A stretch of 64,000 nucleotides of DNA from Nocardioides aquaticus (GTDB taxonomy: Bacteria > Actinomycetota > Actinomycetes > Propionibacteriales > Nocardioidaceae): contig NZ_CP075371.1 in the NCBI RefSeq assembly GCF_018459925.1, positions 1,736,001 to 1,800,000 of the forward strand, read 5' to 3'. The notes beneath the pieces were generated by a model. The model made no database searches, was not told the DNA's origin, and saw nothing but the letters and a program-made list of their open reading frames with translations. A program made the position numbers and the translations under genes. Within the stretch, counting starts at the first letter, position 1, and each line of letters starts with the position of its first letter. Below are positions 1-64,000 of this stretch, one piece after another.

Positions 1-570
1 GTCATGACGGGCTTCCCCCACACCCCCGAGGGCGCGATTGGGCAACTCGCGCAGATCGACACCGCGGTGCTGCAGTCGATGAGCCTGCAGACCGCTCAAG
101 AGGTCTACGCGAGCTGGGCGTTGCCCGGCGGCGTCAGGGCCGACGACTGGTGGATCACCTCGAGCGTCGCGGCCTTCCTGAGCAGCAGCGAGATGGGCAG
201 CGTCAAGAGCGCCACAGCGTCGGTAGCCGTGGAACCGGCGGCAGCTCTGGTGAAGGGCACAGACGGACCCGACTGGGCCACGGTCTGCGTCCTGATCAAG
301 GTCACCGCGACCTACCGTTCCGAGGGCCATGCCGCGTTCGGCCACTGCGAGCGCATGCAGTGGGTCGGGGGTCGCTGGATGCTCGCGCCAGGTGCGCCCC
401 CGGCGCCCGCACCGGCCACATGGCCCGGCACCGAGCTGGCCGTCGAGGCGGGCTGGCGCACCTGGACTACGGACCCGTCGGCGGGCGTGCCCGAGGACGA
501 GCAGGCGGTCGAGCAGGGCGAGGACCGCAGCCAGGACCACAGCGACGAGCAAGGAGGAGCACACTCATGA
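1..570 (+). CDS. Conjugation-cluster accessory protein, 5' end outside window
   Basis: The frame is already open at base 1, so the visible 188-190 residues are probably the C-terminal part of a longer protein; the first ATG at base 4 is not preceded by a visible ribosome site. The visible part has no membrane segment. It contains a mixed alpha/beta stretch ending near the motif GHCERMQWVGGRWML, then a proline-rich linker and an acidic, glutamine-rich tail. It overlaps the next gene by 4 nt (ATGA), so translation is coupled to the transfer operon. I do not recognise a domain; the position matches small unnamed genes that precede the TrbL-like and SCO6880-like genes in actinobacterial conjugative elements. 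Role is inferred from context only. Confidence 0.75.
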   Translation, partial: VMTGFPHTPEGAIGQLAQIDTAVLQSMSLQTAQEVYASWALPGGVRADDWWITSSVAAFLSSSEMGSVKSATASVAVEPAAALVKGTDGPDWATVCVLIKVTATYRSEGHAAFGHCERMQWVGGRWMLAPGAPPAPAPATWPGTELAVEAGWRTWTTDPSAGVPEDEQAVEQGEDRSQDHSDEQGGAHS

Positions 571-1445
571 GCAGCCGCAGCACATCCACCACTCCCACCC
601 CGTCCGGCAACCTGGCCCGCATCGCCGTCCTGGTGGTCATCGCCGTGGTAGCCGCCACCGCGGTGTGGCTCGGAACCCGCGGAGATGACGGGGCCGCAGA
701 TCGCGACGGCGGAACCGGAATCGCTGCCGGCACCTCGGGTGAGTCGGCAGGGGACTCATCGGGCCGCTCCACAGGTGGCTCGGGAAGCGAGCAGCTGGCA
801 CCCGAGAGCGCCGCGGCCGCGCCGGTCGGCGGCATCACCCTCCCGACCGGGTCGACCCAGACCGACGGCTACGCGGCCGGCTTCCCCTACACCGACCTCG
901 GGGCGGTGGCGCTCCAGGTGGAGCTGGCCAGGGCCCAGGTCGGCTTCGACTACGACCAGGCCGCCACGGTCGCCCAGCTGTACTCCGACCCCGCCGACCA
1001 GGCCGTCTTCGAGCAGCGCTCCCACGACGCCGTGGCGCTACGGCGCCAGCAGGCGGGAGTGCCGGCCGAGGGCCAGGTGCCCGCACCCGCCTCGTACGCG
1101 GTCACGCCGGTCGCCTACACGCTCGAGGAGCTCGACACCGACTACTACGTGGTCAACCTGCTGAGCTACGTCACGCTGACCGACGTCGACGGCGAGGCCC
1201 GCGACGGCCTCTACGCAGGCACCCAGCTGGTGCGCTGGATGGCCGACCCCGACGCCGACTCCGACAACAGCAGCGGCGGTGACTGGAAGGTCGTCGAGGG
1301 CAGCACCGCCGACCTCGAGAACCTCATCGCACAGGGACAGCCCCAGGCCGTCGCGCCCGAGACCAACGATTTCGAGGACGCCAACTGGATCATGATCGAC
1401 CCCACCAGCGGCAACTCCTCAGCCGAGGCCGGTGAGTCCTCGTGA
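567..1445 (+). CDS. Membrane-anchored conjugal transfer accessory protein
   Basis: The protein has 292 residues. The ATG at 567 follows an excellent ribosome site (AAGGAGGAG at 551-559) and overlaps the previous stop. A short Ser/Thr-rich cytosolic start is followed by one hydrophobic segment at about residues 18-37, then a Gly/Ser-rich low-complexity spacer (about 45-85) and an Asp/Glu-rich extracytoplasmic domain of about 190 residues. This bitopic layout resembles VirB8/TcpC-type assembly proteins, but I see no diagnostic motif and make the comparison only by topology and neighbours. It overlaps the next gene by 4 nt (GTGA). Likely part of the envelope-spanning transfer channel. Confidence 0.75.
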   Translation: MSSRSTSTTPTPSGNLARIAVLVVIAVVAATAVWLGTRGDDGAADRDGGTGIAAGTSGESAGDSSGRSTGGSGSEQLAPESAAAAPVGGITLPTGSTQTDGYAAGFPYTDLGAVALQVELARAQVGFDYDQAATVAQLYSDPADQAVFEQRSHDAVALRRQQAGVPAEGQVPAPASYAVTPVAYTLEELDTDYYVVNLLSYVTLTDVDGEARDGLYAGTQLVRWMADPDADSDNSSGGDWKVVEGSTADLENLIAQGQPQAVAPETNDFEDANWIMIDPTSGNSSAEAGESS

Positions 1446-3541
1446 CCAGCGACCTCCTCCCGCGCCTGCGCTGCCCCCGCCGGGCTGGCGCCCTGGCCCT
1501 GTTCACCGGCCTTCTGGTGGGCCTGCTGAACGGGCTTATTGGCCCCGCCGCAGCGATCCAGCCGGCCACGTCCACGCCGGCCGCCGGCAAAGCCACCATC
1601 AGCTCCATCAGCACAGCGGCCGCACTCGACACCCGGCTCGCCGCCGCCGCCCCCGAACTCAAGCAGGGATGCCCAGGCCCCGACGCGCTGTGCGACCTCG
1701 GCGGCGACGTCCTGGACTGCGCCGCCGGCCCCGTCGACTGCGTGGAAGACGCCGGCGGAGCCGTCGCCGGCGACGTCAAGGACGGTGTCTTCAACGGCGT
1801 CGAGGGGGTGGCCGGCGCGGCCGGCGGGATCGCCGAGGGCGGCTGCGGCGTCCTCGACGCGGTCTGCGACGTAGCCGGCGGCGGACTGCCCGGAACCCCG
1901 GGAATCCTGGGCATCCCGGGACTGCCCGACGTCGGCGACATCTTCGGCGGCGGGTTCCCCGGCCTGGGCGACATCCCTAACCCCATGGCCGAGCTCGGCG
2001 ACACCATCGCCAAGGCCGCCGCGGACGCCTGGACCGCCGCGATGCTGGCCATCTGGAACTCCGGGCTGTTCGTGCTCCGGATCGTGCTGACCTACTCCGA
2101 GCTGTTCCTGACCCCCGACCTGCGCGGCGACGGCCCCGGCAAGGACGTGTACGGGTTCGCGCTGTGGCTGGCCCTCGCGCTGGTGGTGCTCCTGACCGTC
2201 ATCCAGCTCGGCGCCTCCGCCTTCAAACGCGAGGGCAAGGGCCTCGCGCGAGCACTGATCGGCGCCGGCCAGTTCGTCGTGGTGTGCGCCACCTGGTTCG
2301 GCTACTGCGTGACGATCGTCGCCGCGTGCGGTGCCATCAGCAAGGCACTGATGAAGGCGCTGCTCAACGTGAACACCTGGCCCGAATGGGAGCCGCTCGG
2401 CGGGCTCGGCAGCGAGGACATCGCCGACGCCACCGTGGCCACCGTCCTGGCCTTCCTCGGCATCTTCCTGTGGCTGGCCGCCATCGGACACATCCTGGTC
2501 TACCTGGCACGAGCGGCATCGCTGCTCGTGCTGACCGCCACCGGCCCCATCTCAGCGGCCGGCCTGGTCTCCGACTTCACCCGATCGTGGTTCTGGAAGA
2601 GCCTGCGCTGGTTCCACGCCGCCGCCCTCACCCCGGTCCTGATGATCATGGTGCTCGGCATCGGCGTACAGATGTCGAACGGCGTCGCCGCGCACCTCTC
2701 CGACGGCACCCAGAAGGCGATCGGCACCGCACTCCCCGCGGTGATGCTCATCCTGGTCAGCGTCGTCGCCCCGCTGGCGCTGTTCAAGCTGCTCGCCTTC
2801 GTCGACCCCGGCACCCCCAGCGGCGCCTCGTTCCGCCAGGGCATGGCGGTCCAGGGAGGCATCCAGGGACTGCTCTCCGGTAGCGGCGGTGCCGGCGGCG
2901 GGTCCTCAGCTGCCTCCTCGGCCGACTCCAGTGGCCGCTCGGCCGGCGAGCAGAACGCCGAAAGCTCCACCGGCGACCGGTTCAACCAGTCCGCCCAGGG
3001 GTTCCTGGGCAGTCTCGGCGCCGGGGGCCAGGCGATGGCCAAGGGTATGGGGATGACCAGCAGCGCCGGCGCCAAGGCCACCTCCCTGATCGCCGACGAA
3101 ACCAACCAGGCCGGCGTCGGGCAGAACACCTACGGGCCCGACTTCAGCGGCACCCGAAGCAACAACAACCAGAACAACAGCCAGTCCAGCGACCAGCCCG
3201 GCAACGACTCGGGCGGCCAGTCGGGCGGGCAGGCCGGAAACCAGCCCGGCGGCCCGGGCCAGGGCCCCGGGGGAGGCCAGGACGGTGCGGGCGGCCTATC
3301 GGGTGGCACTGGTGACGGCGGCTCCGGCTCCCCGACACCGCCGACGCCGTCGGTCACCCCGGCGAACCTCCCCGTGGGCGCGCCCAGCGGCGGCAGTGGA
3401 GGCGGTGGCGGTGCTGGCGGCGACGGTGCTGACGGCGGCGGGGGTGCTCCCAAGCCGCCGGGAGGTGCCGGTGGCGGTGCCGGGGGAGCGGGAGGCGCCG
3501 GCGGAGCGGGTGTCGCCGCGGCCGTCCCACCTGTCGCCTAG
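1442..3541 (+). CDS. TrbL/VirB6-like polytopic transfer protein
   Basis: The protein has 699 residues and a GTG start coupled to the upstream gene. It opens with a signal-like hydrophobic segment (about 17-37), then a Cys- and Gly-rich extracytoplasmic region, then about seven membrane segments between residues 200 and 455 (for example around 202-221, 237-258, 275-300, 333-355, 396-413 and 433-455). The last 220 residues are low-complexity Gly/Ser/Gln/Pro with no hydrophobicity. This is the layout of TrbL/VirB6 inner-membrane channel proteins of type IV secretion systems, and the next gene is an SCO6880-family protein as in Streptomyces-type clusters. The exact role in DNA transfer is inferred. 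Confidence 0.85.
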   Translation: MTSDLLPRLRCPRRAGALALFTGLLVGLLNGLIGPAAAIQPATSTPAAGKATISSISTAAALDTRLAAAAPELKQGCPGPDALCDLGGDVLDCAAGPVDCVEDAGGAVAGDVKDGVFNGVEGVAGAAGGIAEGGCGVLDAVCDVAGGGLPGTPGILGIPGLPDVGDIFGGGFPGLGDIPNPMAELGDTIAKAAADAWTAAMLAIWNSGLFVLRIVLTYSELFLTPDLRGDGPGKDVYGFALWLALALVVLLTVIQLGASAFKREGKGLARALIGAGQFVVVCATWFGYCVTIVAACGAISKALMKALLNVNTWPEWEPLGGLGSEDIADATVATVLAFLGIFLWLAAIGHILVYLARAASLLVLTATGPISAAGLVSDFTRSWFWKSLRWFHAAALTPVLMIMVLGIGVQMSNGVAAHLSDGTQKAIGTALPAVMLILVSVVAPLALFKLLAFVDPGTPSGASFRQGMAVQGGIQGLLSGSGGAGGGSSAASSADSSGRSAGEQNAESSTGDRFNQSAQGFLGSLGAGGQAMAKGMGMTSSAGAKATSLIADETNQAGVGQNTYGPDFSGTRSNNNQNNSQSSDQPGNDSGGQSGGQAGNQPGGPGQGPGGGQDGAGGLSGGTGDGGSGSPTPPTPSVTPANLPVGAPSGGSGGGGGAGGDGADGGGGAPKPPGGAGGGAGGAGGAGGAGVAAAVPPVA

Positions 3542-3655
3542 CCCGTCGCCTAGCCCAGCCATGTCACCGACCCGCACGCCCCATCTTCGCGTCAGCACCA
3601 CCAGGTCATCTGCCGGCCCGCCCGGGTCGACCAGTCAGGAAGGAAACCACAGACC

Positions 3656-5161
3656 ATGACGACGTACGCCGACTACCAGCGAGATCCCATCGGGTGGTTC
3701 TTCGGGCTCTCCGGTGGCCAGCTGCTGCTGCTGTCGCTGGCCAGCCTCCCGGCCTTCTGGGCCATCAGCAGGGTTGCGTGGTTCTCCGCGCTGCTGTTCG
3801 CCGGCATCTGGCTGATGGTGCTGGCCGTCACCGTCGTCCCCGTCCGCGGCCGCTCGGCCACGGGCTGGATGATCGCCTCGATCGCCTACGCCTTCGGCGG
3901 GCTGCTCGGCTGGACCTCGTTCCGCGCCAAGGCCGCCCGGGGACGGGCCGAGGACCTCGAAACCCCCGACCTGCCCGGGGTGCTGCAGGGCATCCAGATC
4001 CACGACGGCCCGCCCCACGGCTCGCAGCTCCAGCGGGTGGCCGTGGTCCAGGACCACTCCACCCGCACCTGGTCGGTCACCGCCGCGGTGGTGCACCCCG
4101 GCATCGGCATGCAGGACAGCGACGAGCGCGCCCGCTACGGCGAAGCGCTCGCGGGCCTGATCGACGTGGCCGGTCGGACCGAGAAGATCGACGAGATCCT
4201 CTTCGTGGTCCGCACCGTGCCCGAGGACGGCGCCGAGCGGGAGCTGTGGGTCACCAAACACCGCCGGCCAGGCGCCCCCGAGCTCGCCGAGCAGGTCAAC
4301 GCCGACCTGGCCCGTGGCCTGACCCAGGCATCGGTGCGGACCGAGGTCTTCGTGACCCTGGTGGTGCCGGAGGCCCGCATCGCCCGCTCGGCCAAGGAGT
4401 CCGGCGGGGGACTCGAGGGTAGGTGCCGCGAGCTGTACCTGCTGCTCGGCGAGATCGAGGCGCAGCTGCGTGGCCCGCTCGGGATGACCTCGGTGCGGTG
4501 GCTGACCAGCCCGGAGCTGGCGCTGGCGTGCCGCACCGGCTTCGCGCCCGGCGACCGTGCCGGCATCGTCGAGGCACTCTCGATGCGCGAGAAGGACGCC
4601 GGCGTGGCCGCCGACGTCCCGTGGGCGATGGCCGGCCCGTCGGGTGCCGACGCCACCGTGCGTCACTACAGCCACGACGCGTGGAACTCGATCAGCTCCA
4701 CCATCAAGCTCCCGACCCGCGGCGCGGTGATGGGAGCCTTGGCGCCCATCCTGACCCCCAGCGAAGCCGGCGAACGGCGCAGCTTCGTGGTCGCCTACCC
4801 GATGGTGTCGCAGTCCAAGGCCGACCGGCAGAGCGGCAACGCCGAGTGGGCCGCCGACATCGCCGAGGGCATGAACGAGCGCCTGGGCCGCAAGACCCGC
4901 GCGAAGCAGCGCGATGACACCAGCAAGGCCCGAGGTCTGGACGTGAAGCTGGCCCGCGGCAACGCGCTCACTCGGCCCTACGCGGTGTGCACCGTGACGG
5001 TGCCGAAGACCTCGCGGATCAGCGAGTTCGGCCGCCGCCTCGACGCCTCGATCCGCCGCGCCGGGTTCGCCCCGCTGCGCCTGGACCTGTCCCAAGACGT
5101 CGGGTTCGCCTCCTCCACGGTGCCGCTCGGCATCAGCCTGACCCGGGCGGGAGACGCCTGA
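3656..5161 (+). CDS. SCO6880-family conjugal transfer protein
   Basis: The protein has 501 residues and an ATG preceded by AGGAAGG. It begins with PrgI-like topology: two or three hydrophobic segments in residues 20-85 (GGQLLLLSLASLPAFWAI and the following ones), then a soluble domain of about 410 residues with no Walker motif. I recognise it as the actinobacterial SCO6880 family, found immediately upstream of the VirB4-like ATPase in conjugative elements. It probably anchors that ATPase at the membrane. Its stop and the next start share one base (TGATG), so the two products are made in a coupled way. Function beyond a structural role in the mating channel is not known to me. Confidence 0.85.
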   Translation: MTTYADYQRDPIGWFFGLSGGQLLLLSLASLPAFWAISRVAWFSALLFAGIWLMVLAVTVVPVRGRSATGWMIASIAYAFGGLLGWTSFRAKAARGRAEDLETPDLPGVLQGIQIHDGPPHGSQLQRVAVVQDHSTRTWSVTAAVVHPGIGMQDSDERARYGEALAGLIDVAGRTEKIDEILFVVRTVPEDGAERELWVTKHRRPGAPELAEQVNADLARGLTQASVRTEVFVTLVVPEARIARSAKESGGGLEGRCRELYLLLGEIEAQLRGPLGMTSVRWLTSPELALACRTGFAPGDRAGIVEALSMREKDAGVAADVPWAMAGPSGADATVRHYSHDAWNSISSTIKLPTRGAVMGALAPILTPSEAGERRSFVVAYPMVSQSKADRQSGNAEWAADIAEGMNERLGRKTRAKQRDDTSKARGLDVKLARGNALTRPYAVCTVTVPKTSRISEFGRRLDASIRRAGFAPLRLDLSQDVGFASSTVPLGISLTRAGDA

Positions 5162-6717
5162 TGAGCAACAGCAAGATGCGTCGACGCGGCGGCCACGGGA
5201 GAGGTCGCGACATGGCGGCGCTGCTCTCCGACTTCGGCCACGACCTGCCCACCGTCCCCACGCCGGCACCGCAGGCCAAGGAGGCCCGGCTGTTCCGCCA
5301 CACCCCGCGCCGCGGCACAGCCCGCCCCGGACGAGGGTGGTCGCCCGCCAAGGCCACCGCGCTGGCCTACCGGATGACCAGCGACCAGGCCCCGGTGTTC
5401 TGGCCCTTCATCTCCGCCCCGGCCCTGCCGCCCACGGGCGCCCAGATGGGCATCGACCAGCTCTCCGGTGGCTCGTTCTACTTCGACCCCTTCGGCTGGG
5501 TGCTCGACGACGCGGTGCCGGTGACCAACCCCAACGTCTTCTTCTTCGCCAAGCCCGGCCTCGGCAAGTCCGCGACCACCAAGGCGTTCTGCCTGCGGAT
5601 GATGCCGTTCGGCTACAAGGTGCTGATCCTGGGCGACCCCAAGGACGAGTACGAGCGGCTGTGCCGCGCCTTCGGTGTCGAGCCCTTCGCGATCGGCCCC
5701 GGGATGCGGACCCGGATCAACCCGCTCGCTATGGGGCCGCTGGGCCAGGGCTGGGAGCACCTCTCGGCCGAGGAGGCCCAGCGTCGCGCCACCATCATCT
5801 TCGGCCGCTGGCTCACCCTGGTCCGTGGCCTGGTCGGCTCGATGCGCATCGGCACCAACCACGTCCCGTTCGGACCCACCGACGCCGACGTGGTCCACAC
5901 CGCCCTGGAGCACCTCACCGGCTACAGCGAGGGCAGCTCGGTGCTGCGCGAGACCACCATCCCCGAGCTGTGGCACCTGCTGCACAAACCCACCGAGGAC
6001 CTCATCACACGGTCCCGCTACGCCACCCGCCAGCAGTTCCTCGACGAGACCCGACTGCTGCGCGACGCGCTCGGCCAGCTCGTCAAGGGCGCACTCGCCG
6101 GGCTGTTCGACGCCCCCACCAACATCGAGGTCGACTGGTCCGCGCCTATCCAGTCGCTGTCCCTGTCGCGCCTCGACGACCTCGGCGACGAGGCGGTCGG
6201 CATCGCGCTGCTCGCGCTCAACTCCTGGGGCCGCGGCATGCGCGAGACCGCCCGATCAGATGGCGACCCCGGCGACCTGCGCATCGTCGTGCGTGACGAG
6301 TCCTGGCGCCAGCTGCGCCTCGGGCCCGACGCTGTGAAGAGCTTCGACGCCGACCTGCGGCTGAGCCGAGGGATGGCCGGCCGGGGGGGCGACATCCAGT
6401 TCGCGATCGCCCACAAGCCCTCCGACCTCCTCGCCGCCGGCGACGTCGGCTCCCAGGCCGCCACCATCGCCAAGGACCTCCTCGACCTCGCCGACGTGAA
6501 GATCCTCGGCGGGCAGAACCCCAAGGTCGCCCGCGAGCTCGACTCCATGCTCGGCCTCGGACCCATCGCCCAAGACCTCGTCGCCGGGTGGGCGCGGCAG
6601 GACAAGGGCCGTGCCCTGTGGTCAGTGGGGGAATCGACCTACAAGGTCCAGACCGTGCTGCACCCGCTGGAGAAGCAGCTCACCTGGACCAACGAGGCCA
6701 TAGAGACAGCCCGATGA
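5161..6717 (+). CDS. VirB4-like conjugation ATPase
   Basis: The protein has 518 residues. I chose the ATG at 5161 because it overlaps the upstream stop by one base; an open frame extends further upstream but runs inside the neighbour. A Walker A motif, AKPGLGKSATT, lies near residue 131, and a Walker B, RIVVRDESW, near residue 374. A later stretch resembling FAIAHKPSDLLAAGD fits the sensor/arginine-finger region of VirB4/TraC/HerA-type ATPases. VirB4 proteins energise pilus or channel assembly in type IV secretion. The protein is shorter than classical VirB4 (about 800 residues); the missing N-terminal domain may be supplied by the SCO6880-family partner, which is inference. Confidence 0.9.
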   Translation: MSNSKMRRRGGHGRGRDMAALLSDFGHDLPTVPTPAPQAKEARLFRHTPRRGTARPGRGWSPAKATALAYRMTSDQAPVFWPFISAPALPPTGAQMGIDQLSGGSFYFDPFGWVLDDAVPVTNPNVFFFAKPGLGKSATTKAFCLRMMPFGYKVLILGDPKDEYERLCRAFGVEPFAIGPGMRTRINPLAMGPLGQGWEHLSAEEAQRRATIIFGRWLTLVRGLVGSMRIGTNHVPFGPTDADVVHTALEHLTGYSEGSSVLRETTIPELWHLLHKPTEDLITRSRYATRQQFLDETRLLRDALGQLVKGALAGLFDAPTNIEVDWSAPIQSLSLSRLDDLGDEAVGIALLALNSWGRGMRETARSDGDPGDLRIVVRDESWRQLRLGPDAVKSFDADLRLSRGMAGRGGDIQFAIAHKPSDLLAAGDVGSQAATIAKDLLDLADVKILGGQNPKVARELDSMLGLGPIAQDLVAGWARQDKGRALWSVGESTYKVQTVLHPLEKQLTWTNEAIETAR

Positions 6718-6757
6718 CAGCGGCCTCCTGGCCCGGCTGATCTGAGGTCGATACGTC

Positions 6758-9700
6758 GTGAAGAAGGTCCTCCTAGCGGTACTGCCGGTGCTGGTAATCC
6801 TCACCGGCCTGCCCCTGATCGGCGCCGTGATGATCACGATGTCGACCCAGGCCGCCGCCGAGTGCCGCACCCAGGCCGACACCACCGTCTCCAGTGAGTT
6901 GGGCGACCTCGGCGACATCGAGGGACCGGTCGGCGGGCCGGTCAAGGGCTCGGTGACGCTGTCGCAGGCCAACATCAAGGTCAGCCTCCCGCTGTCAGCG
7001 TTCAACGCCGACCTCAACACCACGCTCAGGTCCGATCCGGACTTCGTCACGCTCAACGAGATCAGCAGCCGCAGCCTCGGCCAGATCCAGAGCGCGGCCC
7101 CCGGCTACGAGGTCTTCCGCGAGGACCCCGCGGGCGGACCGGACTCGATCGAGTCGATTGGCAGCGCCGTGCTGTGGAAGCGCGACGCGTGGACCAAGGT
7201 CAACGCCGGGCGGGTCAAGATCGTCTCCGACGACCAGCTCTACTCCAAGGGCAACCCGCGCACCTGGGACCGGTACGCCACCTGGGTGATGCTGCAGCGT
7301 AAGAGCGACGGTGCCGTGGTCTCGGTCATCGCCACGCACCACATGACCAACCCCCACAAGTTCCCCCGCCAGCACGGGAACCCGGCCCTGACCCGCGCCC
7401 AGCAATACGGCGCCGGGATGGACATCCTCGTCCAGCTGACGAACTCGCTGGCCTCCCACGGCCCCGTCGTCATCGGCGGCGACATGAACACCCACGCCTC
7501 CTACACCGACCTGCCCTGGTCGGCGGTCTCGAAGATGACGGCCGCCGGCTACGGGTGGGCGAACCACTCGGTCGACTTCGTCTTCTTCCCCCAGAGCCAG
7601 GGCGCACGTCTGGCCAACAGCTCGACCGGGCCCCTGGTCTCTGACCACCAGTGGCTCACCGCCCGGATCGACATGAACGGCGCCGGCCCCAGCTCCACCT
7701 CCGGCTCGACCCCCGGGACCGCCACGGTGGCAGACACCTCGAGCACTGGGTCGGGCAGCTCCGGCGACGTCGACGACGCCGCCGGGGATGCGGGCGAGGA
7801 CGTGGACGCCGCGGGCGCAGCCCCGCCGGCCGGCGATGTCCTCCCCGCACTGATGCAGCTGCGCTTCTCTGAGGCCTACCCCACCCTGACGGCCGAGCAG
7901 GCCCGCAACGCGGTCACCATCGCCCAGGTCGCGCGCGACCTGCGCGTCCCCCGTTACGGCCTCGAGGTGGCGATCGCCACGGCGATCCAGGAGTCCAAGC
8001 TGGTCAACCTCGACGGCGGTGACCGCGACTCCGGCGGCCTGTTGCAGCAGCGCCCCTCGACCGGCTGGGGCAGCCGCGCCCAGGTCACCAATCCCACCCT
8101 GGCGGCCCAGGCCTTCTTCGGCCGAGCCCAGCACACCAGCAACCCCGGGCTGCTCGACATCCCCGGCTGGGAGCAGATGCCGTTGACCGAGGCCGCCCAG
8201 GCCGTGCAGCGCTCGGGGCTCCCCGGCGCCTACGCCCAGTGGGAGGATGTCACCGGCGACATCACCGACATCCTCGGCGGCGACCTGCCCGAGGTTCCCG
8301 GCGGCGACGTCGAGATCGCCTCCACAACGACGTCAACCGGCAGCTGCACCGACGGCGACACCATCGCCCCGATCACCGTCGGCACCCTCAACCTCCTCGG
8401 CGCCGGCCACACCTCCGGCCCCGATGCACGGAAGGGATTCAGCAGCTGGCAGGCCCGCCTGCCCGGTGCGATGAGCTCGCTCAAGGACGCCGGGATCACC
8501 ATCGCTGCGCTCCAGGAGGTCCACGGGCCGCAAGCCGACGCGATGGCCAGCCGCTACTCCCAGCAATGGGGCATGTACCCGTCTTCGGGTCCCACCCAGA
8601 ACAAGGTGATCTGGGACCTCAACGAGTGGAGCGCCACCGACCAGCGGCTCGTCGACATCCCCTACTTCGGCGGCCACGACGTGGGCATGCCGCTGGTACA
8701 GCTGACCTCCACCACCACCGGGCAGGCAATCTGGGTCTGGAGCATCCACAACCCGGCCAACACCCAAGGTAACGTCTTTGGTCGCCGTGTCGAGGCGCTT
8801 CGCCGTCAGCTCGACACCCTCGACGACCTGGCAGCCACCGGCACGCCCACGGTCATCGGCGGCGGTTTCAACGACGGGGGGGACGGCACGAACGCATCGC
8901 ACTGCGTGCTCACCCCGACCGTCACCAACGCCTTCGGCGGCTCCTCAGCACCGTGCCGTCAACCGAAGAAGGACGCCCCGATCGACCACATCTACGGCGC
9001 CAACCTCACCTGGGCCAGCGCACGGGTCGACAACGGCACCCAGTCGCAGAAGATCAGCGACCACCCGCTCGTCGTGGCCACCACCGCCGGCAGCAGCGCC
9101 GGATGCGCCCTGACCTCGGGCGCCACGAACACCAACTACAACCTTGGCCAGGTCAAGGCCCAGTTGACCCAGCTCGTCAACGTCCTGGGCCCGATGTTCG
9201 ACATCAAGACCGTCGGCGGCTACCGCGACAGCGCCACCGATCCCAACGGCCACCCGGCCGGGCTGGCGGCTGACTTCATGGTTCCGCTCAGCTCCGCCGG
9301 CCGCGCGCAGGGACAGGCGCTCGCCGACTACGCCAAGCAGCACGCCGGCGAGCTCGGGATCGACTACATCATCTGGTACCAGCAGATCTGGTCGACCAGC
9401 CGCGCCTCCGAGGGCTGGCGCCCCATGGACGACCGAGGCAGCGCCACCGAGAACCACCGCGACCACGTCCACATCAACGTCAAGCCCGGCGACCCCTTCG
9501 ACGACCCGGTCAGCTCGATCTTCAGCGGCGGCGAGACGGCCAGTTGCTCCGAGATCGTCTACCCGGTCCCCGCCGCCTACGTCGGCAACGACGCCCACAA
9601 CTGGCACAGCCAGGGAAGCGCCTGGGACTCCTGGCACACCGGCACCGACTTCGGAGCACTCTGCGGCACTTCGGTTTACGCCGCCCACTCCGGGACCGTC

Positions 9701-10003
9701 GAGATCGACACCACCCAGTCGTGGGCCGGCCCCACCCTGGTCAAGGTCAGCACCGGACCCATTTCTCTGACCACCTGGTACGCCCACATGCAGCAGGTCA
9801 CCGTCAGCCGCGGCGAGACGGTCCAGGCCGGCCAACAGATCGGCATGGTCGGCGACGAGGGCAACTCCCGCGGCTGCCACCTGCACTTCGAGGTGCACCT
9901 GGAGAACGGCTCGATCTACGGCGCCGACAACGTCGACCCCTCCCAATGGTTGGCCGAGAACGCCTCCCCGAACGGCGGCACGGTGGCCGCTCGAGCGGCG
10001 TAA
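6758..10003 (+). CDS. Secreted multi-domain hydrolase of the transfer cluster
   Basis: The protein has 1081 residues, a GTG start and a hydrophobic export signal in residues 1-30. Five modules follow. Residues 60-305 are an endonuclease/exonuclease/phosphatase fold with GGDMN near 238 and SDHQW near 295. Residues 360-505 resemble a lytic transglycosylase (AIQESKL near 410, then GGLLQQRP). Residues 538-775 are a second EEP fold (SDHPL near 768) in which the GGDxN aspartate is glycine (GGGFND near 699). Residues 800-920 look like an M15/ARB-type peptidase domain (HPAGLAADF, DHVHINV). Residues 930-1065 are an M23 peptidase (HTGTDF, HLHFEVH). Wall-cleaving modules fit local opening of peptidoglycan for the mating channel. 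The role of the EEP modules is unknown. Confidence 0.88.
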   Translation: MKKVLLAVLPVLVILTGLPLIGAVMITMSTQAAAECRTQADTTVSSELGDLGDIEGPVGGPVKGSVTLSQANIKVSLPLSAFNADLNTTLRSDPDFVTLNEISSRSLGQIQSAAPGYEVFREDPAGGPDSIESIGSAVLWKRDAWTKVNAGRVKIVSDDQLYSKGNPRTWDRYATWVMLQRKSDGAVVSVIATHHMTNPHKFPRQHGNPALTRAQQYGAGMDILVQLTNSLASHGPVVIGGDMNTHASYTDLPWSAVSKMTAAGYGWANHSVDFVFFPQSQGARLANSSTGPLVSDHQWLTARIDMNGAGPSSTSGSTPGTATVADTSSTGSGSSGDVDDAAGDAGEDVDAAGAAPPAGDVLPALMQLRFSEAYPTLTAEQARNAVTIAQVARDLRVPRYGLEVAIATAIQESKLVNLDGGDRDSGGLLQQRPSTGWGSRAQVTNPTLAAQAFFGRAQHTSNPGLLDIPGWEQMPLTEAAQAVQRSGLPGAYAQWEDVTGDITDILGGDLPEVPGGDVEIASTTTSTGSCTDGDTIAPITVGTLNLLGAGHTSGPDARKGFSSWQARLPGAMSSLKDAGITIAALQEVHGPQADAMASRYSQQWGMYPSSGPTQNKVIWDLNEWSATDQRLVDIPYFGGHDVGMPLVQLTSTTTGQAIWVWSIHNPANTQGNVFGRRVEALRRQLDTLDDLAATGTPTVIGGGFNDGGDGTNASHCVLTPTVTNAFGGSSAPCRQPKKDAPIDHIYGANLTWASARVDNGTQSQKISDHPLVVATTAGSSAGCALTSGATNTNYNLGQVKAQLTQLVNVLGPMFDIKTVGGYRDSATDPNGHPAGLAADFMVPLSSAGRAQGQALADYAKQHAGELGIDYIIWYQQIWSTSRASEGWRPMDDRGSATENHRDHVHINVKPGDPFDDPVSSIFSGGETASCSEIVYPVPAAYVGNDAHNWHSQGSAWDSWHTGTDFGALCGTSVYAAHSGTVEIDTTQSWAGPTLVKVSTGPISLTTWYAHMQQVTVSRGETVQAGQQIGMVGDEGNSRGCHLHFEVHLENGSIYGADNVDPSQWLAENASPNGGTVAARAA

Positions 10004-10155
10004 GAGCCGCCCAGGCCGCCCGTGGCCGAACGACGTCCAGCCGGTGCGGTCAACACGACCAGCGCCGCGGTGATCGCTCCCGCGCCTCCCACGGACCTAG
10101 GAGACCGGGTGGACCCGGCCCCCGAGAAGCACCTGGCAACGGAAGGCGGAGCACC

Positions 10156-10812
10156 GTGCAGCGAGAACGTCGACGAGACCCCTACCCCTGGACCTGGGAG
10201 ATCCCCCTGGGCGTGGCTCTGGCGGGGGGATTCGCCATCGTCATCGGCCTGCAGCTGGGTCGCTCGATGGCCAATCTCGTCGCCGGCGCCGGCTGGACCT
10301 GGCCCGACCCAGCCACGACCTCTGACGCGGGGCAGTTCACCTCGCCGATCGGCTCCGCCTTCTGGGCCAGCCTGCCTGGCGTCGTCACCGGCGACTCCAG
10401 CGCCGGCCTGGCCGAGCAGGAGGCCAGCAACCGCGGGCTCGCCGGTCCTTCCTTGACGTGGGGCTGCCTGGCCGCCACGGAGGTCCTCGTCGTCGTCGCG
10501 CTCGGCTGGCTGGCGATCTTCGTGCTCCAGCGTTGGGGACCCGGCCGCATGCGAGGCATGGCCACCTCAGCCGAGGCCGAGCGGATGCTTGGAGCTACCA
10601 GGCTCCACAAGGTCGCCGGCATCGTCCGCCCGGACCTCCACGGGAAGCACGCCAGCCCCGCGTTCACGACCTCTCTCGAAGGATCGGCCGGCCGCGTCCA
10701 GCGCACACCCGGCGACGTATCCCTCGACGTAGCCGAGCAACCCGGGCCGTACCTCGGCCGCGGGCTGAGCCCGTGGCTGGTAGCCGGCCGAGGAACCAAG
10801 GAGAAGCGATGA
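10156..10812 (+). CDS. Bitopic membrane protein of transfer cluster
   Basis: The protein has 218 residues. I chose the GTG at 10156 because GGAAGGCGGAG lies just upstream and the frame before it has no membrane or codon logic. There are two hydrophobic segments: IPLGVALAGGFAIVIGL near residue 15, and EVLVVVALGWLAIFVL near 110. The intervening loop of about 65 residues would face outside, and the C-terminal 100 residues are cytosolic and basic. This topology matches the small membrane partner that accompanies VirD4-like coupling proteins in actinobacterial elements. It overlaps the following 24-codon ORF by 4 nt. An overlapping frame that starts at 10022 is rejected because it is Pro/Ser-rich and lacks any domain. 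Confidence 0.75.
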   Translation: MQRERRRDPYPWTWEIPLGVALAGGFAIVIGLQLGRSMANLVAGAGWTWPDPATTSDAGQFTSPIGSAFWASLPGVVTGDSSAGLAEQEASNRGLAGPSLTWGCLAATEVLVVVALGWLAIFVLQRWGPGRMRGMATSAEAERMLGATRLHKVAGIVRPDLHGKHASPAFTTSLEGSAGRVQRTPGDVSLDVAEQPGPYLGRGLSPWLVAGRGTKEKR

Positions 10813-10883
10813 ACGCCCAGACCCCGCGCCAGACACCACTTGGCGGCACCATCACGCCGCAGACTCCCGGGGCGGCGTCATGA
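10809..10883 (+). CDS. 24-residue bridging ORF
   Basis: This tiny ORF encodes 24 residues rich in Thr, Gln and Pro. Its ATG overlaps the preceding stop by 4 nt (ATGA) and its own TGA overlaps the next ATG by 4 nt, so ribosomes can pass across three genes without dissociating. GAGAAGCG precedes the start. No motif is visible. It may be a genuine small protein or may exist only to couple the membrane protein to the coupling ATPase. The double ATGA arrangement is seen directly; translation is inferred. Confidence 0.55.
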   Translation: MNAQTPRQTPLGGTITPQTPGAAS

Positions 10884-12394
10884 AGCTGCGATTCGACCCA
10901 TGGGACGTCGGCTGGCGCATCGGAGACGCCCACGAGCCTCGCGGCGGCGAGCTGTGGGTCCCGTGGGACCGCACCGCCGGCGTGATCGGCCCGCAGGGCT
11001 CCGGCAAGACCCTCGACCTGCTCACCCCAGCACTCCTCGGTGCCCCCGGAGCCGCGCTGGTGACGCTCACGAAGGTCGAGGACCTGCTGCTCAGCCTCAC
11101 CGAACGCTCCCGCGACGACCGGCCCTGCGTCGTGCTCGACCCGCTAGGGCTCGCCGAGGGGATCTGGGGCCACGGCGTCGACGAGCTGACCTGGGACCCG
11201 ATCGCCGGGTGCGTCGACCCCAAGGTGGCCGAGCGCCGCGCCAAGGCCTTCACCGCCGGCACCGTCAAGGGTGCGATCAACGGCGGCACCGGCGACGAGG
11301 CAGCCCGGTTCTACGCCGCAGAGTCGGCCAAGGTGCTGCAGGGCTACTTCCACGCCGCGGCGCTGACCGGCAAGACGCTCGAGGACGTGCTGCAGTGGAT
11401 CGCCAACCCGACCGCAGCCTCACAACCGATGGAGATCCTGCGCCGACACCCGCACGCCGAACCGTTCTGGCACGGCCTACTCCACGGTGCGCTCAACGGC
11501 GACGACCGCACCGCCGGCAACACAATCACCACGGTGCAGCAGGCGGTCTCCCTGTTCTTCCAGGCCGAAACCCGCCGCCGCTGCATCCCCGGCCACCGAC
11601 GGCCTGCGACCGACCTCGCCGACGTGATCCGGCGCCGCGGCACCATCTACCTCCTCGGCCGCGAAGACCCCTACGCGAGCGCTAGCCCGCTGATGACTGC
11701 CGTCACCGAGCACGTGCTGGACACCGGACTGCTGCTGGCCAACAGCTCCCCGTGGGGCGGGCGGCTGTGCCCACCGCTGGTCTCGGTGCTCGACGAGCTG
11801 CCATCGACCGCGCCGCTGCCGACCCTGCGCACCCGGATGGCCAACGAACGCGCCCTCGGACTCTCGTTCATCTGGGCCGCGCAGACCCGGCCACAGCTGA
11901 CCAGCATCTTCGGTGAGCACGAGGCCCGGTCGCTGCTCGGCCTCACCAACACCCTGGTCATGTTCGGCGGGTCCAAAGACGTCCAGTTCAACCAGGAGAT
12001 CTCCGACCTCCTCGGCACGGTCCGCGTCGGCCGCGTCACCCACCAGGCCGGTGGAACCCACGGCGGCGGCCGCAGCTACTCCGCGGACGACATCCCGATC
12101 ATGCGACCCGAGGAAGTCCGCCAGCTGCCCGAGCGCCAGGCGCTCGTGATCGCCGAGAACGGCAAACCGATCATCGCCAAGCTCCACCGCTGCGTCGAAG
12201 GCAAGGCCGGTGCCCGTCTGCTCGCCGACCAGCGAACGCTGCGCCAGGAACTAACCAGCGACCGGCGCATGGTCGTCACCCCCAACGCCCGCGCGGCCGC
12301 CGCCCTCGCCGAGGCGCGGCGCCTCGGCTTCGTCGACGACGACACCGACCACGTCACCACCCACGGCGACAACCGCGCAAGGACCGGGCGGTGA
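10880..12394 (+). CDS. VirD4/TraG-like type IV coupling protein
   Basis: The protein has 504 residues and an ATG coupled to the bridging ORF. Walker A is GPQGSGKT near residue 37 and Walker B is LVSVLDELPS near residue 302, followed by a region with FIWAAQTRPQL and LVMFGGSKD that is typical of TraG/VirD4/TraD coupling ATPases. These proteins bring the relaxase-DNA complex to the secretion channel. The protein has no N-terminal membrane segments of its own, so the bitopic protein encoded two ORFs upstream is a likely membrane anchor (inference). It overlaps the next gene by 4 nt (GTGA). Assignment rests on motif order and the neighbouring VirB4-like and TrbL-like genes. Confidence 0.9.
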   Translation: MKLRFDPWDVGWRIGDAHEPRGGELWVPWDRTAGVIGPQGSGKTLDLLTPALLGAPGAALVTLTKVEDLLLSLTERSRDDRPCVVLDPLGLAEGIWGHGVDELTWDPIAGCVDPKVAERRAKAFTAGTVKGAINGGTGDEAARFYAAESAKVLQGYFHAAALTGKTLEDVLQWIANPTAASQPMEILRRHPHAEPFWHGLLHGALNGDDRTAGNTITTVQQAVSLFFQAETRRRCIPGHRRPATDLADVIRRRGTIYLLGREDPYASASPLMTAVTEHVLDTGLLLANSSPWGGRLCPPLVSVLDELPSTAPLPTLRTRMANERALGLSFIWAAQTRPQLTSIFGEHEARSLLGLTNTLVMFGGSKDVQFNQEISDLLGTVRVGRVTHQAGGTHGGGRSYSADDIPIMRPEEVRQLPERQALVIAENGKPIIAKLHRCVEGKAGARLLADQRTLRQELTSDRRMVVTPNARAAAALAEARRLGFVDDDTDHVTTHGDNRARTGR

Positions 12395-13101
12395 CCAGCC
12401 CCCAGCACAGCCGCCGGACGGCCTCGACGTCGATGGTGTTCGCGTTCCCGACTCCGGGTGAGGAAGTCCGGCTGGCCTACCGCGAGCTCCACATCGCAGT
12501 CAACGGCTCAGAGGAGCAGAAGCGAGCGCTGGGCAACCACGCGCTGCTGCCGCGGCCGTGGGAGCCGGCGAGCTGCCTGGACCCGGATCTGCGGCACGCG
12601 CTGTGGGAGTGGTTCGAGGCAGTCGTGATCTGGCTCAACCACGACTACTCCTGGGACGTCGCGGGGCTCATCCCCAGCTGCTGGCCGCTCCACCCGCACC
12701 TGGTTCACGAGATCGCCGTGCTCGCCGACCAGCGTCGACGAGCCGGCCTGGCGATGACCAGCGACGCGCTCGAGGAGTGGCACCGCTACTGCCTTCCGGC
12801 CTTCACCGACCGGATGCGAAACCGCCTGCGCGCGCACTGCGACGACGACCACAAGGGTTGGCCGGCCAAACCGCGGCATAGCGAGCACATGGCCGAAGCC
12901 GCCACCGAGCGCCGGGAGAACGCCTTCGCCCACGACGTCGACGCCCTGCTCGCCAGCCAGCGCCGCGCCGACGACCAGTCGACCCGACGCGATGGGCCGC
13001 CTCGGCTCGGCCTGGTCGACCTCGACACCGGCGAGATCCAAGACGACGAGCAGCCCGGTGCGCAGAAGCGCACCCGCACCGAGAAGGGACCCCGCAAGTG
13101 A
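12391..13101 (+). CDS. DUF4913-like protein of the conjugative element
   Basis: The protein has 236 residues and a GTG start coupled to the coupling-protein gene. The central part contains a Trp-rich helical block (ALWEWFEAVVIWLNHDYSW, then SCWPLHPHLVHEIAVLAD) that I read as a DUF4913-type domain, common next to transfer genes in actinobacteria. The C-terminal 70 residues are charged and likely disordered. There is no catalytic motif. It overlaps the next gene by 4 nt. The family name is a recognition by pattern, not by search, so the functional assignment is weak, but the gene is certainly real because of its coupling and codon use. Confidence 0.7.
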   Translation: MTSPQHSRRTASTSMVFAFPTPGEEVRLAYRELHIAVNGSEEQKRALGNHALLPRPWEPASCLDPDLRHALWEWFEAVVIWLNHDYSWDVAGLIPSCWPLHPHLVHEIAVLADQRRRAGLAMTSDALEEWHRYCLPAFTDRMRNRLRAHCDDDHKGWPAKPRHSEHMAEAATERRENAFAHDVDALLASQRRADDQSTRRDGPPRLGLVDLDTGEIQDDEQPGAQKRTRTEKGPRK

Positions 13102-13514
13102 CTCAGGGAATGACGCAGGAAACGACTCGGCGATCGAACGCCGCGACGATGTCGATCATCGAGCGCTCCCAGGCCATCGGACGCGCTCAGCGCGCACTCA
13201 AGGCCCTGGGGGAGCACCCCCGCTCGAGCAAGAAGGAACTCGGTCACGCACGCGAGCACCTGAACGCCTGCTACTCCCACGGCTCGGGCGACCACGTCTG
13301 GGACGCGGTGTCGAAGGTGGAGACGATGGCCGAGCGACGCTTCGGAGTGCCGAGCCCGGACGAACAGGACCACGCGGTCGAGTCGAGCCGTGAGACCTCG
13401 GACCCTGAGGGGCCTGCGACACACCGCCGTGGTCGCTCCGCGGAGGTCCGCGCTGTCCCGTGGTCGACGCCGCCCGATGCCGCCACGCGGCCAGCGCCCA
13501 CCGCGACACCATGA
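13098..13514 (+). CDS. Small basic hypothetical protein at the end of the transfer operon
   Basis: The protein has 138 residues and a GTG start overlapping the upstream stop. The first 85 residues form a helical region (IIERSQAIGRAQRALKALGE, with later HLNACYSHGS), after which the sequence becomes Pro/Arg/Ser-rich and probably disordered. No known domain is recognised. It is the last gene in the tightly overlapped transfer string, since the next gene starts 141 bases further on with no coupling. It may be an accessory DNA-binding or regulatory protein, but nothing in the sequence proves that. Confidence 0.6.
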   Translation: MTQGMTQETTRRSNAATMSIIERSQAIGRAQRALKALGEHPRSSKKELGHAREHLNACYSHGSGDHVWDAVSKVETMAERRFGVPSPDEQDHAVESSRETSDPEGPATHRRGRSAEVRAVPWSTPPDAATRPAPTATP

Positions 13515-13655
13515 ACGGTCCCTCAGCGCGACCGACGGCCCGAATCGGTCTCAGCACGCCGCTGAGAGACACGATTCACCGTCCAACGACCGCCCCCGAG
13601 CGGCCCGCCTGCGTGGGAGCGATTCTACCGAGGCGACGCGACGGCGCTAGAAGCC

Positions 13656-14486
13656 ATGTCCGAACCGGCCCGCGACGCGGCCCTCATCCTGCTGACCGTC
13701 GCCTATCTCGGCGGTGCCGTGCTGTTGCTCGTGGCGCTGGCCAAGGTCCTCCTTGCCTGGGCGACCAGTTGGCGACCAGCCAAGGACGACGACGACCCGG
13801 GTGACATCGACGGCCTGCGACAGCTGGCCGCCACAGCGATGGCCGCGGTGGCGTCACGCGCGAGTGTGGCGGCGCCCGCCGTCGACGTCGTCGCGGTCCT
13901 CGGAGCGCCACTCGCCAACAGCGGGGGGCCAGTGACTGGCGATGGCGGCCTGGCCGTCACGCGGTTCCGCGTCGGCCGCCCGCCCACCGTTGTGTTCGCG
14001 ACCCCTGCGCTGACTGGGCTGAGTCCCGCCGCGGTGCACAGTTTGGCTGCCCACGAGCTAGCGCACGTGATCCGCCGCGAACACGGCTCGGCCGCGGGCC
14101 GCTACGTGTGGCTGGTCGGCTATCTGGTGCTGATGGTGGCCGGCGCCGGTCTCAGCGTGACCGCGCTGGCGACGTCACCGCAGCTGGGCGGCCTGGCGCT
14201 GATGGCCACGCTGGCCACCGCAGTCATGTTCCTGGGCCTCCAGGTCGCCTTCGACCGGCGCGAGGAGATCGCCGCAGACCTGTTCGCAGCCGAACTGACC
14301 CACGACCTCGAGGCGGCCGCCGAGCTGATGCGGTTCCTCGACGAGTACGTGACAAGGCCGCTGCTCGATGGGCGGTCCGCTCGAGCAGTGACCCGCCTCG
14401 ATCGACGCTGGTTCGCAACTCACCCACCGGCAACGGCGCGGCTCGCGGCGATGCGCAGCCACCTGGTTCACCGGCACGGACGGTAG
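13656..14486 (+). CDS. M48-type membrane metallopeptidase
   Basis: The protein has 276 residues. An N-terminal membrane segment at about residues 8-30 precedes a soluble stretch. The zinc motif HELAH lies near residue 133 (SLAAHELAHVIRREHG), followed by two hydrophobic segments (about 150-205) and the second conserved region DRREEIAADLFAAEL, whose glutamate would be the third zinc ligand. This is the order found in M48 (HtpX/Ste24-like) and related M56 proteases. The substrate is unknown. It stands alone after the transfer operon with a weak ribosome site. It resembles the BlaR1-type protease at 24609-25604 in general plan, but the HTH partner is not adjacent. Confidence 0.8.
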   Translation: MSEPARDAALILLTVAYLGGAVLLLVALAKVLLAWATSWRPAKDDDDPGDIDGLRQLAATAMAAVASRASVAAPAVDVVAVLGAPLANSGGPVTGDGGLAVTRFRVGRPPTVVFATPALTGLSPAAVHSLAAHELAHVIRREHGSAAGRYVWLVGYLVLMVAGAGLSVTALATSPQLGGLALMATLATAVMFLGLQVAFDRREEIAADLFAAELTHDLEAAAELMRFLDEYVTRPLLDGRSARAVTRLDRRWFATHPPATARLAAMRSHLVHRHGR

Positions 14487-14969
14487 GCGCCGCAGGACCT
14501 CCCGTCACCGGTGAACATCGCGGACGGGTCATTCGGGACGCATAGCCATGGCTAGACGCGCTGGCCTGCACCCGTCCCGCAGACCGTTCGTGTCCCGGGA
14601 CACCGGCACGTTGCCGCAAAGATCCCTGCCGCGCCTTATCGCAGTCCCAGTCGAACAACATCCGCCAACAGGATTGCGGGATCTCCAGCTCTGTGTTGCC
14701 TCAGGATCGTCGGTTGGCGTCATCTGTCACCAGTCTGGTGCAAACGAGCACACGCGACGCGGGTCGGCTCCGTGACCGTCTCGTAGGCCCGGCCGTAGCC
14801 AAGAAGTTCGCTCGCGGTCGGGCGGTCGAATCCGACGATGATCCGCAACGCGGTGGCTCTTCCGACACCGTCCTGGGCCCCAGGAGTCCGGCCCCCCGGA
14901 TGTGCCACGAAAGTGATCTCGTCGAAAGCAGCGCTCTGCCGCAGTGCTTTGACAGGTGACGAACCTTGA
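14487..14969. other. Intergenic stretch without a supported gene
   Basis: No convincing gene is visible. A minus-strand frame near 14720-14992 has a short stretch that looks protein-like (SSPVKALRQSAAFDEITFVA), but it has no ribosome site, no full domain and ends abruptly, so it may be a remnant. No terminator hairpin of note was seen. Confidence 0.4.
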
Positions 14970-15224
14970 TCATCTCGGGGCACCGCCCGCATGCGAGTCC
15001 TGTGCTGGGTCTTGGCCCTGCTCTGGTTCCCAGCGGAGGAGGTCGCCTGGCTGGCAGTCGAGCGTTTCGCACAATGCGGCCAACGTGGCGAAACGCACCG
15101 CTTTGGCTCGGCCGTTCTTGAGAACCGCGATGTTGGCTGGGGTGATGCCCACCTGGTCCGCGAGAGCGCCGACCGCCATCTTGCGCCGGGCGAGCATCAC
15201 GTCGATGTCGACGATGATCGGCAT
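14970..15224 (-). CDS. Small Cro/CI-type HTH regulator
   Basis: The protein has 84 residues. A compact helix-turn-helix spans residues 10-60 (RRKMAVGALADQVGITPAN, then NGRAKAVRFATLAALCETLD and CQPGDLLRWEPE), the YozG/Xre-type short repressor pattern. It starts directly after the stop of the upstream DUF2975 membrane gene on the same strand, so both are one operon. HTH plus DUF2975 pairs are frequent in Gram-positive bacteria, where the membrane protein is thought to control or be controlled by the small repressor. The signal sensed is unknown. Confidence 0.85.
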   Translation of the reverse strand: MPIIVDIDVMLARRKMAVGALADQVGITPANIAVLKNGRAKAVRFATLAALCETLDCQPGDLLRWEPEQGQDPAQDSHAGGAPR

Positions 15225-15731
15225 TCAGATCACCTCATCGAGCTCGGACTGCAGTTGCTTGGCCTCAGAGTCCAAGGCGACCGCCTGCGCCAACAGGGTC
15301 CTCATCACGTAGACGAGCAGTGCCACCCCGGCGATCACTAGGGCAAATCCGCTGATCAGGCCGATCAATCCGGGGGCGACCTCATCCCCGGGCGTGGCGT
15401 GATTGGCGAAGCGAGCCACCACGGCGACGGCGAGGATGAGCACCGCGGCAGCACTGACTGACCCGATGACCAGGTCGACGTAACGGAACGCCGCGTGGGA
15501 GAAGACCGTGCCCCGCTTGACCATGGTCAACAACCGCCAGATACACACCGCGATGACCTGCAAGGTCACCACGCTGAGCACGCCGATGATCACCAACGAG
15601 ATCCCGATCCTGGTGGGGTCCGTATCGGTGTCCAACCACAGCAAGGCCACCATTCCTACCTGCACCACCACGGACCCTGCTAGCGCTATGGCCATCACCA
15701 CACGCAGCGCAGCGATAGCTCGACCACTCAT
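15225..15731 (-). CDS. DUF2975 membrane protein
   Basis: The protein has 168 residues with four hydrophobic segments at roughly residues 8-30, 42-68, 88-108 and 122-146. The loop between segments two and three has WRLLTMVKRGTVFSHAAFRY, close to the conserved region of DUF2975 proteins. The ATG at 15731 is preceded by an AAGGG ribosome site on the minus strand. Its stop touches the start of the HTH gene. The pair probably forms a membrane-linked regulatory module. No enzymatic motif is present. Confidence 0.85.
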   Translation of the reverse strand: MSGRAIAALRVVMAIALAGSVVVQVGMVALLWLDTDTDPTRIGISLVIIGVLSVVTLQVIAVCIWRLLTMVKRGTVFSHAAFRYVDLVIGSVSAAAVLILAVAVVARFANHATPGDEVAPGLIGLISGFALVIAGVALLVYVMRTLLAQAVALDSEAKQLQSELDEVI

Positions 15732-16144
15732 TTCTCGACCCTTTCATGTCGTTGTGCGACACTAATCTATCGAAATTCAATCGGGCTGACAAGCGCTGGC
15801 GGCATCAACTTCATCGGGCCCCGTCACTACTTCGAACCCTTTCACCTGCCCCCTGGAGCCGATCCTTCATTGGCACGTCTTCAGCGCCTCTAACGGATCT
15901 TGAGCGCAGGGATGGCGGTGGACCTGCCCCGGCGTGCGGGTCAATGTCCCCGCAACCTCGCTTTTTCCACTCCAGCAGTCGTGGGGTCGATGACCAGCGC
16001 TGACTCACCCCACTGTTCGGGTCAGGAACCGTCCCACGGCCAAGTCCAACCCCGAGATGGACATATACGGGCTGACCTCACGCCGGCGCCCGCACATCCT
16101 GCCGTGGCCCTGCGCGTTGCTTTGCTGGCAGACTTCGTCTCGCT
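15732..16144. other. Intergenic region upstream of the DUF2975 operon
   Basis: This 413-base stretch separates divergent genes. It is locally AT-richer near 15755-15785 (CACTAATCTATCG), which is where the promoter of the minus-strand DUF2975-HTH operon should lie. No gene, hairpin or repeat that I would defend is present in the rest. Confidence 0.35.
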
Positions 16145-17083
16145 ATGAAGTCTGACCCGAGCGAATACGAGCGCATCCGGGAGTACTGGGAAGGGCAATG
16201 GCCCGACGATCCACTGATTCATTTAGAGAAGGCCGCCTCGGAGCGCGTCGGTTCCGTCCCTCACGACATCTGGGACCTACACGCTGAGTCGGGCCGGTGG
16301 TGGGTCGTCACCAACCCGACGAACCTCTATTCGCAGGAGGACTTCAAGAGCCGCGACGTCGTGCTCACGTTTCACGTCGGGTTGGTGCTTCGCATGATGT
16401 CTCGCGAGGTCGTCCCGATCACCGAGTCGGCGGCCGCGCTCCTGCCCGCAGCGTGGCGACGCTGGGACCAGGCAGTTGAGGCACTTCAAGTTGCGCGGGA
16501 AGCCGAGGACTATCAGGCAGTTGGCATGCGCCTGCGGGAGTGTCTTGTCTCGTTCGCCGAGGAAGTCGCGGACGATGCGCTCGTCCCGGAGGGAACAGAC
16601 CGCCCCCAAGCGGCGAACGTGAAGGCGTGGATCAACCTCTTCGCAGGCTATGTCGCCGGCGGGCCGAGCGCAGCGAAGCTGCGTTCGTATCTCAAGACCA
16701 TGGGCGAGGAGACGTGGAGCTACGTCAACTGGCTCACCCACGCCAAGAACGCAGCCCACTTCGATGCGGAGATCGGTGCGGCCGTCACGAGCCACCTCTT
16801 GGCCACCGTGACCGCCTCGGCCATGCGCGCACGTACGGAACGGGGTAACCGTTGCCATAGCTGCGACTCCTACGCCGTGGTGGCTGGTCGGTGCGATGTT
16901 TGCGGGTGGATCGATGAGGAGTATGAAGCGCCGCCGTCTCCACCCGAACCGGACGAGGAGGACCTCGCTGCCCGGCTCGCCGACCCCTGCACGCCGAGCT
17001 CTGACATCTCGACGTTCATCACCCCCGAGGAATTCGGCCAGCGGCCTGCGCGCCGTCGCCGGCCACCGGACGAGCGGTCCTGA
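16145..17083 (+). CDS. Unknown protein with C-terminal zinc ribbon
   Basis: The protein has 312 residues. An alpha-helical N-terminal region of about 230 residues (for example NPTNLYSQEDFKSRDVVLTF and WINLFAGYVAGG) is followed by a four-cysteine zinc ribbon, CHSCDSY then CDVCGWIDEEYE, around residues 238-262. An acidic and Pro-rich tail ends in RRRRPPDERS. The gene stands alone; there is no clear Shine-Dalgarno site. Its base composition is slightly lower in GC than the transfer genes, in line with a cargo gene. I do not recognise the family. The ribbon suggests nucleic-acid or protein binding. A defence-type role is possible but unsupported. Confidence 0.7.
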   Translation: MKSDPSEYERIREYWEGQWPDDPLIHLEKAASERVGSVPHDIWDLHAESGRWWVVTNPTNLYSQEDFKSRDVVLTFHVGLVLRMMSREVVPITESAAALLPAAWRRWDQAVEALQVAREAEDYQAVGMRLRECLVSFAEEVADDALVPEGTDRPQAANVKAWINLFAGYVAGGPSAAKLRSYLKTMGEETWSYVNWLTHAKNAAHFDAEIGAAVTSHLLATVTASAMRARTERGNRCHSCDSYAVVAGRCDVCGWIDEEYEAPPSPPEPDEEDLAARLADPCTPSSDISTFITPEEFGQRPARRRRPPDERS

Positions 17084-17594
17084 AGCCTCATAACTGGCCG
17101 AGCGGTATTGCGCCCGGCCTGTGCCGCAGGGCGATCGGCTCGCGGAGCGTGCCAGTGACCGATCCGCTCACGGGCGACGTTGAGCCGTCGCCGTGCGCGA
17201 GCACCGAGCTTTTGGGGGACGCCACATGAACTGCAACGACGCCGCCCAGCGCGCTGCGTCCCCCTCCGTGGGAGGAAGCAGGCGACGCTCCTGGCAACGC
17301 GGCCACCTCACCGTCCGTTCCATGGTCGCAGTCATGTCCTTTAACCACCCAGCAGACCCGGTTGTTCGCAAGGCGCTGCGTTATTAGGTGGTTGGCCGCC
17401 ACTGACCCGAGTCGGGTCTACGAGTACGTCGCCGTGGGCCTGGCGGCGGTTGAAGTCCGGTCGCGGAGCGCGACATGCGAACCTCCCATCCGCGGTCAAT
17501 TCGGATGATTCTCCCCTGGTGTCGCCGGCCAGTTCACATACGCGGCGTCGACTCGAACTCCGAGCACTCCACATCTCTCGAGGAGCACCCCCAC
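17084..17594. other. Intergenic region before the PHP gene
   Basis: No supported gene lies here. A 7-bp perfect hairpin (GGCGACG and CGTCGCC, 17173-17192) followed by a short T run near 17210 could end transcription of the upstream orphan gene, but it is modest. Short open frames on both strands have no domain content. Confidence 0.3.
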
Positions 17595-19094
17595 ATGGCC
17601 GAGAACGACACGACCGACCGTCCTGACGAGTCCGGCTACTCCCGACGTCAACTGGTCAAGTACGCCGGGGTCGGGGCAACGCTCGCCGCGGCCGGGACCA
17701 TGACCGGCACCGGTGAGGCGTGGGCCGACGACACCGCGAGCCGGCGCCCGCGTAGCGGGAGTCGCGGCCGGAGGTGGCGGGCCGGTGATCACCATGTCCA
17801 CTCCGAGTACAGCGGGGACTTCGACACGACCACCACCCCGCCGACGTTCCTCAAGGGCGCGGACGCGGTCTACCCGATCGTGACCAACGCGATCATGGGC
17901 AAGTACTTCGGGCTGGGCTGGATGATGTGCACCGACCACGGTGGCCCGAACCACTCGAAGGTGAACCTGGAGCAGGCCTACCCCGACCTGCTGCGGTCGC
18001 GGCAGCTGGTGCCCGACGTGCTGCAGTTCTGGGGGATGGAGTTCGACGCTCCGGCCCTGGACCACCACACGCTGATGATCCCGCGACGCAACGACGAGGC
18101 CCAGGTCCTCTTCGAGCTCGAGAGCCGCTTCGCCAAGCGGGACGCGTACCCCACGGACCCCGCGCGCGACACCGAAGAGAAGATGGTCGAGTTCCTCAAG
18201 GTCGCCGACCGGATGCGCCACAAGCCGCTGGTGCTCGCACACCACGCCTCACGCTCGGCCACCGGGTTGGGCGTCTACGGCCTCGACACCCCGCGCGAGT
18301 TCCGCAACGGCAACAACGCCGCCCCCCAGGTCTACGTCGGTTTCGAGGGCGCGCCCGGGCACCAGGCGGGACCGCTGAACGGGGAGGCCCGAGGCGGGTA
18401 CGGCAGCTACCCCACTCACGGCGGATACGACCAAATGACCGCCCGGGTAGGCGGTCTCTGGGACTCCCTGCTCGGCGAGGGGCGGCGCTGGTGGATCACC
18501 GCCACCTCCGACTCCCACGTGCATTGGACGCGCGGTGGCACCGACTTCTGGCCCGGTGAGTACTCCAAGACCTATGTCCACGCCCGGGACGAGTACGCCG
18601 ACGTGATGGACGGACTGCGCAGCGGGCGGGTCTGGGTCACTACCGGAGACCTGGTGCAGAGCCTGGACGTGACCGCCACGGCGGGTCGGCAGGAGGCGGT
18701 GATGGGGGAGACCATCACGGTCTCGCGACGGCAGAACTCTGACGTCGAGATCGAGATCCGGTTCCAGCCGCTCGACGGTGAGAACGGCAACGGCGACCGC
18801 CCGGAGGTCAACCGGGTGGACCTCATCGTCGGTGAGGTCACCGGCGTCGGCACCAACCTCGACTCCGACACCAACCCGACCACCGAGGTCGTGGCCCGGT
18901 TCGGCAGGCGGGACTGGCGCCGCCGTGGCGACGAGTACGTCATCCGCCATACCCTGTCCAATGTCCAGACTGACCTCTACGCCCGGGTCCGGGGCACCAA
19001 CACCGACGAGATGGAGCCGGAGGCCGACGGTCTGGAGAGCCCGTGGGACGACCTCTGGTTCTACTCCAACCCGGTCTTCGTCAACGTCCGCTGA
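17595..19094 (+). CDS. Tat-exported PHP-domain metallophosphoesterase
   Basis: The protein has 499 residues. I chose the ATG at 17595 because AGGAG lies about 10 bases upstream and the product then starts with a twin-arginine signal (SRRQLVKYAGVG, residues 19-30) ending in an Ala-rich cleavage region. Metal-binding motifs of the PHP/CehA type follow: DHHVHSEYSGD near 64, CTDHGGPNH near 112, LAHHASR near 216 and ATSDSHVH near 304. The family hydrolyses phosphoesters or related bonds with two or three metal ions. The C-terminal 150 residues form a beta-rich domain. Export as a folded metalloprotein is consistent with cofactor loading in the cytoplasm. The substrate is unknown. A strong terminator follows. 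Confidence 0.88.
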   Translation: MAENDTTDRPDESGYSRRQLVKYAGVGATLAAAGTMTGTGEAWADDTASRRPRSGSRGRRWRAGDHHVHSEYSGDFDTTTTPPTFLKGADAVYPIVTNAIMGKYFGLGWMMCTDHGGPNHSKVNLEQAYPDLLRSRQLVPDVLQFWGMEFDAPALDHHTLMIPRRNDEAQVLFELESRFAKRDAYPTDPARDTEEKMVEFLKVADRMRHKPLVLAHHASRSATGLGVYGLDTPREFRNGNNAAPQVYVGFEGAPGHQAGPLNGEARGGYGSYPTHGGYDQMTARVGGLWDSLLGEGRRWWITATSDSHVHWTRGGTDFWPGEYSKTYVHARDEYADVMDGLRSGRVWVTTGDLVQSLDVTATAGRQEAVMGETITVSRRQNSDVEIEIRFQPLDGENGNGDRPEVNRVDLIVGEVTGVGTNLDSDTNPTTEVVARFGRRDWRRRGDEYVIRHTLSNVQTDLYARVRGTNTDEMEPEADGLESPWDDLWFYSNPVFVNVR

Positions 19095-19105
19095 CGCAGC
19101 AGGTG

Positions 19106-19134
19106 ACACCCCCGGCCGGACGGGCCGGGGGTGT
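19106..19134. terminator. Bidirectional terminator between convergent genes
   Basis: A perfect 12-bp stem (ACACCCCCGGCC with GGCCGGGGGTGT) and a 5-nt loop lie between the + strand PHP gene and the - strand membrane gene that ends at 19161. The stem is GC-rich with no long T tract, as usual in high-GC actinobacteria. It can serve both strands. Confidence 0.85.
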
Positions 19135-19160
19135 ACACGACATGGCGGGTCCCCCTGGAC

Positions 19161-20495
19161 CTAGAGGCCGAACAGCAGGTACAACCCGGTGAACGTGTAC
19201 AGCGTCATGGCGCCGAGCAGCGGTAGCTGGCCGACGAGGTGACGCCGCGGCGGGAGGAGCTGCAGTGACCGGTCGTGGGCGACGATCACGCCGAGGACGT
19301 GCCCGACCACGATGGCCAGCACCTTGATGGTGGCCAGGAGAGTCGGGTTCGTCGACAAGAAGTAGCTGACACCCCACCCGCTGGTGCCGAACAGGTCCGA
19401 GCCGTTGCTGAGGGGGTCACTGACCTGGACCAGGGTCTGCTGACCGACCTCGACGAACAGGGTCAGGTAGTGGGCGACCATGTACCCGACGATGACCGGG
19501 ACGATGCTGGCGGCCAGTCGCCGGGGCATGTGGCGTCGTGGGGTGCCGTCGTTTCCTGGTCCGGCCGCGGCGACTGCGGCGAAGAAGGTCGTTCCCACCA
19601 GGGCGCAGGCCGCCAGCAGCACCCCGGTGTCGAGGGCGGTGTTGTCGAGCATGGTCCGCTGGCTGAAGCGGACCCACGGGACCGACTCGCGGAAGCTGTC
19701 GAAGGCGGTGGACCCGAGCAGCACCGCCACCACGGCGACCAGTCCTGCTTCTCCGCGGAGACCTGTCATGTTGCGCAGTGGGCTGACCATGATGAGGGTG
19801 CCGTCTGCTCGCCGCCCCCAGACTGACAGTCGGGACACCAGGTTCGCGTAGACCTCGAAGGGGTCGGACCGGGACAACCAGCTCGCCCCGAACACCGCCG
19901 CGCCGATCACGGTGGCGGCCAGGTACAGCGCGAACCAGAGCCGCAGCGGTCCGAGGTAGGTGGCTTCGGGGTACACCAGTTCGAGCCACACGAAGGCGAA
20001 GAGTCCGATCGCTGCCGGCCAGTACCCGAGCCAGGACGGCATGGTGGCGATGCCTTGGTCTGGGTCGCCGCCGGTCGCGCGGGCCAGGATGAGGTGGATG
20101 GTCCGGGCCGGGCTGGCCAGGCTGATCACCGGACCGAGGAGGAGCGAGACCGGGACGATGCCGACCCACAGCCACACGTAGACCAGGCCGAAGACCGGGT
20201 TGGTCAGGAGGTCCTCGCCCGCGACGGCGGCCCAGGCGGCGAATGCCGCGACCGCCAGGCCGATGGTTCTGACGGCCACGCGGAGGGCGGGGTGGTCGAT
20301 CACGACGGCGAGGGTGCGTGGCACGACCAGTCCCACCTCGGCGTCGGCGTAGCGCGCCCGGCGCCAGGCCAGCAGCAGGACCAGGAAGGACACCGTCAAG
20401 GCGGCGGTGCCTCCGGCGACCGCGAAGGAGGCCGGGATGGGGAGGTCGGCTCCGCCGCCCAGGCCGTGGGCCGAGACGTCCACGGCCGCTCCCAT
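19161..20495 (-). CDS. Polytopic membrane protein of the metal/redox island
   Basis: The protein has 444 residues and about ten hydrophobic segments. There are Cys-poor loops and conserved-looking Trp/Pro stretches (YPEATYLGPLRLWFALYL; MVAHYLTLFVEVGQQT). No catalytic or transporter motif stands out. It starts one base into the stop of the lipoprotein gene upstream (TGATG), so the two are one operon, divergent from the disulfide-relay operon across a shared operator. Related actinobacterial proteins sit near copper and cytochrome genes, which suggests envelope metal or oxidant handling. I cannot name a transport substrate. Confidence 0.7.
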   Translation of the reverse strand: MGAAVDVSAHGLGGGADLPIPASFAVAGGTAALTVSFLVLLLAWRRARYADAEVGLVVPRTLAVVIDHPALRVAVRTIGLAVAAFAAWAAVAGEDLLTNPVFGLVYVWLWVGIVPVSLLLGPVISLASPARTIHLILARATGGDPDQGIATMPSWLGYWPAAIGLFAFVWLELVYPEATYLGPLRLWFALYLAATVIGAAVFGASWLSRSDPFEVYANLVSRLSVWGRRADGTLIMVSPLRNMTGLRGEAGLVAVVAVLLGSTAFDSFRESVPWVRFSQRTMLDNTALDTGVLLAACALVGTTFFAAVAAAGPGNDGTPRRHMPRRLAASIVPVIVGYMVAHYLTLFVEVGQQTLVQVSDPLSNGSDLFGTSGWGVSYFLSTNPTLLATIKVLAIVVGHVLGVIVAHDRSLQLLPPRRHLVGQLPLLGAMTLYTFTGLYLLFGL

Positions 20496-20959
20496 CAGCT
20501 CACTTCCAGGAGCGCGACCACGTCGCCGGTGTCGTCGTCCTCGACCTCGACGGATCCGGGGGTCTGGACCGTCAGCTCGAAGGAGGTCTCGCCGGGCTGG
20601 AAGGGGAAGTACTGCTCGGGCTTGGAGTGGACGTGCAGCTCACCGGCCCGGTCGGCCTCGACGCTCACCGAGAGTGGGTCGCCGACATCGACGCTGATCT
20701 CCTGCGCGTTCGGGGTGATCTCCGCACCGTCCACGACGACGGCGAGGTCGGCCGGGGCGGGCTCGGCGACCTGCGACCGGGACGGCTCGTCACCCGACGG
20801 ACCGGAAGAGGTGGTTGAGGGGGTGGCTGAGGGGGGCGCCGTCGCCACCCCGTCACCGGTCGGTGCTGCTGCGTCCTCGGTGCCACACGCGGCGAGGAGT
20901 GTGAGGAGGATCGCGGCAAGCGCGGGAGCCACGGCCTTGGGCGTGATGACGATGCGCAT
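20495..20959 (-). CDS. Cupredoxin-like lipoprotein
   Basis: The protein has 154 residues. I set the start at 20959, where the product begins with a lipoprotein signal ending in the lipobox LLAACG near residue 22; the open frame continues further upstream but crosses the promoter. A Ser/Thr/Pro-rich linker is followed by a beta-sandwich of about 90 residues with DLAVVVDGAEITPNAQEISV and GELHVHSKPEQYF, the pattern of small cupredoxin-fold domains. The two histidines in HVHSKP could bind copper. It is co-translated with the polytopic membrane gene downstream and is divergent from the DsbA-like gene. Confidence 0.75.
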   Translation of the reverse strand: MRIVITPKAVAPALAAILLTLLAACGTEDAAAPTGDGVATAPPSATPSTTSSGPSGDEPSRSQVAEPAPADLAVVVDGAEITPNAQEISVDVGDPLSVSVEADRAGELHVHSKPEQYFPFQPGETSFELTVQTPGSVEVEDDDTGDVVALLEVS

Positions 20960-21036
20960 GGAGGTCCTTCCGAGGGAGGGTCGGCGGTACCGCGGCCCGC
21001 GGCGCGGGTGTGGCCGAGGGGTCGCTGGGCGTGATC

Positions 21037-21053
21037 TACGATGTTGGATAGTA
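21037..21053. promoter_or_regulatory. TAC-N11-GTA dyad, site A (disulfide-relay/lipoprotein divergent promoter)
   Basis: The 17-base element TACGATGTTGGATAGTA lies between the divergent lipoprotein gene and the DsbA-like gene. Its reverse complement starts TACTATC. The right half contains GATAGT, a plausible -10 for the + strand operon with a start site near 21060 and the ATG at 21079. The same pattern recurs at 25992, 30307, 39148 and 42031. It is a candidate operator of the BlaI-type repressor encoded at 25601-25969. Confidence 0.6.
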
Positions 21054-21078
21054 CTTGACGGCGAGCGGGAGGCAGGAC

Positions 21079-21741
21079 ATGCGGACACAGACCAAGGGTG
21101 GGATCGGCGTCATCTTGATCGCGCTGATCGCGATCGGCGCCGTGCTGTTCTTGAACCGGGGCGAGGCGGCACCGGCGGCGGTGGAGAAGACCTCTGATGG
21201 CGAGGACTCCCTGTTGGTGCGGGAGGACAGCCAGGTCGTGGGGGAGCCGGCGAGGTCGGGGAACGTGACCATGGTCGAGTTCCTCGACTTCGAGTGCGAG
21301 GCCTGCGGTGCGGTCTACCCAGCGGTCGAGCAGCTGCGGGCCGAGTACGACGGCCGCGTCACCTTCGTGGCCCGCTACTTCCCGCTCCCCGGCCACGTCA
21401 ACGCCGAACCGGCGGCACGCGCGGTGGAGTCGGCGGCCCGTCAGGGCGAGTTCGAGGCGATGTACCAGATGATGTACGAGACGCAGGCTGAGTGGGGGGA
21501 GAGCCAGGAGCCCAAGGACGACCTGTTCCGGTCCTACGCCGAGGATCTCGGCCTGGACATGGAGCAGTACGACGCCGACTTCGCGAGCCCCGAGGTGGCC
21601 GCCCGGGTGCAGCGCGACGTCGACGACGGCATGGAGCTCGGCGTCCAGGGCACCCCGACCTTCTACCTCGATGGCGAGCTGCTCCAGCCCCGGACCTACG
21701 AAGACTTCACTCAGGCGCTGGACGAGGCCCTCGAGTCGTGA
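21079..21741 (+). CDS. Membrane-anchored DsbA-like thioredoxin-fold oxidoreductase
   Basis: The protein has 220 residues. The ATG at 21079 follows GGGAGGCAGG; a TTG 24 bases upstream is less likely. One N-terminal anchor (about 8-26) precedes a DsbA/thioredoxin fold with the active site CEAC near residue 74 in FLDFECEACGAVYP and the cis-proline loop GVQGTPTFYLDG near the end. The helical insert of DsbA is present in the middle. It should form disulfides in exported proteins and be re-oxidised by the VKOR-family protein encoded next (4-nt overlap). It leads a five-gene operon under dyad site A. Confidence 0.9.
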   Translation: MRTQTKGGIGVILIALIAIGAVLFLNRGEAAPAAVEKTSDGEDSLLVREDSQVVGEPARSGNVTMVEFLDFECEACGAVYPAVEQLRAEYDGRVTFVARYFPLPGHVNAEPAARAVESAARQGEFEAMYQMMYETQAEWGESQEPKDDLFRSYAEDLGLDMEQYDADFASPEVAARVQRDVDDGMELGVQGTPTFYLDGELLQPRTYEDFTQALDEALES

Positions 21742-22382
21742 CCTCGGCGCTCGCACCCACCGGCCCCGCATCGGCTGACGTCGACGCCGGTGTCGGGCCG
21801 GATGTGCGGCCGCTGGCCTGGCTCCTGCTCCTCGGCGGGGTGACGGGTCTGCTCGCAGCAGCAACGCTCCTGGTCGAGAAGATCGCGCTCATCGCCGATC
21901 CCGCGTACGTGCCCAGCTGCAGCATCAACCCCGTGCTCAGCTGTGGGTCGATCATGTCGACCCCGCAGGCAGAGCTCTTCGGGTTCCCCAATCCGATCAT
22001 CGGAGTGGCGGCGTTCCCCGTGCTCGCTGCCACGGGCGCGGCGCTCCTGGCAGGCGCGCGGCTTGCGCGGTGGTACTGGCTCGGTCTCCAGGTGGGGGTC
22101 GTCCTGGGCCTGGCCCTCGTGGGCTGGCTGGTGTTCCAGAGTCTGTACCGCATCGGTGCCCTGTGCCCGTACTGCATGGTGGTCTGGGCGGTGGTGGTGC
22201 CAGTGGCCTTCTACGTCACGTCGTTCAACCTTCGCGCAGGACTGCTCGGAGGGGCCGCGGCGCGCTCGCGCGCGGTCCGGATGGTCGCGGAATCGCACGT
22301 ACTGGTGCTCGCGGTGGTGCTGGTGCTCGTCCTGGCGCTGGTCCTGCACCGCTTCTGGTCCTACTGGGTGACGGTGCTCTGA
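21738..22382 (+). CDS. VKOR-family disulfide-generating membrane protein
   Basis: The protein has 214 residues, a GTG start overlapping the DsbA stop, and four to five membrane segments. It carries the loop cysteine pair in [12 protein letters not shown] (about residues 55-66) and the CPYC quinone-side active site near residue 143 ([11 protein letters not shown]), the VKOR hallmark. VKOR homologues replace DsbB in actinobacteria and pass electrons from DsbA to quinone. A further hydrophobic helix closes the C-terminus. Its stop shares one base with the next ATG. Confidence 0.92.
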
Positions 22383-23149
22383 TGGGTGCTCAGGACGTGG
22401 TGCTGTCGGGGTCGATGCTGCTGGCGGTCCCGGTCGCGGTGCTCGCCGGCGTCGTGTCGTTCTTCTCGCCCTGCACGCTGCCGCTTCTGCCCGGTTACCT
22501 GTCCTACGTCGCCGGTGTCTCCGACGACGACGCAGCTGGCGGCGCGGCCGCCGGTGCTCCTGCTCGGTCCCGGGTCGTGGTAGGCACCGTGCTCTTCGTG
22601 GCAGGCTTCGCGGTCGTCTTCACCAGCTACGGGGTGCTGTTCGGCTCACTGGGCTCCTCGCTGGTCCGCTACCAGGAGACGCTCGTCCGGGTCTCGGGAG
22701 CGGTGCTGGTCGTGCTGGGGCTGCTGTTCGCGGGGCTCTCGGACCGGGTCCCGTTCCTGCAACGCACCCTGCGTCCCCGCTACCAGCCGCGGGTCGGGCT
22801 CGCGGGGGCACCGCTGCTCGGCATGGTCTTCGGGATCGGGTGGACCCCGTGCGTCGGACCCGCCCTGGCGGCGGTCCTCGCACTGGCGACGACAAGCGCC
22901 ACGGCCGGTCGCGGCGCAGCCCTGTCCTTCGCCTACAGCCTGGGCATCGGCGTCCCGTTCCTGCTGGCCGCGATCTGGTACGCCCGCGCACGTCGCCTGC
23001 TGGTGTGGGTACGCCGCCACTCCACGGCCATCGCCCGCGTGGGCGGCGGTGTGCTGGTCCTGATTGGGCTGCTCCAGCTCAGCGGGGCCTGGTCGGAGAT
23101 GGTCGCCCAGGTGCAGGTCTGGGTCGCCGGCTGGCAGGTGCCGCTGTGA
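22382..23149 (+). CDS. CcdA/DsbD-type transmembrane thiol reductase
   Basis: The protein has 255 residues and six or seven membrane helices. The conserved [19 protein letters not shown] motif near residues 19-37 and the second cysteine in [13 protein letters not shown] near 160 are the CcdA redox pair. The family carries reductant from cytosolic thioredoxin across the membrane to TlpA/ResA-type proteins, one of which is encoded next with a 4-nt overlap. Reductive and oxidative relays are thus side by side in one operon. CcdA also feeds cytochrome c maturation, which fits the ResB and CcsB genes at 36.5-39.1 kb. Confidence 0.92.
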
Positions 23150-23790
23150 GCGCACCGGTACCCGAGCCGGACCGCGCAGGACCGGAGCGCAACCTGAAGG
23201 GCTCCGCCGTCCTGCTCCTCGTCCTGGTGCTGGTCGCTGTCGCAGCCTGGTACCTGACCAGCCCCGCCCGCGACTCCACCGACACCGCCGCCTCGAGCAG
23301 TGTCGGCAGCGGGGACGTCATCCAGCAGTACGCCGAGGGCGACCGGAAGGCGGTCGAGCCGTTCGTCGGGGCGCTGCTCGACGGCGGCGAGTTCGACAGC
23401 ACCGCCCTCCAGGGCGGCGTCTCGGTGGTGAACGTCTGGGGCTCCTGGTGCGGCCCCTGCCGCGAAGAGGCTCCTGTCCTGGCGCAGGTGGCAGGCGAGA
23501 CCGAGGATGAGGGGGTGCAGTTCCTCGGCATCAACGTGCGTGACAACCCTGACGCCGCTAGGGCCTTCGAGCGCACCTTCGACGTGCCATATCCCAGCAT
23601 CGTGCCGGATGACAGTCCAGAGGCGCTTCTTGCCTTCGGGGGGTTGTTGGCCTCAGCCGCGGTTCCGTCCACCGTGGTGGTGGACCCAGACGGGAGGGTC
23701 GCGGCCCGGGTGGTGGGCACCGTGACGGCGCCGACGCTCCGCGCCCTGATCGAGGACGCGTCGACGGGGTCTGCGGTGACAGGTCGGTGA
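23146..23790 (+). CDS. TlpA/ResA-like extracytoplasmic thioredoxin
   Basis: The protein has 214 residues and a GTG start coupled to the CcdA gene. One N-terminal anchor (about 17-37) precedes a Ser/Thr/Ala linker and a thioredoxin domain with WCGPC near residue 104 ([17 protein letters not shown]) and the cis-proline loop [14 protein letters not shown]. This is the pattern of ResA/CcmG/TlpA proteins that reduce apocytochrome c or Cu-centre thiols. It is probably reduced by the adjacent CcdA. The downstream DUF3152 gene overlaps it by 4 nt. Confidence 0.92.
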
Positions 23791-24581
23791 CTGCCCGGCC
23801 CGGTGTGCACCGTCCCCGTCCCCGTCCGCGGTGGCACCGCACTGCTGGGGGGTGGAGTGCCGTGGTGGCAGTGGCGCTGATGGCCGCGACCGTGGCGACC
23901 TCGACCGGTGCGGCTCGAAGCACGGTCGAGAGCTCGACCCCCGGGGTGACGCCATCGATCAACCTCGGACCCGCGCCCGCCCGTGCACCCGGCCTGGAGG
24001 CGGTCCCGGCCGCTGAGCCCGTACGCCGACCCGTCGAGGGCACCCGGTTCCTTCCCGTGGTGCCCCAGCAGGCGGAGGGGACGTTCGCCGTCGCGCCGGC
24101 GCAGGGTGGGTCATCCGGTCCAGCCGACCTGACCTACGTGGTGGAGGTCGAGCGCGGCCTGCCGTACTCCGCCGCCGACGTCGCGACCCAGGTCGACGCG
24201 GTGCTGGGCGACGAGCGCGGATGGACCGGGGTCGTGGGCACGACCTTCGACCGTGTCGAGGCAACAGCAGATCTCCGGGTGCGCCTGGCCTCACCCGACA
24301 CCACCGACCGGCTGTGTGCGCCGCTGCTTACCCGCGGTCAGGTCTCCTGCCGCAACGGCGACCTGGTGGTGCTCAACGCCGTGCGCTGGGCGGTCGGGGT
24401 GCCCCACTACGGCGGCCGGGTGGCTGACTACCGGCGCTACGTGGTGAACCACGAGGTGGGTCACGCCCTGGGACAAGGACACGTGTCGTGCCCCTCGCCC
24501 GGGGCGCCGGCCCCCGTCATGGTTCAGCAGACCTACGGCTTGCAGGGTTGCCGACCCAACCCGTGGCCGGCGGTGGGCTGA
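23787..24581 (+). CDS. DUF3152 exported zinc-metallopeptidase-like protein
   Basis: The protein has 264 residues, a GTG start overlapping the TlpA stop, and an N-terminal membrane/export segment at about 23-42. The C-terminal 170 residues match the actinobacterial DUF3152 domain and include the extended zinc motif HEVGHALGQGH near residue 227, of metzincin form. Four cysteines flank the domain (CAPLL, SCRNGD, SCPSPG, GCRPNP) and could form two disulfides made by the same operon's relay. The catalytic role is untested in any family member I know of. It is the last gene of the operon and converges on the M56 gene. Confidence 0.85.
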   Translation: MTARPGVHRPRPRPRWHRTAGGWSAVVAVALMAATVATSTGAARSTVESSTPGVTPSINLGPAPARAPGLEAVPAAEPVRRPVEGTRFLPVVPQQAEGTFAVAPAQGGSSGPADLTYVVEVERGLPYSAADVATQVDAVLGDERGWTGVVGTTFDRVEATADLRVRLASPDTTDRLCAPLLTRGQVSCRNGDLVVLNAVRWAVGVPHYGGRVADYRRYVVNHEVGHALGQGHVSCPSPGAPAPVMVQQTYGLQGCRPNPWPAVG

Positions 24582-24608
24582 GGAGGACCGGGCCCGGGTG
24601 CGTGGGCC

Positions 24609-25604
24609 TCAGGGAGCGTCGAGGATGGCGGGCAGCAACTGATCGTCTCGGGACTCGACGTAGACGCAGCACCCGGTGGTGGCGGCGTCGAATGCGGGAG
24701 CCAGGGCCAGGGCGACCGGCGTCGCCAGCAGGGCCAGCCCTGCTACGGCGGCCCCACCGGCGCGTGCGCGGGCGTGACCGACCGGTGTGCCTGCGAGACG
24801 GGTGACGCGGGTCGTGACCTGTGCCCCGGCGACCGCGGGAGCAGCGGCGCGGGTCGCGGGGGCACCGGCCATCCTCATCGTTGCCAGGGCCTGGGCGAGC
24901 TGCCGGCGCTCGGCGGGAGCGCGGACGACGTCGTCGGCCTGCATCTCGGCCAGCGCAGCGATCGCCTGTGGGGCGGCCGCGAGGAGTGGCCACCAGGCGA
25001 AGGTGCGTGCCAGGGCTGTGGCGAAGGCCAGCGCGAGGTCGTGCCGCACCCGCAGGTGCACCCGCTCGTGGGCCAGGACAAGGGCCAGCTGCTCGGGGGT
25101 GAGCAGCGAGGCAGCCCCGGAGGTGACCACGATCTGCGGTCGGCGGCCGGGCAGGCAGTAGACCAGCGGAACCGGGTGGGAGAGCAGGAGGTAGCCGTCG
25201 GGATGGGGCGCGCCGACCATGTCCAGCGACATGCGTTGGGAGCCCCGCTCGAGGCCGGCCCGGCGGAGGTCGACCACCGTGAGCAGGAGGACGCGCAGCA
25301 GGAGCGCGCCGACGGTGCCTGCTGCGATGGCGGCGAGGAGCGCTCCTCCCGGATTGGGGTAGTGGTGGGCGAGCTCGATCGGGCTCAGCTGCATGATCGC
25401 CGCCACCTGGTCCTCGGGTGCCAGGGGGATCGCCAGGGTGAGACCGCCGAGAGCGAGGCAGAGCACGACCGAGACCGTGACTGTCTGCCACGCCCAGATC
25501 CCGGCCGCGGGGAACCTGCGTACCCACCGCGCCCGGGTGAGGACACGGTGCCCCAGGGTCGAGGTGGCCGCCGCGAACGTGATGAGGATGAGGGTCGAGA
25601 TCAT
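24609..25604 (-). CDS. M56-family (BlaR1-like) membrane protease
   Basis: The protein has 331 residues. Hydrophobic segments lie near 1-20, 38-60, 95-118 and close to the C-terminus; the cytosolic protease loop holds LVLAHERVHLRVRHD near residue 178 (an HExxH motif), preceded by PQIVVTSGAASLLTPEQ. That is the M56/BlaR1/MecR1 plan without the penicillin-binding sensor domain. Its start overlaps the stop of the BlaI-type gene by 4 nt, so sensor protease and repressor are made together. By analogy with BlaR1 it should cleave the repressor after sensing an envelope signal; the signal is unknown. Confidence 0.9.
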   Translation of the reverse strand: MISTLILITFAAATSTLGHRVLTRARWVRRFPAAGIWAWQTVTVSVVLCLALGGLTLAIPLAPEDQVAAIMQLSPIELAHHYPNPGGALLAAIAAGTVGALLLRVLLLTVVDLRRAGLERGSQRMSLDMVGAPHPDGYLLLSHPVPLVYCLPGRRPQIVVTSGAASLLTPEQLALVLAHERVHLRVRHDLALAFATALARTFAWWPLLAAAPQAIAALAEMQADDVVRAPAERRQLAQALATMRMAGAPATRAAAPAVAGAQVTTRVTRLAGTPVGHARARAGGAAVAGLALLATPVALALAPAFDAATTGCCVYVESRDDQLLPAILDAP

Positions 25605-25969
25605 GGCTGGGAGTTGCCCGACTCATCCAGCGCGGCGCGGAGCTCCGCCAGCTCCGCCGGGTCGAGCTGGCCGACGAAGTGCAGCAGCGTGGAGCCGCGG
25701 TCGCCGCTGCTGCTGAGGACCTGGCCCAGGAGTGCCGCGGTGTGCTCCTCGCGGCTGGTGGTTGGCACGTAGAGGAAGGCCCGACCCGACTTCTCCCGGC
25801 GGACCAGGCCCTTGCCGTGCAGGTTGTCGAGGACCGTCATCACGGTCGTGTAGGCGAGGGGACGCTCGCGCTGCAGGTCCTCGAGGACTTCGCGGACCGC
25901 GGTGGGCCGGTCCCAGTCCCACAGGCGCTGCATCACGGCCGCCTCGAGCTGGCCCAGGTCCTTCACCAC
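25601..25969 (-). CDS. blaI: BlaI/MecI/CopY-family repressor
   Basis: The protein has 122 residues and a GTG start. It is a winged-helix domain (LEAAVMQRLWDWDRPTAVRE, then YTTVMTVLDNLHGKGLVRRE) followed by a C-terminal dimerisation helix. BlaI-family proteins bind short dyads with TAC/GTA halves and are removed by proteolysis through their M56 partner, encoded downstream with 4-nt overlap. A candidate operator lies 23-39 bases upstream of the start, and four more occur across the island, so this is the best candidate for its master regulator. The symbol denotes the family, not proven beta-lactam control. Confidence 0.88.
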   Translation of the reverse strand: MVKDLGQLEAAVMQRLWDWDRPTAVREVLEDLQRERPLAYTTVMTVLDNLHGKGLVRREKSGRAFLYVPTTSREEHTAALLGQVLSSSGDRGSTLLHFVGQLDPAELAELRAALDESGNSQP

Positions 25970-25991
25970 AGCCGCGCTCCACCGCGACTAG

Positions 25992-26008
25992 TACTGTTGG
26001 TCATAGTA
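25992..26008. promoter_or_regulatory. TAC-N11-GTA dyad, site B (blaI/lnt divergent promoter)
   Basis: TACTGTTGGTCATAGTA sits between the divergent blaI-type gene and lnt. The right half contains CATAGT, a -10-like hexamer serving lnt (GTG at 26041). It has the same length and outer bases as site A. Its location implies autoregulation of the repressor and control of lnt. Confidence 0.6.
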
Positions 26009-26040
26009 ATATTGTCCCACACGAGAACGAGGTCGCCCGG

Positions 26041-27600
26041 GTGTCGTCACCGCCCCGCCTGGTCCGCCCGGTCCAGCCGTTTCTGGTCGCGGGGGCCTCC
26101 CTGGGTGCTGGCCTGCTGGCCTCCGCCGGGTTCGAGCCGCTGGCCGTGGGATGGCTCGTCCCGCTGGGCACGGCGTGCTGGCTTGCTGTCACGGCGGGAG
26201 CGGGCCGCACGGTCGCTGCCGCTTCCGGACTGCTTTTCGGGCTCGGGTTCTTCCTGCCCCTCCTGGCGTGGCTTGGGCCCTCCATCGGGGTAGGGGCCTG
26301 GGTGGGACTCGGCATCGTGCAGGCCTTGTGGTTCGGCCTCGCTGGGACCGCGGTCCGTGCCGTGCGCGGCGTGCCCGGCGCCGCCCTGGCGAGCGCAGCC
26401 GTGCTCACGGCCGTCGAGCTGGCACGGCAGTCCTGGCCGTTCGGCGGCCTGCCGTGGGGCCGCGCGGGCTTTTCGGTCGTGGACACGGCGTGGTCAGGGC
26501 TGCTGCCCTGGATCGGCGTGACCGGCACCACCTTCGTCTTGATGCTGCTTGCCGCGACCGCCGCGGAGGCGGTGCGCGAGGCCGGCGTGCGGACGCTGTC
26601 CACCGTGGTCGTCGTTGCCGTCTGTTCGGTGATCCCGCAGATGGCGCCACCCGTGACCGCCTCCAGCAAGGAGACCTTCACCGTCGCTGCGGTGCAGGGA
26701 GGGGTCCCTGGCGACGGAAGATCGGTCGCGGCCTTTCACCGCACCATCACCCGCGCGCACCGGGACGCGACGGTGCGGCTGGCCCAACAGGTGGCTGACG
26801 GCGACGTCGCGAAACCGGACCTGGTGGTCTGGCCGGAGAGCTCGACGGCCGTCGACCCCGTGAACGATCCCCGCGCCCGGCGTGCCGTGGACGAGGCGAG
26901 CCGCGCGATCGGCGTGCCCCTGCTGGTGAACGGCATCGTGAGCGCCGACGACCCGGATGAGGCACTGAACCAGGCCCTGCTGTGGAACCCCGGCGGCGGA
27001 GCAGGTGCTCGGTACACCAAGCGCCACCCGGTCCCGTTCGGCGAGTACGTCCCTTTCCGCGACCTGCTCGGAGGCGCCTCGGACCGCTTCCGCGAGATCC
27101 CCCGCAACATCCTGCCGGGCCGGGAGACCCCGCCGATGGAGGTCGTCGGCGACGATGTCGTCGAGGTCGCCATGGCCATCTGCTTCGACGTGGCCTACGA
27201 CGACGTCATCGCGCCCCAGGTCGCCGCGGGCGCGCAGGTCGTGGTCGTGCAGACCAGCAACGCGACCTTCACCGGCACCAGCCAGCTGGACCAGCAGCTT
27301 GCCCTGACCCGTGCCCGGGCGCTCGAGGTCGGCCGCGCGGTCGTGGTCTCCTCGGTCAACGGGGTGAGCGCCGTGATCGATCCCGAGGGCGTCGTGGTCG
27401 CCCAGTCACCCACCCAGGTCACCGACGTGCTCGTGCAGCGAGTCCCGCTGGTTGCCGACCTCACCCCGGTTACACGTCTGGCTCCCGTGCTGGGACCGGC
27501 GGTGTGGCTGCTGGCTGGGTTGTCGTTGGGTCTGGCGGTGGTCCAACGACGCCGCCAGGCCGTCCCGACAGTCGTGCGAGGTAGTCGTTGTACGCGTTGA
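26041..27600 (+). CDS. lnt: Apolipoprotein N-acyltransferase
   Basis: The protein has 519 residues. The GTG at 26041 is the first plausible start after the promoter; the open frame extends upstream across the operator. Six to seven membrane helices fill residues 10-210, followed by a nitrilase-type domain with the catalytic triad: Glu in LVVWPESS near 266, Lys in YTKRHPVPFGEYVPF near 326 and Cys in MAICFDVAYDD near 381. A final membrane helix closes the protein. Lnt adds the third acyl chain to lipoproteins. Its last 131 bases overlap the convergent CopD-CtaG gene. Several lipoproteins in the island are possible clients. Confidence 0.92.
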   Translation: MSSPPRLVRPVQPFLVAGASLGAGLLASAGFEPLAVGWLVPLGTACWLAVTAGAGRTVAAASGLLFGLGFFLPLLAWLGPSIGVGAWVGLGIVQALWFGLAGTAVRAVRGVPGAALASAAVLTAVELARQSWPFGGLPWGRAGFSVVDTAWSGLLPWIGVTGTTFVLMLLAATAAEAVREAGVRTLSTVVVVAVCSVIPQMAPPVTASSKETFTVAAVQGGVPGDGRSVAAFHRTITRAHRDATVRLAQQVADGDVAKPDLVVWPESSTAVDPVNDPRARRAVDEASRAIGVPLLVNGIVSADDPDEALNQALLWNPGGGAGARYTKRHPVPFGEYVPFRDLLGGASDRFREIPRNILPGRETPPMEVVGDDVVEVAMAICFDVAYDDVIAPQVAAGAQVVVVQTSNATFTGTSQLDQQLALTRARALEVGRAVVVSSVNGVSAVIDPEGVVVAQSPTQVTDVLVQRVPLVADLTPVTRLAPVLGPAVWLLAGLSLGLAVVQRRRQAVPTVVRGSRCTR

Positions 27601-29608
27601 GCTCGGCGTCACCGGACCGGTCCTCGTGCCGGTCGAAGCGCCTGCGTTCCCGTCGGTCCGAGCCGACCCAGAGCGCGATCAGTGCCACGGCCATCACCGC
27701 CAGGGGGTAGTCGCCCAGGGCCCAGCCGATGGAGGCGCCGAGGTTCTGATCCTCCAGCAGGGAGGCGCCCCAATCGCGCTGGAGGCTGGAGAACCAGGAC
27801 TCGGCCAACACCCGGTTGCTCGACATCAGCGACACCGAGAAGAAGGCGTGGAAGCCGAAGGTGACCATCAGCAGCAACGCACGGAACGGGAAGGCCGGCC
27901 GCTCCGGGCCCGGGTCGATGCCGATGAGTGCGTTGCAGAAGAGATAACCCGAGGCGAGGAAGTGCACCACCATCAGCTGGTGGGCGGTGTGGGCCTGCAG
28001 CGACAGCTCGAACAACGAGGAGTAGTAGAAGGCCACCAGGCTGACCACGAACAGGCCCGCTGCGACGACGGGGTGCCCGAGCAGCTGGGCCGGCAGGGAG
28101 TGCACGAGCCGGAGCAGCCACTCGCGGCCGCCGTCGGAGCCGTCCCGGCGGCGGGGGATCGCCCGCATCGCCAGGGTCACCGGCGCTGACAGCACCAGGA
28201 ACATGGGCACCGCCATCGCGATGGTCATGTGCTGGACCATGTGCATGCTGAACAGCACCTCGCCGTACGCGCCGGGTGCTCCGCTGGTGGCCCAGGTGAG
28301 CAGGGACCACCCGAGGACCCAGGTGAACGTACGCAGGGGCGACCAGTGGTCACCGCGCCGGGCCAACCGGCGCACCGCGACCAGGTAGGTCACCACCATC
28401 ATCACGGCGACCGGCAGCCACAGGGAGTCGATGTCCCACCGGGTGAACCAGCCGGCGGCGTCGAGCGCGGGTGGCAGGTCCTTGCCGAGCAGCGACTCGG
28501 CCGCGCTGAGGGGGCGTTCTGCCCCGGGGGCTGCCGGCGGCTCGGTCCGGCTCAGGGCGACGCCGGCCCCGGCCGCCACGGCCAGCACGGCGACGTCGAG
28601 TGCGACGACACGCAGGAATCGCCCCGGCCGCCCGGCCTCCATCTGGTCGATCAGCCTTGCCCGGTGCCACCAACCCAGGGTGCCGACCAGGCCGAGCGCC
28701 GTGACCTTGACGAGCAGCACGGCACCGTAGCCCGACCAGAGGCCCGCGACCTGTTGTAGCCGCAGGGCTGCGCCGAGGGTGCCGGAGACCCCGACGACCA
28801 GGAACGACCACCCGGCCAGGGTCGAGTAGCGGCGCACGACGGTCACCAGCTGCGAGCCGAGCCAGGGACGAGCGAGCGCGATCGCAGCCAGACCTCCTAG
28901 CCACACCGAGGTGCCGAGCAGGTGGAAGGCCTGCAGGTTGACGGCGTCGTCGTGGTTCAGGGTCCCGGCCGCGTGGCCGGTCAGGGCCATCGGCCACAAC
29001 CCGGCCAGGGCAAGGAGGACCAGCAGACCCACGGCACCTTGCCGGCCAGCGACGGTGCACCCGAGTGCCACCAGTGCCGCGATGGCGCTGCTGGCGAACA
29101 GGTAGCGGCCCAGCTCGAAGTTCTGTGCGAAGAACAGGGCCTGGCCCACCAGGCCCGGTTCGGTGAGCGAGACGCCGGCCGCGTCGGCGTAGGTCAGCAC
29201 GATCAGCGCGGCACCGGCAGCGCTCCACGTCGCTGCGGCGAGCAGGGCCAGGTCCACCAGCCGCTGGCGAGGGCCTTCGAGGGCGTCCCGCCTCCCGCCG
29301 TCCTGGGATCTCGTCCTGGTGGCACCGGCGGTGGGACCCACGCACCACGCTGCCACCACGAGCAGGCCGACGGTGAGCATGGCTGCGATGTCACGCACGG
29401 ACTGGACCAGAGGGATCCCGACCCGGACCGCGGCGCCGGGGTCGGGCAGGCCCGGTTCGGTCGATGCAGCCAGGGCCCCCACCGCGAGGAGCAGTCCCAC
29501 AGCAGCGACCGGGGCGGCCAGGACCACGACGTACCGGACGGCAAGGGTGCTCGGCGCGGGCCGGGCAGTCGGCACGGTGCTCGGCACGGTGCTCGGACCC
29601 GCGCTCAT
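27470..29608 (-). CDS. CopD-CtaG fusion, copper import and oxidase assembly
   Basis: The protein has 712 residues and about fifteen membrane segments. The N-terminal half (to about 380) matches the CopD copper-resistance family (GHAAGTLNHDD, FHLLGTSVWLGGLAAIALA). The C-terminal half matches the CtaG/caa3 oxidase assembly family, with MHMVQHMTIAM near 470, AHTAHQLMVVHFLASGY near 560 and FHAFFSVSL. The two halves are known as a fusion in actinobacteria. It probably moves copper with CopC and loads it into cytochrome oxidase. It overlaps the copC stop by 4 nt. The C-terminal 44 codons are antisense to the end of lnt. Confidence 0.92.
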   Translation of the reverse strand: MSAGPSTVPSTVPTARPAPSTLAVRYVVVLAAPVAAVGLLLAVGALAASTEPGLPDPGAAVRVGIPLVQSVRDIAAMLTVGLLVVAAWCVGPTAGATRTRSQDGGRRDALEGPRQRLVDLALLAAATWSAAGAALIVLTYADAAGVSLTEPGLVGQALFFAQNFELGRYLFASSAIAALVALGCTVAGRQGAVGLLVLLALAGLWPMALTGHAAGTLNHDDAVNLQAFHLLGTSVWLGGLAAIALARPWLGSQLVTVVRRYSTLAGWSFLVVGVSGTLGAALRLQQVAGLWSGYGAVLLVKVTALGLVGTLGWWHRARLIDQMEAGRPGRFLRVVALDVAVLAVAAGAGVALSRTEPPAAPGAERPLSAAESLLGKDLPPALDAAGWFTRWDIDSLWLPVAVMMVVTYLVAVRRLARRGDHWSPLRTFTWVLGWSLLTWATSGAPGAYGEVLFSMHMVQHMTIAMAVPMFLVLSAPVTLAMRAIPRRRDGSDGGREWLLRLVHSLPAQLLGHPVVAAGLFVVSLVAFYYSSLFELSLQAHTAHQLMVVHFLASGYLFCNALIGIDPGPERPAFPFRALLLMVTFGFHAFFSVSLMSSNRVLAESWFSSLQRDWGASLLEDQNLGASIGWALGDYPLAVMAVALIALWVGSDRRERRRFDRHEDRSGDAELNAYNDYLARLSGRPGGVVGPPPDPTTTQPAATPPVPAREPDV

Positions 29609-30285
29609 GAGGTCGACTCGCCGGATGGTGCGCGACGCGCACGCAGCCGCCGCGCGCCCACGACCAGCAGCAGAGGGAGCGCGAGCACCACGACGACGAG
29701 CGCGGCCGCGATGGGGAGCCCGGCGGCCGACTCCTGCGCTGCCGGGATGGCGTCGGGGGCGCTGCTCACCGCGCCGGCGCCCGCCTCGTCCTGGGGTGCC
29801 GCGGTGTTCGCCGACACCTCGGGCGACGGCGATGAGGGTGATGATGGTGATGACGTGCTCGGGGCGGCGGCGACGCTGAACTCCACTGCCCCCTCGATCG
29901 GGTGGCCGTCCACCGACGTCACGCGGAACCGCACCTGCCAGGGTGTCGTGCTCGATGCGTCGGGCACGGCGAGCGCCGAGGAGTCGGCAAGCAGGGTGTC
30001 GGTCGATCGGCCCTGGGAGACCGGCAGGCGGCCGAGCTGGCGACTCCCCACGCTCAGCACCACCGCGGCGAGGTCCGGTGAGACGTCCTCGCTGAAGACT
30101 AGTTCGACGGTGCCCGGGGCTCGGGCGACCCGATCACCTGCTGCCGGGGTGGAGCCGACGAGGTCGGTGTGCGCCGAGGCCGGACTCGCCGTGGCAGGGA
30201 TTGCGACGAGCAGGGCGGGCAGCGTCAGCAGCGCCGGGGCGATGATGATCGGGACGCGGTGGGTACGGGCGATGAGCGGGGACAT
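29605..30285 (-). CDS. copC: CopC/YcnJ-type exported copper-binding protein
   Basis: The protein has 226 residues. The start at 30285 gives a signal peptide whose cleavage (SASPASA|HTDL) leaves an N-terminal histidine, the classic Cu(II) ligand of CopC. The domain continues with LVGSTPAAGD, ELVFSEDVSPDL and SVDGHPIEGAVEF, whose histidine is the second ligand. A Ser/Pro linker and a C-terminal membrane helix followed by Arg-rich residues anchor it. It is first in an operon with the CopD-CtaG fusion, under dyad site C. Open frame upstream of 30285 crosses the operator and is not coding. Confidence 0.92.
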   Translation of the reverse strand: MSPLIARTHRVPIIIAPALLTLPALLVAIPATASPASAHTDLVGSTPAAGDRVARAPGTVELVFSEDVSPDLAAVVLSVGSRQLGRLPVSQGRSTDTLLADSSALAVPDASSTTPWQVRFRVTSVDGHPIEGAVEFSVAAAPSTSSPSSPSSPSPEVSANTAAPQDEAGAGAVSSAPDAIPAAQESAAGLPIAAALVVVVLALPLLLVVGARRLRARRAPSGESTS

Positions 30286-30306
30286 CCGGTTCCTGCCTCT
30301 CGGGTC

Positions 30307-30323
30307 TACTATCGAGCAGCGTA
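30307..30323. promoter_or_regulatory. TAC-N11-GTA dyad, site C (copC/CDF divergent promoter)
   Basis: TACTATCGAGCAGCGTA lies midway between the copC gene (start 30285, minus) and the CDF gene (start 30352, plus). It matches the reverse complement of site A at 14 of 17 positions by eye. On the minus strand it includes GATAGT as a -10 for copC; on the plus strand CGTAGT could serve the CDF gene. One bound repressor could silence both. Confidence 0.65.
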
Positions 30324-30351
30324 GTTGGCGTGTGTAGACGAAGGAGGGCGC

Positions 30352-31275
30352 ATGGGTTTCGGACATGGGCACGGGCACGACGGGGGAGGCCCTGCTGGCC
30401 ACGCCGGCGGCCGCCACCGGTGGCGGCTGGCGGTCTCCTTCGCCCTCGTCGCCGGGTTCTTCGTCGTGGAGCTGGTTGCCGGGCTGCTGTCCGGCTCGCT
30501 GGCGCTGCTCTCGGACGCCGGCCACATGGCGGCCGACGTGGTCGCACTGGGTGCGGCGCTGCTCGCCACGAAGATCGCGACGAGGAAGGACACGACGGGT
30601 CGTCGCACCTACGGGTCGTACCGGGCCGAGATCTTCGCCTCCGGCCTCGCGGTCCTGCTGATGCTGGGTGTCTCGGTCTACGTGGTGACCGAGGCCTTTA
30701 CCCGCATCGGTGAGGAGGTCGAGATCGCCACGGGCCCCGTGCTGGTGGTGGGCGTCCTGGGACTCCTGGTCAACGTGGCGGCCCTGATGCTGCTGCGTGC
30801 CGGCTCGGCCGAGTCCCTGAACGTGCGCGGCGCCTACCTCGAGGTCGTCGCTGACACCGTGGGCAGCCTCGGCGTCATCGCCTCCGCCATCCTGATCGCG
30901 ACCACGGGAGCGACCTACTGGGACACCCTCGTCGCCCTGGCCATCGGCCTCTTCGTGGCCGTACGAGCAGTGTTCCTCGGCCGACAGGTCCTTGCAGTGC
31001 TCGGCCAGCACGTCCCCGAGGGCATGGACATGTCCGACGTCACCACCGAGCTGGAAGCGGTAGGCGGTGTGGCGGGGGTCCACGACCTCCACGTCTGGGC
31101 GCTCACGTCAGGGATGCACGTCGCCACCGCCCACCTCGTCGTCGTCCCCGGAGCGGACTCCCAGGACGTCCTGGTCCGGGCCCAGCAGGTGCTCCGCGAG
31201 CAGCACCGCATCGAGCATGCGACGCTCCAGGTCGAGGACGAGCCGTCCCAGGCCTGCCACGAGGTCACCTGGTAG
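30352..31275 (+). CDS. czcD: CzcD-like cation diffusion facilitator
   Basis: The protein has 307 residues. The ATG at 30352 is preceded by AAGGAGGG. The N-terminus is His-rich (GFGHGHGHDGGG), then come six membrane helices with the HxxxD metal site of helix II (SDAGHMAAD, about residue 60) and the matching site of helix V (EVVADTVGS), followed by a cytosolic dimerisation domain with VHDLHVWAL. This is the CDF Zn-type tetrahedral signature, so the most likely substrates are Zn, Co or Cd, exported against protons. It shares its promoter region with copC. Confidence 0.92.
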   Translation: MGFGHGHGHDGGGPAGHAGGRHRWRLAVSFALVAGFFVVELVAGLLSGSLALLSDAGHMAADVVALGAALLATKIATRKDTTGRRTYGSYRAEIFASGLAVLLMLGVSVYVVTEAFTRIGEEVEIATGPVLVVGVLGLLVNVAALMLLRAGSAESLNVRGAYLEVVADTVGSLGVIASAILIATTGATYWDTLVALAIGLFVAVRAVFLGRQVLAVLGQHVPEGMDMSDVTTELEAVGGVAGVHDLHVWALTSGMHVATAHLVVVPGADSQDVLVRAQQVLREQHRIEHATLQVEDEPSQACHEVTW

Positions 31276-32055
31276 GCACCGTGAGACCGACCCCATTGGG
31301 CCGGTGACTCGGAGAGCGGGGTGATCGCCGGTTCTCGCAAGCGGATGAGCTGCACCTTTCGGGTGCGAGGATCGACCATGGTGTCGACCGGGCTGCGGCG
31401 TGCGTGCTGATGTCGTCCCAAGGCCCTGCAAGGCGATATGGGCTGTGGGTGCCCCCCGGCCCAGGGGCGAGAAGCCGCAGACCGCTGTTCGCAGGTCACA
31501 GACGACAACCAAGACCGGCGAAGTTGACCTAGTGAAGAACAGGCCGCTTGTCGGGGCGGTTGGGGTCAGATCCTGCTGCCCTAAGTGGTGGCATGGCCCA
31601 GCGAGCCGTCTCTCGGCCGGCCCGGAGTGATCTGGTTGCCATTCACGGCGCGAATGCCGCAATGGTGGCGGTGGTGGCGGCTTCGGCTATTCCTCGACGC
31701 CAGCGGCTACGTGCCCGAGGTCAGCGGCCAACTCGACGTTGTCACGACGGCTGCGCCCAGCTCGGAATGACGCAGCACCCACTGGTCGAACTCCTCTCGG
31801 GTTCGGTGCCACTGTGGCCGAACGCCGAAACCGGCGGTCGTGGTCGCCCAGATCCAGTTCGAACTGGTCTCAATGCTGCCCACTGGGTTCGTCACTGCAT
31901 TGGTTTTAACCAAGAAGTGGCCAGGACGGACCTGCAGTCCGCGACGGCATCGCCCGACATGGGTGCGACGGTTCCGGAGGGCTGCGAAGCCGGTGGCTGG
32001 CCTCACACAGCCGCCGTCAGCACTGATCGGGCGACGACGCAGAGGGGCGGCCTGC
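31276..32055. other. 780-base gap with no supported gene
   Basis: GC content is lower here than in the neighbours and stop codons occur in all frames. A minus-strand segment near 31707-31930 reads as protein-like (TSSNWIWATTTAGFGVRP and EEFDQWVLRHSELGAAVV), but it runs without a start into the antisense of cadD, so it may be a gene remnant. No terminal repeats or hairpins were found. Confidence 0.4.
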
Positions 32056-32646
32056 TCACAGCCCGAAGGCGCCGCCCTCGACCAGGATGACCACGCCGAG
32101 GCCGATGAGCACGAGGGGGAACAGGACCTGCTCCCAGCGCTCGAGCACTTCGGCGATCGGCTTCCGGGTGGCGACGAACTTTGCCGCCACCACCAGGACA
32201 ACGACCAGGGCCAAGAACACGACGCAGTAGGCCACGAGGGCACCCGTGCCGACGGAGAGGAACACCGGGACATAGACCCCGATGTTGTCTCCGCCGTTGG
32301 CAAACGTCACTGCTGCCACGACCCAGGCGCTGATCACCCGCCCCTCCATCGCTTCGTCCTCGTCGTCCCCGTTGCGCCAGACCTGCCAGGCGGCGTGCAG
32401 GCCCAGTAACAGCGGAATCAGACCGAAGTACGGAATGGCGTCGACGGGAAGGAACAACCCGGCCCCGAGTGTCACCGCGAGGGAGGCGAGGAGGATGCCG
32501 CTGAACCCCAGGTACTGGCCGAGGACGATCTTGGCCGTCGTGCCCCGCTGTCCGGCTCCGCGAGCAAAGAACAGAGACAGAACGATGATGTCGTCGATAT
32601 TGGTGACCAGGAAGAGGCCAATTGCTTGAAGCGCGGAGGGGACCAT
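32056..32646 (-). CDS. cadD: CadD-family cadmium resistance transporter
   Basis: The protein has 196 residues. I chose the ATG at 32646 because AAGGA lies about 8 bases upstream and the product then has the family's usual length; the frame stays open 45 codons further. Five to six membrane helices carry the two repeat motifs LVTNIDDIIVLSLFF and FANGGDNIGVYVPVF, whose Asp pairs are the family signature. CadD members confer cadmium resistance, possibly by export. The gene stands alone between a gene-poor stretch and the lspA-ATPase-arsR operon on the same strand. Confidence 0.9.
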   Translation of the reverse strand: MVPSALQAIGLFLVTNIDDIIVLSLFFARGAGQRGTTAKIVLGQYLGFSGILLASLAVTLGAGLFLPVDAIPYFGLIPLLLGLHAAWQVWRNGDDEDEAMEGRVISAWVVAAVTFANGGDNIGVYVPVFLSVGTGALVAYCVVFLALVVVLVVAAKFVATRKPIAEVLERWEQVLFPLVLIGLGVVILVEGGAFGL

Positions 32647-32806
32647 GGCGGTTGCGTTCCTTCTGAGTACGGTCGTGGCGATGGGATCGCGGGCAGCCCA
32701 ACCTGTCGCGGCCCCGTGACGACGGGCACTGTGCGCGGTGTCTCTGCGCGCCCCAAGAGCACCGGGCAGGAGCCCTCGCATCAGTGTTGGCTGGATGGGC
32801 GGCCGG

Positions 32807-33306
32807 TTAATTCTCTTCTCTGGCCACCGTGCGTTCGGGGCGGAATTGCAGCATGGCGATCACGAGGAAACCGGTGACCAAGAAGGTGTCGGCGAGGTTG
32901 AAAGTAGGCCACCAACCGGTGTGCAGGTAGTCGGTGACGACGCCGTCGCGGGCACGGTCGATGACGTTGGCGACGGCGCCGCCGAGGACGGCCCCCCGGC
33001 GATCCGCTCGATCCACCCGGCACGTGGGGCTCGATGCCACACATACGCCGCCAGGGCGATGGAGATCACGGTGGTGATCGCCACGATGACGCCCACCGGG
33101 AGCTCGTTGCCCATGCTGAACGCTACGCCCGAGTTGTACCCCAGCCGCAGCTGGAGCAGTCCGAGGTCGACGGTGGAGTCGGCGAGCCGCGCCTCGGAGA
33201 CGGCTTTGGCGACGAGGTCGATCGACGCCGCTGTGAGGGCCACCAGCACCACCGCCGTTCGACCCATCCGAGGTCGCCGGACGGCTGACCTGGTACCGCC
33301 GGTCAC
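32807..33306 (-). pseudogene. lspA: Signal peptidase II with a one-base frameshift
   Basis: Two frames together make one LspA. The first (start 33306) gives RTAVVLVALTAASIDLVAK, then LGYNSGVAFSMGNE and a helix ending WIERIAGG. The rest continues in another frame as GAVLGGAVANVIDRAR and PTFNLADTFLVTG, which holds both catalytic aspartates (NxxDR and NxAD), and ends at 32807. The break is at a run of six C at 32992-32997; a seventh C restores the frame. As written the product lacks the active site. It is the last gene of an arsR-ATPase-lspA operon, overlapping the ATPase stop by 4 nt. A sequencing error in the homopolymer is equally possible. Confidence 0.85.
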
Positions 33307-35273
33307 CTGACCGAGACTTCCATCGTCGGCGAAAGCAGGGCCGGCTGCGGAGCCGGCGCGGGCGGCAGCGGACGTGCGCGCCCGGCGCGGACCGCGTTGC
33401 CGATCACGAGGATCTCGGCGACCTCGTGGACGAGGACCACCGCGGCCAGGCCAAGCAGACCGAAAGCGGCGAGCGGGATGAGGACGGCGATCAGGCCCAG
33501 GGAGAGGCCGACGTTCTGCAGCATGATCGATCGGGCGCGGCGGGCGTGGCTCAGGCTGTGGGGCAGGTGGCGCAGGTCCTCACCCATGAGCGCAACGTCG
33601 GCGGTCTCGATGGCCACGTCGCTGCCCATCGCACCCATGGCGATCCCGACGTCAGCGGTGGCTAGGGCGGGGGCGTCGTTGACGCCATCGCCGACCATGG
33701 CGGTGGGTCGTTGCTCGCGAAGCCGGCGGATGATGGCCGACTTGTCCTCGGGACGGAGGTCGGCATGCACCTCAGTGATGCCGGCTTGGGCGGCCAGGGC
33801 GGTCGCGGTGCGCACGTTGTCGCCGGTGAGCATCGCGACCTGGTAGCCGTCGGCGCGCAGGCGGGCCACGACCTCGGCTGCTTCGGGCCGCAGATCGTCG
33901 CGGACCGCGAGGGCGCCGATCACAACTCCGCCGAACTCCACGAGTACGGCGGTGGCGCCCGCCTCCTGCATGCGCCGCACCGGGTCGGCGAGCTCACCGG
34001 CCGGGATCCAACCTGGGCGCCCCAGGCGCGCGGGTCGACCGCCGACGGTTCCGGTGAGCCCGGCGCCCGTGACGGACTCGACGCCCTCGGCGTCACGGTG
34101 CTGCGAAACGGCGGCGAGGATGGCGCGGGCCAGGGGATGCTCGCTCCGGGACTCGAGGGCGGCGGCCACGTCGAGGATCTGCTCGCGGGTGTGGCCGGGT
34201 GCGGCGGTGACGTTGACGACGGTCGGCTCGTTGCGGGTCAATGTGCCTGTCTTGTCCAAAGCGACGCTCCGGATCCGCCCAAGTGCCTCAAGGGCGGCGC
34301 CGCCCTTGACCAGGGCGCCGATGCGGCTCGCGGCGCCGACTGCGGCGACCACGGTGACCGGCACGGAGATCGCTAGTGCACAGGGGGAGGCAGCGACCAG
34401 GACGACCAGGGCACGCTCGATCCAGGTGGCGGGGTCGCCGAGCAGGCTGCCGACGACGGCGATAACGGCGGCAAGGACCATGATCCCGGGGACCAGGGGT
34501 TTGGCGATCCGGTCGGCCAAGCGCTGTGCGTCGCCCTTGCGAGACTGTTCTGCCTCGACGATGTTGACGATGCGGGCCAGGGAGTTGTCGTCGGCGGTGG
34601 TGGTGACCTCGACCTCAAGGACACCGGTGCCGTTGATGCAGCCGGCGTAGACGGCGTCGCCCGGACTGGCTTCGACCGGGACGGATTCGCCGGTGAGGGC
34701 CGAAACATCAAGGGCGGTGCGGCCGACCCGGATGATGCCGTCGGTCGCGAGCCGTTCACCGGGCCGGACCAGGAGCAGGTCACCGATAACGAGATCGGCG
34801 GGCGCGATGGTGACCTGCTTGCCGTCGCGAAGAATCGTGGCCTCCACCGGGACGAGATTCAGAAGGGCGCGCAGGCCGCGACGGGTGCGGGCCACGGCGT
34901 ACTCCTCCAGCCCCTCGCTGATGGAGTAGAGGAAGGCCAGCATCGCCGCCTCGGTGACCTGACCGAGGACGACAGCGCCTACGGCGGCGATCGTCATCAG
35001 GGTGCCGACGCCGATCCTGCCCTTACCCAGCCGTCTCAACGTGCTGGGTACGAAGGTCCAGGCGCCGAGTGCCAGGGCGACAGCGTTGAGCGAGGTCACC
35101 ATGCTTGGGGAGGCGTCACTCAGATCAGCCGCGTAACCGGCGACCAGGAAGAGCCCGGCCAGAGCGGCGAATTGCAGTTCGCTGACCTCCCATAGCCGTT
35201 CCGGCTCGAGCTTCCCCGCTCCGTTGTCGTCGCTGCGTGGTTCGTCGGGGCCGCAGCCGCAGGCGTCGGTCAC
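33303..35273 (-). CDS. Heavy-metal P1B-type ATPase with SPC motif
   Basis: The protein has 656 residues. There is a short Cys-rich start (DACGCGPDE) but no classical N-terminal metal-binding domain. The order is: membrane helices, actuator domain with ALTGESVPVE, transmembrane metal site SPCAL near residue 296, phosphorylation site DKTGTLT near 339, the P-domain GDGVNDAP motif, and a C-terminal helix with VLVHEVAEILVIGN. SPC instead of CPC is described for P1B-4 type pumps moving Co, Zn or Cd rather than Cu(I). It is translated with the upstream ArsR-type regulator (4-nt overlap) and the downstream lspA. Confidence 0.9.
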   Translation of the reverse strand: MTDACGCGPDEPRSDDNGAGKLEPERLWEVSELQFAALAGLFLVAGYAADLSDASPSMVTSLNAVALALGAWTFVPSTLRRLGKGRIGVGTLMTIAAVGAVVLGQVTEAAMLAFLYSISEGLEEYAVARTRRGLRALLNLVPVEATILRDGKQVTIAPADLVIGDLLLVRPGERLATDGIIRVGRTALDVSALTGESVPVEASPGDAVYAGCINGTGVLEVEVTTTADDNSLARIVNIVEAEQSRKGDAQRLADRIAKPLVPGIMVLAAVIAVVGSLLGDPATWIERALVVLVAASPCALAISVPVTVVAAVGAASRIGALVKGGAALEALGRIRSVALDKTGTLTRNEPTVVNVTAAPGHTREQILDVAAALESRSEHPLARAILAAVSQHRDAEGVESVTGAGLTGTVGGRPARLGRPGWIPAGELADPVRRMQEAGATAVLVEFGGVVIGALAVRDDLRPEAAEVVARLRADGYQVAMLTGDNVRTATALAAQAGITEVHADLRPEDKSAIIRRLREQRPTAMVGDGVNDAPALATADVGIAMGAMGSDVAIETADVALMGEDLRHLPHSLSHARRARSIMLQNVGLSLGLIAVLIPLAAFGLLGLAAVVLVHEVAEILVIGNAVRAGRARPLPPAPAPQPALLSPTMEVSVR

Positions 35274-35674
35274 AGTCCGGGGCCCTTCGTGGTGGTGGTC
35301 GGAGTGCCTGGCTCAGATTCGGCAGTGGTGCCGGAGGGGCCGAAACGGGGGCAGAGTTCGACCCTCTCGCCAGTCAACGCGAGCAGTTGCTCGGCAGCGC
35401 CGAGCAGGTCCACCAGCTGAGGGTGGGCAATGGAGTAGAAGACCTGGCGTCCCTCCGGTCGGCCGACGATCAGCCCGCAGTCACGCAAGCAAGCGAGGTG
35501 ACCGGACACAGTGCCCTGTGCCAGTCCGAGGGCCTCGGTGAGATCCACCACGCGACGCTCGCCGCCGCCTGCGAGCTGGCGGATGATGGAGAGTCGATTG
35601 CGGTCCCCGAGGCCGTGGAACAGTGCCGCTCCCCGCAGTAGAGCTGGGTCGGATATCGCCGTTGTCATTGGCAT
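35270..35674 (-). CDS. ArsR/SmtB-family metalloregulator
   Basis: The protein has 134 residues. I took the ATG at 35674 (another ATG two codons on). The winged helix runs GDRNRLSIIRQLAGG, VVDLTEALGLAQGTVSGHLA and LIVGRPEGRQVFYSI. Cysteines are in CLRDCG and in the tail ELCPRFG, a CmtR-like distribution in which cysteines of the recognition helix and tail bind Cd or Pb. It should repress its own operon with the P1B ATPase and lspA until metal binds. The stop overlaps the ATPase start by 4 nt. Confidence 0.88.
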   Translation of the reverse strand: MPMTTAISDPALLRGAALFHGLGDRNRLSIIRQLAGGGERRVVDLTEALGLAQGTVSGHLACLRDCGLIVGRPEGRQVFYSIAHPQLVDLLGAAEQLLALTGERVELCPRFGPSGTTAESEPGTPTTTTKGPGL

Positions 35675-36381
35675 AGCCCGATGATAGCGATGAGAAGTTG
35701 GGTCGTCTACCCCGGGTGATTGCGGCCGGAAGGTTAGACATCTGGGGTGACGGCGGTGCACGTCGTGAGAGGCAGGACGGAGACTTGAGGCAAGGCCTCG
35801 TCCGAGGTGGACCTCGACGGCGCCTAGGAGTACGCCGCCGGCGCCGCCGCGCTGCGTACCCAGGCCACGCCCTATGCTCTGTGCATCCAAAGCGTGGTGG
35901 TGGTCGCTGTGCTGTTGCTGGGGATTCCGGCCTGCCTGTTCAAGACGGGACACCGGGACGGGTTGACCTCGCGTGTCTGCCTGTACCCCTCGGCGGCACC
36001 GCCGAGCCCGGCCGGGTTGGGAGGGGGAGTTCCCCGCGCATCGAGTAGTCGTCGGATTTAGCGTGCAGCCCGACTTCCTGGTGGCCTCGGCGAGCGACCG
36101 ACGCGCTGGACTCCGCTGCTGGGGCCGATTAGCTGCATTGTCTTCGGTGTGTGTGGATGGACTGCGATGTCTTGCGGCGTTACGGCCTCGCCGGGCGCAC
36201 GCTGCAACGACATGAAGATCCCCACGCTGGAGGGCCGCCTGGCGTCTTCACCATCGAAGCTGCCGTTCGGGAGTCGTCGGCGTGCACTGAAGGCAAGTTA
36301 CCTCGTTGTGAGTCCCCCGGCCGTGTGTGGGCCGGCTTTCGGCGCCACCGCGTGCGATCCTGCGCACCGACCCTGCCAGGC
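35675..36381. other. 707-base gap without a supported gene
   Basis: This holds the promoter of the arsR-ATPase operon near 35680-35710 (ATAGCGATGAGAAG) but no complete gene. One + strand segment around 35850-35950 reads as a membrane helix (SVVVVAVLLLGIPACLF) after an in-frame stop, so it may be a relic of a small membrane protein gene. Nothing else is supported. Confidence 0.4.
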
Positions 36382-36531
36382 CTAGTCGTCGTCGCGTTGG
36401 TGGCGCGCCTCACGGGCATCGCGCCTGCGCCCCCGCGCCACGAGGTAGACCAGGGCGAGGGTGGCGACGACCGTGATCAACGCGATCACCAGGGTCGCGG
36501 CCTCCGACCCGCCACCGCCGCCCTCAGACAC
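36382..36531 (-). CDS. 49-residue single-span membrane protein after ccsB
   Basis: The GTG at 36531 lies 8 bases inside the end of ccsB, so translation is coupled. The product has a Gly-rich start, one membrane helix (ATLVIALITVVATLALVYLVA, near residues 12-31) and a strongly charged Arg/Asp tail. Small single-span proteins of this type are common at the end of cytochrome c maturation operons, like the CcmD class, but I see no specific match. Too short for most gene callers; the coupling and the clean topology support it. Confidence 0.6.
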   Translation of the reverse strand: MSEGGGGGSEAATLVIALITVVATLALVYLVARGRRRDAREARHQRDDD

Positions 36532-37492
36532 CGGCGTAGGAGTGCAGGCCCGGGATCCACATGTTGACCCCGAAGAAGTTGAACACGAAGGCCGCGTAGC
36601 CCGCGAGGGCGAACCAGGAGGCTCGCGAGCCCCGCCATCCGGTGGTGGCGTCGGCGTGCAGGTAGGCGGCGTAACAGACCCAGGTGATGAACGCCCAGGT
36701 CTCCTTGGGGTCCCAGCCCCAGTACCGACCCCAGGAGTTCTCGGCCCAGATGGCGCCGGCGATGACGGCGAAGGTCCAGATCGGGAAGGCGAAGACGTGG
36801 GCACCCCGCGCGACGCGCGAGAGGGTGTCCGCTGTGGGTAGCTGGGCGGCGTACCGACCCCGGGTGCGGCCCGCCTGGGCCGCTCGGGCGTCGTGGCGCT
36901 GTCGGACCATGAACAGGATGGTCGTCAGGGCCCCGACGGTGAAGACGCCGCCGGAGATGATCGCGGCTGCGACGTGCACCACGAGCCAGTAGGAGTCCAG
37001 CACCGGCACGAGGTCGCCGGCGGGGGTGTAGAGGACCGTGACGGCCAGGCCGAGCGTGAGGACGATCGCGCCGACGATCCAGGCGCCGAGGTCGCGCACC
37101 GGCTGGCGGCGGAGCAGGGCCAGGTAGGTCGCCCCGGCCGTCATCGTGATGACGATCGCGAACTCATACATGTTGCCCCAGGGAGCCCGCTCGGCTGCGA
37201 GGCCGCGCGTGACGACGCCGGCCAGGTTCAGCAGGAGGCCCAGGACCGCGAGGGACGACCCGACCGCACCGACGCGGGCTCCTGGTGTGCCCGCGGTCGA
37301 TGAGGAGGGCGCCACTCGAGTCGGTGGTGGCGCTGCGGGTGCCCCGGCACCGACGGCGACCGGGACGTCGGCAGTGACCTCCACCCCCCGGTTGACCCGC
37401 GCGGCGGTCTCGGCGGCGTACGCCAGCATTGCCAGCACGTAGACGGCGATGGCGGAGTAGATGAGGTTGTCGGAGAGCAGGTCCCACGTCAT
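36524..37492 (-). CDS. ccsB: Cytochrome c biogenesis protein CcsB (CcsA-type)
   Basis: The protein has 322 residues and eight membrane segments. The tryptophan-rich heme-handling motif WGRYWGWDPKETWAFITW lies near residues 258-275, with conserved histidines in the flanking helices (WLVVHVAAAIISGG, AYLHADATTGW). Together with ResB it forms the system II cytochrome c synthase, which exports heme and attaches it to CXXCH sites outside. Its start overlaps the resB stop by 4 nt. The reduced thiols it needs could come from the CcdA and TlpA proteins at 22.4-23.8 kb. Confidence 0.93.
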   Translation of the reverse strand: MTWDLLSDNLIYSAIAVYVLAMLAYAAETAARVNRGVEVTADVPVAVGAGAPAAPPPTRVAPSSSTAGTPGARVGAVGSSLAVLGLLLNLAGVVTRGLAAERAPWGNMYEFAIVITMTAGATYLALLRRQPVRDLGAWIVGAIVLTLGLAVTVLYTPAGDLVPVLDSYWLVVHVAAAIISGGVFTVGALTTILFMVRQRHDARAAQAGRTRGRYAAQLPTADTLSRVARGAHVFAFPIWTFAVIAGAIWAENSWGRYWGWDPKETWAFITWVCYAAYLHADATTGWRGSRASWFALAGYAAFVFNFFGVNMWIPGLHSYAGV

Positions 37493-39117
37493 CGGTTCGG
37501 CTCCTGGGTGTGTGTCTGGGTGCTGGGGCTCGGGGGAGGTGTGTCAGGGCCGCGGAGCGCCAAGGACACCGCCTCGAGGTCGCCCGCGGGCAGCTGGCGT
37601 CGGGTCAGGGACCGCATGGCCACCTCCACGGCGACGAACCCTTCGGCGGGGGCCGTGTCGGTGACACGGACCCAGAGCCGCCGGCGCCGGATGACCAGCG
37701 AGGTGGTGAGGCCGCCCAGCAGCAGCAACGCGGCGACCAGGCTGATCTCCTTGCCCGGGTCGTAGGCGACCTGGAAGTTGGCGAACCGCGAGACGCCGTC
37801 GAAGGTCAGGCTGCCCTGATCGTCGGGCAGGCGCATGGTCTCGCCCACGGCGAGCGGCTGCCGCAACGGGCTGCCGTCCTCGCCGAGCACGGGTTCCAGG
37901 TTCGTCGTGTCCAGGGTGTAGACCGACTGCGTGGTGCCGTCGGACATGCCGAGGTCACCGGTGAACGCGGTCATCACCAGCTGGGGGTCGACCGGGCCGG
38001 GAAAGGCCGAGACCGGGCCGCGCCCGTCGGTTGCCGCGGTGGGCAGGAACAGGCCCTGGAAGCCCAGCCCGACCGGCTGGGCGTCAGGGGCCTTGACGAC
38101 GCCGTCGGAGGTGAAGTTGGAGTCAGAGGGAAGGAAGATGACAGGCCCGGAGAAGGTCACGGCGCCGGTGCCGTCACGGACGGTGACCTCGGGGGCGTAG
38201 CCGTGACCGGTGAGGAAGAACTTGGTCTCGTTGATGTCCAGGGGCGAGTTCGGCTTCACCTGGACCACGCCGGAGCCCTCCTCGGACTCGTAGGAGACGC
38301 GGGCGTCGAAGCTGCGGGGCTCGCCCAGCTTGGCTGGATCGGTCTCGAACTCCGCCTCGAAGCTGTCGAGGGTGAAGCTGAGCGGCTCCAGGCCCTCCAC
38401 GTCGGTCCACACCGAGGGGAAGAACTCGTCGTACTCGGCGCTCACGTTGGTGAACGAGCTGCCCTCGGCGACGGCCACGCGGCCCTCGAAGCCGTACAGG
38501 CGCCCGCCGGCGATGCCGACGAGCAGCACCAGCAGCGACAGGTGGAAGGCCAGGTTGCCGGTCTCGCGCAGGTACCCCTTCTCCGCGCGCACCTCATCAC
38601 CCACGACCCGGACCCGGAACCGTCGGCGGCGCAGGGCCGCCGCCGCGGTCTCCAGCGCCTGGTCGGCCGGCTCGGCGGTGGTGAGCGAGGCGTACTCCGG
38701 CTCCCTGCTCAAGTGTCGCGGGGCCGGGGGCGGTGCCGCGCGGCTCTCGCGCCACAAGCGCGCACAACGGGGCAGCACGCACCCGGTCATCGAGACCAGC
38801 AGCAGCAGGTAGATCGCGGCGAACCACGGCGAGCCGTAGACGTCGAACAGCGACAGACGGTCCATCCACGGCGCAAGCTCAGGGTGCTGCACGAAGTACC
38901 GCACGACGGCCTGCGGATCCGAGGCGACGTTGCGCTGGGGGAGGACCGAGCCGGGCACGGCCGCGACCGCGAGCAGCGACAACAAGATGACGGCCGTACG
39001 CATCGACGTGAGCCGCCGCCAGGCCCACCGCCCCCAACCCCAACGGGGTCGATAGTCCCGAGGCTCCGCCAGACCCGGGGGAGCCTGGCCTCTCTCCGGC
39101 GCGGTGGAGGTCGTCAT
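37489..39117 (-). CDS. resB: ResB, system II cytochrome c synthase subunit
   Basis: The protein has 542 residues. I chose the ATG at 39117, which gives the usual short charged N-terminus before the first helix; an ATG 26 codons upstream would place the start beyond the operator. Membrane helices lie near 40-60, 95-115, 190-210 and 470-490, with the large outside domain between the last two (GRVAVAEGSSFTNVSAEY onward). This matches ResB/Ccs1. It is first in a resB-ccsB-small-protein operon. Dyad site D lies about 31 bases upstream, linking cytochrome assembly to the same candidate repressor as the copper genes. Confidence 0.92.
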   Translation of the reverse strand: MTTSTAPERGQAPPGLAEPRDYRPRWGWGRWAWRRLTSMRTAVILLSLLAVAAVPGSVLPQRNVASDPQAVVRYFVQHPELAPWMDRLSLFDVYGSPWFAAIYLLLLVSMTGCVLPRCARLWRESRAAPPPAPRHLSREPEYASLTTAEPADQALETAAAALRRRRFRVRVVGDEVRAEKGYLRETGNLAFHLSLLVLLVGIAGGRLYGFEGRVAVAEGSSFTNVSAEYDEFFPSVWTDVEGLEPLSFTLDSFEAEFETDPAKLGEPRSFDARVSYESEEGSGVVQVKPNSPLDINETKFFLTGHGYAPEVTVRDGTGAVTFSGPVIFLPSDSNFTSDGVVKAPDAQPVGLGFQGLFLPTAATDGRGPVSAFPGPVDPQLVMTAFTGDLGMSDGTTQSVYTLDTTNLEPVLGEDGSPLRQPLAVGETMRLPDDQGSLTFDGVSRFANFQVAYDPGKEISLVAALLLLGGLTTSLVIRRRRLWVRVTDTAPAEGFVAVEVAMRSLTRRQLPAGDLEAVSLALRGPDTPPPSPSTQTHTQEPNR

Positions 39118-39147
39118 GTGCTCATTCCGTCTCGAGGCGTTGGGGGC

Positions 39148-39164
39148 TACTCCCCATGGTAGTA
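39148..39164. promoter_or_regulatory. TAC-N11-GTA dyad, site D (resB promoter)
   Basis: TACTCCCCATGGTAGTA lies between resB (minus) and the ArsR-type gene (plus). Its halves TACT and AGTA and its 17-base length match the other sites; the centre CCATGG is itself symmetric. It is close enough to resB to act as its operator; a role for the ArsR-type gene 56 bases away is less likely because that gene has its own metalloregulator. Confidence 0.55.
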
Positions 39165-39219
39165 GAAGGTTGGGTGCCGTAGGTCGGCAGGTCATCCCGA
39201 TGGTGGTTAGAATGTTGGT

Positions 39220-39588
39220 ATGACCGACGAGAGCTGCGGGCTGCTGTGCCTGGACCTACCGGAGGCGGAGCGGGTCCGCTCTCTGGTCCCGTCCGCCGAG
39301 GTGGCCGGGGTCTCAGCGGCGCGCTTGCGCGCGCTGGCAGACCCGACCCGGTTGCGGGTGGCCATGGCGCTGGCCGCCTCCGGCGGTGAGCTGTGCGTCT
39401 GTGACCTTGCCTGGGTGGTGGGGGCGTCCTCCGGGCTCGTCTCCCACCACCTGCGGCTGTTGCGGTCCAGCGGCCTGGCGGCCTCGCGGCGTGACGGCAA
39501 GATGGTCATGTACGCCCTCACCGAACCGGGAGAGGCGCTGTTGCGCTCCGTCACGGGCTGCACTGTCGGGTCGCAGGTGACGTCATGA
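39220..39588 (+). CDS. ArsR/SmtB-family metalloregulator (CadC/CmtR-like)
   Basis: The protein has 122 residues. N-terminal cysteines (CGLLCLDL) precede a winged helix with RALADPTRLRVAMAL, the metal-site motif ELCVCDLAWVVG on helix alpha-3 and VSHHLRLLRSSGLA. The ELCVCDL motif with an extra N-terminal Cys pair is the classic alpha-3N site of CadC-like sensors of Cd, Pb or Zn. It overlaps the following P-type ATPase gene by 4 nt and should repress that operon without metal. Confidence 0.9.
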   Translation: MTDESCGLLCLDLPEAERVRSLVPSAEVAGVSAARLRALADPTRLRVAMALAASGGELCVCDLAWVVGASSGLVSHHLRLLRSSGLAASRRDGKMVMYALTEPGEALLRSVTGCTVGSQVTS

Positions 39589-41663
39589 GCGACGCCTGCT
39601 GCGGTGGTGACACACCCGAGGACGTGGGTCCGCGGGAGTCCATCGACCCGGTCCGGCTGCGCGACGTCCGCGAGCTCAGGATCGCCGGCGCTGCCGGCGT
39701 GCTGGTGCTCCTCGGGTTCCTTCTTCCTGTGCTCGGTGGTCCTCCGGCGACCGGCTCTGGGGTCGCAGCGCACCTCGCTGCGGCCGCGTTGGGTGGCGTG
39801 ACGTTCGTGCCAGGTGCGGTGCGCGGTCTGCGGCGGCGCCGGGTCGGCGTCGCCACCTTGATGACCATCGCGCTCATCGGTGCGCTGGTGCTCGGCCAGG
39901 TCGCCGAGGCGGCCATGCTGGCGTTCCTGTTCTCCATCAGCGAGGCCCTCGAGCACTACTCGGTGACCCGCACCAGGCGTGGACTGCGCTCCCTCCTGGC
40001 GCTGGTGCCGACGGAGGTCTCCGTCGAGCGCGGCGGCCTCACGGGACGCATCCCAGCCTCCGCGCTTGAGGTCGGGGATCTGATGGTGGTCATGGCCGGC
40101 GACCGGGTGGCCAGCGACGGCATGGTCCGCAGCGGCCGGTCCTCGCTGGACGTCTCGGCTATCACCGGTGAGTCGATGCCAGCAGAGGTCGGACCGGGCG
40201 ACGTCGTGCACGCCGGCTCGGTGAACGCCAACGGCGTACTCCGGGTCGAGGCCACCGCACGGGTCGAGGACAACTCGCTGGCCAAGGTGGTGGCCGTCGT
40301 CGAGGACGCTCAACGGCTCAAGGGTGACCGGCAGCGGATCGCGGACCGCATCGCGCGTCCGCTGGTGCCGGCGATCATGGTGGTGGCCGCCCTGATCGCG
40401 GGGATCGGTTCGCTCCTCGGGGACCCAACGCTGTGGGTGGAACGCGCGCTCGTGGTGCTGGTCGCCGCGGCGCCGTGCGCCTTGGCTCTCTCGGTGCCTG
40501 TCACCGTGGTCGCCGCCGTGGGCGCTGCGAGCCGGTTCGGCGTGCTGGTCAAGGGCGGCGCGGCGATCGAAGCGCTCGGCGCCGTCCGTACTGTCGCGCT
40601 GGACAAGACCGGGACGCTGACCGCCAACCGGCCCCGGGTGGTTGCTGTCGTAGCGGCCCAGGGCTGGACCGAGGACGAGGTCCTCGCAACGGCGGCGGCC
40701 CTGGAACGACACAGCGAGCACCCGCTGGCCGCGGCCGTGCTCACCGCCGCGGCAGAGGGAGCCGTCGCTCAACGGGACGCGACCGACATCGAGGCGGTGC
40801 CGGGCCACGGACTCCGAGGCGTGCTCGACGGCCGTCCGGCACGCCTCGGCAAGCCGACCTGGGTCCTGCCTGCGGCCCTGGCGGCCGAGGTGGACCAGCT
40901 GCAGGGATCAGGTGCGACCGTCGCAGTGGTCGAGGTCGACGGCGAGGTGGTCGGGGTGATCGCGGTGCGTGACGAGCTGCGCCGGGAGGCGGCCGAGGTG
41001 GTCGCCGATCTTCGCGCGCGCGGCATCGACGTGGTGATGCTGACTGGGGACCACGAGCGAACCGCGCGGGCCATCGCCGCGGAGCTTGGCATCACTCGAG
41101 TCCATGCCAACCTGGTCCCGACCGACAAGTCGGACCTGGTGGCTCGGTTTCGCAGTGAGTCGGGCCGACCGGTGGCCATGGTGGGTGACGGCGTGAACGA
41201 CGCCCCGGCACTCGCCGTGGCCGACGTGGGCATCGCGATGGGCGCGATGGGAGCAGACGTCGCCATCGAGGCCGCAGATGTCGCCCTGATGGGCTCGGAC
41301 CTGCGGCACCTCCCTCAGGCCATCGGCCACGCACGTCGAGCCAGGGGCATCATGCTGCAGAACATCGCGCTGTCACTGCTGATCGTGGTTGGCCTGGTCC
41401 CGCTGGCCGCGCTCGGCGTCCTTGGTCTGGCCGCCGTCGTGCTGATCCACGAGGTGGCCGAGGTGTTCGTCATCGCCAACGCCGTCCGGGCCGGGCGCCT
41501 CGCCGCCCTTGACGGCGTCGAGGCGCCGCGCGCGGCCGATCCCGGCCGGGACCTCGGCACGTTCCAGGTGGCGGAGGACGGCTGCGCATGCTGCGCGCCA
41601 TCGGCCGACGCATCGCTCGACGCATCGGTCCTGGGAATCGGTGGGTCGGCGCGGGGCGCCTGA
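39585..41663 (+). CDS. Heavy-metal P1B-type ATPase with APC motif
   Basis: The protein has 692 residues and resembles the ATPase at 33303-35273 throughout, so they are likely paralogues. It has a short Cys-rich start (DACCGG), actuator ITGESMPAE, transmembrane metal site APCAL near residue 296, DKTGTLT near 340, GDGVNDAP, and a C-terminal helix VLIHEVAEVFVIAN followed by a tail ending near CACCAPS that may bind metal. APC in place of CPC or SPC removes one sulfur or hydroxyl ligand, so the ion may differ from the paralogue's; Cd, Zn or Co are the likely options given its CadC-like regulator. Confidence 0.9.
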   Translation: MSDACCGGDTPEDVGPRESIDPVRLRDVRELRIAGAAGVLVLLGFLLPVLGGPPATGSGVAAHLAAAALGGVTFVPGAVRGLRRRRVGVATLMTIALIGALVLGQVAEAAMLAFLFSISEALEHYSVTRTRRGLRSLLALVPTEVSVERGGLTGRIPASALEVGDLMVVMAGDRVASDGMVRSGRSSLDVSAITGESMPAEVGPGDVVHAGSVNANGVLRVEATARVEDNSLAKVVAVVEDAQRLKGDRQRIADRIARPLVPAIMVVAALIAGIGSLLGDPTLWVERALVVLVAAAPCALALSVPVTVVAAVGAASRFGVLVKGGAAIEALGAVRTVALDKTGTLTANRPRVVAVVAAQGWTEDEVLATAAALERHSEHPLAAAVLTAAAEGAVAQRDATDIEAVPGHGLRGVLDGRPARLGKPTWVLPAALAAEVDQLQGSGATVAVVEVDGEVVGVIAVRDELRREAAEVVADLRARGIDVVMLTGDHERTARAIAAELGITRVHANLVPTDKSDLVARFRSESGRPVAMVGDGVNDAPALAVADVGIAMGAMGADVAIEAADVALMGSDLRHLPQAIGHARRARGIMLQNIALSLLIVVGLVPLAALGVLGLAAVVLIHEVAEVFVIANAVRAGRLAALDGVEAPRAADPGRDLGTFQVAEDGCACCAPSADASLDASVLGIGGSARGA

Positions 41664-41692
41664 GGGGTCCTCCCCACGCGCGCGGTCCTTGC

Positions 41693-42031
41693 TCAGGCCG
41701 GGGGGTCCTCGTGGGTCCGCTCGGTGTCCTCCTCGGCGGGTTCGGTGCCCTCCGCGTCGTCCAGCGCAGCGTCGGGGCCCGGCGAGCGTTCGACGCGGGT
41801 GACCAGCAGTGCGCCGAGCACGACGAGACCGATGACGGCGGCCGGGATCAGAAAGCTCCACCCGAACCCACCAACGCTGCCGCCGCCGGTGCCCGGGGCG
41901 GCGCTTGCCGAGGCTGGCGTCGAAACAAGAATCAAAAAGGCCCCGATGAACGGTGCGCCCAGCAGCACCGCCCGCCCTGAAGAGCGACACCTGCGGTCCG
42001 TGCAGCGAAGGTGAAGCCCTAGACGGTTCAT
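41693..42031 (-). CDS. Exported single-span membrane protein under dyad site E
   Basis: The protein has 112 residues from the ATG at 42031. A basic start and hydrophobic core end in an Ala-rich cleavage-like site (STPASASAAPG); then come a Gly-rich spacer, a second helix (FLIPAAVIGLVVLGALLV) and a strongly acidic tail. The ATG abuts a TATAGT hexamer that looks like a -10, so the real start may be a GTG at 41968, which would still keep the signal sequence. No domain is recognised. Its promoter dyad suggests it belongs to the copper/redox regulon. Confidence 0.65.
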   Translation of the reverse strand: MNRLGLHLRCTDRRCRSSGRAVLLGAPFIGAFLILVSTPASASAAPGTGGGSVGGFGWSFLIPAAVIGLVVLGALLVTRVERSPGPDAALDDAEGTEPAEEDTERTHEDPPA

Positions 42032-42047
42032 ACTATAAACAGTAGTG
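42031..42047. promoter_or_regulatory. TAC-N11-GTA-like dyad, site E
   Basis: TACTATAAACAGTAGTG matches the pattern except for the last base (G for A). On the minus strand it reads with TATAGT as a -10 for the small membrane gene. Halves ACTA and TAGT are symmetric. The flank is AT-rich compared with its surroundings, as expected of a promoter. Confidence 0.5.
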
Positions 42048-42342
42048 GATGCTTGCTTGTACGATACCCGGCGCACTGCCAGTAGCGCCTACCTCAACCG
42101 GTTGGCGGGCAGTGGTCTCCAGGGAGTTTTCGGTCAGGTGTCGGCCGGTGTCATGTTTGGTCCCGCCCGGGGGCTAACCACCGGCGTGGTCGAATCCCGG
42201 CACGTGGGAACGGCTGCGCAAGGAGATTCTCCTCCGAGTCGAGGTGATGGCCTGGCTTCTCGCTGCGCAGATGATCGGTGGCCGGGTCGTCAGGGGGAGG
42301 GTGCCGTGTCGGTAGGCCGGGGCCTGCGGGAGGCCAGCTGGG
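42048..42342. other. Intergenic stretch without a gene
   Basis: This holds the upstream half of the site E promoter region; no coding frame with domain content or ribosome site is visible on either strand. Confidence 0.35.
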
Positions 42343-43209
42343 TCAGGCCTCGTTCCTCACCACCAACCCCCAGGTGAGGCCGTCGTCGGTGGACTCATAG
42401 ACGCCAGTTGCGGTTGCGGCGTGCCACCGGTCCGGCGACGCGTCGAGCGCTTCCGCAGGCCCGTCGACACGTCCTGCCTGGCGCCAGGTGGTGGTGTCAG
42501 TGCTGATCAGGACGGTCCCGTCGGGTCCCACCCCGACCAGCGGGCCACCGGGTTCCCAGTCGATCGCGGTCAGGACGGGTGCGCCCGGGACCGGTCGTGG
42601 GTCTGCGCCGTCGGTGGAGACGACGAGCTCGCCTCGGTCGGTGGTGGCGTAGACGGTGTCCGGGTCAGTCTGGTCGGCGGCGAGGTCGTAGATCGGTTGC
42701 TTGCTGATCGTGTCCCAGGTCTTCTCGTCGTCACTGGTCAGAAGGGAGCCGGACTGGGAGTCGTAGGCGTAGATGCGGCCGCCTACCGGCTCGATGGCGT
42801 GAAAGTCGGCCTCACCCTGCAACGACACTGGGGCCCAGGTGTTGGCGCCGTCGGTGGACTCGATGAGTCCGAGGCTTGCGGGGAGGTCTTCCTCCCGCAG
42901 GTCGGGGTGTCCGCTGCCGAGGAAGTGTCCGGGACCGACAATGGCGAACCCCATGGTGTCCTGCCACCGGTCTGCGACCCGTTCGGGTTGCCCGCCGTCG
43001 CTGACCTGGAACACCCCGAGGTGAGAGGCGATGTAGAGAGCACCGTTGCCGGGGTCGACTCCGACGCCGTGGACGTGGCCCAGCTCCGCCCGCGCGCCCT
43101 CCTCAGGAAGTCCTGCGGGTTCGGACGGGTCGGGGGCGGCGCACCCGGAGAGGGCAAGCGCCGCGCCGAGGGCCGTTGCGGCGAGTGCGAGAGGGACGGC
43201 TCGGTGCAT
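42343..43209 (-). CDS. Beta-propeller lipoprotein, F510_1955/sortilin-like
   Basis: The protein has 288 residues. A lipoprotein signal ends at ALSGCAAP near residue 23. The mature part has repeated blades with ESTDGANTW, TSDDEKTW, STDGADPR, STDTTTWR and ESTDDGLTW, the BNR/Asp-box pattern of sialidase-like and sortilin-like propellers; an N-terminal HVHGVGVDP motif contains two histidines. Annotation systems use the name F510_1955 family glycosylhydrolase for such proteins, but no catalytic acid can be assigned here. It probably sits on the outer face of the membrane; the island context suggests metal or redox stress. Confidence 0.75.
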   Translation of the reverse strand: MHRAVPLALAATALGAALALSGCAAPDPSEPAGLPEEGARAELGHVHGVGVDPGNGALYIASHLGVFQVSDGGQPERVADRWQDTMGFAIVGPGHFLGSGHPDLREEDLPASLGLIESTDGANTWAPVSLQGEADFHAIEPVGGRIYAYDSQSGSLLTSDDEKTWDTISKQPIYDLAADQTDPDTVYATTDRGELVVSTDGADPRPVPGAPVLTAIDWEPGGPLVGVGPDGTVLISTDTTTWRQAGRVDGPAEALDASPDRWHAATATGVYESTDDGLTWGLVVRNEA

Positions 43210-43278
43210 GGTGACTCCGGTGTGGGTGAGCGAATGTTCGGATCGGTCGGAGCAGCGCAGGACGTCGTGCCCGTGCCG

Positions 43279-43298
43279 CCCCGACCGGGAGGTCGGGG
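43279..43298 (-). terminator. Terminator after the DUF4396 gene
   Basis: An 8-bp perfect stem (CCCCGACC and GGTCGGGG) with a GGGA loop lies just downstream of the minus-strand gene ending at 43306 and before the start of the propeller lipoprotein gene. Confidence 0.7.
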
Positions 43299-43305
43299 GA
43301 GTCCC

Positions 43306-43989
43306 TTAGGCCGGCACGAGCGTCTGGTGGCGGCGGGTGAGCCGGTTGACGACGGGGTAGGCGGTAAGGAGTCCGAGGACGATGCCGACCTGCATGAGGA
43401 ACCAGAAGTTGCCCTCGGTGGCGGGCGGCATGAACGAGTTGAAGTGCAGCAGCAGCATCCAGCCGCCCATGCCGATGTCGAAGGCGAGGACGGTGAGCAC
43501 TGCTGCGGTGGCAGCCGTTCCGACGGGCAGCGTCCGACCGGGTCGGGTTGCGGCCCGCTCGTAGGCGAAAAGGAATGCCATGGCGAGGACGCCGATGACG
43601 ATGATCATGACCCACAGGTCGATCCCGGCGATCGTGAGACCGGAGGCGAGGACCAGGGGCACGCCGAGGAGGTGAGCGATGGCCGAGGCTCCACCACCCG
43701 GCAGCCCCGCCACGGCGATCGGCTGGTCATGACCCTGCCTGGTCGTCACCGCCGCGTCGTTCTTCATGGCCCGGGCGGGGGCACGACCGTGGCGGGCGTA
43801 CAGGGGAAGTGCGAAGGGCCCCAGGTAGAGCGCTGAGGCGATCCACACCACCTCCTCGGCGACGGTGGTATGGCGGCGGTGCCGGGCGTAGATGTCGACA
43901 GCGATGGCAGCGGCGCTGATGAGCGCCAGGGCGATGTAGAGCCAGGAGATCGGGGTGAGCCAGTCAGGCACCCGGTTGGTCATGTCCAT
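43306..43989 (-). CDS. DUF4396 membrane protein
   Basis: The protein has 227 residues from the ATG at 43989, which follows GAAGGACC. There are about six hydrophobic segments: two near the start (WLYIALALISAAAIAVDI and ASALYLGPFALPLYARH) and four in the C-terminal DUF4396 part with HLLGVPLVLASGLTIAG and FDIGMGGWMLLLHFNSFMP. The Met/His-rich helices would suit copper or another soft metal, but function is unknown for the family. It lies in a minus-strand group with other envelope genes of the metal island. Confidence 0.82.
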   Translation of the reverse strand: MDMTNRVPDWLTPISWLYIALALISAAAIAVDIYARHRRHTTVAEEVVWIASALYLGPFALPLYARHGRAPARAMKNDAAVTTRQGHDQPIAVAGLPGGGASAIAHLLGVPLVLASGLTIAGIDLWVMIIVIGVLAMAFLFAYERAATRPGRTLPVGTAATAAVLTVLAFDIGMGGWMLLLHFNSFMPPATEGNFWFLMQVGIVLGLLTAYPVVNRLTRRHQTLVPA

Positions 43990-44138
43990 GAGTGATGTGG
44001 TCCTTCGATGGTTGCGCGCGGCGTCGGCGCCCGGTGCGGGGCAGACGGGTGGGTAGTGGGCCCGGGTGGGCCCGGGGCGCACGCCCGGACAGGTAGTTCG
44101 GACGCGGCGGGCTGCTCAGGGGGACTCTGAGCGGCCTG

Positions 44139-44597
44139 TCACACCCGCCACACACACAACGTGGTCGACGACAACGGGACGTGACCCCGCCACCGTCCGC
44201 GCACGAACGAGGTCATCGATGGAACGGTCGCTCGCTCGAGCAATCGGAGGAACGGGGTGTGCCTGCGGGTCAACAGCAGGATCAGCATGGTCAAGGGTGC
44301 CGCGATCGCGATGACGAAGCACACCATCGTGGTCATCTCCGAGGCACACGCTGCATCGCACATGCCTGCCATCCCTGATGTAGGGGCCTGGTCGGCATCG
44401 GCCGCTGCCATGGCCGACGACGTGGTCGACGACGTGGTCGACGACGTGGCCGACATCGAGCTCATGGCGGCTGTGGACGTGCCCGAGCCGCTGGAGACGA
44501 CGTAGCTCGCGCACATTAGGCTCAGCCCGAGCGCGATGGTGCTGAGCAACCCGTACCGCCACCACTGCGCTGGAGTCGGCAGAGCGGGAGCGGGCAC
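44139..44597 (-). CDS. Met/Cys-rich small membrane protein
   Basis: The protein has 152 residues and a GTG start. Two membrane helices (YGLLSTIALGLSLMCASYVV and CFVIAIAAPLTMLILLL) enclose an outside loop with a Ser/Thr repeat and the segment MAGMCDAACASEMTTMVC, whose Met and Cys residues are typical of Cu(I)-handling loops. The general plan resembles the DUF6153 proteins nearby, with a metal-rich loop before a C-terminal helix, but the sequence is distinct. No family is assigned with confidence. Confidence 0.65.
   Translation of the reverse strand: MPAPALPTPAQWWRYGLLSTIALGLSLMCASYVVSSGSGTSTAAMSSMSATSSTTSSTTSSAMAAADADQAPTSGMAGMCDAACASEMTTMVCFVIAIAAPLTMLILLLTRRHTPFLRLLERATVPSMTSFVRGRWRGHVPLSSTTLCVWRV
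44416..44451 (+). repeat. Three 12-base tandem units in the small membrane gene
   Basis: GACGACGTGGTC occurs twice and is followed by GACGACGTGGCC. On the minus strand the units encode the Ser/Thr-rich loop. The unit is in frame, so length change would not shift the gene. Confidence 0.8.
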
Positions 44598-44890
44598 GCC
44601 CCGAGGATAGGTCAGGGCCCCAGGCCCCGGGGACCACTACGAGTGGCCCGACCGGGGAGGGCTTCGGCCTCTGCGCGTCGCGTGCCGCAACCGCAAGACT
44701 CGAACCAGTCGCCCGGGGATTCGGCGTCTACGGGTCGTCCGTCGGGTTCTGTTCCGCGGGCCGCTCTCACACCGCCCTGGTCGGGCTGTTCCTACCGATT
44801 GCCACCGCTGCGGCGGTGGTGCGGTCGCTACCTGGCGCCGTGGTTGTTCGAGTACGGGCCACGGCCACCGCACGACCCACGAGAGGAGTT

Positions 44891-45327
44891 GTGAGGACGT
44901 TGTGTGTTGCCACGCGCAGACCGAACCGGACCCTGCCCGCACTTCTCGCTGTGGCGGTCGGGGCGGTCGTGCTGGGCATCGTCGGGATGCATGCCTCTAC
45001 ACCCACGGCGTCACCAGCGGTACGAACCACGCCACCACGGCCGTCTTTTCGGTGATGAGCGCCGCGCAGCCGTCCACGACTGGGCTCGCCGTCGGCGAGG
45101 CCCATGAGGGAGAGCACCACGGCCTCAGCAGCATGGCGATGCTCTGCACCGTGATGCTGGCGGCAGCCGCTGGAGCAGCCCTGCTCCTGGTTGGAGCGCA
45201 CCGCGCACCGCGGATCTGGAGTCACGTGTCGACCATCGACCGCGCCACCGTGTGCCCGGGCAGCACCGTCGCCTGTCGAGGAACCGGCCTGCCACCGGCC
45301 TGGGAGTTCTCCGTCATCAGGTGCTGA
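44891..45327 (+). pseudogene. DUF6153 gene copy 1, frameshifted
   Basis: The start region (GTG at 44891 after GAGAGGAG) gives a short basic N-terminus and helix (LPALLAVAVGAVVLGIVGMHA), then the frame breaks near 44995. The remainder continues in another frame with LSSMAMLCTVMLAAAAGAAL and ends PPAWEFSVIRC, almost the same ending as the intact copy at 51492-51956 (PPVWEFSVIRC). Comparison of ATGCATGCCTCTACACCC with the intact ATGCACGCCCTGTCCACCC shows one base missing. It precedes a DUF305 copy, exactly as in the intact cassette. Confidence 0.82.
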
Positions 45328-45437
45328 GGGGGCATCGCGCTGCCCTGACCTCGGGCGCGCGACACGACGCCACCCGACCAACGCAACTCAGTCCACAGGA
45401 GAACCCCTTCGTACGTATCAATCGCACCACCCGCGCC

Positions 45438-46189
45438 ATGAGCGCGATCGCCCTCGGACTCACCCTCGCCTTGGCCGCCGCTGCCTGCGGCGATAGCGAT
45501 GACACCAGCAGTTCCGGTGCCGAGACCTCCACCACTGAGCACAACGACACCGACGTCGCCTTTGCCTCCGACATGCTCCAGCACCACACCCAGGCACTCG
45601 ACGTGGTCGACCTCACCCAGGGCCGCGACCTCGACCTCGAGGTTCAGCAGCTGGCCGACGACATCAGGGCCGCTCAGGCCCCCGAGATCGAGACCTTCAC
45701 CGGCTGGCTCACCGACTGGGACGAAGCCGTCCCTGCGACCAGCACGAGCGGGTCGATGCGCGACCGGGACATGCCCCGGATGGGCGGGTCGATGCGCGGC
45801 CGCGACGGGATGCGCCGCGACGCGATGCGCGGCGACGCGATGCGCGGCGACGCGATGCGGGGCGACGGGATGCGGGGCGACGCGATGCGCGGCGACGCGA
45901 TGCGGGGCGACGCGATGCGCGGCGACGCGATGCGATGCGGGGGATGATGTCCGGCGCTGACATGCCGGGGATGATGTCCGGCACCGAGATGACCGCCCTG
46001 GCTCAGGCGCCTGATGCTGAGTTCGAGGAGTGGCTGGAGATGATGATCGAGCACCATACCGGTGCAATCGACATGTCCGAGACCGAGACCGAGCAGGGTC
46101 AGTACAAGCCTGCGATCGACCTCGCTAACGAAAGCGCAGAGTCGCAGACCGCCGAGGTCGAGACGATGGAGAACCTTCTCGCCCCTTGA
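45438..46189 (+). pseudogene. DUF305 lipoprotein gene copy 1, expanded repeat and frameshift
   Basis: The first half matches the intact DUF305 gene at 52035-52634: lipobox LAAAACG, then DVAFASDMLQHHTQALDVVD and ETFTGWLTDWDE. The codon aligned with the intact start is GTA, so initiation must use the ATG at 45438. A 15-base repeat then adds MRGDA units, and a 5-base irregularity (ATGCGATGCG) shifts the frame; translation stops at 45947. The second half (MIEHHTGAIDMSETETEQGQ and the C-terminus) is intact in another frame to 46189. Either the gene is dead or length change of the repeat can switch it. Confidence 0.85.
45810..45934 (+). repeat. 15-base minisatellite inside DUF305 copy 1
   Basis: Eight 15-base units ATGCG(C/G)GGCGACG(C/G)G start at 45810 and repeat every 15 bases; the first has CC for GG. 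They encode MRRDA, then MRGDA or MRGDG. A truncated ATGCG unit at 45930-45934 precedes the return to unique sequence and causes the frameshift. An 18-base variant unit at 45792 comes before the array. Equal-length spacers are absent, so this is not CRISPR. Confidence 0.9.
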
Positions 46190-46213
46190 TTCGGCAGTAG
46201 GCACACGGTTGGG

Positions 46214-46243
46214 TGGACCGCCGCGCACGCCGAGGGCGGTCCA
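46214..46243 (+). terminator. Terminator after DUF305 copy 1
   Basis: A 9-bp perfect stem (TGGACCGCC and GGCGGTCCA) with a 12-nt loop follows the decayed cassette. The intact cassette ends in a related but longer hairpin (52652-52684), which supports duplication of the whole unit including its terminator. Confidence 0.7.
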
Positions 46244-46817
46244 TGCCTCGGAGTGGACTTCTTCGGGTCAGGTCGCTGGAAGCGGCGGATCGTGGTCCTG
46301 CCCGGGTCGTTGAGGACAGCAAGCAGGCGCTCCCGACCCGTTGCCCACCCCGGGGTCCGGTCTCGGGTTCACTGCCGGTGCAGTAGGCCCTGGGCGGCGT
46401 CACCGCGACACGTCAGCGGGGGAGGGCCCCGAGTCCTCTCCCGCGACGTGCTGACTCCTACCCGGGGGCTGACCCCAGGTGCTGGGCTGTGCCGCCCTGG
46501 AGGGCAGTCCTGGTCGGTCGCGGGGACAGAGCCCATGATTCCCGTCACTCCATCCGGACACGTGGTCGGGCGCGCCGGTCACGGCGTGGGGGAGGCTCGC
46601 CCTGGCATCAACGTCACCCCGGCCGGTCCTCCTGTGGGTTCAGCCGGTCGGCGACGCTGGTCGGCGGGTGGCCCGAGCATCACCGGCACCGGCCAGCGCC
46701 AGGACGCCGTGACGGGCGCGTGGAACGACCTCGCGCCCGTCACCGTCCATGCCCGAAGGGAAGGCCGCTGAGACCCCGAGGTGGCCAACCTGCCTGCCTG
46801 GAACCCAGACTCAACGC
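46244..46817. other. 574-base gap without a supported gene
   Basis: Open frames exist on both strands but are Gly/Arg/Pro-rich and have no ribosome site or domain. No hairpin, repeat or operator stands out. Confidence 0.4.
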
Positions 46818-47177
46818 ATGGCTGCAGAACGCGATGAAGACTTGAAGGCCCGCGAGGCCGAGGTGACGAGGCTTGAAGCCGCATTAGCAGAGCGCGCCGC
46901 GTCCGCCGAGGACCTGATTGATGCCGCCGTCGAACGAGACGCGGACGCCGACCAGCGTGACGAGGTCGCCATCGAGCGCGACCGGCAGGCCAGCCTCGCC
47001 GCATTCACCACCCAGGACGGCCCCTACCTCCACGACCTGGAGGCCCGGCGCGACGCCGCCCTCAACCGCATGCACTCCAAGGACGACCGCACCTCCTCCG
47101 CCGAGGACCGCGACGCTCTCAGGGCAGAGCACGACTCCGGCGACGATGCCGACGACACGAGGAGACCGCACCACTGA
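46818..47177 (+). CDS. Coiled-coil hypothetical protein
   Basis: The protein has 119 residues from the ATG at 46818; the frame is open further upstream but reads as non-coding. It is almost entirely charged helix: KAREAEVTRLEAALAERAAS, then DAAVERDADADQRDEVAIER and DLEARRDAALNRMHSKDDR, a heptad-like pattern of long coiled coil, ending in a disordered acidic tail. No membrane segment, no cysteine. Similar short coiled-coil proteins occur in actinobacteria but I cannot name a family. It stands alone. Confidence 0.55.
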   Translation: MAAERDEDLKAREAEVTRLEAALAERAASAEDLIDAAVERDADADQRDEVAIERDRQASLAAFTTQDGPYLHDLEARRDAALNRMHSKDDRTSSAEDRDALRAEHDSGDDADDTRRPHH

Positions 47178-47214
47178 CCTGCGCCACCGTTTCGCCGGAG
47201 CTGCACTGGATGGT

Positions 47215-47832
47215 CTAGTTGTTGCCGCCACCGCAACGCAGCGCAAGGGACGCCCGGATGTCCCTCGCGAACGGGCCCGGGCGCCTGAACCACGGGTCGG
47301 GGTCCGCGCGAGACGCGTCGGACCGCGTGTAGACCCGGCGGGCCGCTGCGACCGGGTAGACGAGGTAACCGCCCCCCGGTGTGGCTCTGGCCCGGCAGAC
47401 CATGGCGACGTCGGTCGGACTCACCCGAACCACGGCAGGGGTGAGCCCGTCGCATGAATCCGCAGCACGAAGGGCGCCTGCCACGACGTCGATGGCCGCC
47501 GCAGCGGTACCGGAGGCGGTGAAGACGCGAGAGGTAGCCAGGACCGTGAGGGTGATCAGCTCGGCTCCGCGATCGAGCGAGGCACCTCGGTCCAGGTCGC
47601 GCCGTTCAGGAACGGCGCGTGATCGGCCAGCTCGGTGCCCACCTGAAAGGTCGAGACGATCTCGGCCAGCGCCACGCCTCGCTTTGGCGGTCAGGGGTAG
47701 CGACCCGCAGGCACAGACCGCCGCCGGGTCGAGCCAGTCGAGGACCGCTCGTTGCCCAGAGGGGCTGAAGCCGGCGTCGTGTCCAGGGGCGCGGGACGGG
47801 CTAAGAGCGGTGTTTGACGGCCGCTCAGCCAC
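47215..47832 (-). CDS. Unknown protein, possibly carrying two compensating frameshifts
   Basis: The open frame of 205 codons looks coding at both ends: RAVLDWLDPAAVCACGSLPL near the start, and LITLTVLATSRVF, VVRVSPTDVAMVCRA and GGGYLVYPVAAARR in the C-terminal half. The middle (about 47570-47680) is Arg/Asp-rich nonsense in this frame, while the +1 frame there reads VALAEIVSTFQVGTELADHA and TWTEVP. One shift out and one shift back would restore a single protein. It overlaps the start of the universal stress gene by 8 nt. No family is recognised; low confidence. Confidence 0.35.
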   Translation of the reverse strand: MAERPSNTALSPSRAPGHDAGFSPSGQRAVLDWLDPAAVCACGSLPLTAKARRGAGRDRLDLSGGHRAGRSRAVPERRDLDRGASLDRGAELITLTVLATSRVFTASGTAAAAIDVVAGALRAADSCDGLTPAVVRVSPTDVAMVCRARATPGGGYLVYPVAAARRVYTRSDASRADPDPWFRRPGPFARDIRASLALRCGGGNN

Positions 47833-48745
47833 GTCCGGTCGCGACGCGGGCCTCCGGGACCACGACGACCGGGCAGCGGGCGTGCTCGAGGACGGCGGTC
47901 GTGGTCGAGGTCATCATCAGGCGGTGCCAGGCGCTGTGGTGGTGTCGGCCGACGACGACGAGGGCCCACGGACGGGCGCGGTCACCGGAGTTCTGGGTGA
48001 CTAGTCCTTGTTCGACCTGGGCGGTGTACGCAACGTCAGGGTGCTTCTCGGCTGCTCCGGTCAGGCTCGCGAGCACCGCGTCCCTGGACTGGGTGCTCTC
48101 CTGGGCGTCCAGCGACCAGGAGTCCCCGGCCCAGGCCGAGGCAGGGTCGCGGACGCAATGCACGACGGTGAGGGGCAGGTCGCGCAGCGAGGCCTGGGCG
48201 AAGGCGTGCTCGATGACCGGTGTGGACTCAGGGGTGTCGTCGACGCCGACGAGGACCCCTGTGCCGTCGGCGTCGGAGAGGCGGGGGTCGGCCGGTGGTC
48301 GCACTACGACCACGGGGCACTGGGCGCGTCGGGTGACGGCGGCGGCGACCGAGCCGAGCAGGACGCTGCCGACCGGTCCCCAGCCATGGGACCCGAGCAC
48401 CATCAGGTAGGCGGACTCCGAGAGCTCGACGAGGCCCTCACGGGTCTCTCGCTCGATCACGTGACCGTCCACCCGCAGATCAGGGTGCTGGAGACGGGCC
48501 AGGCCGACGACCGCGGCGAGGTCGGCCACCGCCCCCTCGCGCAGCACGTCCAGCACCGGGCCTCCCGCTCCTGAGCTCGCGATCCAGGCAGCGGACTGCA
48601 CCTCGGCGACGTTGAGCAGGCGCACGACATCGACGGGACGCCGCTCGAGCACGGCCTGCTCGAGGCCCCAGGCGAGGGCCTCGGCGGAGCGTCCGCTGCT
48701 GTCGTAGGCAATGACGACGGAGCCGGCGGGGACGATGGGGGTCAT
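47825..48745 (-). CDS. Tandem universal stress protein
   Basis: The protein has 306 residues containing two USP domains. The first has AYDSSGRSAEALAWGLEQA and the ATP-loop motif GSHGWGPVGSVLLGSVA with PVVVV at about residues 118-150. The second has VGVDDTPESTPVIEHAF and ends with VVGRHHHSAWHRLMMTSTT and CPVVVVPEA; its G-x2-G-x9-G(S/T) loop is altered, so only domain one is clearly nucleotide-binding. Such proteins respond to redox, copper and hypoxia stress in actinobacteria. It is divergent from copA across a 331-base promoter region. Confidence 0.9.
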   Translation of the reverse strand: MTPIVPAGSVVIAYDSSGRSAEALAWGLEQAVLERRPVDVVRLLNVAEVQSAAWIASSGAGGPVLDVLREGAVADLAAVVGLARLQHPDLRVDGHVIERETREGLVELSESAYLMVLGSHGWGPVGSVLLGSVAAAVTRRAQCPVVVVRPPADPRLSDADGTGVLVGVDDTPESTPVIEHAFAQASLRDLPLTVVHCVRDPASAWAGDSWSLDAQESTQSRDAVLASLTGAAEKHPDVAYTAQVEQGLVTQNSGDRARPWALVVVGRHHHSAWHRLMMTSTTTAVLEHARCPVVVVPEARVATGRG

Positions 48746-49048
48746 CGTTTGACAGTGCCCCGCGCTGTCGCCCGGTCGGTACGGCCCTCGTCCCCGGACC
48801 GGGGGGACCTGCGGCCTGCCTCATCGGCTGCGGGCACCGCTCAGGTCGGTACTCCAACCGCTGCGGTCGACTTCGTTCCACGCCGGCTCCAGGCGGGCTC
48901 TGAGGTGATGTCAGAACTCTCGGTGTCTGAGGGACCGCCCGAGAGGACCCGCGCCGGCAGGGCTTCGGCCTCTGTGCGCCAGAGGCAGGTTTCCAGAGAC
49001 TCGATGCCAACGGCCGTGAGCCCGGGCGTGGGCGGCCACTGTTTAAAC
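48746..49048. other. Intergenic region between the stress gene and copA
   Basis: No gene is supported. The copA promoter and operator lie at its right edge; the left edge should hold the promoter of the minus-strand universal stress gene. No hairpin was noticed. Confidence 0.35.
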
Positions 49049-49067
49049 CTATACCCCTAGGGGGTAC
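49049..49067. promoter_or_regulatory. CsoR-like copper operator at copA
   Basis: The sequence CTATACCCCTAGGGGGTAC is a near-perfect palindrome with the core TACCCC-TA-GGGGGTA, the form bound by CsoR-type Cu(I) sensors. It lies 10 bases before the copA ATG, in an otherwise AT-rich patch (GTTTAAACC), so it would cover the promoter or the 5' end of the message. No csoR gene is in the window, so the regulator must be elsewhere. Confidence 0.75.
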
Positions 49068-49076
49068 CTTCGAACT

Positions 49077-51449
49077 ATGTTCAGTCACCCGATCCACCGC
49101 GATGCGCACACACCAGTGACTACGAAGGACCCGGTGTGTGGCATGGACGTCGACCCCGCCACCAGCGGGCACACCGCCATGCACGACGGAGAGACGTTCT
49201 TCTTCTGCTCTGCGGGGTGCGCCGCGAAGTTCGAGGCTGACCCAAACCGCTACACCGCGCACGACCACTCCCCAGGAACCTCCGGGAGCGGCGGGCCGGT
49301 GCCGGTGGGGGAGGTTGCGGAGTACACGTGCCCGATGCACCCTGAGATCCGGCAGGACGGTCCCGGGTCGTGCCCCATCTGTGGGATGGCCCTGGAACCG
49401 GTCCTGGTGACTGCTGAGACGGGTCCGAACGCGGAGCTGGTCGACATGACCCGACGGTTCTGGGTCGCTGTCGCGCTGTCGATCCCGGTCGTCATCCTCA
49501 GCATGGGCCGCGACCTGGTCCCGGCCCTGCGCGACCTGATCGACGCCCAGGTCTCGGTGTGGGCGCAGCTGGTCCTGGCCACGCCGGTGGTGCTCTGGGC
49601 GGGGGCGCCGTTCTTCGTCCGGGGCTGGGCCTCGGTCCGCACCCGGAACCTGAACATGTTCACCCTCATCGCGATGGGCACCGGCGTCGCCTGGCTCTTC
49701 AGCATCGTCGCGACCCTCGCACCGGGGTTGTTCCCGGAGGCGTTCCGGATGGACGGGGTGGTCGCGGTCTACTTCGAGGCTGCTGCGGTGATCACCACCC
49801 TGGTCCTGCTGGGCCAGGTCCTCGAGCTCCGCGCCCGCGAGCAGACCTCGGGTGCGATCAAGGCACTGCTCGACCTCAGCCCGAAGACCGCCCGACGCCT
49901 CGGGGTGGACGGCACCGAGGAGGAGGTCGCCCTCGACGAGGTCCAGATCGGGGACCGGCTGCGGGTCCGCCCGGGCGAGAAGGTCCCCGTGGACGGTGCC
50001 GTTACCGAGGGCCGCTCGGCCGTGGATGAGTCCCTGGTGACGGGGGAGTCGATGCCGGTCACCAAGACCACCGGCGACCCGGTCATCGGGGGGACCATCA
50101 ACCAGAGCGGGGCCCTGGTGATGGTCGCCGAGAAGGTCGGCCGCGACACCATGCTGGCCCGGATCGTGGCGATGGTCGCCGACGCTCAACGTTCCCGCGC
50201 CCCGATCCAGCGGATGGCCGACCGGGTCGCCGCGGTGTTCGTGCCCGCCGTGATCGTGATCGCGCTGGTCGCCTTCGCGGTGTGGGCGCTGGTGGGCCCC
50301 GACCCGCGACTGGCGCACGCGCTCGTCGTCGCGGTCGCGGTCCTGATCATCGCCTGCCCCTGTGCCCTGGGGCTGGCGACGCCGGTCTCGATCATGGTCG
50401 GTGTCGGACGTGGCGCGCAGATGGGTGTGCTGATCAAGAACGCCGAGTCGTTGGAGCGGATGGAGAAGGTCGACACCCTCGTGGTCGACAAGACCGGCAC
50501 CCTGACCGAGGGCAAGCCCTCGGTCACCCACATCGGTCACGCCGACAACAGCCACCCGGGCGGCACAAGGTTCTCGGACGATGACCTCCTGCGGCTCTCT
50601 GCCGCCGTCGAACGCGTCTCGGAGCACCCGCTGGCCCAGGCCATCGTCAACGCAGCCCTCGACCGGGGCATCACCATCGGTGAGGCCACCGACTTCGACG
50701 CACCCGCTGGACGCGGAGTAGTCGGAACCGTGGAGGGACACACGGTGGCCTTGGGCAGCGCCGACTTCATGACCGCCCGCAACCTCGACCCGACGGGTCT
50801 CCTGGTGGAGGCGGACCGGCTCCGTGGCGATGGGGCGACGGTCGTCTTCGTCGGCATCGACTCCGTCGTGGCGGGCATCGTGGCGATCGCCGACCCCGTC
50901 AAGGCGACCAGCGCCGAAGCCGTCAGGGCACTGGGCGCGGAGGGCATCGAGGTCGTGATGCTCACCGGTGACAACCGGGTCACCGCCGAGGCTGTCGCCC
51001 GGTCCCTGGGCATCGACCGGGTCGAGGCCGAGGTCATGCCCGACCACAAGGCCGACGTCGTCCAGCGCCTGCGCAGCGAAGGCCGCGTGGTGGCGATGGC
51101 GGGCGACGGTGTGAACGACGCCCCCGCGCTTGCCGCGGCCGACGTCGGGCTCGCGATGGGCACCGGCACCGATGTGGCGATCGAGTCCGCCGGGGTGACG
51201 CTGCTCAACGGCGACCTGGGTGGCATCGTCCGAGCCCGCCAGCTCTCGGCGGCGACGATGTCGAACATCCGCCAGAACCTGGTCTTCGCGTTCGCCTACA
51301 ATGTGGCGGGGATCCCGATCGCCGCCGGAGTCCTTTACCCCGTGTTTGGGGTCCTGCTGTCGCCGATGATCGCCGCGGCCGCGATGGCCCTGTCTTCGGT
51401 GAGCGTGATCACCAACGCGTTGCGCCTTCGGACCCACCGCCTCGGCTGA
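49077..51449 (+). CDS. copA: Copper-exporting P1B ATPase with YHS and HMBD domains
   Basis: The protein has 790 residues. Domains in order: YHS domain ([14 protein letters not shown], residues 19-60, with [11 protein letters not shown]), a short linker, the heavy-metal-binding HMBD domain ([15 protein letters not shown] and [10 protein letters not shown], about 83-112), eight membrane helices, actuator [10 protein letters not shown], metal site [10 protein letters not shown] near 426, DKTGTLT near 471 and [11 protein letters not shown] is the Cu(I) signature of P1B-1 pumps. Unlike the other two metal ATPases in the window it is not beside an ArsR gene but under a CsoR-like palindrome. It is followed by the DUF6153-DUF305 cassette on the same strand. 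Confidence 0.95.
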
Positions 51450-51491
51450 GCGCACCGAACACCTAGCACCAGCGAACGTACGATCAGGAGA

Positions 51492-51956
51492 GTGAGCACC
51501 GTGCGACCGACCACCAGCAGGAGCAGGGCCGTGCCCGGCCTGCTTGCTGCGGTGGTCGTGTCCCTCGTGCTCGGCATCCTCGGGATGCACGCCCTGTCCA
51601 CCCACGGCGTCATGAGCGACATGGACCACGCTGCGATGAGCGGCGACACCGGTGGTGCCACCTCCGAGCCAGCCGATGGGGCCCCGGCCGGCAGGAACCT
51701 CACCGCAGTCACCGACCCGGCTGCTGCCGGGTCTGGTGAAGATGGCGGACACGACATGGGCGGCATGGTCATGCTCTGCGCCGCCATGCTCGCCGCTACC
51801 GCCGCAGCACTCCTGCTCCTCACCCTCGGCACACGGCGCACCCCACGGTTCTGGGCGCTCCTCCCCACCGCCACCACGAGCACGACGAGGTGGGTCACCT
51901 CCCGCCTGGGGACCGGCCCGCCACCGGTCTGGGAGTTCTCCGTCATCAGGTGCTGA
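51492..51956 (+). CDS. DUF6153 membrane protein (intact copy)
   Basis: The protein has 154 residues from the GTG at 51492. A second GTG at 51501 has better spacing to AGGAG (51486-51490) and may be the true start. One N-terminal helix (VPGLLAAVVVSLVLGILGMHA) leads to a loop rich in His, Met and Asp (HGVMSDMDHAAMSGD and GGHDMGGMVMLC), then a second helix and a conserved ending, PPVWEFSVIRC. The Met/His loop is well suited to copper. It lies 42 bases after copA and 78 before the DUF305 gene, so the three are probably one transcript. A decayed copy is at 44891-45327. Confidence 0.85.
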   Translation: MSTVRPTTSRSRAVPGLLAAVVVSLVLGILGMHALSTHGVMSDMDHAAMSGDTGGATSEPADGAPAGRNLTAVTDPAAAGSGEDGGHDMGGMVMLCAAMLAATAAALLLLTLGTRRTPRFWALLPTATTSTTRWVTSRLGTGPPPVWEFSVIRC

Positions 51957-52034
51957 TCGGCAGCCCCGCCGCCCCCGCAATGCGGGTGCGCGGCGCGCAG
52001 TCGACCGACCACACCCACCTTCAGGAGAACCCTC

Positions 52035-52634
52035 ATGCCTAGCAACCGCACGACCCGCGCCATCAGCGCGACCGCACTCGGCCTCACCCTCGCCCTGACC
52101 GCCGCCGCCTGCGGCAACGACGCCGACGGTGGTGACACGAGTGCTCAGGTGTCCACCACCGAGCACAACGACGCCGACGTCGCGTTCGCCTCCGAGATGC
52201 TCCAGCACCACGCCCAGGCCCTCACGATGGTCGACCTCACCCAGGGCCGTGACCTGGACCCCGAGGTTCAGCAGCTGGCGGACGACATCAGGGCCGCCCA
52301 GGCCCCCGAGATCGAGACCTTCACGGGCTGGCTCACCGACTGGGACGAGACGGTCCCCGACACCGGTGATGCGATGGAAGGCATGGACGCGGCCGAGATG
52401 GACATGCCCGGCATGATGAGCGCCGCCGACATGACCGCACTCGAAGACGCCCCCGACGGCGACTTCCAGACGATGTGGCTAGAGATGATGATCGAGCACC
52501 ACAGCGGCGCGATCGACATGGCTGAAGCCGAGACCGAGCAGGGCCAGTACAAGCCCGCCATCGACCTCGCTGAGGAGATCGCAGAGTCGCAGGCCGGCGA
52601 GATCCAGACCATGGAGGACCTACTCGCCTCCTGA
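52035..52634 (+). CDS. DUF305 lipoprotein (intact copy)
   Basis: The protein has 199 residues. The ATG follows CAGGAGA. A lipoprotein signal ends LTAAACGN near residue 26. Two four-helix-type repeats carry the DUF305 hallmarks DVAFASEMLQHHAQALTMVD and MMIEHHSGAIDMAEAE, whose histidines and Met residues are in the ferritin-like arrangement. DUF305 proteins are exported and linked to copper or other metal binding. The gene ends the copA-DUF6153-DUF305 run and is followed by a strong terminator. A broken, repeat-expanded copy is at 45438-46189. Confidence 0.9.
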   Translation: MPSNRTTRAISATALGLTLALTAAACGNDADGGDTSAQVSTTEHNDADVAFASEMLQHHAQALTMVDLTQGRDLDPEVQQLADDIRAAQAPEIETFTGWLTDWDETVPDTGDAMEGMDAAEMDMPGMMSAADMTALEDAPDGDFQTMWLEMMIEHHSGAIDMAEAETEQGQYKPAIDLAEEIAESQAGEIQTMEDLLAS

Positions 52635-52651
52635 CCCGGCACCACCGGTGA

Positions 52652-52684
52652 GGCGGACCGCCGCTGCCCTCGCGGCGGTCCGCC
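52652..52684 (+). terminator. Terminator after the copA-DUF6153-DUF305 run
   Basis: A perfect 13-bp stem (GGCGGACCGCCGC and GCGGCGGTCCGCC) with a 7-nt loop follows the DUF305 stop by 17 bases. Confidence 0.85.
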
Positions 52685-52910
52685 CTCGCATGTCCGCCTC
52701 GTCGAGGCGGTGTGCGAACCATCCCGACGTGCCGATCGCCGGTGCACGAGTCAACACAAGATGGCCGTGAGGCTCAGTCGCGTGTGACATGCGTCATGGT
52801 CGCCGCCTTCAGGACCGTCCTGTGCGTCGCCGGGTGTTTGTGCAAGCAGGCCTTATCTCCTACCCTCCATAGGACTTGCCGTCTGGTGGGTTGCACCTCT
52901 GGCGTCGTCT

Positions 52911-53070
52911 AGACCCGCCGCGCCGGGTGGTGCCCGATCTCAGTCCATGACGGCGGGTACGGAGAAACCACCACTGGCGCCCTGCCCTGCAACACGGGCG
53001 CCTCGGGGTGAAGCCGCGAATAGCGGCCGGGCACCTCCAGGCCCGAACCCGACAGCTAACTTCGTAGGCG
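52911..53070 (+). ncRNA. ydaO-yuaA-type c-di-AMP riboswitch
   Basis: The leader before the LysM-NlpC/P60 gene carries conserved blocks of this class in the right order: GGGTACGGAGAAACCAC, then TCGGGGTGAAGCCGC, then GGGCACCTCC, and the 3' block CCCGAACCCGACAGCTAAC followed by TTCGTAGGCG. In actinobacteria this class sits before cell-wall hydrolase genes and generally turns expression off when c-di-AMP is high. The 5' limit is approximate. The ribosome site GGAGG (53074-53078) is just beyond the last block, so control may act on translation or by a short terminator. Confidence 0.88.
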
Positions 53071-53082
53071 TCCGGAGGATCC

Positions 53083-53871
53083 ATGTCTTCTGCACCCATG
53101 TCCACCATCACCGCCGATCGACAGCCGGGCAGCCGCCACCGAGGCTCCCGCGGAGCGGCCGGCACCATCTCAGCGACCGGCACGGACGCAGGCAAGCACC
53201 GTGCCGAGGCCCAGCGGCGCGGTGGCCGGCGTGCGCTGGCCACCGCCACTCTCGCCGCCGGCCTAGTGGCCGTGCCTGCCCTAACTAACCCGGCAAGCGC
53301 GCACCCTTCGTACACCGTGCAGTCCGGCGACACGCTCAGCTCGATCGCGCAGGAGGTCGGCAGCACATGGCGCGATCTCTACAGCGCCAATCGCGACGTC
53401 ATCTCCAGCCCCACTTCGATCTACCCCGGTCAGAGCCTAAAGACCGGCGGTGGCGGGTCCGCCGGCCAGGTAGCTCCCACCTCAACCGGTGGCGGAGGCG
53501 GGTGGACCGACCAGGCGGCCGGATCCTTCGAGCAGCAGCTACTGAACGAGGCCAGCCAGCTGGAGGGTATCCCGTACGTCTACGGCGGCTCCACGCCGTC
53601 GGGTTTTGACTGCTCGGGTTTTACCAGTTTTGCCTTCGCGCAGGCCGGCAAGACAATCCCGCGCACCTCCTCGGAGCAGGCGGCCGCTGCGACCCCGATC
53701 TCGGGCGACGACCTGCGCCCCGGCGACCTGATCTTCTACTCGCCGGGCGGCTCGGTCTCGCATGTGGCGATCTACGCCGGCGACGGCATGGTGTGGGAAG
53801 CCGCGAGCACGGGCACCTCGGTCCGGTACGCGCCCGTCTGGGATGTCGCCCGCTCCTACGGCCGGTTCTGA
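53083..53871 (+). CDS. LysM-NlpC/P60 exported cell-wall hydrolase
   Basis: The protein has 262 residues. I chose the ATG at 53083 because GGAGG precedes it. After a basic start and a signal segment (LATATLAAGLVAVPALTNPASA) the order is: LysM peptidoglycan-binding domain (YTVQSGDTLSSIAQEV, about 78-120), Gly/Ser linker, and NlpC/P60 domain with catalytic Cys in GFDCSGFTSF near 180, His in SVSHVAIYAG near 226 and a third polar residue after it. It should cleave D-Glu-DAP-type stem peptide bonds in remodelling or resuscitation. It is controlled by the upstream c-di-AMP riboswitch. Confidence 0.92.
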   Translation: MSSAPMSTITADRQPGSRHRGSRGAAGTISATGTDAGKHRAEAQRRGGRRALATATLAAGLVAVPALTNPASAHPSYTVQSGDTLSSIAQEVGSTWRDLYSANRDVISSPTSIYPGQSLKTGGGGSAGQVAPTSTGGGGGWTDQAAGSFEQQLLNEASQLEGIPYVYGGSTPSGFDCSGFTSFAFAQAGKTIPRTSSEQAAAATPISGDDLRPGDLIFYSPGGSVSHVAIYAGDGMVWEAASTGTSVRYAPVWDVARSYGRF

Positions 53872-53954
53872 TTCGCGCGCCAGGGTGACTCAGGAGGTCC
53901 GAGAACCATCAGGCTGAACCGGGCTGCTCCCCGGGCAATCCTGCAATACCGTCT

Positions 53955-53988
53955 GCTGCCTCCGGCCCAAAAATGGGCTGGGGGCAGC
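53955..53988 (+). terminator. Terminator after the LysM-NlpC/P60 gene
   Basis: A 15-bp stem with two mismatches (GCTGCCTCCGGCCCA pairs with TGGGCTGGGGGCAGC) and an AAAA loop lies 83 bases after the stop. Confidence 0.75.
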
Positions 53989-54027
53989 GATGTGTGCGAC
54001 CAGGTTATCGTCAACAACGGTTGAAAA

Positions 54028-54345
54028 TTGACCCCTCAGAGGAACCAGTTGGGGCGGCAAGGTCATCTAGCAGAGTTCAGACGCAAGGTTCTCGATCTGC
54101 TCGAGCAGGGGCGCAGCGTCGCCTCGGTCGTGCACAATCTCGACTTGTCGGATCAGACGATCTACAACTGGCGCCGGCAAGACCGAATCGACCGGGGCCA
54201 GATGCCCGGACTGAACACCGCCGAGAAAGCTGACCTGGCGGAGGCGAACAACCGCATCACTGAACTCGAGACCGAGTCGAGGTCAGCCGTGGCGCGATCA
54301 GGGGTGCAAGGGGGTCATCAGCCCAAAAGCGTACGCGGCGATTGA
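54028..54345 (+). pseudogene. IS3 orfA remnant (HTH protein)
   Basis: The 105 codons read as IS3 OrfA: LAEFRRKVLDLLEQGRSVA, then LDLSDQTIYNWRRQDRID (the HTH) and a leucine-zipper-like segment ADLAEANNRITELETES. After that the sequence departs from the family and stops. The first codon lacks a ribosome site. It may still make a short DNA-binding protein but not with an active partner. Confidence 0.7.
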
Positions 54346-55199
54346 GGTGATCACCGCGGAGAGCATCCAGGTGCAGGTCGCGTGCAAGGTCCTTGGTGTC
54401 GCGGAATCGGGGTACTGCGAGCACAAGAATGGGCACCGTCGGAGCTGGCGGTGCGCCACGCGATGCTCACCGACCTAATCACTCAGATCCATGTCGAGTC
54501 CCACGGCCTCTACGGAGGTCGGCGGGTTCACGTCAAGCTCACCCTGGGCCGCGGCGTCCTCGTGGGCCACAACCAGGTCCAGCTGCTGAAGCGACGCGCC
54601 GGCCTGGCAGGGCCTCACGGGGGTGGAAGCGGAAACGGAGCCGCACCGATGACATCGCCACCGACCTAGTGGAGCGTAACTTCGACCGCACCGGCCCGAA
54701 CTACCTGTGGGTCACCTACACCACCGAGTTCCCCACCAGAGTGGGCAAGGTCTAATGCTGCGCAATCCTCGACACCTACTCACGTCGCGTCGTGGGCTGG
54801 TCTCTCGGCTCCGCCCAGATCGGCGCACTGGTGACTAATGCGTTGAGGATGGCCATCGAGACCCGGCTCGGCAGGTTCGCTGAGCCGGGCACGATCATAG
54901 AGTCAGACCACGGCGTGCAGGGCGGATCCCTGGCCTTCACGCAACGTGCCCGTGACTCCGGTCTGCTGGCGTCGATGGGCAGCATCGGTGACTGCCACGA
55001 CAGCTCGATGGTCGAGGCGTTCTGGTCGCGGATGCGGGTCGAGCTACTCAATCGCAAGCAGTGGAACACCTCCCTGGAGCTGACTAAAGCAATGTTCGAA
55101 TACCTCGAGATCTGGCAAAACCGCAAGCGCCGGCACGGCCTGCCCGGGTGGCTCACGCCGGTAGCATTCGAACGTAACCGCATCATCACCGTGGCGTGA
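54346..55199 (+). pseudogene. IS3 orfB remnant (DDE transposase)
   Basis: Fragments of a single transposase are spread over frames. An N-terminal part reads VRHAMLTDLITQIHVESHGL up to LLKRRAGLAG. A frameshift near 54615 leads to DDIATDLVERNFDRTGPNY and LWVTYTTEFPTRVGKV, where a TAA (54753-54755) interrupts the gene and the usual first catalytic Asp is replaced by Tyr. The C-terminal part has SDHGVQ and SSMVEAFWSRMRVELL with the second Asp and the Glu. The enzyme cannot be active. Confidence 0.82.
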
Positions 55200-55313
55200 G
55201 GGTCTAAGCAATGGCAACTGCGCCGAACCCGGGAAGCACCAGTTGCGTTCCTGCGCACAGGTGACGGACACAATGATCCCACGGGCGGGTGGCGAGGCGT
55301 CCGCAACCATCCC

Positions 55314-56222
55314 TCACGACCCTTGGGGGCCAGCGAGTTTCGGGGGTGGGGCGGCGAAGGTCGTGTCGATGTGCTCGTCGAGCCCGCCGGCACGTCGCTT
55401 GCCACGACCTCCGGTGCCCGAGAGCACGAGGCAGAAGACGGCAGCGTCGACCAGCACGATCGTGGTCCCGCTGGGCACGTTGAGGTGGTAGCTGAGGTTC
55501 ATCCCGACGAAGCCACCGGACGCGCCCAGGACTGAGGACATCCAGAGCATCCGCCCGAAGGAGTCGGTAAGCATGCGGGCCGCGACCGCCGGGATGACCA
55601 GGGTGGCCGCGACCAAGGTCACACCGATGATGGTCAGGGTGGACAGGATGGCCAGGGACAGCACGAGCATCAGCAGCGCGTCGGTGCGCGCAACTCGGAC
55701 GCCGGAGACGTCGGCGACCTCGGGGTCGAAGGTCGAGAACAGCAGCGCGCGGTACCGTCCTAGAACCACGACCAGGGTCAGGACGGTGACGCCGGCCATC
55801 ACCCACAGGTCGGCTTCATCCACACCAATGATGCTGCCGAACAGTGCTGCGTCGAAGCTCGGGCCCTTGTTGCCGTACAGGGTCAGCAGCGCGATCCCTA
55901 ACGCGAACGAGGCGGTCGTGATGACTCCGATGGCGGCATCCGAGCCGATCCGTCGCGATCGCGAGACGCGGCTGATGGCCAGCGCCGAGGCCAGTCCCCA
56001 CACACCGGCCCCGAGGAAGTAGTTGAGACTGATGACGCTGCTGGCGGCGAATCCTCCGAACACCGCGTGGGAGAGTCCGTGGCCGATGTAGCTCATCCCG
56101 CGCAGGGTGATGAACACGCCCAGCAGGCCACACAGCAGTCCCGCCATCGTGGCGGCCAGGACGCCCTTGACGAAGAACTCGTAGGCGAACGGTTCGAGGA
56201 TCGTGTCCCATACGGCATGCAT
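55314..56222 (-). CDS. Metal ABC transporter permease (ZnuB/MntB-type)
   Basis: The protein has 302 residues from the ATG at 56222, seven bases after the ATPase stop. Eight or so membrane helices carry the family motifs GLLCGLLGVFITLRGMSYI, GHGLSHAVFGG and IGVTLVAATLVIPAVAARM. This is the permease class of Mn/Zn/Fe-chelate ABC importers. The C-terminal tail is Lys/Arg-rich. It is the last gene of the three-gene operon (binding protein, ATPase, permease). Substrate Zn versus Mn cannot be decided from the permease. Confidence 0.9.
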   Translation of the reverse strand: MHAVWDTILEPFAYEFFVKGVLAATMAGLLCGLLGVFITLRGMSYIGHGLSHAVFGGFAASSVISLNYFLGAGVWGLASALAISRVSRSRRIGSDAAIGVITTASFALGIALLTLYGNKGPSFDAALFGSIIGVDEADLWVMAGVTVLTLVVVLGRYRALLFSTFDPEVADVSGVRVARTDALLMLVLSLAILSTLTIIGVTLVAATLVIPAVAARMLTDSFGRMLWMSSVLGASGGFVGMNLSYHLNVPSGTTIVLVDAAVFCLVLSGTGGRGKRRAGGLDEHIDTTFAAPPPKLAGPQGS

Positions 56223-56229
56223 GCCGAGT

Positions 56230-57006
56230 TCACGCCGTCCTGCTGTCGCGGTAGCCCTCGACGACGATCGGCATCCCGGCATGTTGGAGGACTTCCATGT
56301 CCGCGCCGAAGGTGGCCTCGAGCACGTCGGGCCTGATGACCTCGGCCGGGGTGCCCTCCGCGATCACCCGGGTACGCAAGGCGACGAGGTGGGGAAGGTG
56401 GGCGGCTATGCCGTTGAGGTCGTGGGTGGTCAGCACGATGGAGAGCCCATCGTCGTTGAGCTCCCCCAGCAGGTGCAGGACCTCGTGCCGGGTTTTGACG
56501 TCGACGCCCGACGTGGGTTCGTCGAGCAGGATCAGCTCCGGGCGCCGTAGCAGCGCTCGTGCGAGGAACATGCGCTGCTGCTGCCCGCCGGACAGCTCGC
56601 GGATGTGGCGACCGGCGAGGTCGGCGATCCCGAGCCGGTCGAGCGTGTCGTGGACCTCGCGTCGTTCCGAGCCTGACGCCCAGGGCCACCGCAGGCCCTG
56701 CGGGCGGCTCATCAGTACGCACTCAGCGACGGTGACCGGGAAGTTCCAGTTGACCGTCTCCAGCTGCGGCACGTAGGCCATCGTGAGATCACGCCTGGTG
56801 CTGACCTGGCCCCGCTGGGGCTGGACCTTGCCGAGCAGGAGCCTCAGCAGGCTGGTCTTGCCGGATCCGGAGGGCCCCACCACGCCGGTGAAGGTGCCGG
56901 CCGCCACGCTCAGGGTCACCCCGTCCAGGACAGGCCTGCGGTCGTAGCCGAAGCCGACGCCCTGCAGCCCGATCAAGGGCTGGGCCGGAACCCGGGGGGC
57001 GGTCAC
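56230..57006 (-). CDS. Metal ABC transporter ATPase (ZnuC/MntA-type)
   Basis: The protein has 258 residues. Walker A GPSGSGKTSLL near residue 44, Q-loop YVPQLETVNWNFP, signature LSGGQQQRMFLARAL near 138, Walker B LILLDEPTSG and the switch histidine in LTTHDL are all present, as expected for an active ATPase of the Mn/Zn importer class. The start overlaps the stop of the binding-protein gene by 4 nt. It should power import by the adjacent permease. Confidence 0.93.
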   Translation of the reverse strand: MTAPRVPAQPLIGLQGVGFGYDRRPVLDGVTLSVAAGTFTGVVGPSGSGKTSLLRLLLGKVQPQRGQVSTRRDLTMAYVPQLETVNWNFPVTVAECVLMSRPQGLRWPWASGSERREVHDTLDRLGIADLAGRHIRELSGGQQQRMFLARALLRRPELILLDEPTSGVDVKTRHEVLHLLGELNDDGLSIVLTTHDLNGIAAHLPHLVALRTRVIAEGTPAEVIRPDVLEATFGADMEVLQHAGMPIVVEGYRDSRTA

Positions 57007-58007
57007 TGGGGGTACTCAGCGCTGTCGGGTGCCACGTCGTCGACGTCGAGGGCATCGAGGGTCGGCGCGTGGCCGCCCAGTCCGGTGATCATCGTGACGT
57101 AGTCGTAGCGCATCAGACCCAGCCAGGAGTGCTCGGTATCACCCGGTTCGCCGGGGAGGTCGTCGTCGCGCAGCGTGTCCTCGTATCGCACACCGGTCTC
57201 ATCAGCGATCTGCTCCAACGCCTTCGACGGGAAGACCTCCGACCCGAAGATGGTCGGGACGTCCTCGGCACGGATCTGGTCGATCAGGTCCGCTACCTCC
57301 TGCGGGGCAGGGTCCTCAAAGTTCTCGGGCTGGATGGCGCCGATGACCGTCCAGTCGTAGGTGTCTGCGAAGTAGGCGTAGGCGTCGTGGTACGTCAACA
57401 AGGCGCGAGGGCCCGGGATGCTCTCCTGGTCCTTGCGCAGGGCCTCGCCCAGCGCGGTGGCCTTCGCCTCGAACGCGTCGAAGTTCGACTCGTAGTAGTC
57501 AACGTTGTCGGGGTCCCGCTCGACGAAGGTGTCCCGGATGACCTCGGCGTACTTGAGCGCCCACGTGGGATCCGTCCACAGGTGGGGGTTCGGCTTGCCG
57601 TCCTCTTCTGGGAAAGAGAAGTCGTAGATGTAGTCCGACTCGGGCAGCACCGCAGTGCCGATCTCGATGAGCTCCGAGCCATCCTTCGCGGTCTGCTCAG
57701 CCAGGCCCTTCATGGGCTCCTCCAGCTGGAGCCCGTTGATGAAGACGACGTCTGCCTCAGACAGCACGACGCTCGCCGACGGTGGAGGCTCGAAGGTGTG
57801 ACTGTTGGTCCCCTCCGGCACCAGGCCCGTGATGGAGACCTTGTCGCCACCGATGTTGGCCGCGATCGAGGTGATCGGCGCTACCGTCGTCACGACCGCC
57901 AATACGTTGCCGCCCGAGCTGCTGCGCGAGTCGGTCCCTCCGCAGGCAGCAAGACCGAAGGCGGTTAAGACCAGCGCGACTGGACCAGTTGCTCGGCTCG
58001 AACGCAT
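57003..58007 (-). CDS. Metal-binding lipoprotein of ABC importer (ZnuA/MntC-type)
   Basis: The protein has 334 residues. A lipoprotein signal ends GLAACGGT near residue 22. Cluster A-I features: VVTTVAPITSIAANIGG, the first His ligand in GTNSHTFEPPPS near 70, the second in PNPHLWTDP near 142, a third in LLTYHDAYAYFAD near 205 and an acidic ligand near 280. The His-rich loop typical of ZnuA is absent, so Mn or Zn are both possible. First gene of the operon; a strong symmetric element lies 14 bases upstream of its start. Confidence 0.9.
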   Translation of the reverse strand: MRSSRATGPVALVLTAFGLAACGGTDSRSSSGGNVLAVVTTVAPITSIAANIGGDKVSITGLVPEGTNSHTFEPPPSASVVLSEADVVFINGLQLEEPMKGLAEQTAKDGSELIEIGTAVLPESDYIYDFSFPEEDGKPNPHLWTDPTWALKYAEVIRDTFVERDPDNVDYYESNFDAFEAKATALGEALRKDQESIPGPRALLTYHDAYAYFADTYDWTVIGAIQPENFEDPAPQEVADLIDQIRAEDVPTIFGSEVFPSKALEQIADETGVRYEDTLRDDDLPGEPGDTEHSWLGLMRYDYVTMITGLGGHAPTLDALDVDDVAPDSAEYPQ

Positions 58008-58016
58008 CCTGCGACA

Positions 58017-58223
58017 CTACTGCACTTGCGAAATGTTCGCAGTTGCATCACATGGGCAACTGGACGTGGAGGCTGTCCGAAAGGCTGCCTTTGAGCCGCG
58101 AATCCGGCCGGCCAGGGCGACGATGAGTCCCTCGACCCGGTCGGGCAGGTTGCCGTAGATGCCCCAGGCGGCGCCCAGGACGAGCGACCCGGAGACCACG
58201 GCGATCACGATGAAAGACACCAT
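58017..58223 (-). CDS. Truncated ZIP-like membrane fragment
   Basis: The frame encodes 68 residues. The first 39 (one helix, VLGAAWGIYGNLPDRVEGL then IVALAG) match the start of ZIP-family metal transporters in my reading. At that point the sequence changes to RIRGSKAAFRTASTSSC and ends, with no further helices, so the gene seems cut by recombination just before the ABC operon. The ATG has no strong ribosome site. It could be a small membrane protein in its own right; truncation is the more likely reading. Confidence 0.45.
   Translation of the reverse strand: MVSFIVIAVVSGSLVLGAAWGIYGNLPDRVEGLIVALAGRIRGSKAAFRTASTSSCPCDATANISQVQ
58021..58047. promoter_or_regulatory. 12-3-12 dyad upstream of the metal ABC operon
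   Basis: The arms TGCACTTGCGAA and TTCGCAGTTGCA flank ATG; 10 of 12 positions are symmetric. It lies 14-40 bases before the binding-protein start and so can block its promoter. The size and symmetry suit a dimeric metalloregulator of the Zur/Fur or ArsR type. An ArsR-type gene is encoded close by at 58392-58763. Confidence 0.6.
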
Positions 58224-58391
58224 AACGATGCCCCCTCGTCCCCGGAAAACGTGAGGCAGCGTCCGAAGGGTCCCCGGTCACGAAGGCGTCGAGGACGTCG
58301 CGCCCACGGCAGTCGGGCAGTCACGAAAATCTCCTGTCGGTCGGCCCCGGTTACCGCCGGGGAACTCCGCGCCTGATGGATCTTCTCGAAA

Positions 58392-58763
58392 TCAGAAGTC
58401 GGGGTGACGGACCTGGGAGAGCTCGGCGAGCTGGAGCAGGCAGTGCTGGCGTAGGGGTTCGGGGAAACCTTGGGCGAGGCGGTAGAAGACCATGCGTCCG
58501 TCCTTGCGTCGGGTGACGAGCCCGGCCGTTCTGAGCATTCGCAGCCCGTAGCCGACGGCGTCCTCGGAAGCGTGGAGCGCGAGGGCCAGGTCTCCGACAC
58601 AGAGCTCCTCGGCTGCGTCGAGTGCGAACAGCAGGCGCATGCGGGTGGGGTCGGCGATGAGGGTGAGCACGCTGGTGACTCGTCCAGCGTCGGCCGGCGC
58701 CGGTACCCGGTCCCGGGCGCGGCTGACCGCCGTCGGGTCGACGGGATGTGCGTGATCTGCCAT
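58392..58763 (-). CDS. ArsR/SmtB-family regulator
   Basis: The protein has 123 residues. I chose the ATG at 58763, seven bases after GGAG; one two codons upstream is too close to that site. The winged helix has VLTLIADPTRMRLLFAL, the alpha-3 motif ELCVGDLALAL and VGYGLRMLRTAGLVTR with a DGRMVFY wing. The single Cys in ELCVGD and the N-terminal DHAHPVD histidines could form a Zn or Ni site, unlike the double-Cys CadC-type site of the gene at 39220. It may control the ABC operon through the dyad at 58021, or the nearby ZIP remnant. Confidence 0.88.
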   Translation of the reverse strand: MADHAHPVDPTAVSRARDRVPAPADAGRVTSVLTLIADPTRMRLLFALDAAEELCVGDLALALHASEDAVGYGLRMLRTAGLVTRRKDGRMVFYRLAQGFPEPLRQHCLLQLAELSQVRHPDF

Positions 58764-58865
58764 GGTCATCTCCAGAAAAGCCCGCACGACGGCACGGGTG
58801 TCGGGTATGTAGCGTAGGGCCTGGCCGGTGCTCAGCCAACGTCGAGAGCGAAGGAGAGGTCGTCG

Positions 58866-59207
58866 ATGGCTTCACTGATGTTGCTCCTGGTCGCCGCGAT
58901 CGGCACCGTTTTGGCCCTCCGGGTGCTGGTTCGCTGGACGGCGGTGTCGGCGATTCCTTTCGAGGTGGAGCCGTGGCTCTCGGGTCATCGGCCGACCGAG
59001 CATGCTCTGTCGCGCTATCACGCGCGCTGGTACAGCGCCAGCGTGGTCTTTCTCGCTTTCGACGTCGAGATGCTGTTCATGTATCCCTGGGCGATCGTCG
59101 TGGGACATCTCGGGGCTGGTGCCGTGGTGGAGATGTTCGGATTCTTGCTGATGCTGTTGTTAGCCGTCGCGTGGGCCCGGCGCGAGGGAGCGTTCCGGTG
59201 GGCCTGA
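58866..59207 (+). CDS. nuoA: NuoA-like complex I membrane subunit
   Basis: The protein has 113 residues. Three membrane helices and the conserved loop/helix RYHARWYSASVVFLAFDVEM followed by LFMYPWAIVVG carry the Asp and Glu that line the quinone/proton channel region in NuoA. The ATG follows GGAGAGGTCGTCG. It opens a cluster of complex-I-like membrane genes that continues past the window edge, and it overlaps the next gene by 10 nt. Confidence 0.9.
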   Translation: MASLMLLLVAAIGTVLALRVLVRWTAVSAIPFEVEPWLSGHRPTEHALSRYHARWYSASVVFLAFDVEMLFMYPWAIVVGHLGAGAVVEMFGFLLMLLLAVAWARREGAFRWA

Positions 59208-60289
59208 TCGAGGTGTTGACCAGGGCCGCAGCCGCGCGCGCTCACGTCCTCGTCGCGGAAGTTCCGGGTGCCTTTGAGGAGCGGGTCGCGCTCGAGCGTG
59301 CACTCGAGCGCATGGGCTGGTGCATCGCGGAGTCCGCCGCGGACGCTGACGTCCTGGCGGTGGTCGGTGCGCCCGACGAGGCCTTGACCGCCGTGGCCGA
59401 CCACGTGTGGGCGCAGATGTCGGAGCCACGGGTGCGGGTCCATTTACATGCCGACTCCGAGGCGGCGGCTCTCCTCAACGAGGCCCGCGAGCGGCTCCGC
59501 CTTGGGGCGCGGCGCCTCACCGGCCCTGACGTTCGCCGTGGCTTCACCCCTTCCGCGGACGCCATGGCGCCGGAGCACGACGACCAGGACGGTGCCGCCG
59601 AGCACGGCGATCACCACGATCACGACGGCGGTCACGACCACTCCGCGATGATGCCGGACGGGATCCCGCTGGCCGAGGGGGCCGAGGATCGCGACGGCCT
59701 GGAGATGGATGAGCTCCACCTGCCGCTGGGACCGGTGCTCGCGCACTGGCCCGCCGGTATCGTCCTCCGGGTCACCTTGCATGGTGACGTGGTGGTCGGT
59801 GCCGAGGTCGAGCAGCTCGCAACGTCGCGCGCCGGCCAGCCGGACGACCCGGTCGTGCGGGCGGCGCGGCTGCTCGACGCTGCGGGTTCGGTGCTCGCAC
59901 TCGCCGGCCTGCCGGCAGAGTCCGCGCGAGTACGACGACTGCGCGACCGCTGCCTCGACGGTGAGCTGCACGACGGTCACGAGGTCGCGCAGCTCGGCGA
60001 TCGCCTAGGTCGACGGCGGGTCTTGCGTTGGATCCTCAGTGGACTCATCGCCGAAGGAAGTCACGGCGGGTCCGAGGAACTGCACGACCGACTGACGGCG
60101 CTTTTCGAGCAGGCGCGGGCCGAGCTGGACGGCGATGCGGTACGACCCGTGGCACCGGTCGTCCGGGCGCTTCCTGCGCTCGTGCGGGGGATGGAGCTGG
60201 CCGAGGTCAGATTATGGGTGGCCGCTCTTGGACCGGATCTGGCGCCTGGCCTGGCCGATCATGTGATGCCGGAGGCGGCCCATGGCTGA
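59198..60289 (+). CDS. Cofactor-less NuoB/NuoD-like fusion with His-rich linker
   Basis: The protein has 363 residues and a GTG start inside the end of nuoA. Residues 1-110 resemble NuoB in my reading (ALERMGWCIAESAADADVLA, then VVGAPDEALTAVADHVWAQM and SEPRV), but the four iron-sulfur cysteines are missing; only one Cys remains. Residues 125-155 are a His/Asp linker (EHDDQDGAAEHGDHHDHDGG). Residues 170-250 resemble the start of NuoD (LPLGPVLAHWPAGIVLRVTL, HGDVVVGAEVE), without quinone-site residues I can recognise. It sits where nuoB to nuoG normally are, and overlaps nuoH by 8 nt. Function is unknown. Confidence 0.75.
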   Translation: MGLIEVLTRAAAARAHVLVAEVPGAFEERVALERALERMGWCIAESAADADVLAVVGAPDEALTAVADHVWAQMSEPRVRVHLHADSEAAALLNEARERLRLGARRLTGPDVRRGFTPSADAMAPEHDDQDGAAEHGDHHDHDGGHDHSAMMPDGIPLAEGAEDRDGLEMDELHLPLGPVLAHWPAGIVLRVTLHGDVVVGAEVEQLATSRAGQPDDPVVRAARLLDAAGSVLALAGLPAESARVRRLRDRCLDGELHDGHEVAQLGDRLGRRRVLRWILSGLIAEGSHGGSEELHDRLTALFEQARAELDGDAVRPVAPVVRALPALVRGMELAEVRLWVAALGPDLAPGLADHVMPEAAHG

Positions 60290-61220
60290 CTCCTTGTCCT
60301 TGGTCTACGTGGTGCCGGTGCTGGTGGGTCTCGCGGTGGTGTCACTGTCAGTGGCCGGGCTCTCCTCCGCTCTCGAGGCCCGCGACCGAGGCTTGTCCGT
60401 TGGGTCGGGTCTCACGGTGCCGTTGCGCGAGACGGCCCGGCTGATGCGTCAACGCCCACGCCGTACGGTCTCGGCCGACAGGTTGCTGTGGCGCTCCGCG
60501 TCCTCGGCGGTCATCCCGCTGGCGGTCCTGATCGTGGCGTTCGTGCCGCTGGGCGCGCATGCGCTAGTTGACCACCCCCTGGGGCTGGTGTGGATCAACG
60601 CTCTCGACGTGGTGGCTTGGGCGGTGATGTGGCTGCTCGGCTGGGGGGCGAACTCGGTGACCGGCCTGGTGGGCGGCTACCGCTTCCTGGCCCTCGCCCT
60701 GGGCTATGAGCTCCCACTGATGTTCGCGCTGACCGCCCCGGCGATCGCCGCCGGAAGCCTGGACCTGGCCGAGATCTCGGCAGCCCAGGACGGGTTGTGG
60801 TTTGTGGTGTGGGCACCGGTTGCCTTCGCGGCGTATTGCTGGGGAGTGCTGGGCTTCTCGGTCCGGCCTCCCATGGACCCCGGCGCCGGCATCGACGTCA
60901 ACGGTGGGATCCTCGCCGAGCTGGCCGGGGTGGACCGGCTGCTGGTGCTCGCGGGCCGCTACGCCCTGCTGGTAGCCGGCTCGGCGGCGGCGGTGCCGCT
61001 GTTCCTCGGCGGCGGAGCCGGCCCGCTGCTCCCCGGCTGGGGGTGGGTGCTGATCAAGACCATCCTCGTGAGCGGGTTGCTCGTGCTGGCAGGTCGCCGG
61101 CTGCCGACACTGCGCCCCGACAAGCTCCTCGAGATCGGCTGGGTGGTCGTGCTGCCGCTCGTGGTCGCCCAGGACCTGGTCGTCTCCGTCATCGCTGTTG
61201 CCACCACCCAACCCGGCTGA
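60282..61220 (+). CDS. nuoH: NuoH-like complex I membrane subunit
   Basis: The protein has 312 residues and eight membrane helices. GWGANSVTGLVGGYRFLALA and LGYELPLMFAL are the NuoH region that contacts quinone; in canonical NuoH this reads with GGLRAAAQ and SYE. The acidic loop after helix five is partly kept (SVRPPMDPGAGIDVNGGIL). It is divergent compared with the respiratory complex, as expected if the peripheral arm is different. Its start lies within the upstream fusion gene, so both are co-translated. Confidence 0.85.
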   Translation: MADSLSLVYVVPVLVGLAVVSLSVAGLSSALEARDRGLSVGSGLTVPLRETARLMRQRPRRTVSADRLLWRSASSAVIPLAVLIVAFVPLGAHALVDHPLGLVWINALDVVAWAVMWLLGWGANSVTGLVGGYRFLALALGYELPLMFALTAPAIAAGSLDLAEISAAQDGLWFVVWAPVAFAAYCWGVLGFSVRPPMDPGAGIDVNGGILAELAGVDRLLVLAGRYALLVAGSAAAVPLFLGGGAGPLLPGWGWVLIKTILVSGLLVLAGRRLPTLRPDKLLEIGWVVVLPLVVAQDLVVSVIAVATTQPG

Positions 61221-61252
61221 GTCCGTTCGAGTCCGTACAGAGAGGAGATCCG

Positions 61253-61825
61253 ATGAACACCGTCCTCGTCGACGTGGGGTTCTGGTTGTGCGCCGTTGTG
61301 TCCGTGGTGGCGGGTGCGCTGGTGTTCTACGTCGACTCCATGGCCCGGGCGACCTATGCGTTGGCGGTCTCCTTCGTCGCGGTCGGGGTGACGCTGCTGC
61401 TGATGGGGCAGGCCTACATGGGCGTGATCGTGATCTTGATGATGGTCATGGAGATGGCCGTGATGGTGGTCTACATGGTGATGTTCATGGGGATGAACCC
61501 CGCCCTGATGCCGATGAGCATGGTCCACTCGCACCGCTCGTCGATCACCGCCGGCGTGGGGACCTTCCTGCTCCTGGGCGCCGGCGCGGTGCTCGCGCCT
61601 TGGCCCACCCGCCGTGGCGCACCCACTAGCGACGTCACGGCCGCGTTGGGGGAGGCGATTATGGAGTCCCACATGATCGTGATGATCGCGATGGGCCCCG
61701 TCATGGTCGCCACGATCGTCGCCGGTGTCGTCCTCTCCTCCCACCGCACCCGCTACGACCGTCTCGGCGACGACCTGGACCGCCGACCCGCCGACGACCC
61801 GCAGCCGGGGGGTGTGGGCCGGTGA
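61253..61825 (+). CDS. nuoJ: NuoJ-like complex I membrane subunit
   Basis: The protein has 190 residues. The ATG at 61253 is preceded by AGAGGAGA. Five helices: FWLCAVVSVVAGALVFYV, TYALAVSFVAVGVTLLLMG, AYMGVIVILMMVMEMAVMVV (the pi-bulge helix of NuoJ), then two more. The third helix is unusually Met-rich (VMFMGMNPALMPMSMVHSH). No nuoI lies between nuoH and nuoJ, unlike standard operons. It overlaps nuoK by 4 nt. Confidence 0.87.
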   Translation: MNTVLVDVGFWLCAVVSVVAGALVFYVDSMARATYALAVSFVAVGVTLLLMGQAYMGVIVILMMVMEMAVMVVYMVMFMGMNPALMPMSMVHSHRSSITAGVGTFLLLGAGAVLAPWPTRRGAPTSDVTAALGEAIMESHMIVMIAMGPVMVATIVAGVVLSSHRTRYDRLGDDLDRRPADDPQPGGVGR

Positions 61826-62124
61826 CGGTGGAGACAGTGCTGCTGGTCGCCTCGGCGCTGGTCGCTGTCGGGGTGTACGGCGTGCTGTCCCAGCAGGTGG
61901 TCGTGATGGTCGTGATGGGCTTGGAGCTGATGATCAACGGCGTCATCCTGGCCGCCGGCGGGCTGTGGTGGTTCCTGGCACCCGATCCGTCCGGGCAGGT
62001 GCTGCTGCTGGTGGTGATCGCGGCGATGACCGTGGAGATGGCGATGGGCTTTGCCGTCGCCACGCTGCTGCACCGCCAGGCCGGGCACGACATGACCGAC
62101 ATGGCCGCGGAGTTGCACGGCTGA
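61822..62124 (+). CDS. nuoK: NuoK-like complex I membrane subunit
   Basis: The protein has 100 residues, the usual NuoK length, and a GTG start coupled to nuoJ. Three helices are present. The two buried glutamates essential for proton transfer are kept: one in VVMGLELMINGVIL and one in IAAMTVEMAMGFAV. This suggests a functional proton path. Its stop shares one base with the next ATG. Confidence 0.9.
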   Translation: MTVETVLLVASALVAVGVYGVLSQQVVVMVVMGLELMINGVILAAGGLWWFLAPDPSGQVLLLVVIAAMTVEMAMGFAVATLLHRQAGHDMTDMAAELHG

Positions 62125-63995
62125 TGAGCGACCTGACGCTTGTCGCCCTCGTGGTGCTACCGGCCGTGGTGGGTGTGCTGCTCCTGCTGATCGGATCGGG
62201 TGCGGACCGATCGGCTGCGCCGGTCGGCGTCGGCACCGCGGCTCTGCTGGCGGCGGCGTCGTTCGCGGTCTCCTTCCCCGCGATCTCGCGACCCTCGGTG
62301 GCGACGCCGTTCATGGCGGGCGCGGATCTGGGTCTGGGCGTGGATGGCCTGGCTGCGCTGGTGCTGCCGGCGGTGGCGGTGGTGTCGGCGCTCGTGCTGC
62401 TGGCGGCCAGCGGTACCCCCGCGCTGCGAACGGCGCGGTTCTACGGGCTGATGCTGCTCTTCGTGGCCGCCGCATTGATGACGGTGCTGGCCACCACCCT
62501 GCCTACGCTGTTGATGTCGTGGGAGGTGATGGGCGCGACGTCGTTCGCTCTCGTCGGGTACCACTGGCGCGACCAGGAGACGATCAGCTCGGGCACGACG
62601 GCGTTCCTGACCACTCGGACCGCAGACGTCGGCCTGTACGTGGCAGCGGGTGCCGCGTTGGCCGGGGGAGCCGGTCTCGGACTCGCTGCCCTTCCGAACG
62701 CCTCCGGTGGTTGGCGTGACGTCATCGCGGCCGGGCTGGTGGTGGCCGGGCTCGGGAAGGCTGCCCAGCTGCCGTTCTCGTTCTGGCTCTCGCGCGCCAT
62801 GCTCGGCCCCAGCCCGGTCAGTGCGCTCTTGCACTCGGCCGCGATGGTCGCGATGGGTGGCTACCTGCTGCTGCGGGTGGCCCCCACCCTGGGGGCGACC
62901 GGTTGGGCCGACGACGCTGCGGCCTGGGCGGGGGCTGCGACTGCGGTGCTGCTGGGCATGGTTGCGCTCGCGCAGCGTGACCTCAAGCAGCTCCTGGCCG
63001 CGTCCACGGCAGCTCAGCTCGGCTTCGTCGTGCTGGCCGCCGGGGTGGGGGCGACCGCGGGCGGCGCCACCCATCTGGTGGCTCACGCGGCGGTCAAGGC
63101 GGGGCTGTTCCTTGCTGCCGGGATTTGGCTGGAGGCGCTGGGCACCAAACGACTGTCCTCTCTGACCGGGGCGGCCAGGCTCTGGCCCGTGGTCGGTGCG
63201 TGCGCTGCGGCTGCTCTGCTCTCGCTGGCGGGGCTGCCCCCGCTGGCGCTGTGGGCGACGAAGGACGCCGTGCTGGCAGCTGCCGCTGAGCAGTCGCCAA
63301 CCTTGTACGTGGCCGGGCTGGTCGGTGCGGCGCTCTCGGCGGCCTACGCGACCAAGGCCCTGGTCGTGCTGACCCGCGGCCTCCCCGACGACGCGGAGTC
63401 GCGGTATGACGATGAACGCGACGGCACCCGAGCCGTGCCGGGGCCCGCGTGGGTCCCGCTCCTCCCGCTGGCGGCAGAGGCCCTCCTTTTGGGCGTGCTC
63501 GCGCTCCCGCCGGTGTTCACAGACGTGCGGGAACTGGCGGGTGGCGCCTCGCAGGAGCCCAGCACGCTCGAGCTGGTGACGTCCGCGATGCTCGCCGTCG
63601 TGGTCATCGTCGCGACGGTGGCGGTGATGCGTGGTGTCCAGGGCCGACGGTTCGCCTGGCCCCGCGTGCTCAGGGACTGGCTGTTACTCGAACCGCTGGC
63701 GCACCGCAGCGTGGTCCGGCCGGTGGAGGTGCTGGCGCACCGGCTGGCGCACCTTGATGACGCAGTGCTGGACCGTGGCGTGGAGGCGACCGCGGGCGGC
63801 ACGGTGCGACTGGCCCGAACCGTAGCGCTCCTCGACGACCGTCTTATCGACGGTGCAGTGGCGGGGATCGTCTCCGGGGTGAGACGCGTGGGCGGCCTGG
63901 CCCGGAGACCGCAGACCGGGCAGCTGCACCAGTACTACCTCCAAGCGCTTGCCGTTTTGGCCCTTGTCCTCGTCGTCCTCGTTCTCGTGAGGTGA
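62124..63995 (+). CDS. nuoL: NuoL-like antiporter-type complex I subunit
   Basis: The protein has 623 residues and about sixteen helices. Proton-path residues are kept: Glu in LLMSWEVMGATSFALVGY, Lys in GLGKAAQLPFSFWL, His in LLHSAAMVAMGGYLLL and Lys in HLVAHAAVKAGLFLAAG. A C-terminal lateral helix and final membrane helix (YLQALAVLALVLVVLVLV) distinguish NuoL from NuoM/N. It is complete; an ATG follows its stop directly at 63996, so another gene (probably nuoM) continues past the window. Confidence 0.92.
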   Translation: MSDLTLVALVVLPAVVGVLLLLIGSGADRSAAPVGVGTAALLAAASFAVSFPAISRPSVATPFMAGADLGLGVDGLAALVLPAVAVVSALVLLAASGTPALRTARFYGLMLLFVAAALMTVLATTLPTLLMSWEVMGATSFALVGYHWRDQETISSGTTAFLTTRTADVGLYVAAGAALAGGAGLGLAALPNASGGWRDVIAAGLVVAGLGKAAQLPFSFWLSRAMLGPSPVSALLHSAAMVAMGGYLLLRVAPTLGATGWADDAAAWAGAATAVLLGMVALAQRDLKQLLAASTAAQLGFVVLAAGVGATAGGATHLVAHAAVKAGLFLAAGIWLEALGTKRLSSLTGAARLWPVVGACAAAALLSLAGLPPLALWATKDAVLAAAAEQSPTLYVAGLVGAALSAAYATKALVVLTRGLPDDAESRYDDERDGTRAVPGPAWVPLLPLAAEALLLGVLALPPVFTDVRELAGGASQEPSTLELVTSAMLAVVVIVATVAVMRGVQGRRFAWPRVLRDWLLLEPLAHRSVVRPVEVLAHRLAHLDDAVLDRGVEATAGGTVRLARTVALLDDRLIDGAVAGIVSGVRRVGGLARRPQTGQLHQYYLQALAVLALVLVVLVLVR

Positions 63996-64000
63996 ATGTG

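Follow-up and report, generated by a model that had tools for sequence, protein, structure and literature searches.

The window analyzed here, a stretch of 64,000 nucleotides from Nocardioides aquaticus, contains a cluster of eight genes in the order nuoA-BD-H-J-K-L-M-N, which begins at 58866 and extends past the window end. Our best reading is that the encoded complex descends from the complex I/membrane-bound hydrogenase superfamily and that electron transfer is no longer performed by it. We see about an even chance that this redox-dead derivative of complex I carries a soft metal ion through the membrane, with Cu(I) as the likeliest ion, probably outward and on proton flow. A further proposal, with odds somewhat short of even, is that complex I became, in a single event, a proton-coupled metal transporter, metal capture having replaced quinone chemistry and a central helix of NuoJ having become a Cu(I) path. 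From the gene content, the folds, the residues lost and gained, the copper neighborhood and the common descent of the relatives, we infer metal transport, Cu(I) as the ion, the outward direction, the proton drive and the position of the BD cap.

The original prediction had described six genes at 58866–63995, and all six reading frames are present and open on the forward strand, five of them with Pfam matches: nuoA (58866–59207; PF00507, E 1.5e-20), nuoH (60282–61220; PF00146, E 1.4e-39), nuoJ (61253–61825, 190 aa; PF00499, E 2.9e-08), nuoK (61822–62124; PF00420, E 2.8e-12) and nuoL (62124–63995; PF00361, E 1.4e-44). The remaining frame (59198–60289) encodes the BD fusion of 363 aa. The start of nuoM, also on the forward strand, occupies 63992–64000. 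Reading beyond position 64000, as had been proposed, gave nuoM (genome positions 1799992–1801485) and nuoN (1801495–1802889) directly after nuoL, and not the nuoB, nuoC, nuoD and nuoI genes that would have contradicted a cluster of this kind. As had also been claimed, no gene for NuoC, NuoE, NuoF, NuoG or NuoI was seen in the cluster, nor was one seen in the frames that follow nuoN, where by eye nothing up to genome position 1810000 looks like a redox subunit. Neither an NADH nor another electron-input module was found in the window cluster, in the bases after it or in the gene annotation of six plasmid clusters, and the operons read (the window and the same six clusters) contain no NuoI/EchF-type ferredoxin-like subunit.

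Divergent from nuoA, on the reverse strand, is a gene for an ArsR/SmtB-type metal-responsive regulator (58392–58787; NCBIfam HTH_metalloreg NF033788, 69.2 bits against a cut-off of 55). The intergenic region includes a block of 33 bases (58788–58820) that by eye is identical in the window and in the Nocardioidaceae contig L004, and which may be an operator or promoter; no palindrome was detected upstream of nuoA by the criteria of our script.

The search for a separate nuo operon in the same genome was successful, with frames A to N at approximately 4201957–4217911 (assigned by eye except for NuoA, NuoD and NuoJ), and therefore the cluster is not replacing a broken nuo operon. This explanation is also ruled out by the presence of NuoA outside the cluster in all 21 genomes searched. 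An ordinary NuoD was matched in 19 of these 21, the exceptions being G264 and G317 (64% and 87% complete, respectively).

The window cluster and those whose BD carries a heavy-metal-binding domain (HMBD-type) form one clade, distributed among Actinomycetota and proteobacterial plasmids. This domain was not used to define the clade, because it marks only part of it. The 28 family rows comprise the window, contig L004, 20 further genomes out of 27 that matched (G041, G076, G087, G109, G119, G253 and G290 were left out) and six plasmid records, out of 12 accepted as real matches among the matches listed (40 of 234 records). In each of two protein searches 8000 candidates were scored; matches with E of about 1e-22 to the NuoD half alone were taken, without a further test, to be other hydrogenase or NuoD proteins and were left uncounted, and one scan of genome contigs found a single relative. 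The rows are related to one another: eight genomes and one plasmid are from Rubrobacteraceae, L056/L059 and L055/L060 are near-copies, and L058 is probably the second copy of the cluster in G195, whose second contig, with the match on it, fits plasmid NZ_CP045120.1. All seven nuo genes were matched at 25 of the 28 loci (nuoN of L004 in part only), the other three being cut by contig ends; BD is present at each locus, and the eight-gene order is the same from Actinomycetota to Proteobacteria. One of the six plasmids was typed as conjugative.

The window BD gave no family in Pfam and NCBIfam scans. The model of this protein combines a NuoB fold with a NuoD fold, in a NuoB-like part (residues 1–113), a disordered His/Asp-rich linker (approximately 117–163) and a NuoD-like part (169–355), and it matches HycE as well as NuoD. 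The fusion that had been predicted is thus real, while the predicted lack of a recognizable peripheral arm is not, because a degenerate NuoB-NuoD protein is part of that arm in altered form. The four-cysteine set that binds N2 in NuoB is absent: the window BD has only two cysteines, C42 and C252, which are not adjacent, and no cysteine is invariant in alignment A1. We take the aligned NuoB stretch to sit between the stretches that hold the N2 ligands. In alignment A3, of HMBD-type BD proteins, the invariant cysteines are C153, C167 and C170, all within the CPMHP..CPxCGM domain, and the NiFe cysteine motifs of the large subunit are absent. By sequence, the closest fit of the NuoD-like half of these proteins is MbhL (6cfw_L, E 6.3e-27). 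The quinone histidine is also gone: the GPHHPSMHG stretch of a solved NuoD-type chain is matched by GPlfPGLPgG in the HMBD-type profile, and the window has GPVLAHWPAG.

The insert of BD differs among relatives. Copper-ATPase-type heavy-metal-binding domains were found in most of the Rubrobacter and proteobacterial members seen, and the HMBD-type profile matches the copper-ATPase chains 8ovl and 3rfu at this domain. Of ten BD proteins scanned, five of them from Rubrobacteraceae, PF00346 was over the cut-off in seven and PF19335, the heavy-metal-binding domain, in four of the five Rubrobacteraceae. The window BD has no Pfam match to this domain; in the window lineage a His/Asp-rich linker is found in its place, and most of this lineage has a stretch rich in His, Asp and Met. 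Some close relatives (P0054 and P0085) have almost no histidine in the linker, and in a third group (L038, L039, L043, L045 and L046) both the metal domain and the histidine stretch are missing, with a short Met/Gly stretch only.

The losses extend to the membrane arm. Within the ARMQHRIGPN stretch of NuoH, the canonical R, H, R and P are kept in none of the 28 family members, most of the acidic loop is missing from the window protein, and the Glu of FLGEY is Arg in 27 of 28 (one row, L052, is misread at the N-terminus). Residues of this stretch, and those of the HPSTHG type in NuoD, serve quinone in complex I. A quinone reductase, an activity for which the original prediction had proposed a test, is not supported in that form, because the ligands of N2, the histidine of NuoD and the tunnel motif of NuoH have all been lost. 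Copper itself could be the redox partner, with proton pumping powered at the BD cap by the oxidation of Cu(I) or the reduction of Cu(II), as the authors of PMC8233155 propose for a Marinobacter cluster, and a ferredoxin-like gene seen by eye near the clusters of three Rubrobacteraceae loci (L048, L049 and L051) would fit a redox role. We nevertheless consider this unlikely, as neither a quinone site nor an iron-sulfur relay of known type is left, so that an electron acceptor is missing, and the methionine ladder described below would stay unexplained.

The claim that proton-path residues are kept and that the membrane arm looks functional holds for some subunits and not for others. The TM5 Glu, TM7 Lys and TM12 Lys of NuoL are kept in 27 of 27, and the key Glu and Lys of NuoM are kept as well, the TM5 Glu being Asp when read by eye. 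Glu35 of NuoK is invariant, and its Glu72 is Asp in three relatives. NuoN has lost the TM5 Glu in all 24 members compared, so coupling may be altered, and in NuoA, where Glu68 is conserved, the Tyr-Glu of the canonical YECG loop is lost. For NuoH, NuoL, NuoM and NuoN, these comparisons were made with one ordinary copy, that of the window's own genome.

The gains are mainly of methionine. The third transmembrane helix of NuoJ and the loop after it (61439–61528, forward strand) contain M65, M66, E69, M70, M73, M77, M81, M83, M90, M92 and H94, with numbering that begins at an Asp two codons upstream of the start Met (positions in the protein are lower by 2). The ladder residues M81, M77, M73, M70 and M66 are on one face of the helix, and M90, M92 and H94 are in the loop. 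This signature of methionine ladder, gained Glu and His was present in every one of the 28 family members and absent from all of the 18 to 23 ordinary NuoJ rows from the same genomes; its residues were also found in all of the 120 best-scoring database homologues (best 120 of 1501). In NuoA, Met69 and Met72, beside Glu68, occur in 28/28 family members versus 0/27 ordinary copies, and in NuoK, gained methionines near Glu35 and Glu72 (Met29, Met69 and Met73) occur in 28/28, 28/28 and 26/28, compared with 2/25, 0/25 and 0/25. Against the transport reading, TM3 of NuoJ is not known to conduct ions through the membrane.

Many family loci have a CsoR- or ArsR-type regulator nearby, and relatives of the window's ArsR regulator that share its DH.HP or EH.HP and ELCVGDL stretches adjoin nuoA in L004, L039, L040, L041 and L043. 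Together with the proton-path residues kept in NuoL and NuoM, these regulators would suit a metal-gated device for pH or monovalent-cation/proton exchange, whose BD cap senses copper or another metal that is not itself moved and gates proton flow through NuoL and NuoM. Such a device is improbable in our estimation, since a sensor needs no invariant line of methionines along a membrane helix.

At 14 of the 22 family loci a copper-linked gene is found within 10 kb (0.98 expected), against none of 28 ordinary NuoA loci from the same genomes; for this count the DUF305 list excludes five second fragments of the same genes, the copper-ATPase list holds over-cut-off matches only, and the CsoR family model, one of the markers, also covers regulators of other metals. 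Near four of the six plasmid clusters, the annotation includes a CusA-type RND protein, CopB, a multicopper oxidase, CopD, a cupredoxin, a heavy-metal P-ATPase or a copper-binding protein, and the stretches read at the other two have no annotated copper gene. At the four f39 loci an ArsR regulator takes the place of the copper-linked gene. The positive loci include 9/9 from Rubrobacteraceae and only 5/13 of all others, which counts against the copper-transport reading, as does the fact that the insert in BD is not universal.

In the window itself, the nearest metal genes are those of a zinc/manganese-type ABC importer, which adjoins the cluster as does the ArsR gene; the copper ATPase ends about 7 kb away, and the region has two cadmium/zinc-type ATPases and a CDF transporter. 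These neighbors would fit another ion or direction, such as export of Ag(I), Cd(II) or Zn(II), or import of copper for cuproenzymes. That also seems quite unlikely, as in L004, the closest relative seen, the importer does not adjoin the cluster, and the methionines and copper-gene links favor a soft monovalent ion. Zinc as the main reading was dropped for the same reason, L004 having a CDF-like gene there by eye; the L004 contig spans 10 kb, and copper genes beyond that are outside view. The metal homeostasis guessed at in the original prediction is retained, and can be sharpened towards copper because of the copper features of the relatives and the methionine signature. The idea of a complex I remnant that is decaying or serves assembly only, which the shortened BD without a Pfam family might suggest, is scarcely credible given the open window frames, 37 BD columns invariant across 39 sequences, the conserved eight-gene order and the ubiquity of the signature. 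A pseudogene or chance resemblance is ruled out by these BD columns and by the NuoJ signature.

In the proton-coupled transporter that we prefer, the BD cap would sit on the cytoplasmic side, at the place of the quinone module of complex I, and its insert (heavy-metal-binding domains or the His/Asp/Met-rich stretch) would collect the metal. The ion could then be passed to M90, M92 and H94 in the NuoJ loop and along the ladder from M81 to M66, near the acidic residues of NuoA and NuoK that bear new methionines, with energy supplied by proton flow through NuoL and NuoM. It has long been asked how redox energy at the quinone site of complex I reaches the proton channels far from it, and a natural complex that has the proton-channel subunits and the central axis with the redox head replaced offers a test of which parts of the mechanism need quinone. 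If the reading is true, the coupling apparatus of complex I can drive, or be driven by, a process that is not redox, and the cluster represents a class of metal pump absent from the papers that our search found; if copper is moved, a copper system carried on chromosomes and plasmids has been overlooked. Current annotations, NADH-quinone oxidoreductase and heavy metal-binding domain protein, would be misleading.

In comparison with known systems, the cluster resembles respiratory complex I (NDH-1) in its NuoA, H, J, K, L, M and N homologues and its NuoB and NuoD folds, but lacks C, E, F, G and I, the N2 ligands, the quinone histidine and the NuoH tunnel motif, and has new methionines. The NuoD-like half of BD matches MbhL and HycE of membrane-bound NiFe hydrogenase and formate hydrogenlyase, whereas the NiFe cysteines and a ferredoxin subunit in the operon are absent; the Ehr complexes belong with these two as close known systems. 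The Mrp antiporter gene set lacks NuoH and NuoB/NuoD, whereas the cluster has NuoH and the NuoB-NuoD fusion.

In our literature search, the sole paper on such a cluster among the titles listed was PMC8233155, while PMC10974252 matched the words copper and Fe-hydrogenase III; no printed account of the NuoJ methionine ladder or of the actinobacterial branch was found. A survey of complex I variants and plasmid copies (PMC12361115) does not mention copper in its available text, and PMC12668529 deals with nuo genes including nuoI. The Marinobacter atlanticus cassette (PMC8233155), nuoADHJKL in a copper region, likewise combines complex I membrane genes with a gene annotated for the NiFe-hydrogenase III large subunit, among copper-resistance genes and co-expressed with them. 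It is described there as without nuoMN, with the metal domain, the methionine ladder and a wider family unmentioned in the available text, and is likened here to the window cluster by its description. The available text of PMC7558416, on CusA, does not mention NuoJ, NADH-quinone or complex I-like proteins. It does describe a methionine ladder that is the path of Cu(I) in a proton-driven copper exporter, which is the likeness to our cluster, although the families are unrelated and the ladder here is in a complex I subunit.

The cluster in the window (58866-63995) is composed of nuoA, a gene encoding a 363-aa NuoB–NuoD fusion protein (BD), nuoH, nuoJ, nuoK, and nuoL. Reading the bases of the genome beyond position 64000 placed nuoM and nuoN directly past the end of the window, and no further related gene was seen after nuoN in the bases read, in agreement with the original prediction of a complex-I-like cluster with no recognizable peripheral arm. 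A separate nuo operon was also searched for, and an ordinary one is present at about 4.20–4.22 Mb of the 4.58-Mb genome (G000), of which the window is G000:C1:1736001-1800000.

BD was matched at E ≤ 1e-6 in 28 of 396 sampled Actinomycetota genomes, the window's own included, and four further genomes (G065, G354, G379, and G387) matched both ends of the profile of the BD type with a heavy-metal-binding domain, so that the family occurs in at least 32 of the 396. Among the contigs of named genomes searched, a Nocardioidaceae contig (L004) held the sole relative found. In the plasmid search, H1–H12 look like real BD matches among the 40 listed of 234 matching records; the other listed records were set aside, being ATPases and hydrogenases apart from a single NuoC and a single record without annotation. 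The order A-BD-H-J-K-L-M-N was found in all six of the H1–H12 copies that were read, and each of seven nuo genes was matched at 25 of the 28 loci, the remaining three running off contig ends. In a NuoJ plus NuoK tree, made by a quick method without bootstrap and with the methionine columns taken out, the 28 family members split from 22 ordinary copies of the same genomes on a branch with an SH-aLRT of 100. The window grouped with L004, then with L036 (genome G361), and then with L035 (G062) and L037 (G171). One Rubrobacteraceae genome, G195, has two copies of the cluster (C1, about 3850186-3852000; C2, about 72240-74336), the second on a small contig that fits plasmid NZ_CP045120.1. Of the six plasmid copies that were read, three (L056, L059, and L060) have ISKra4-family transposases beside them, so the operon may move together with these elements.

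Neither a known electron path nor a quinone site survives in the complex of this family. The functional roles of the residues scored in NuoH, the NuoD half of BD, NuoA, NuoN, NuoL, NuoM, and NuoK are presumed here to be those of the complex I literature. In NuoH, none of the 28 members kept the four scored residues of the ARMQHRIGPN stretch (the ERK ahead of it lies in an alignment gap), nor did any keep the first Glu of PEAE or the Glu of FLGEY, which is Arg in 27. The HPSTHG-type stretch in the NuoD half is replaced, and the Tyr and the Glu of the canonical YECG loop of NuoA are each kept in 1/28. In NuoN, the TM5 Glu was kept in 0/24 and the TM7 Lys had become Glu in five. Proton-path residues are still present in NuoL (TM5 Glu, TM7 Lys, and TM12 Lys, 27/27) and NuoM (Lys225 and Lys256, 26/26; Glu398, 25/26; numbered by the ordinary NuoM of the same genome), and Glu35 of NuoK is kept in 28/28, bearing out the original prediction for NuoL and NuoK.

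Many members carry a putative metal-binding cap. BD is longer in the Rubrobacteraceae (group f18, whose G053 protein is that of Rubrobacter radiotolerans DSM 5868) than in the window; of five scanned there, four carried the heavy-metal-binding domain PF19335, placed after the NuoB-like part and before the NuoD-like part, and all five carried PF00346, both domains scoring over the cut-off. Both domains are also listed for proteins of Thiogranum longum and other Proteobacteria. The insert varies between groups, which is a weaker point of the case: most Rubrobacteraceae have PF19335, the lineage of the window has a linker rich in His and Asp whose length varies, and L038, L039, L043, L045, and L046 have only a short Met/Gly stretch.

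A line of methionines runs along one membrane helix of NuoJ. Twelve residues (M32, M65, M66, E69, M70, M73, M77, M81, M83, M90, M92, and H94) are each present in 28/28 members and in none of 23 ordinary copies from the same genomes (18–23 with a residue at the site); the Met66 site is Tyr in 23/23 ordinary copies. M143 was found in 28/28 versus 2/22. On an ideal helix, M66, M70, M73, M77, and M81 fit an 80-degree sector. By its charge distribution and the positive-inside rule, TM3 probably runs from the outside to the cytoplasm, which would place M90, M92, and H94 at the same face of the membrane as the BD cap. The TM3 signature is kept in 120/120 best-scoring database homologs of the window NuoJ, and this NuoJ can be aligned over its length to NuoJ chains of solved structure (6hum_G, E 0.00014). 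Gains were also seen in NuoA (M69 and M72, 28/28 versus 0/27 ordinary) and NuoK (M29, 28/28 versus 2/25; M69, 28/28 versus 0/25; M73, 26/28 versus 0/25).

Copper-linked genes adjoin the cluster more often than expected by chance. With DUF305, the copper ATPase TIGR01511 (over the cut-off), and the CsoR-type PF02583 located in 21 genomes, at least one marker lay within 10 kb of 14/22 family loci (gene density would give 0.98), versus 0/28 ordinary NuoA loci (1.09 expected). The link holds at 9/9 Rubrobacteraceae loci and is weaker elsewhere (5/13); in the window's own class, G000, G062, and G361 have a marker near the cluster and G171 has none. The window itself contains a copper P-ATPase (49077-51449) and DUF305 genes at 52035-52634, with 87.7 bits against CopM NF049983 (just below the cut-off of 90), and at about 45252-45947. 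Among the plasmid copies, that of Rubrobacter tropicus has DUF305, a heavy-metal P-ATPase, a metal-sensitive regulator, and a copper-binding protein directly upstream. Annotated nearby are a CusA/CzcA-type pump, CopB, a multicopper oxidase, and a cupredoxin in Sulfitobacter, CopD and a multicopper oxidase in Nitratireductor, and a multicopper oxidase, CopB, and a plastocyanin/azurin-type protein in Roseovarius; in the stretches read near the Paracoccus and Thioclava copies, no annotated copper genes were found. The gene tables of the plasmids are incomplete. ArsR regulators of one shared type adjoin nuoA at the four loci of group f39 and also in the window and in L004. Copper-type P-ATPase pieces scoring under the family cut-off lie beside the G162 cluster (L046 11014-12639; G162:C4:396332-397148).

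Besides this copper P-ATPase and these DUF305/CopM-like genes of the window, its metal-handling region (30325-58007) contains a CDF transporter at 30325-31275, a pair of P-ATPases of the cadmium/zinc type (33303-35273 and 39585-41663) accompanied by an ArsR regulator (39220-39588), and, at 55314-58007, a ZnuABC-like importer. At 54028-55199, where the copper genes give way to the importer, visual inspection picked out transposase-like fragments, which suggest that this island was assembled through insertion.

We propose that the cap would take Cu(I) out of the cytoplasm and pass it along TM3 of NuoJ, the cost being paid by proton entry via NuoL and NuoM. The outward direction is proposed because export genes keep company with the cluster, which is its sole basis. 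Alternatively, a ferredoxin-like protein could be an electron source for the complex, a redox role that would be favored by the small ferredoxin-like gene seen by eye near three clusters, all in Rubrobacteraceae (L048 11231-11602, L049 14976-15383, and L051 15078-15497).

In the literature searched, which included few subscription papers, the distribution, NuoB–NuoD cap, quinone-site loss, and methionine ladder were not found, and a single description of such a cluster was; others may exist elsewhere. The available text of that report describes a complex-I-like cassette inside the copper-resistance region of Marinobacter atlanticus, co-expressed with the region, and suggests copper redox energy or the replenishment of redox cofactors as its role (Eddie et al. 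2021; PMC8233155). For the methionine ladder, a precedent is CusA, a proton-driven copper pump in which, according to the available text, such a ladder is found (PMC7558416).
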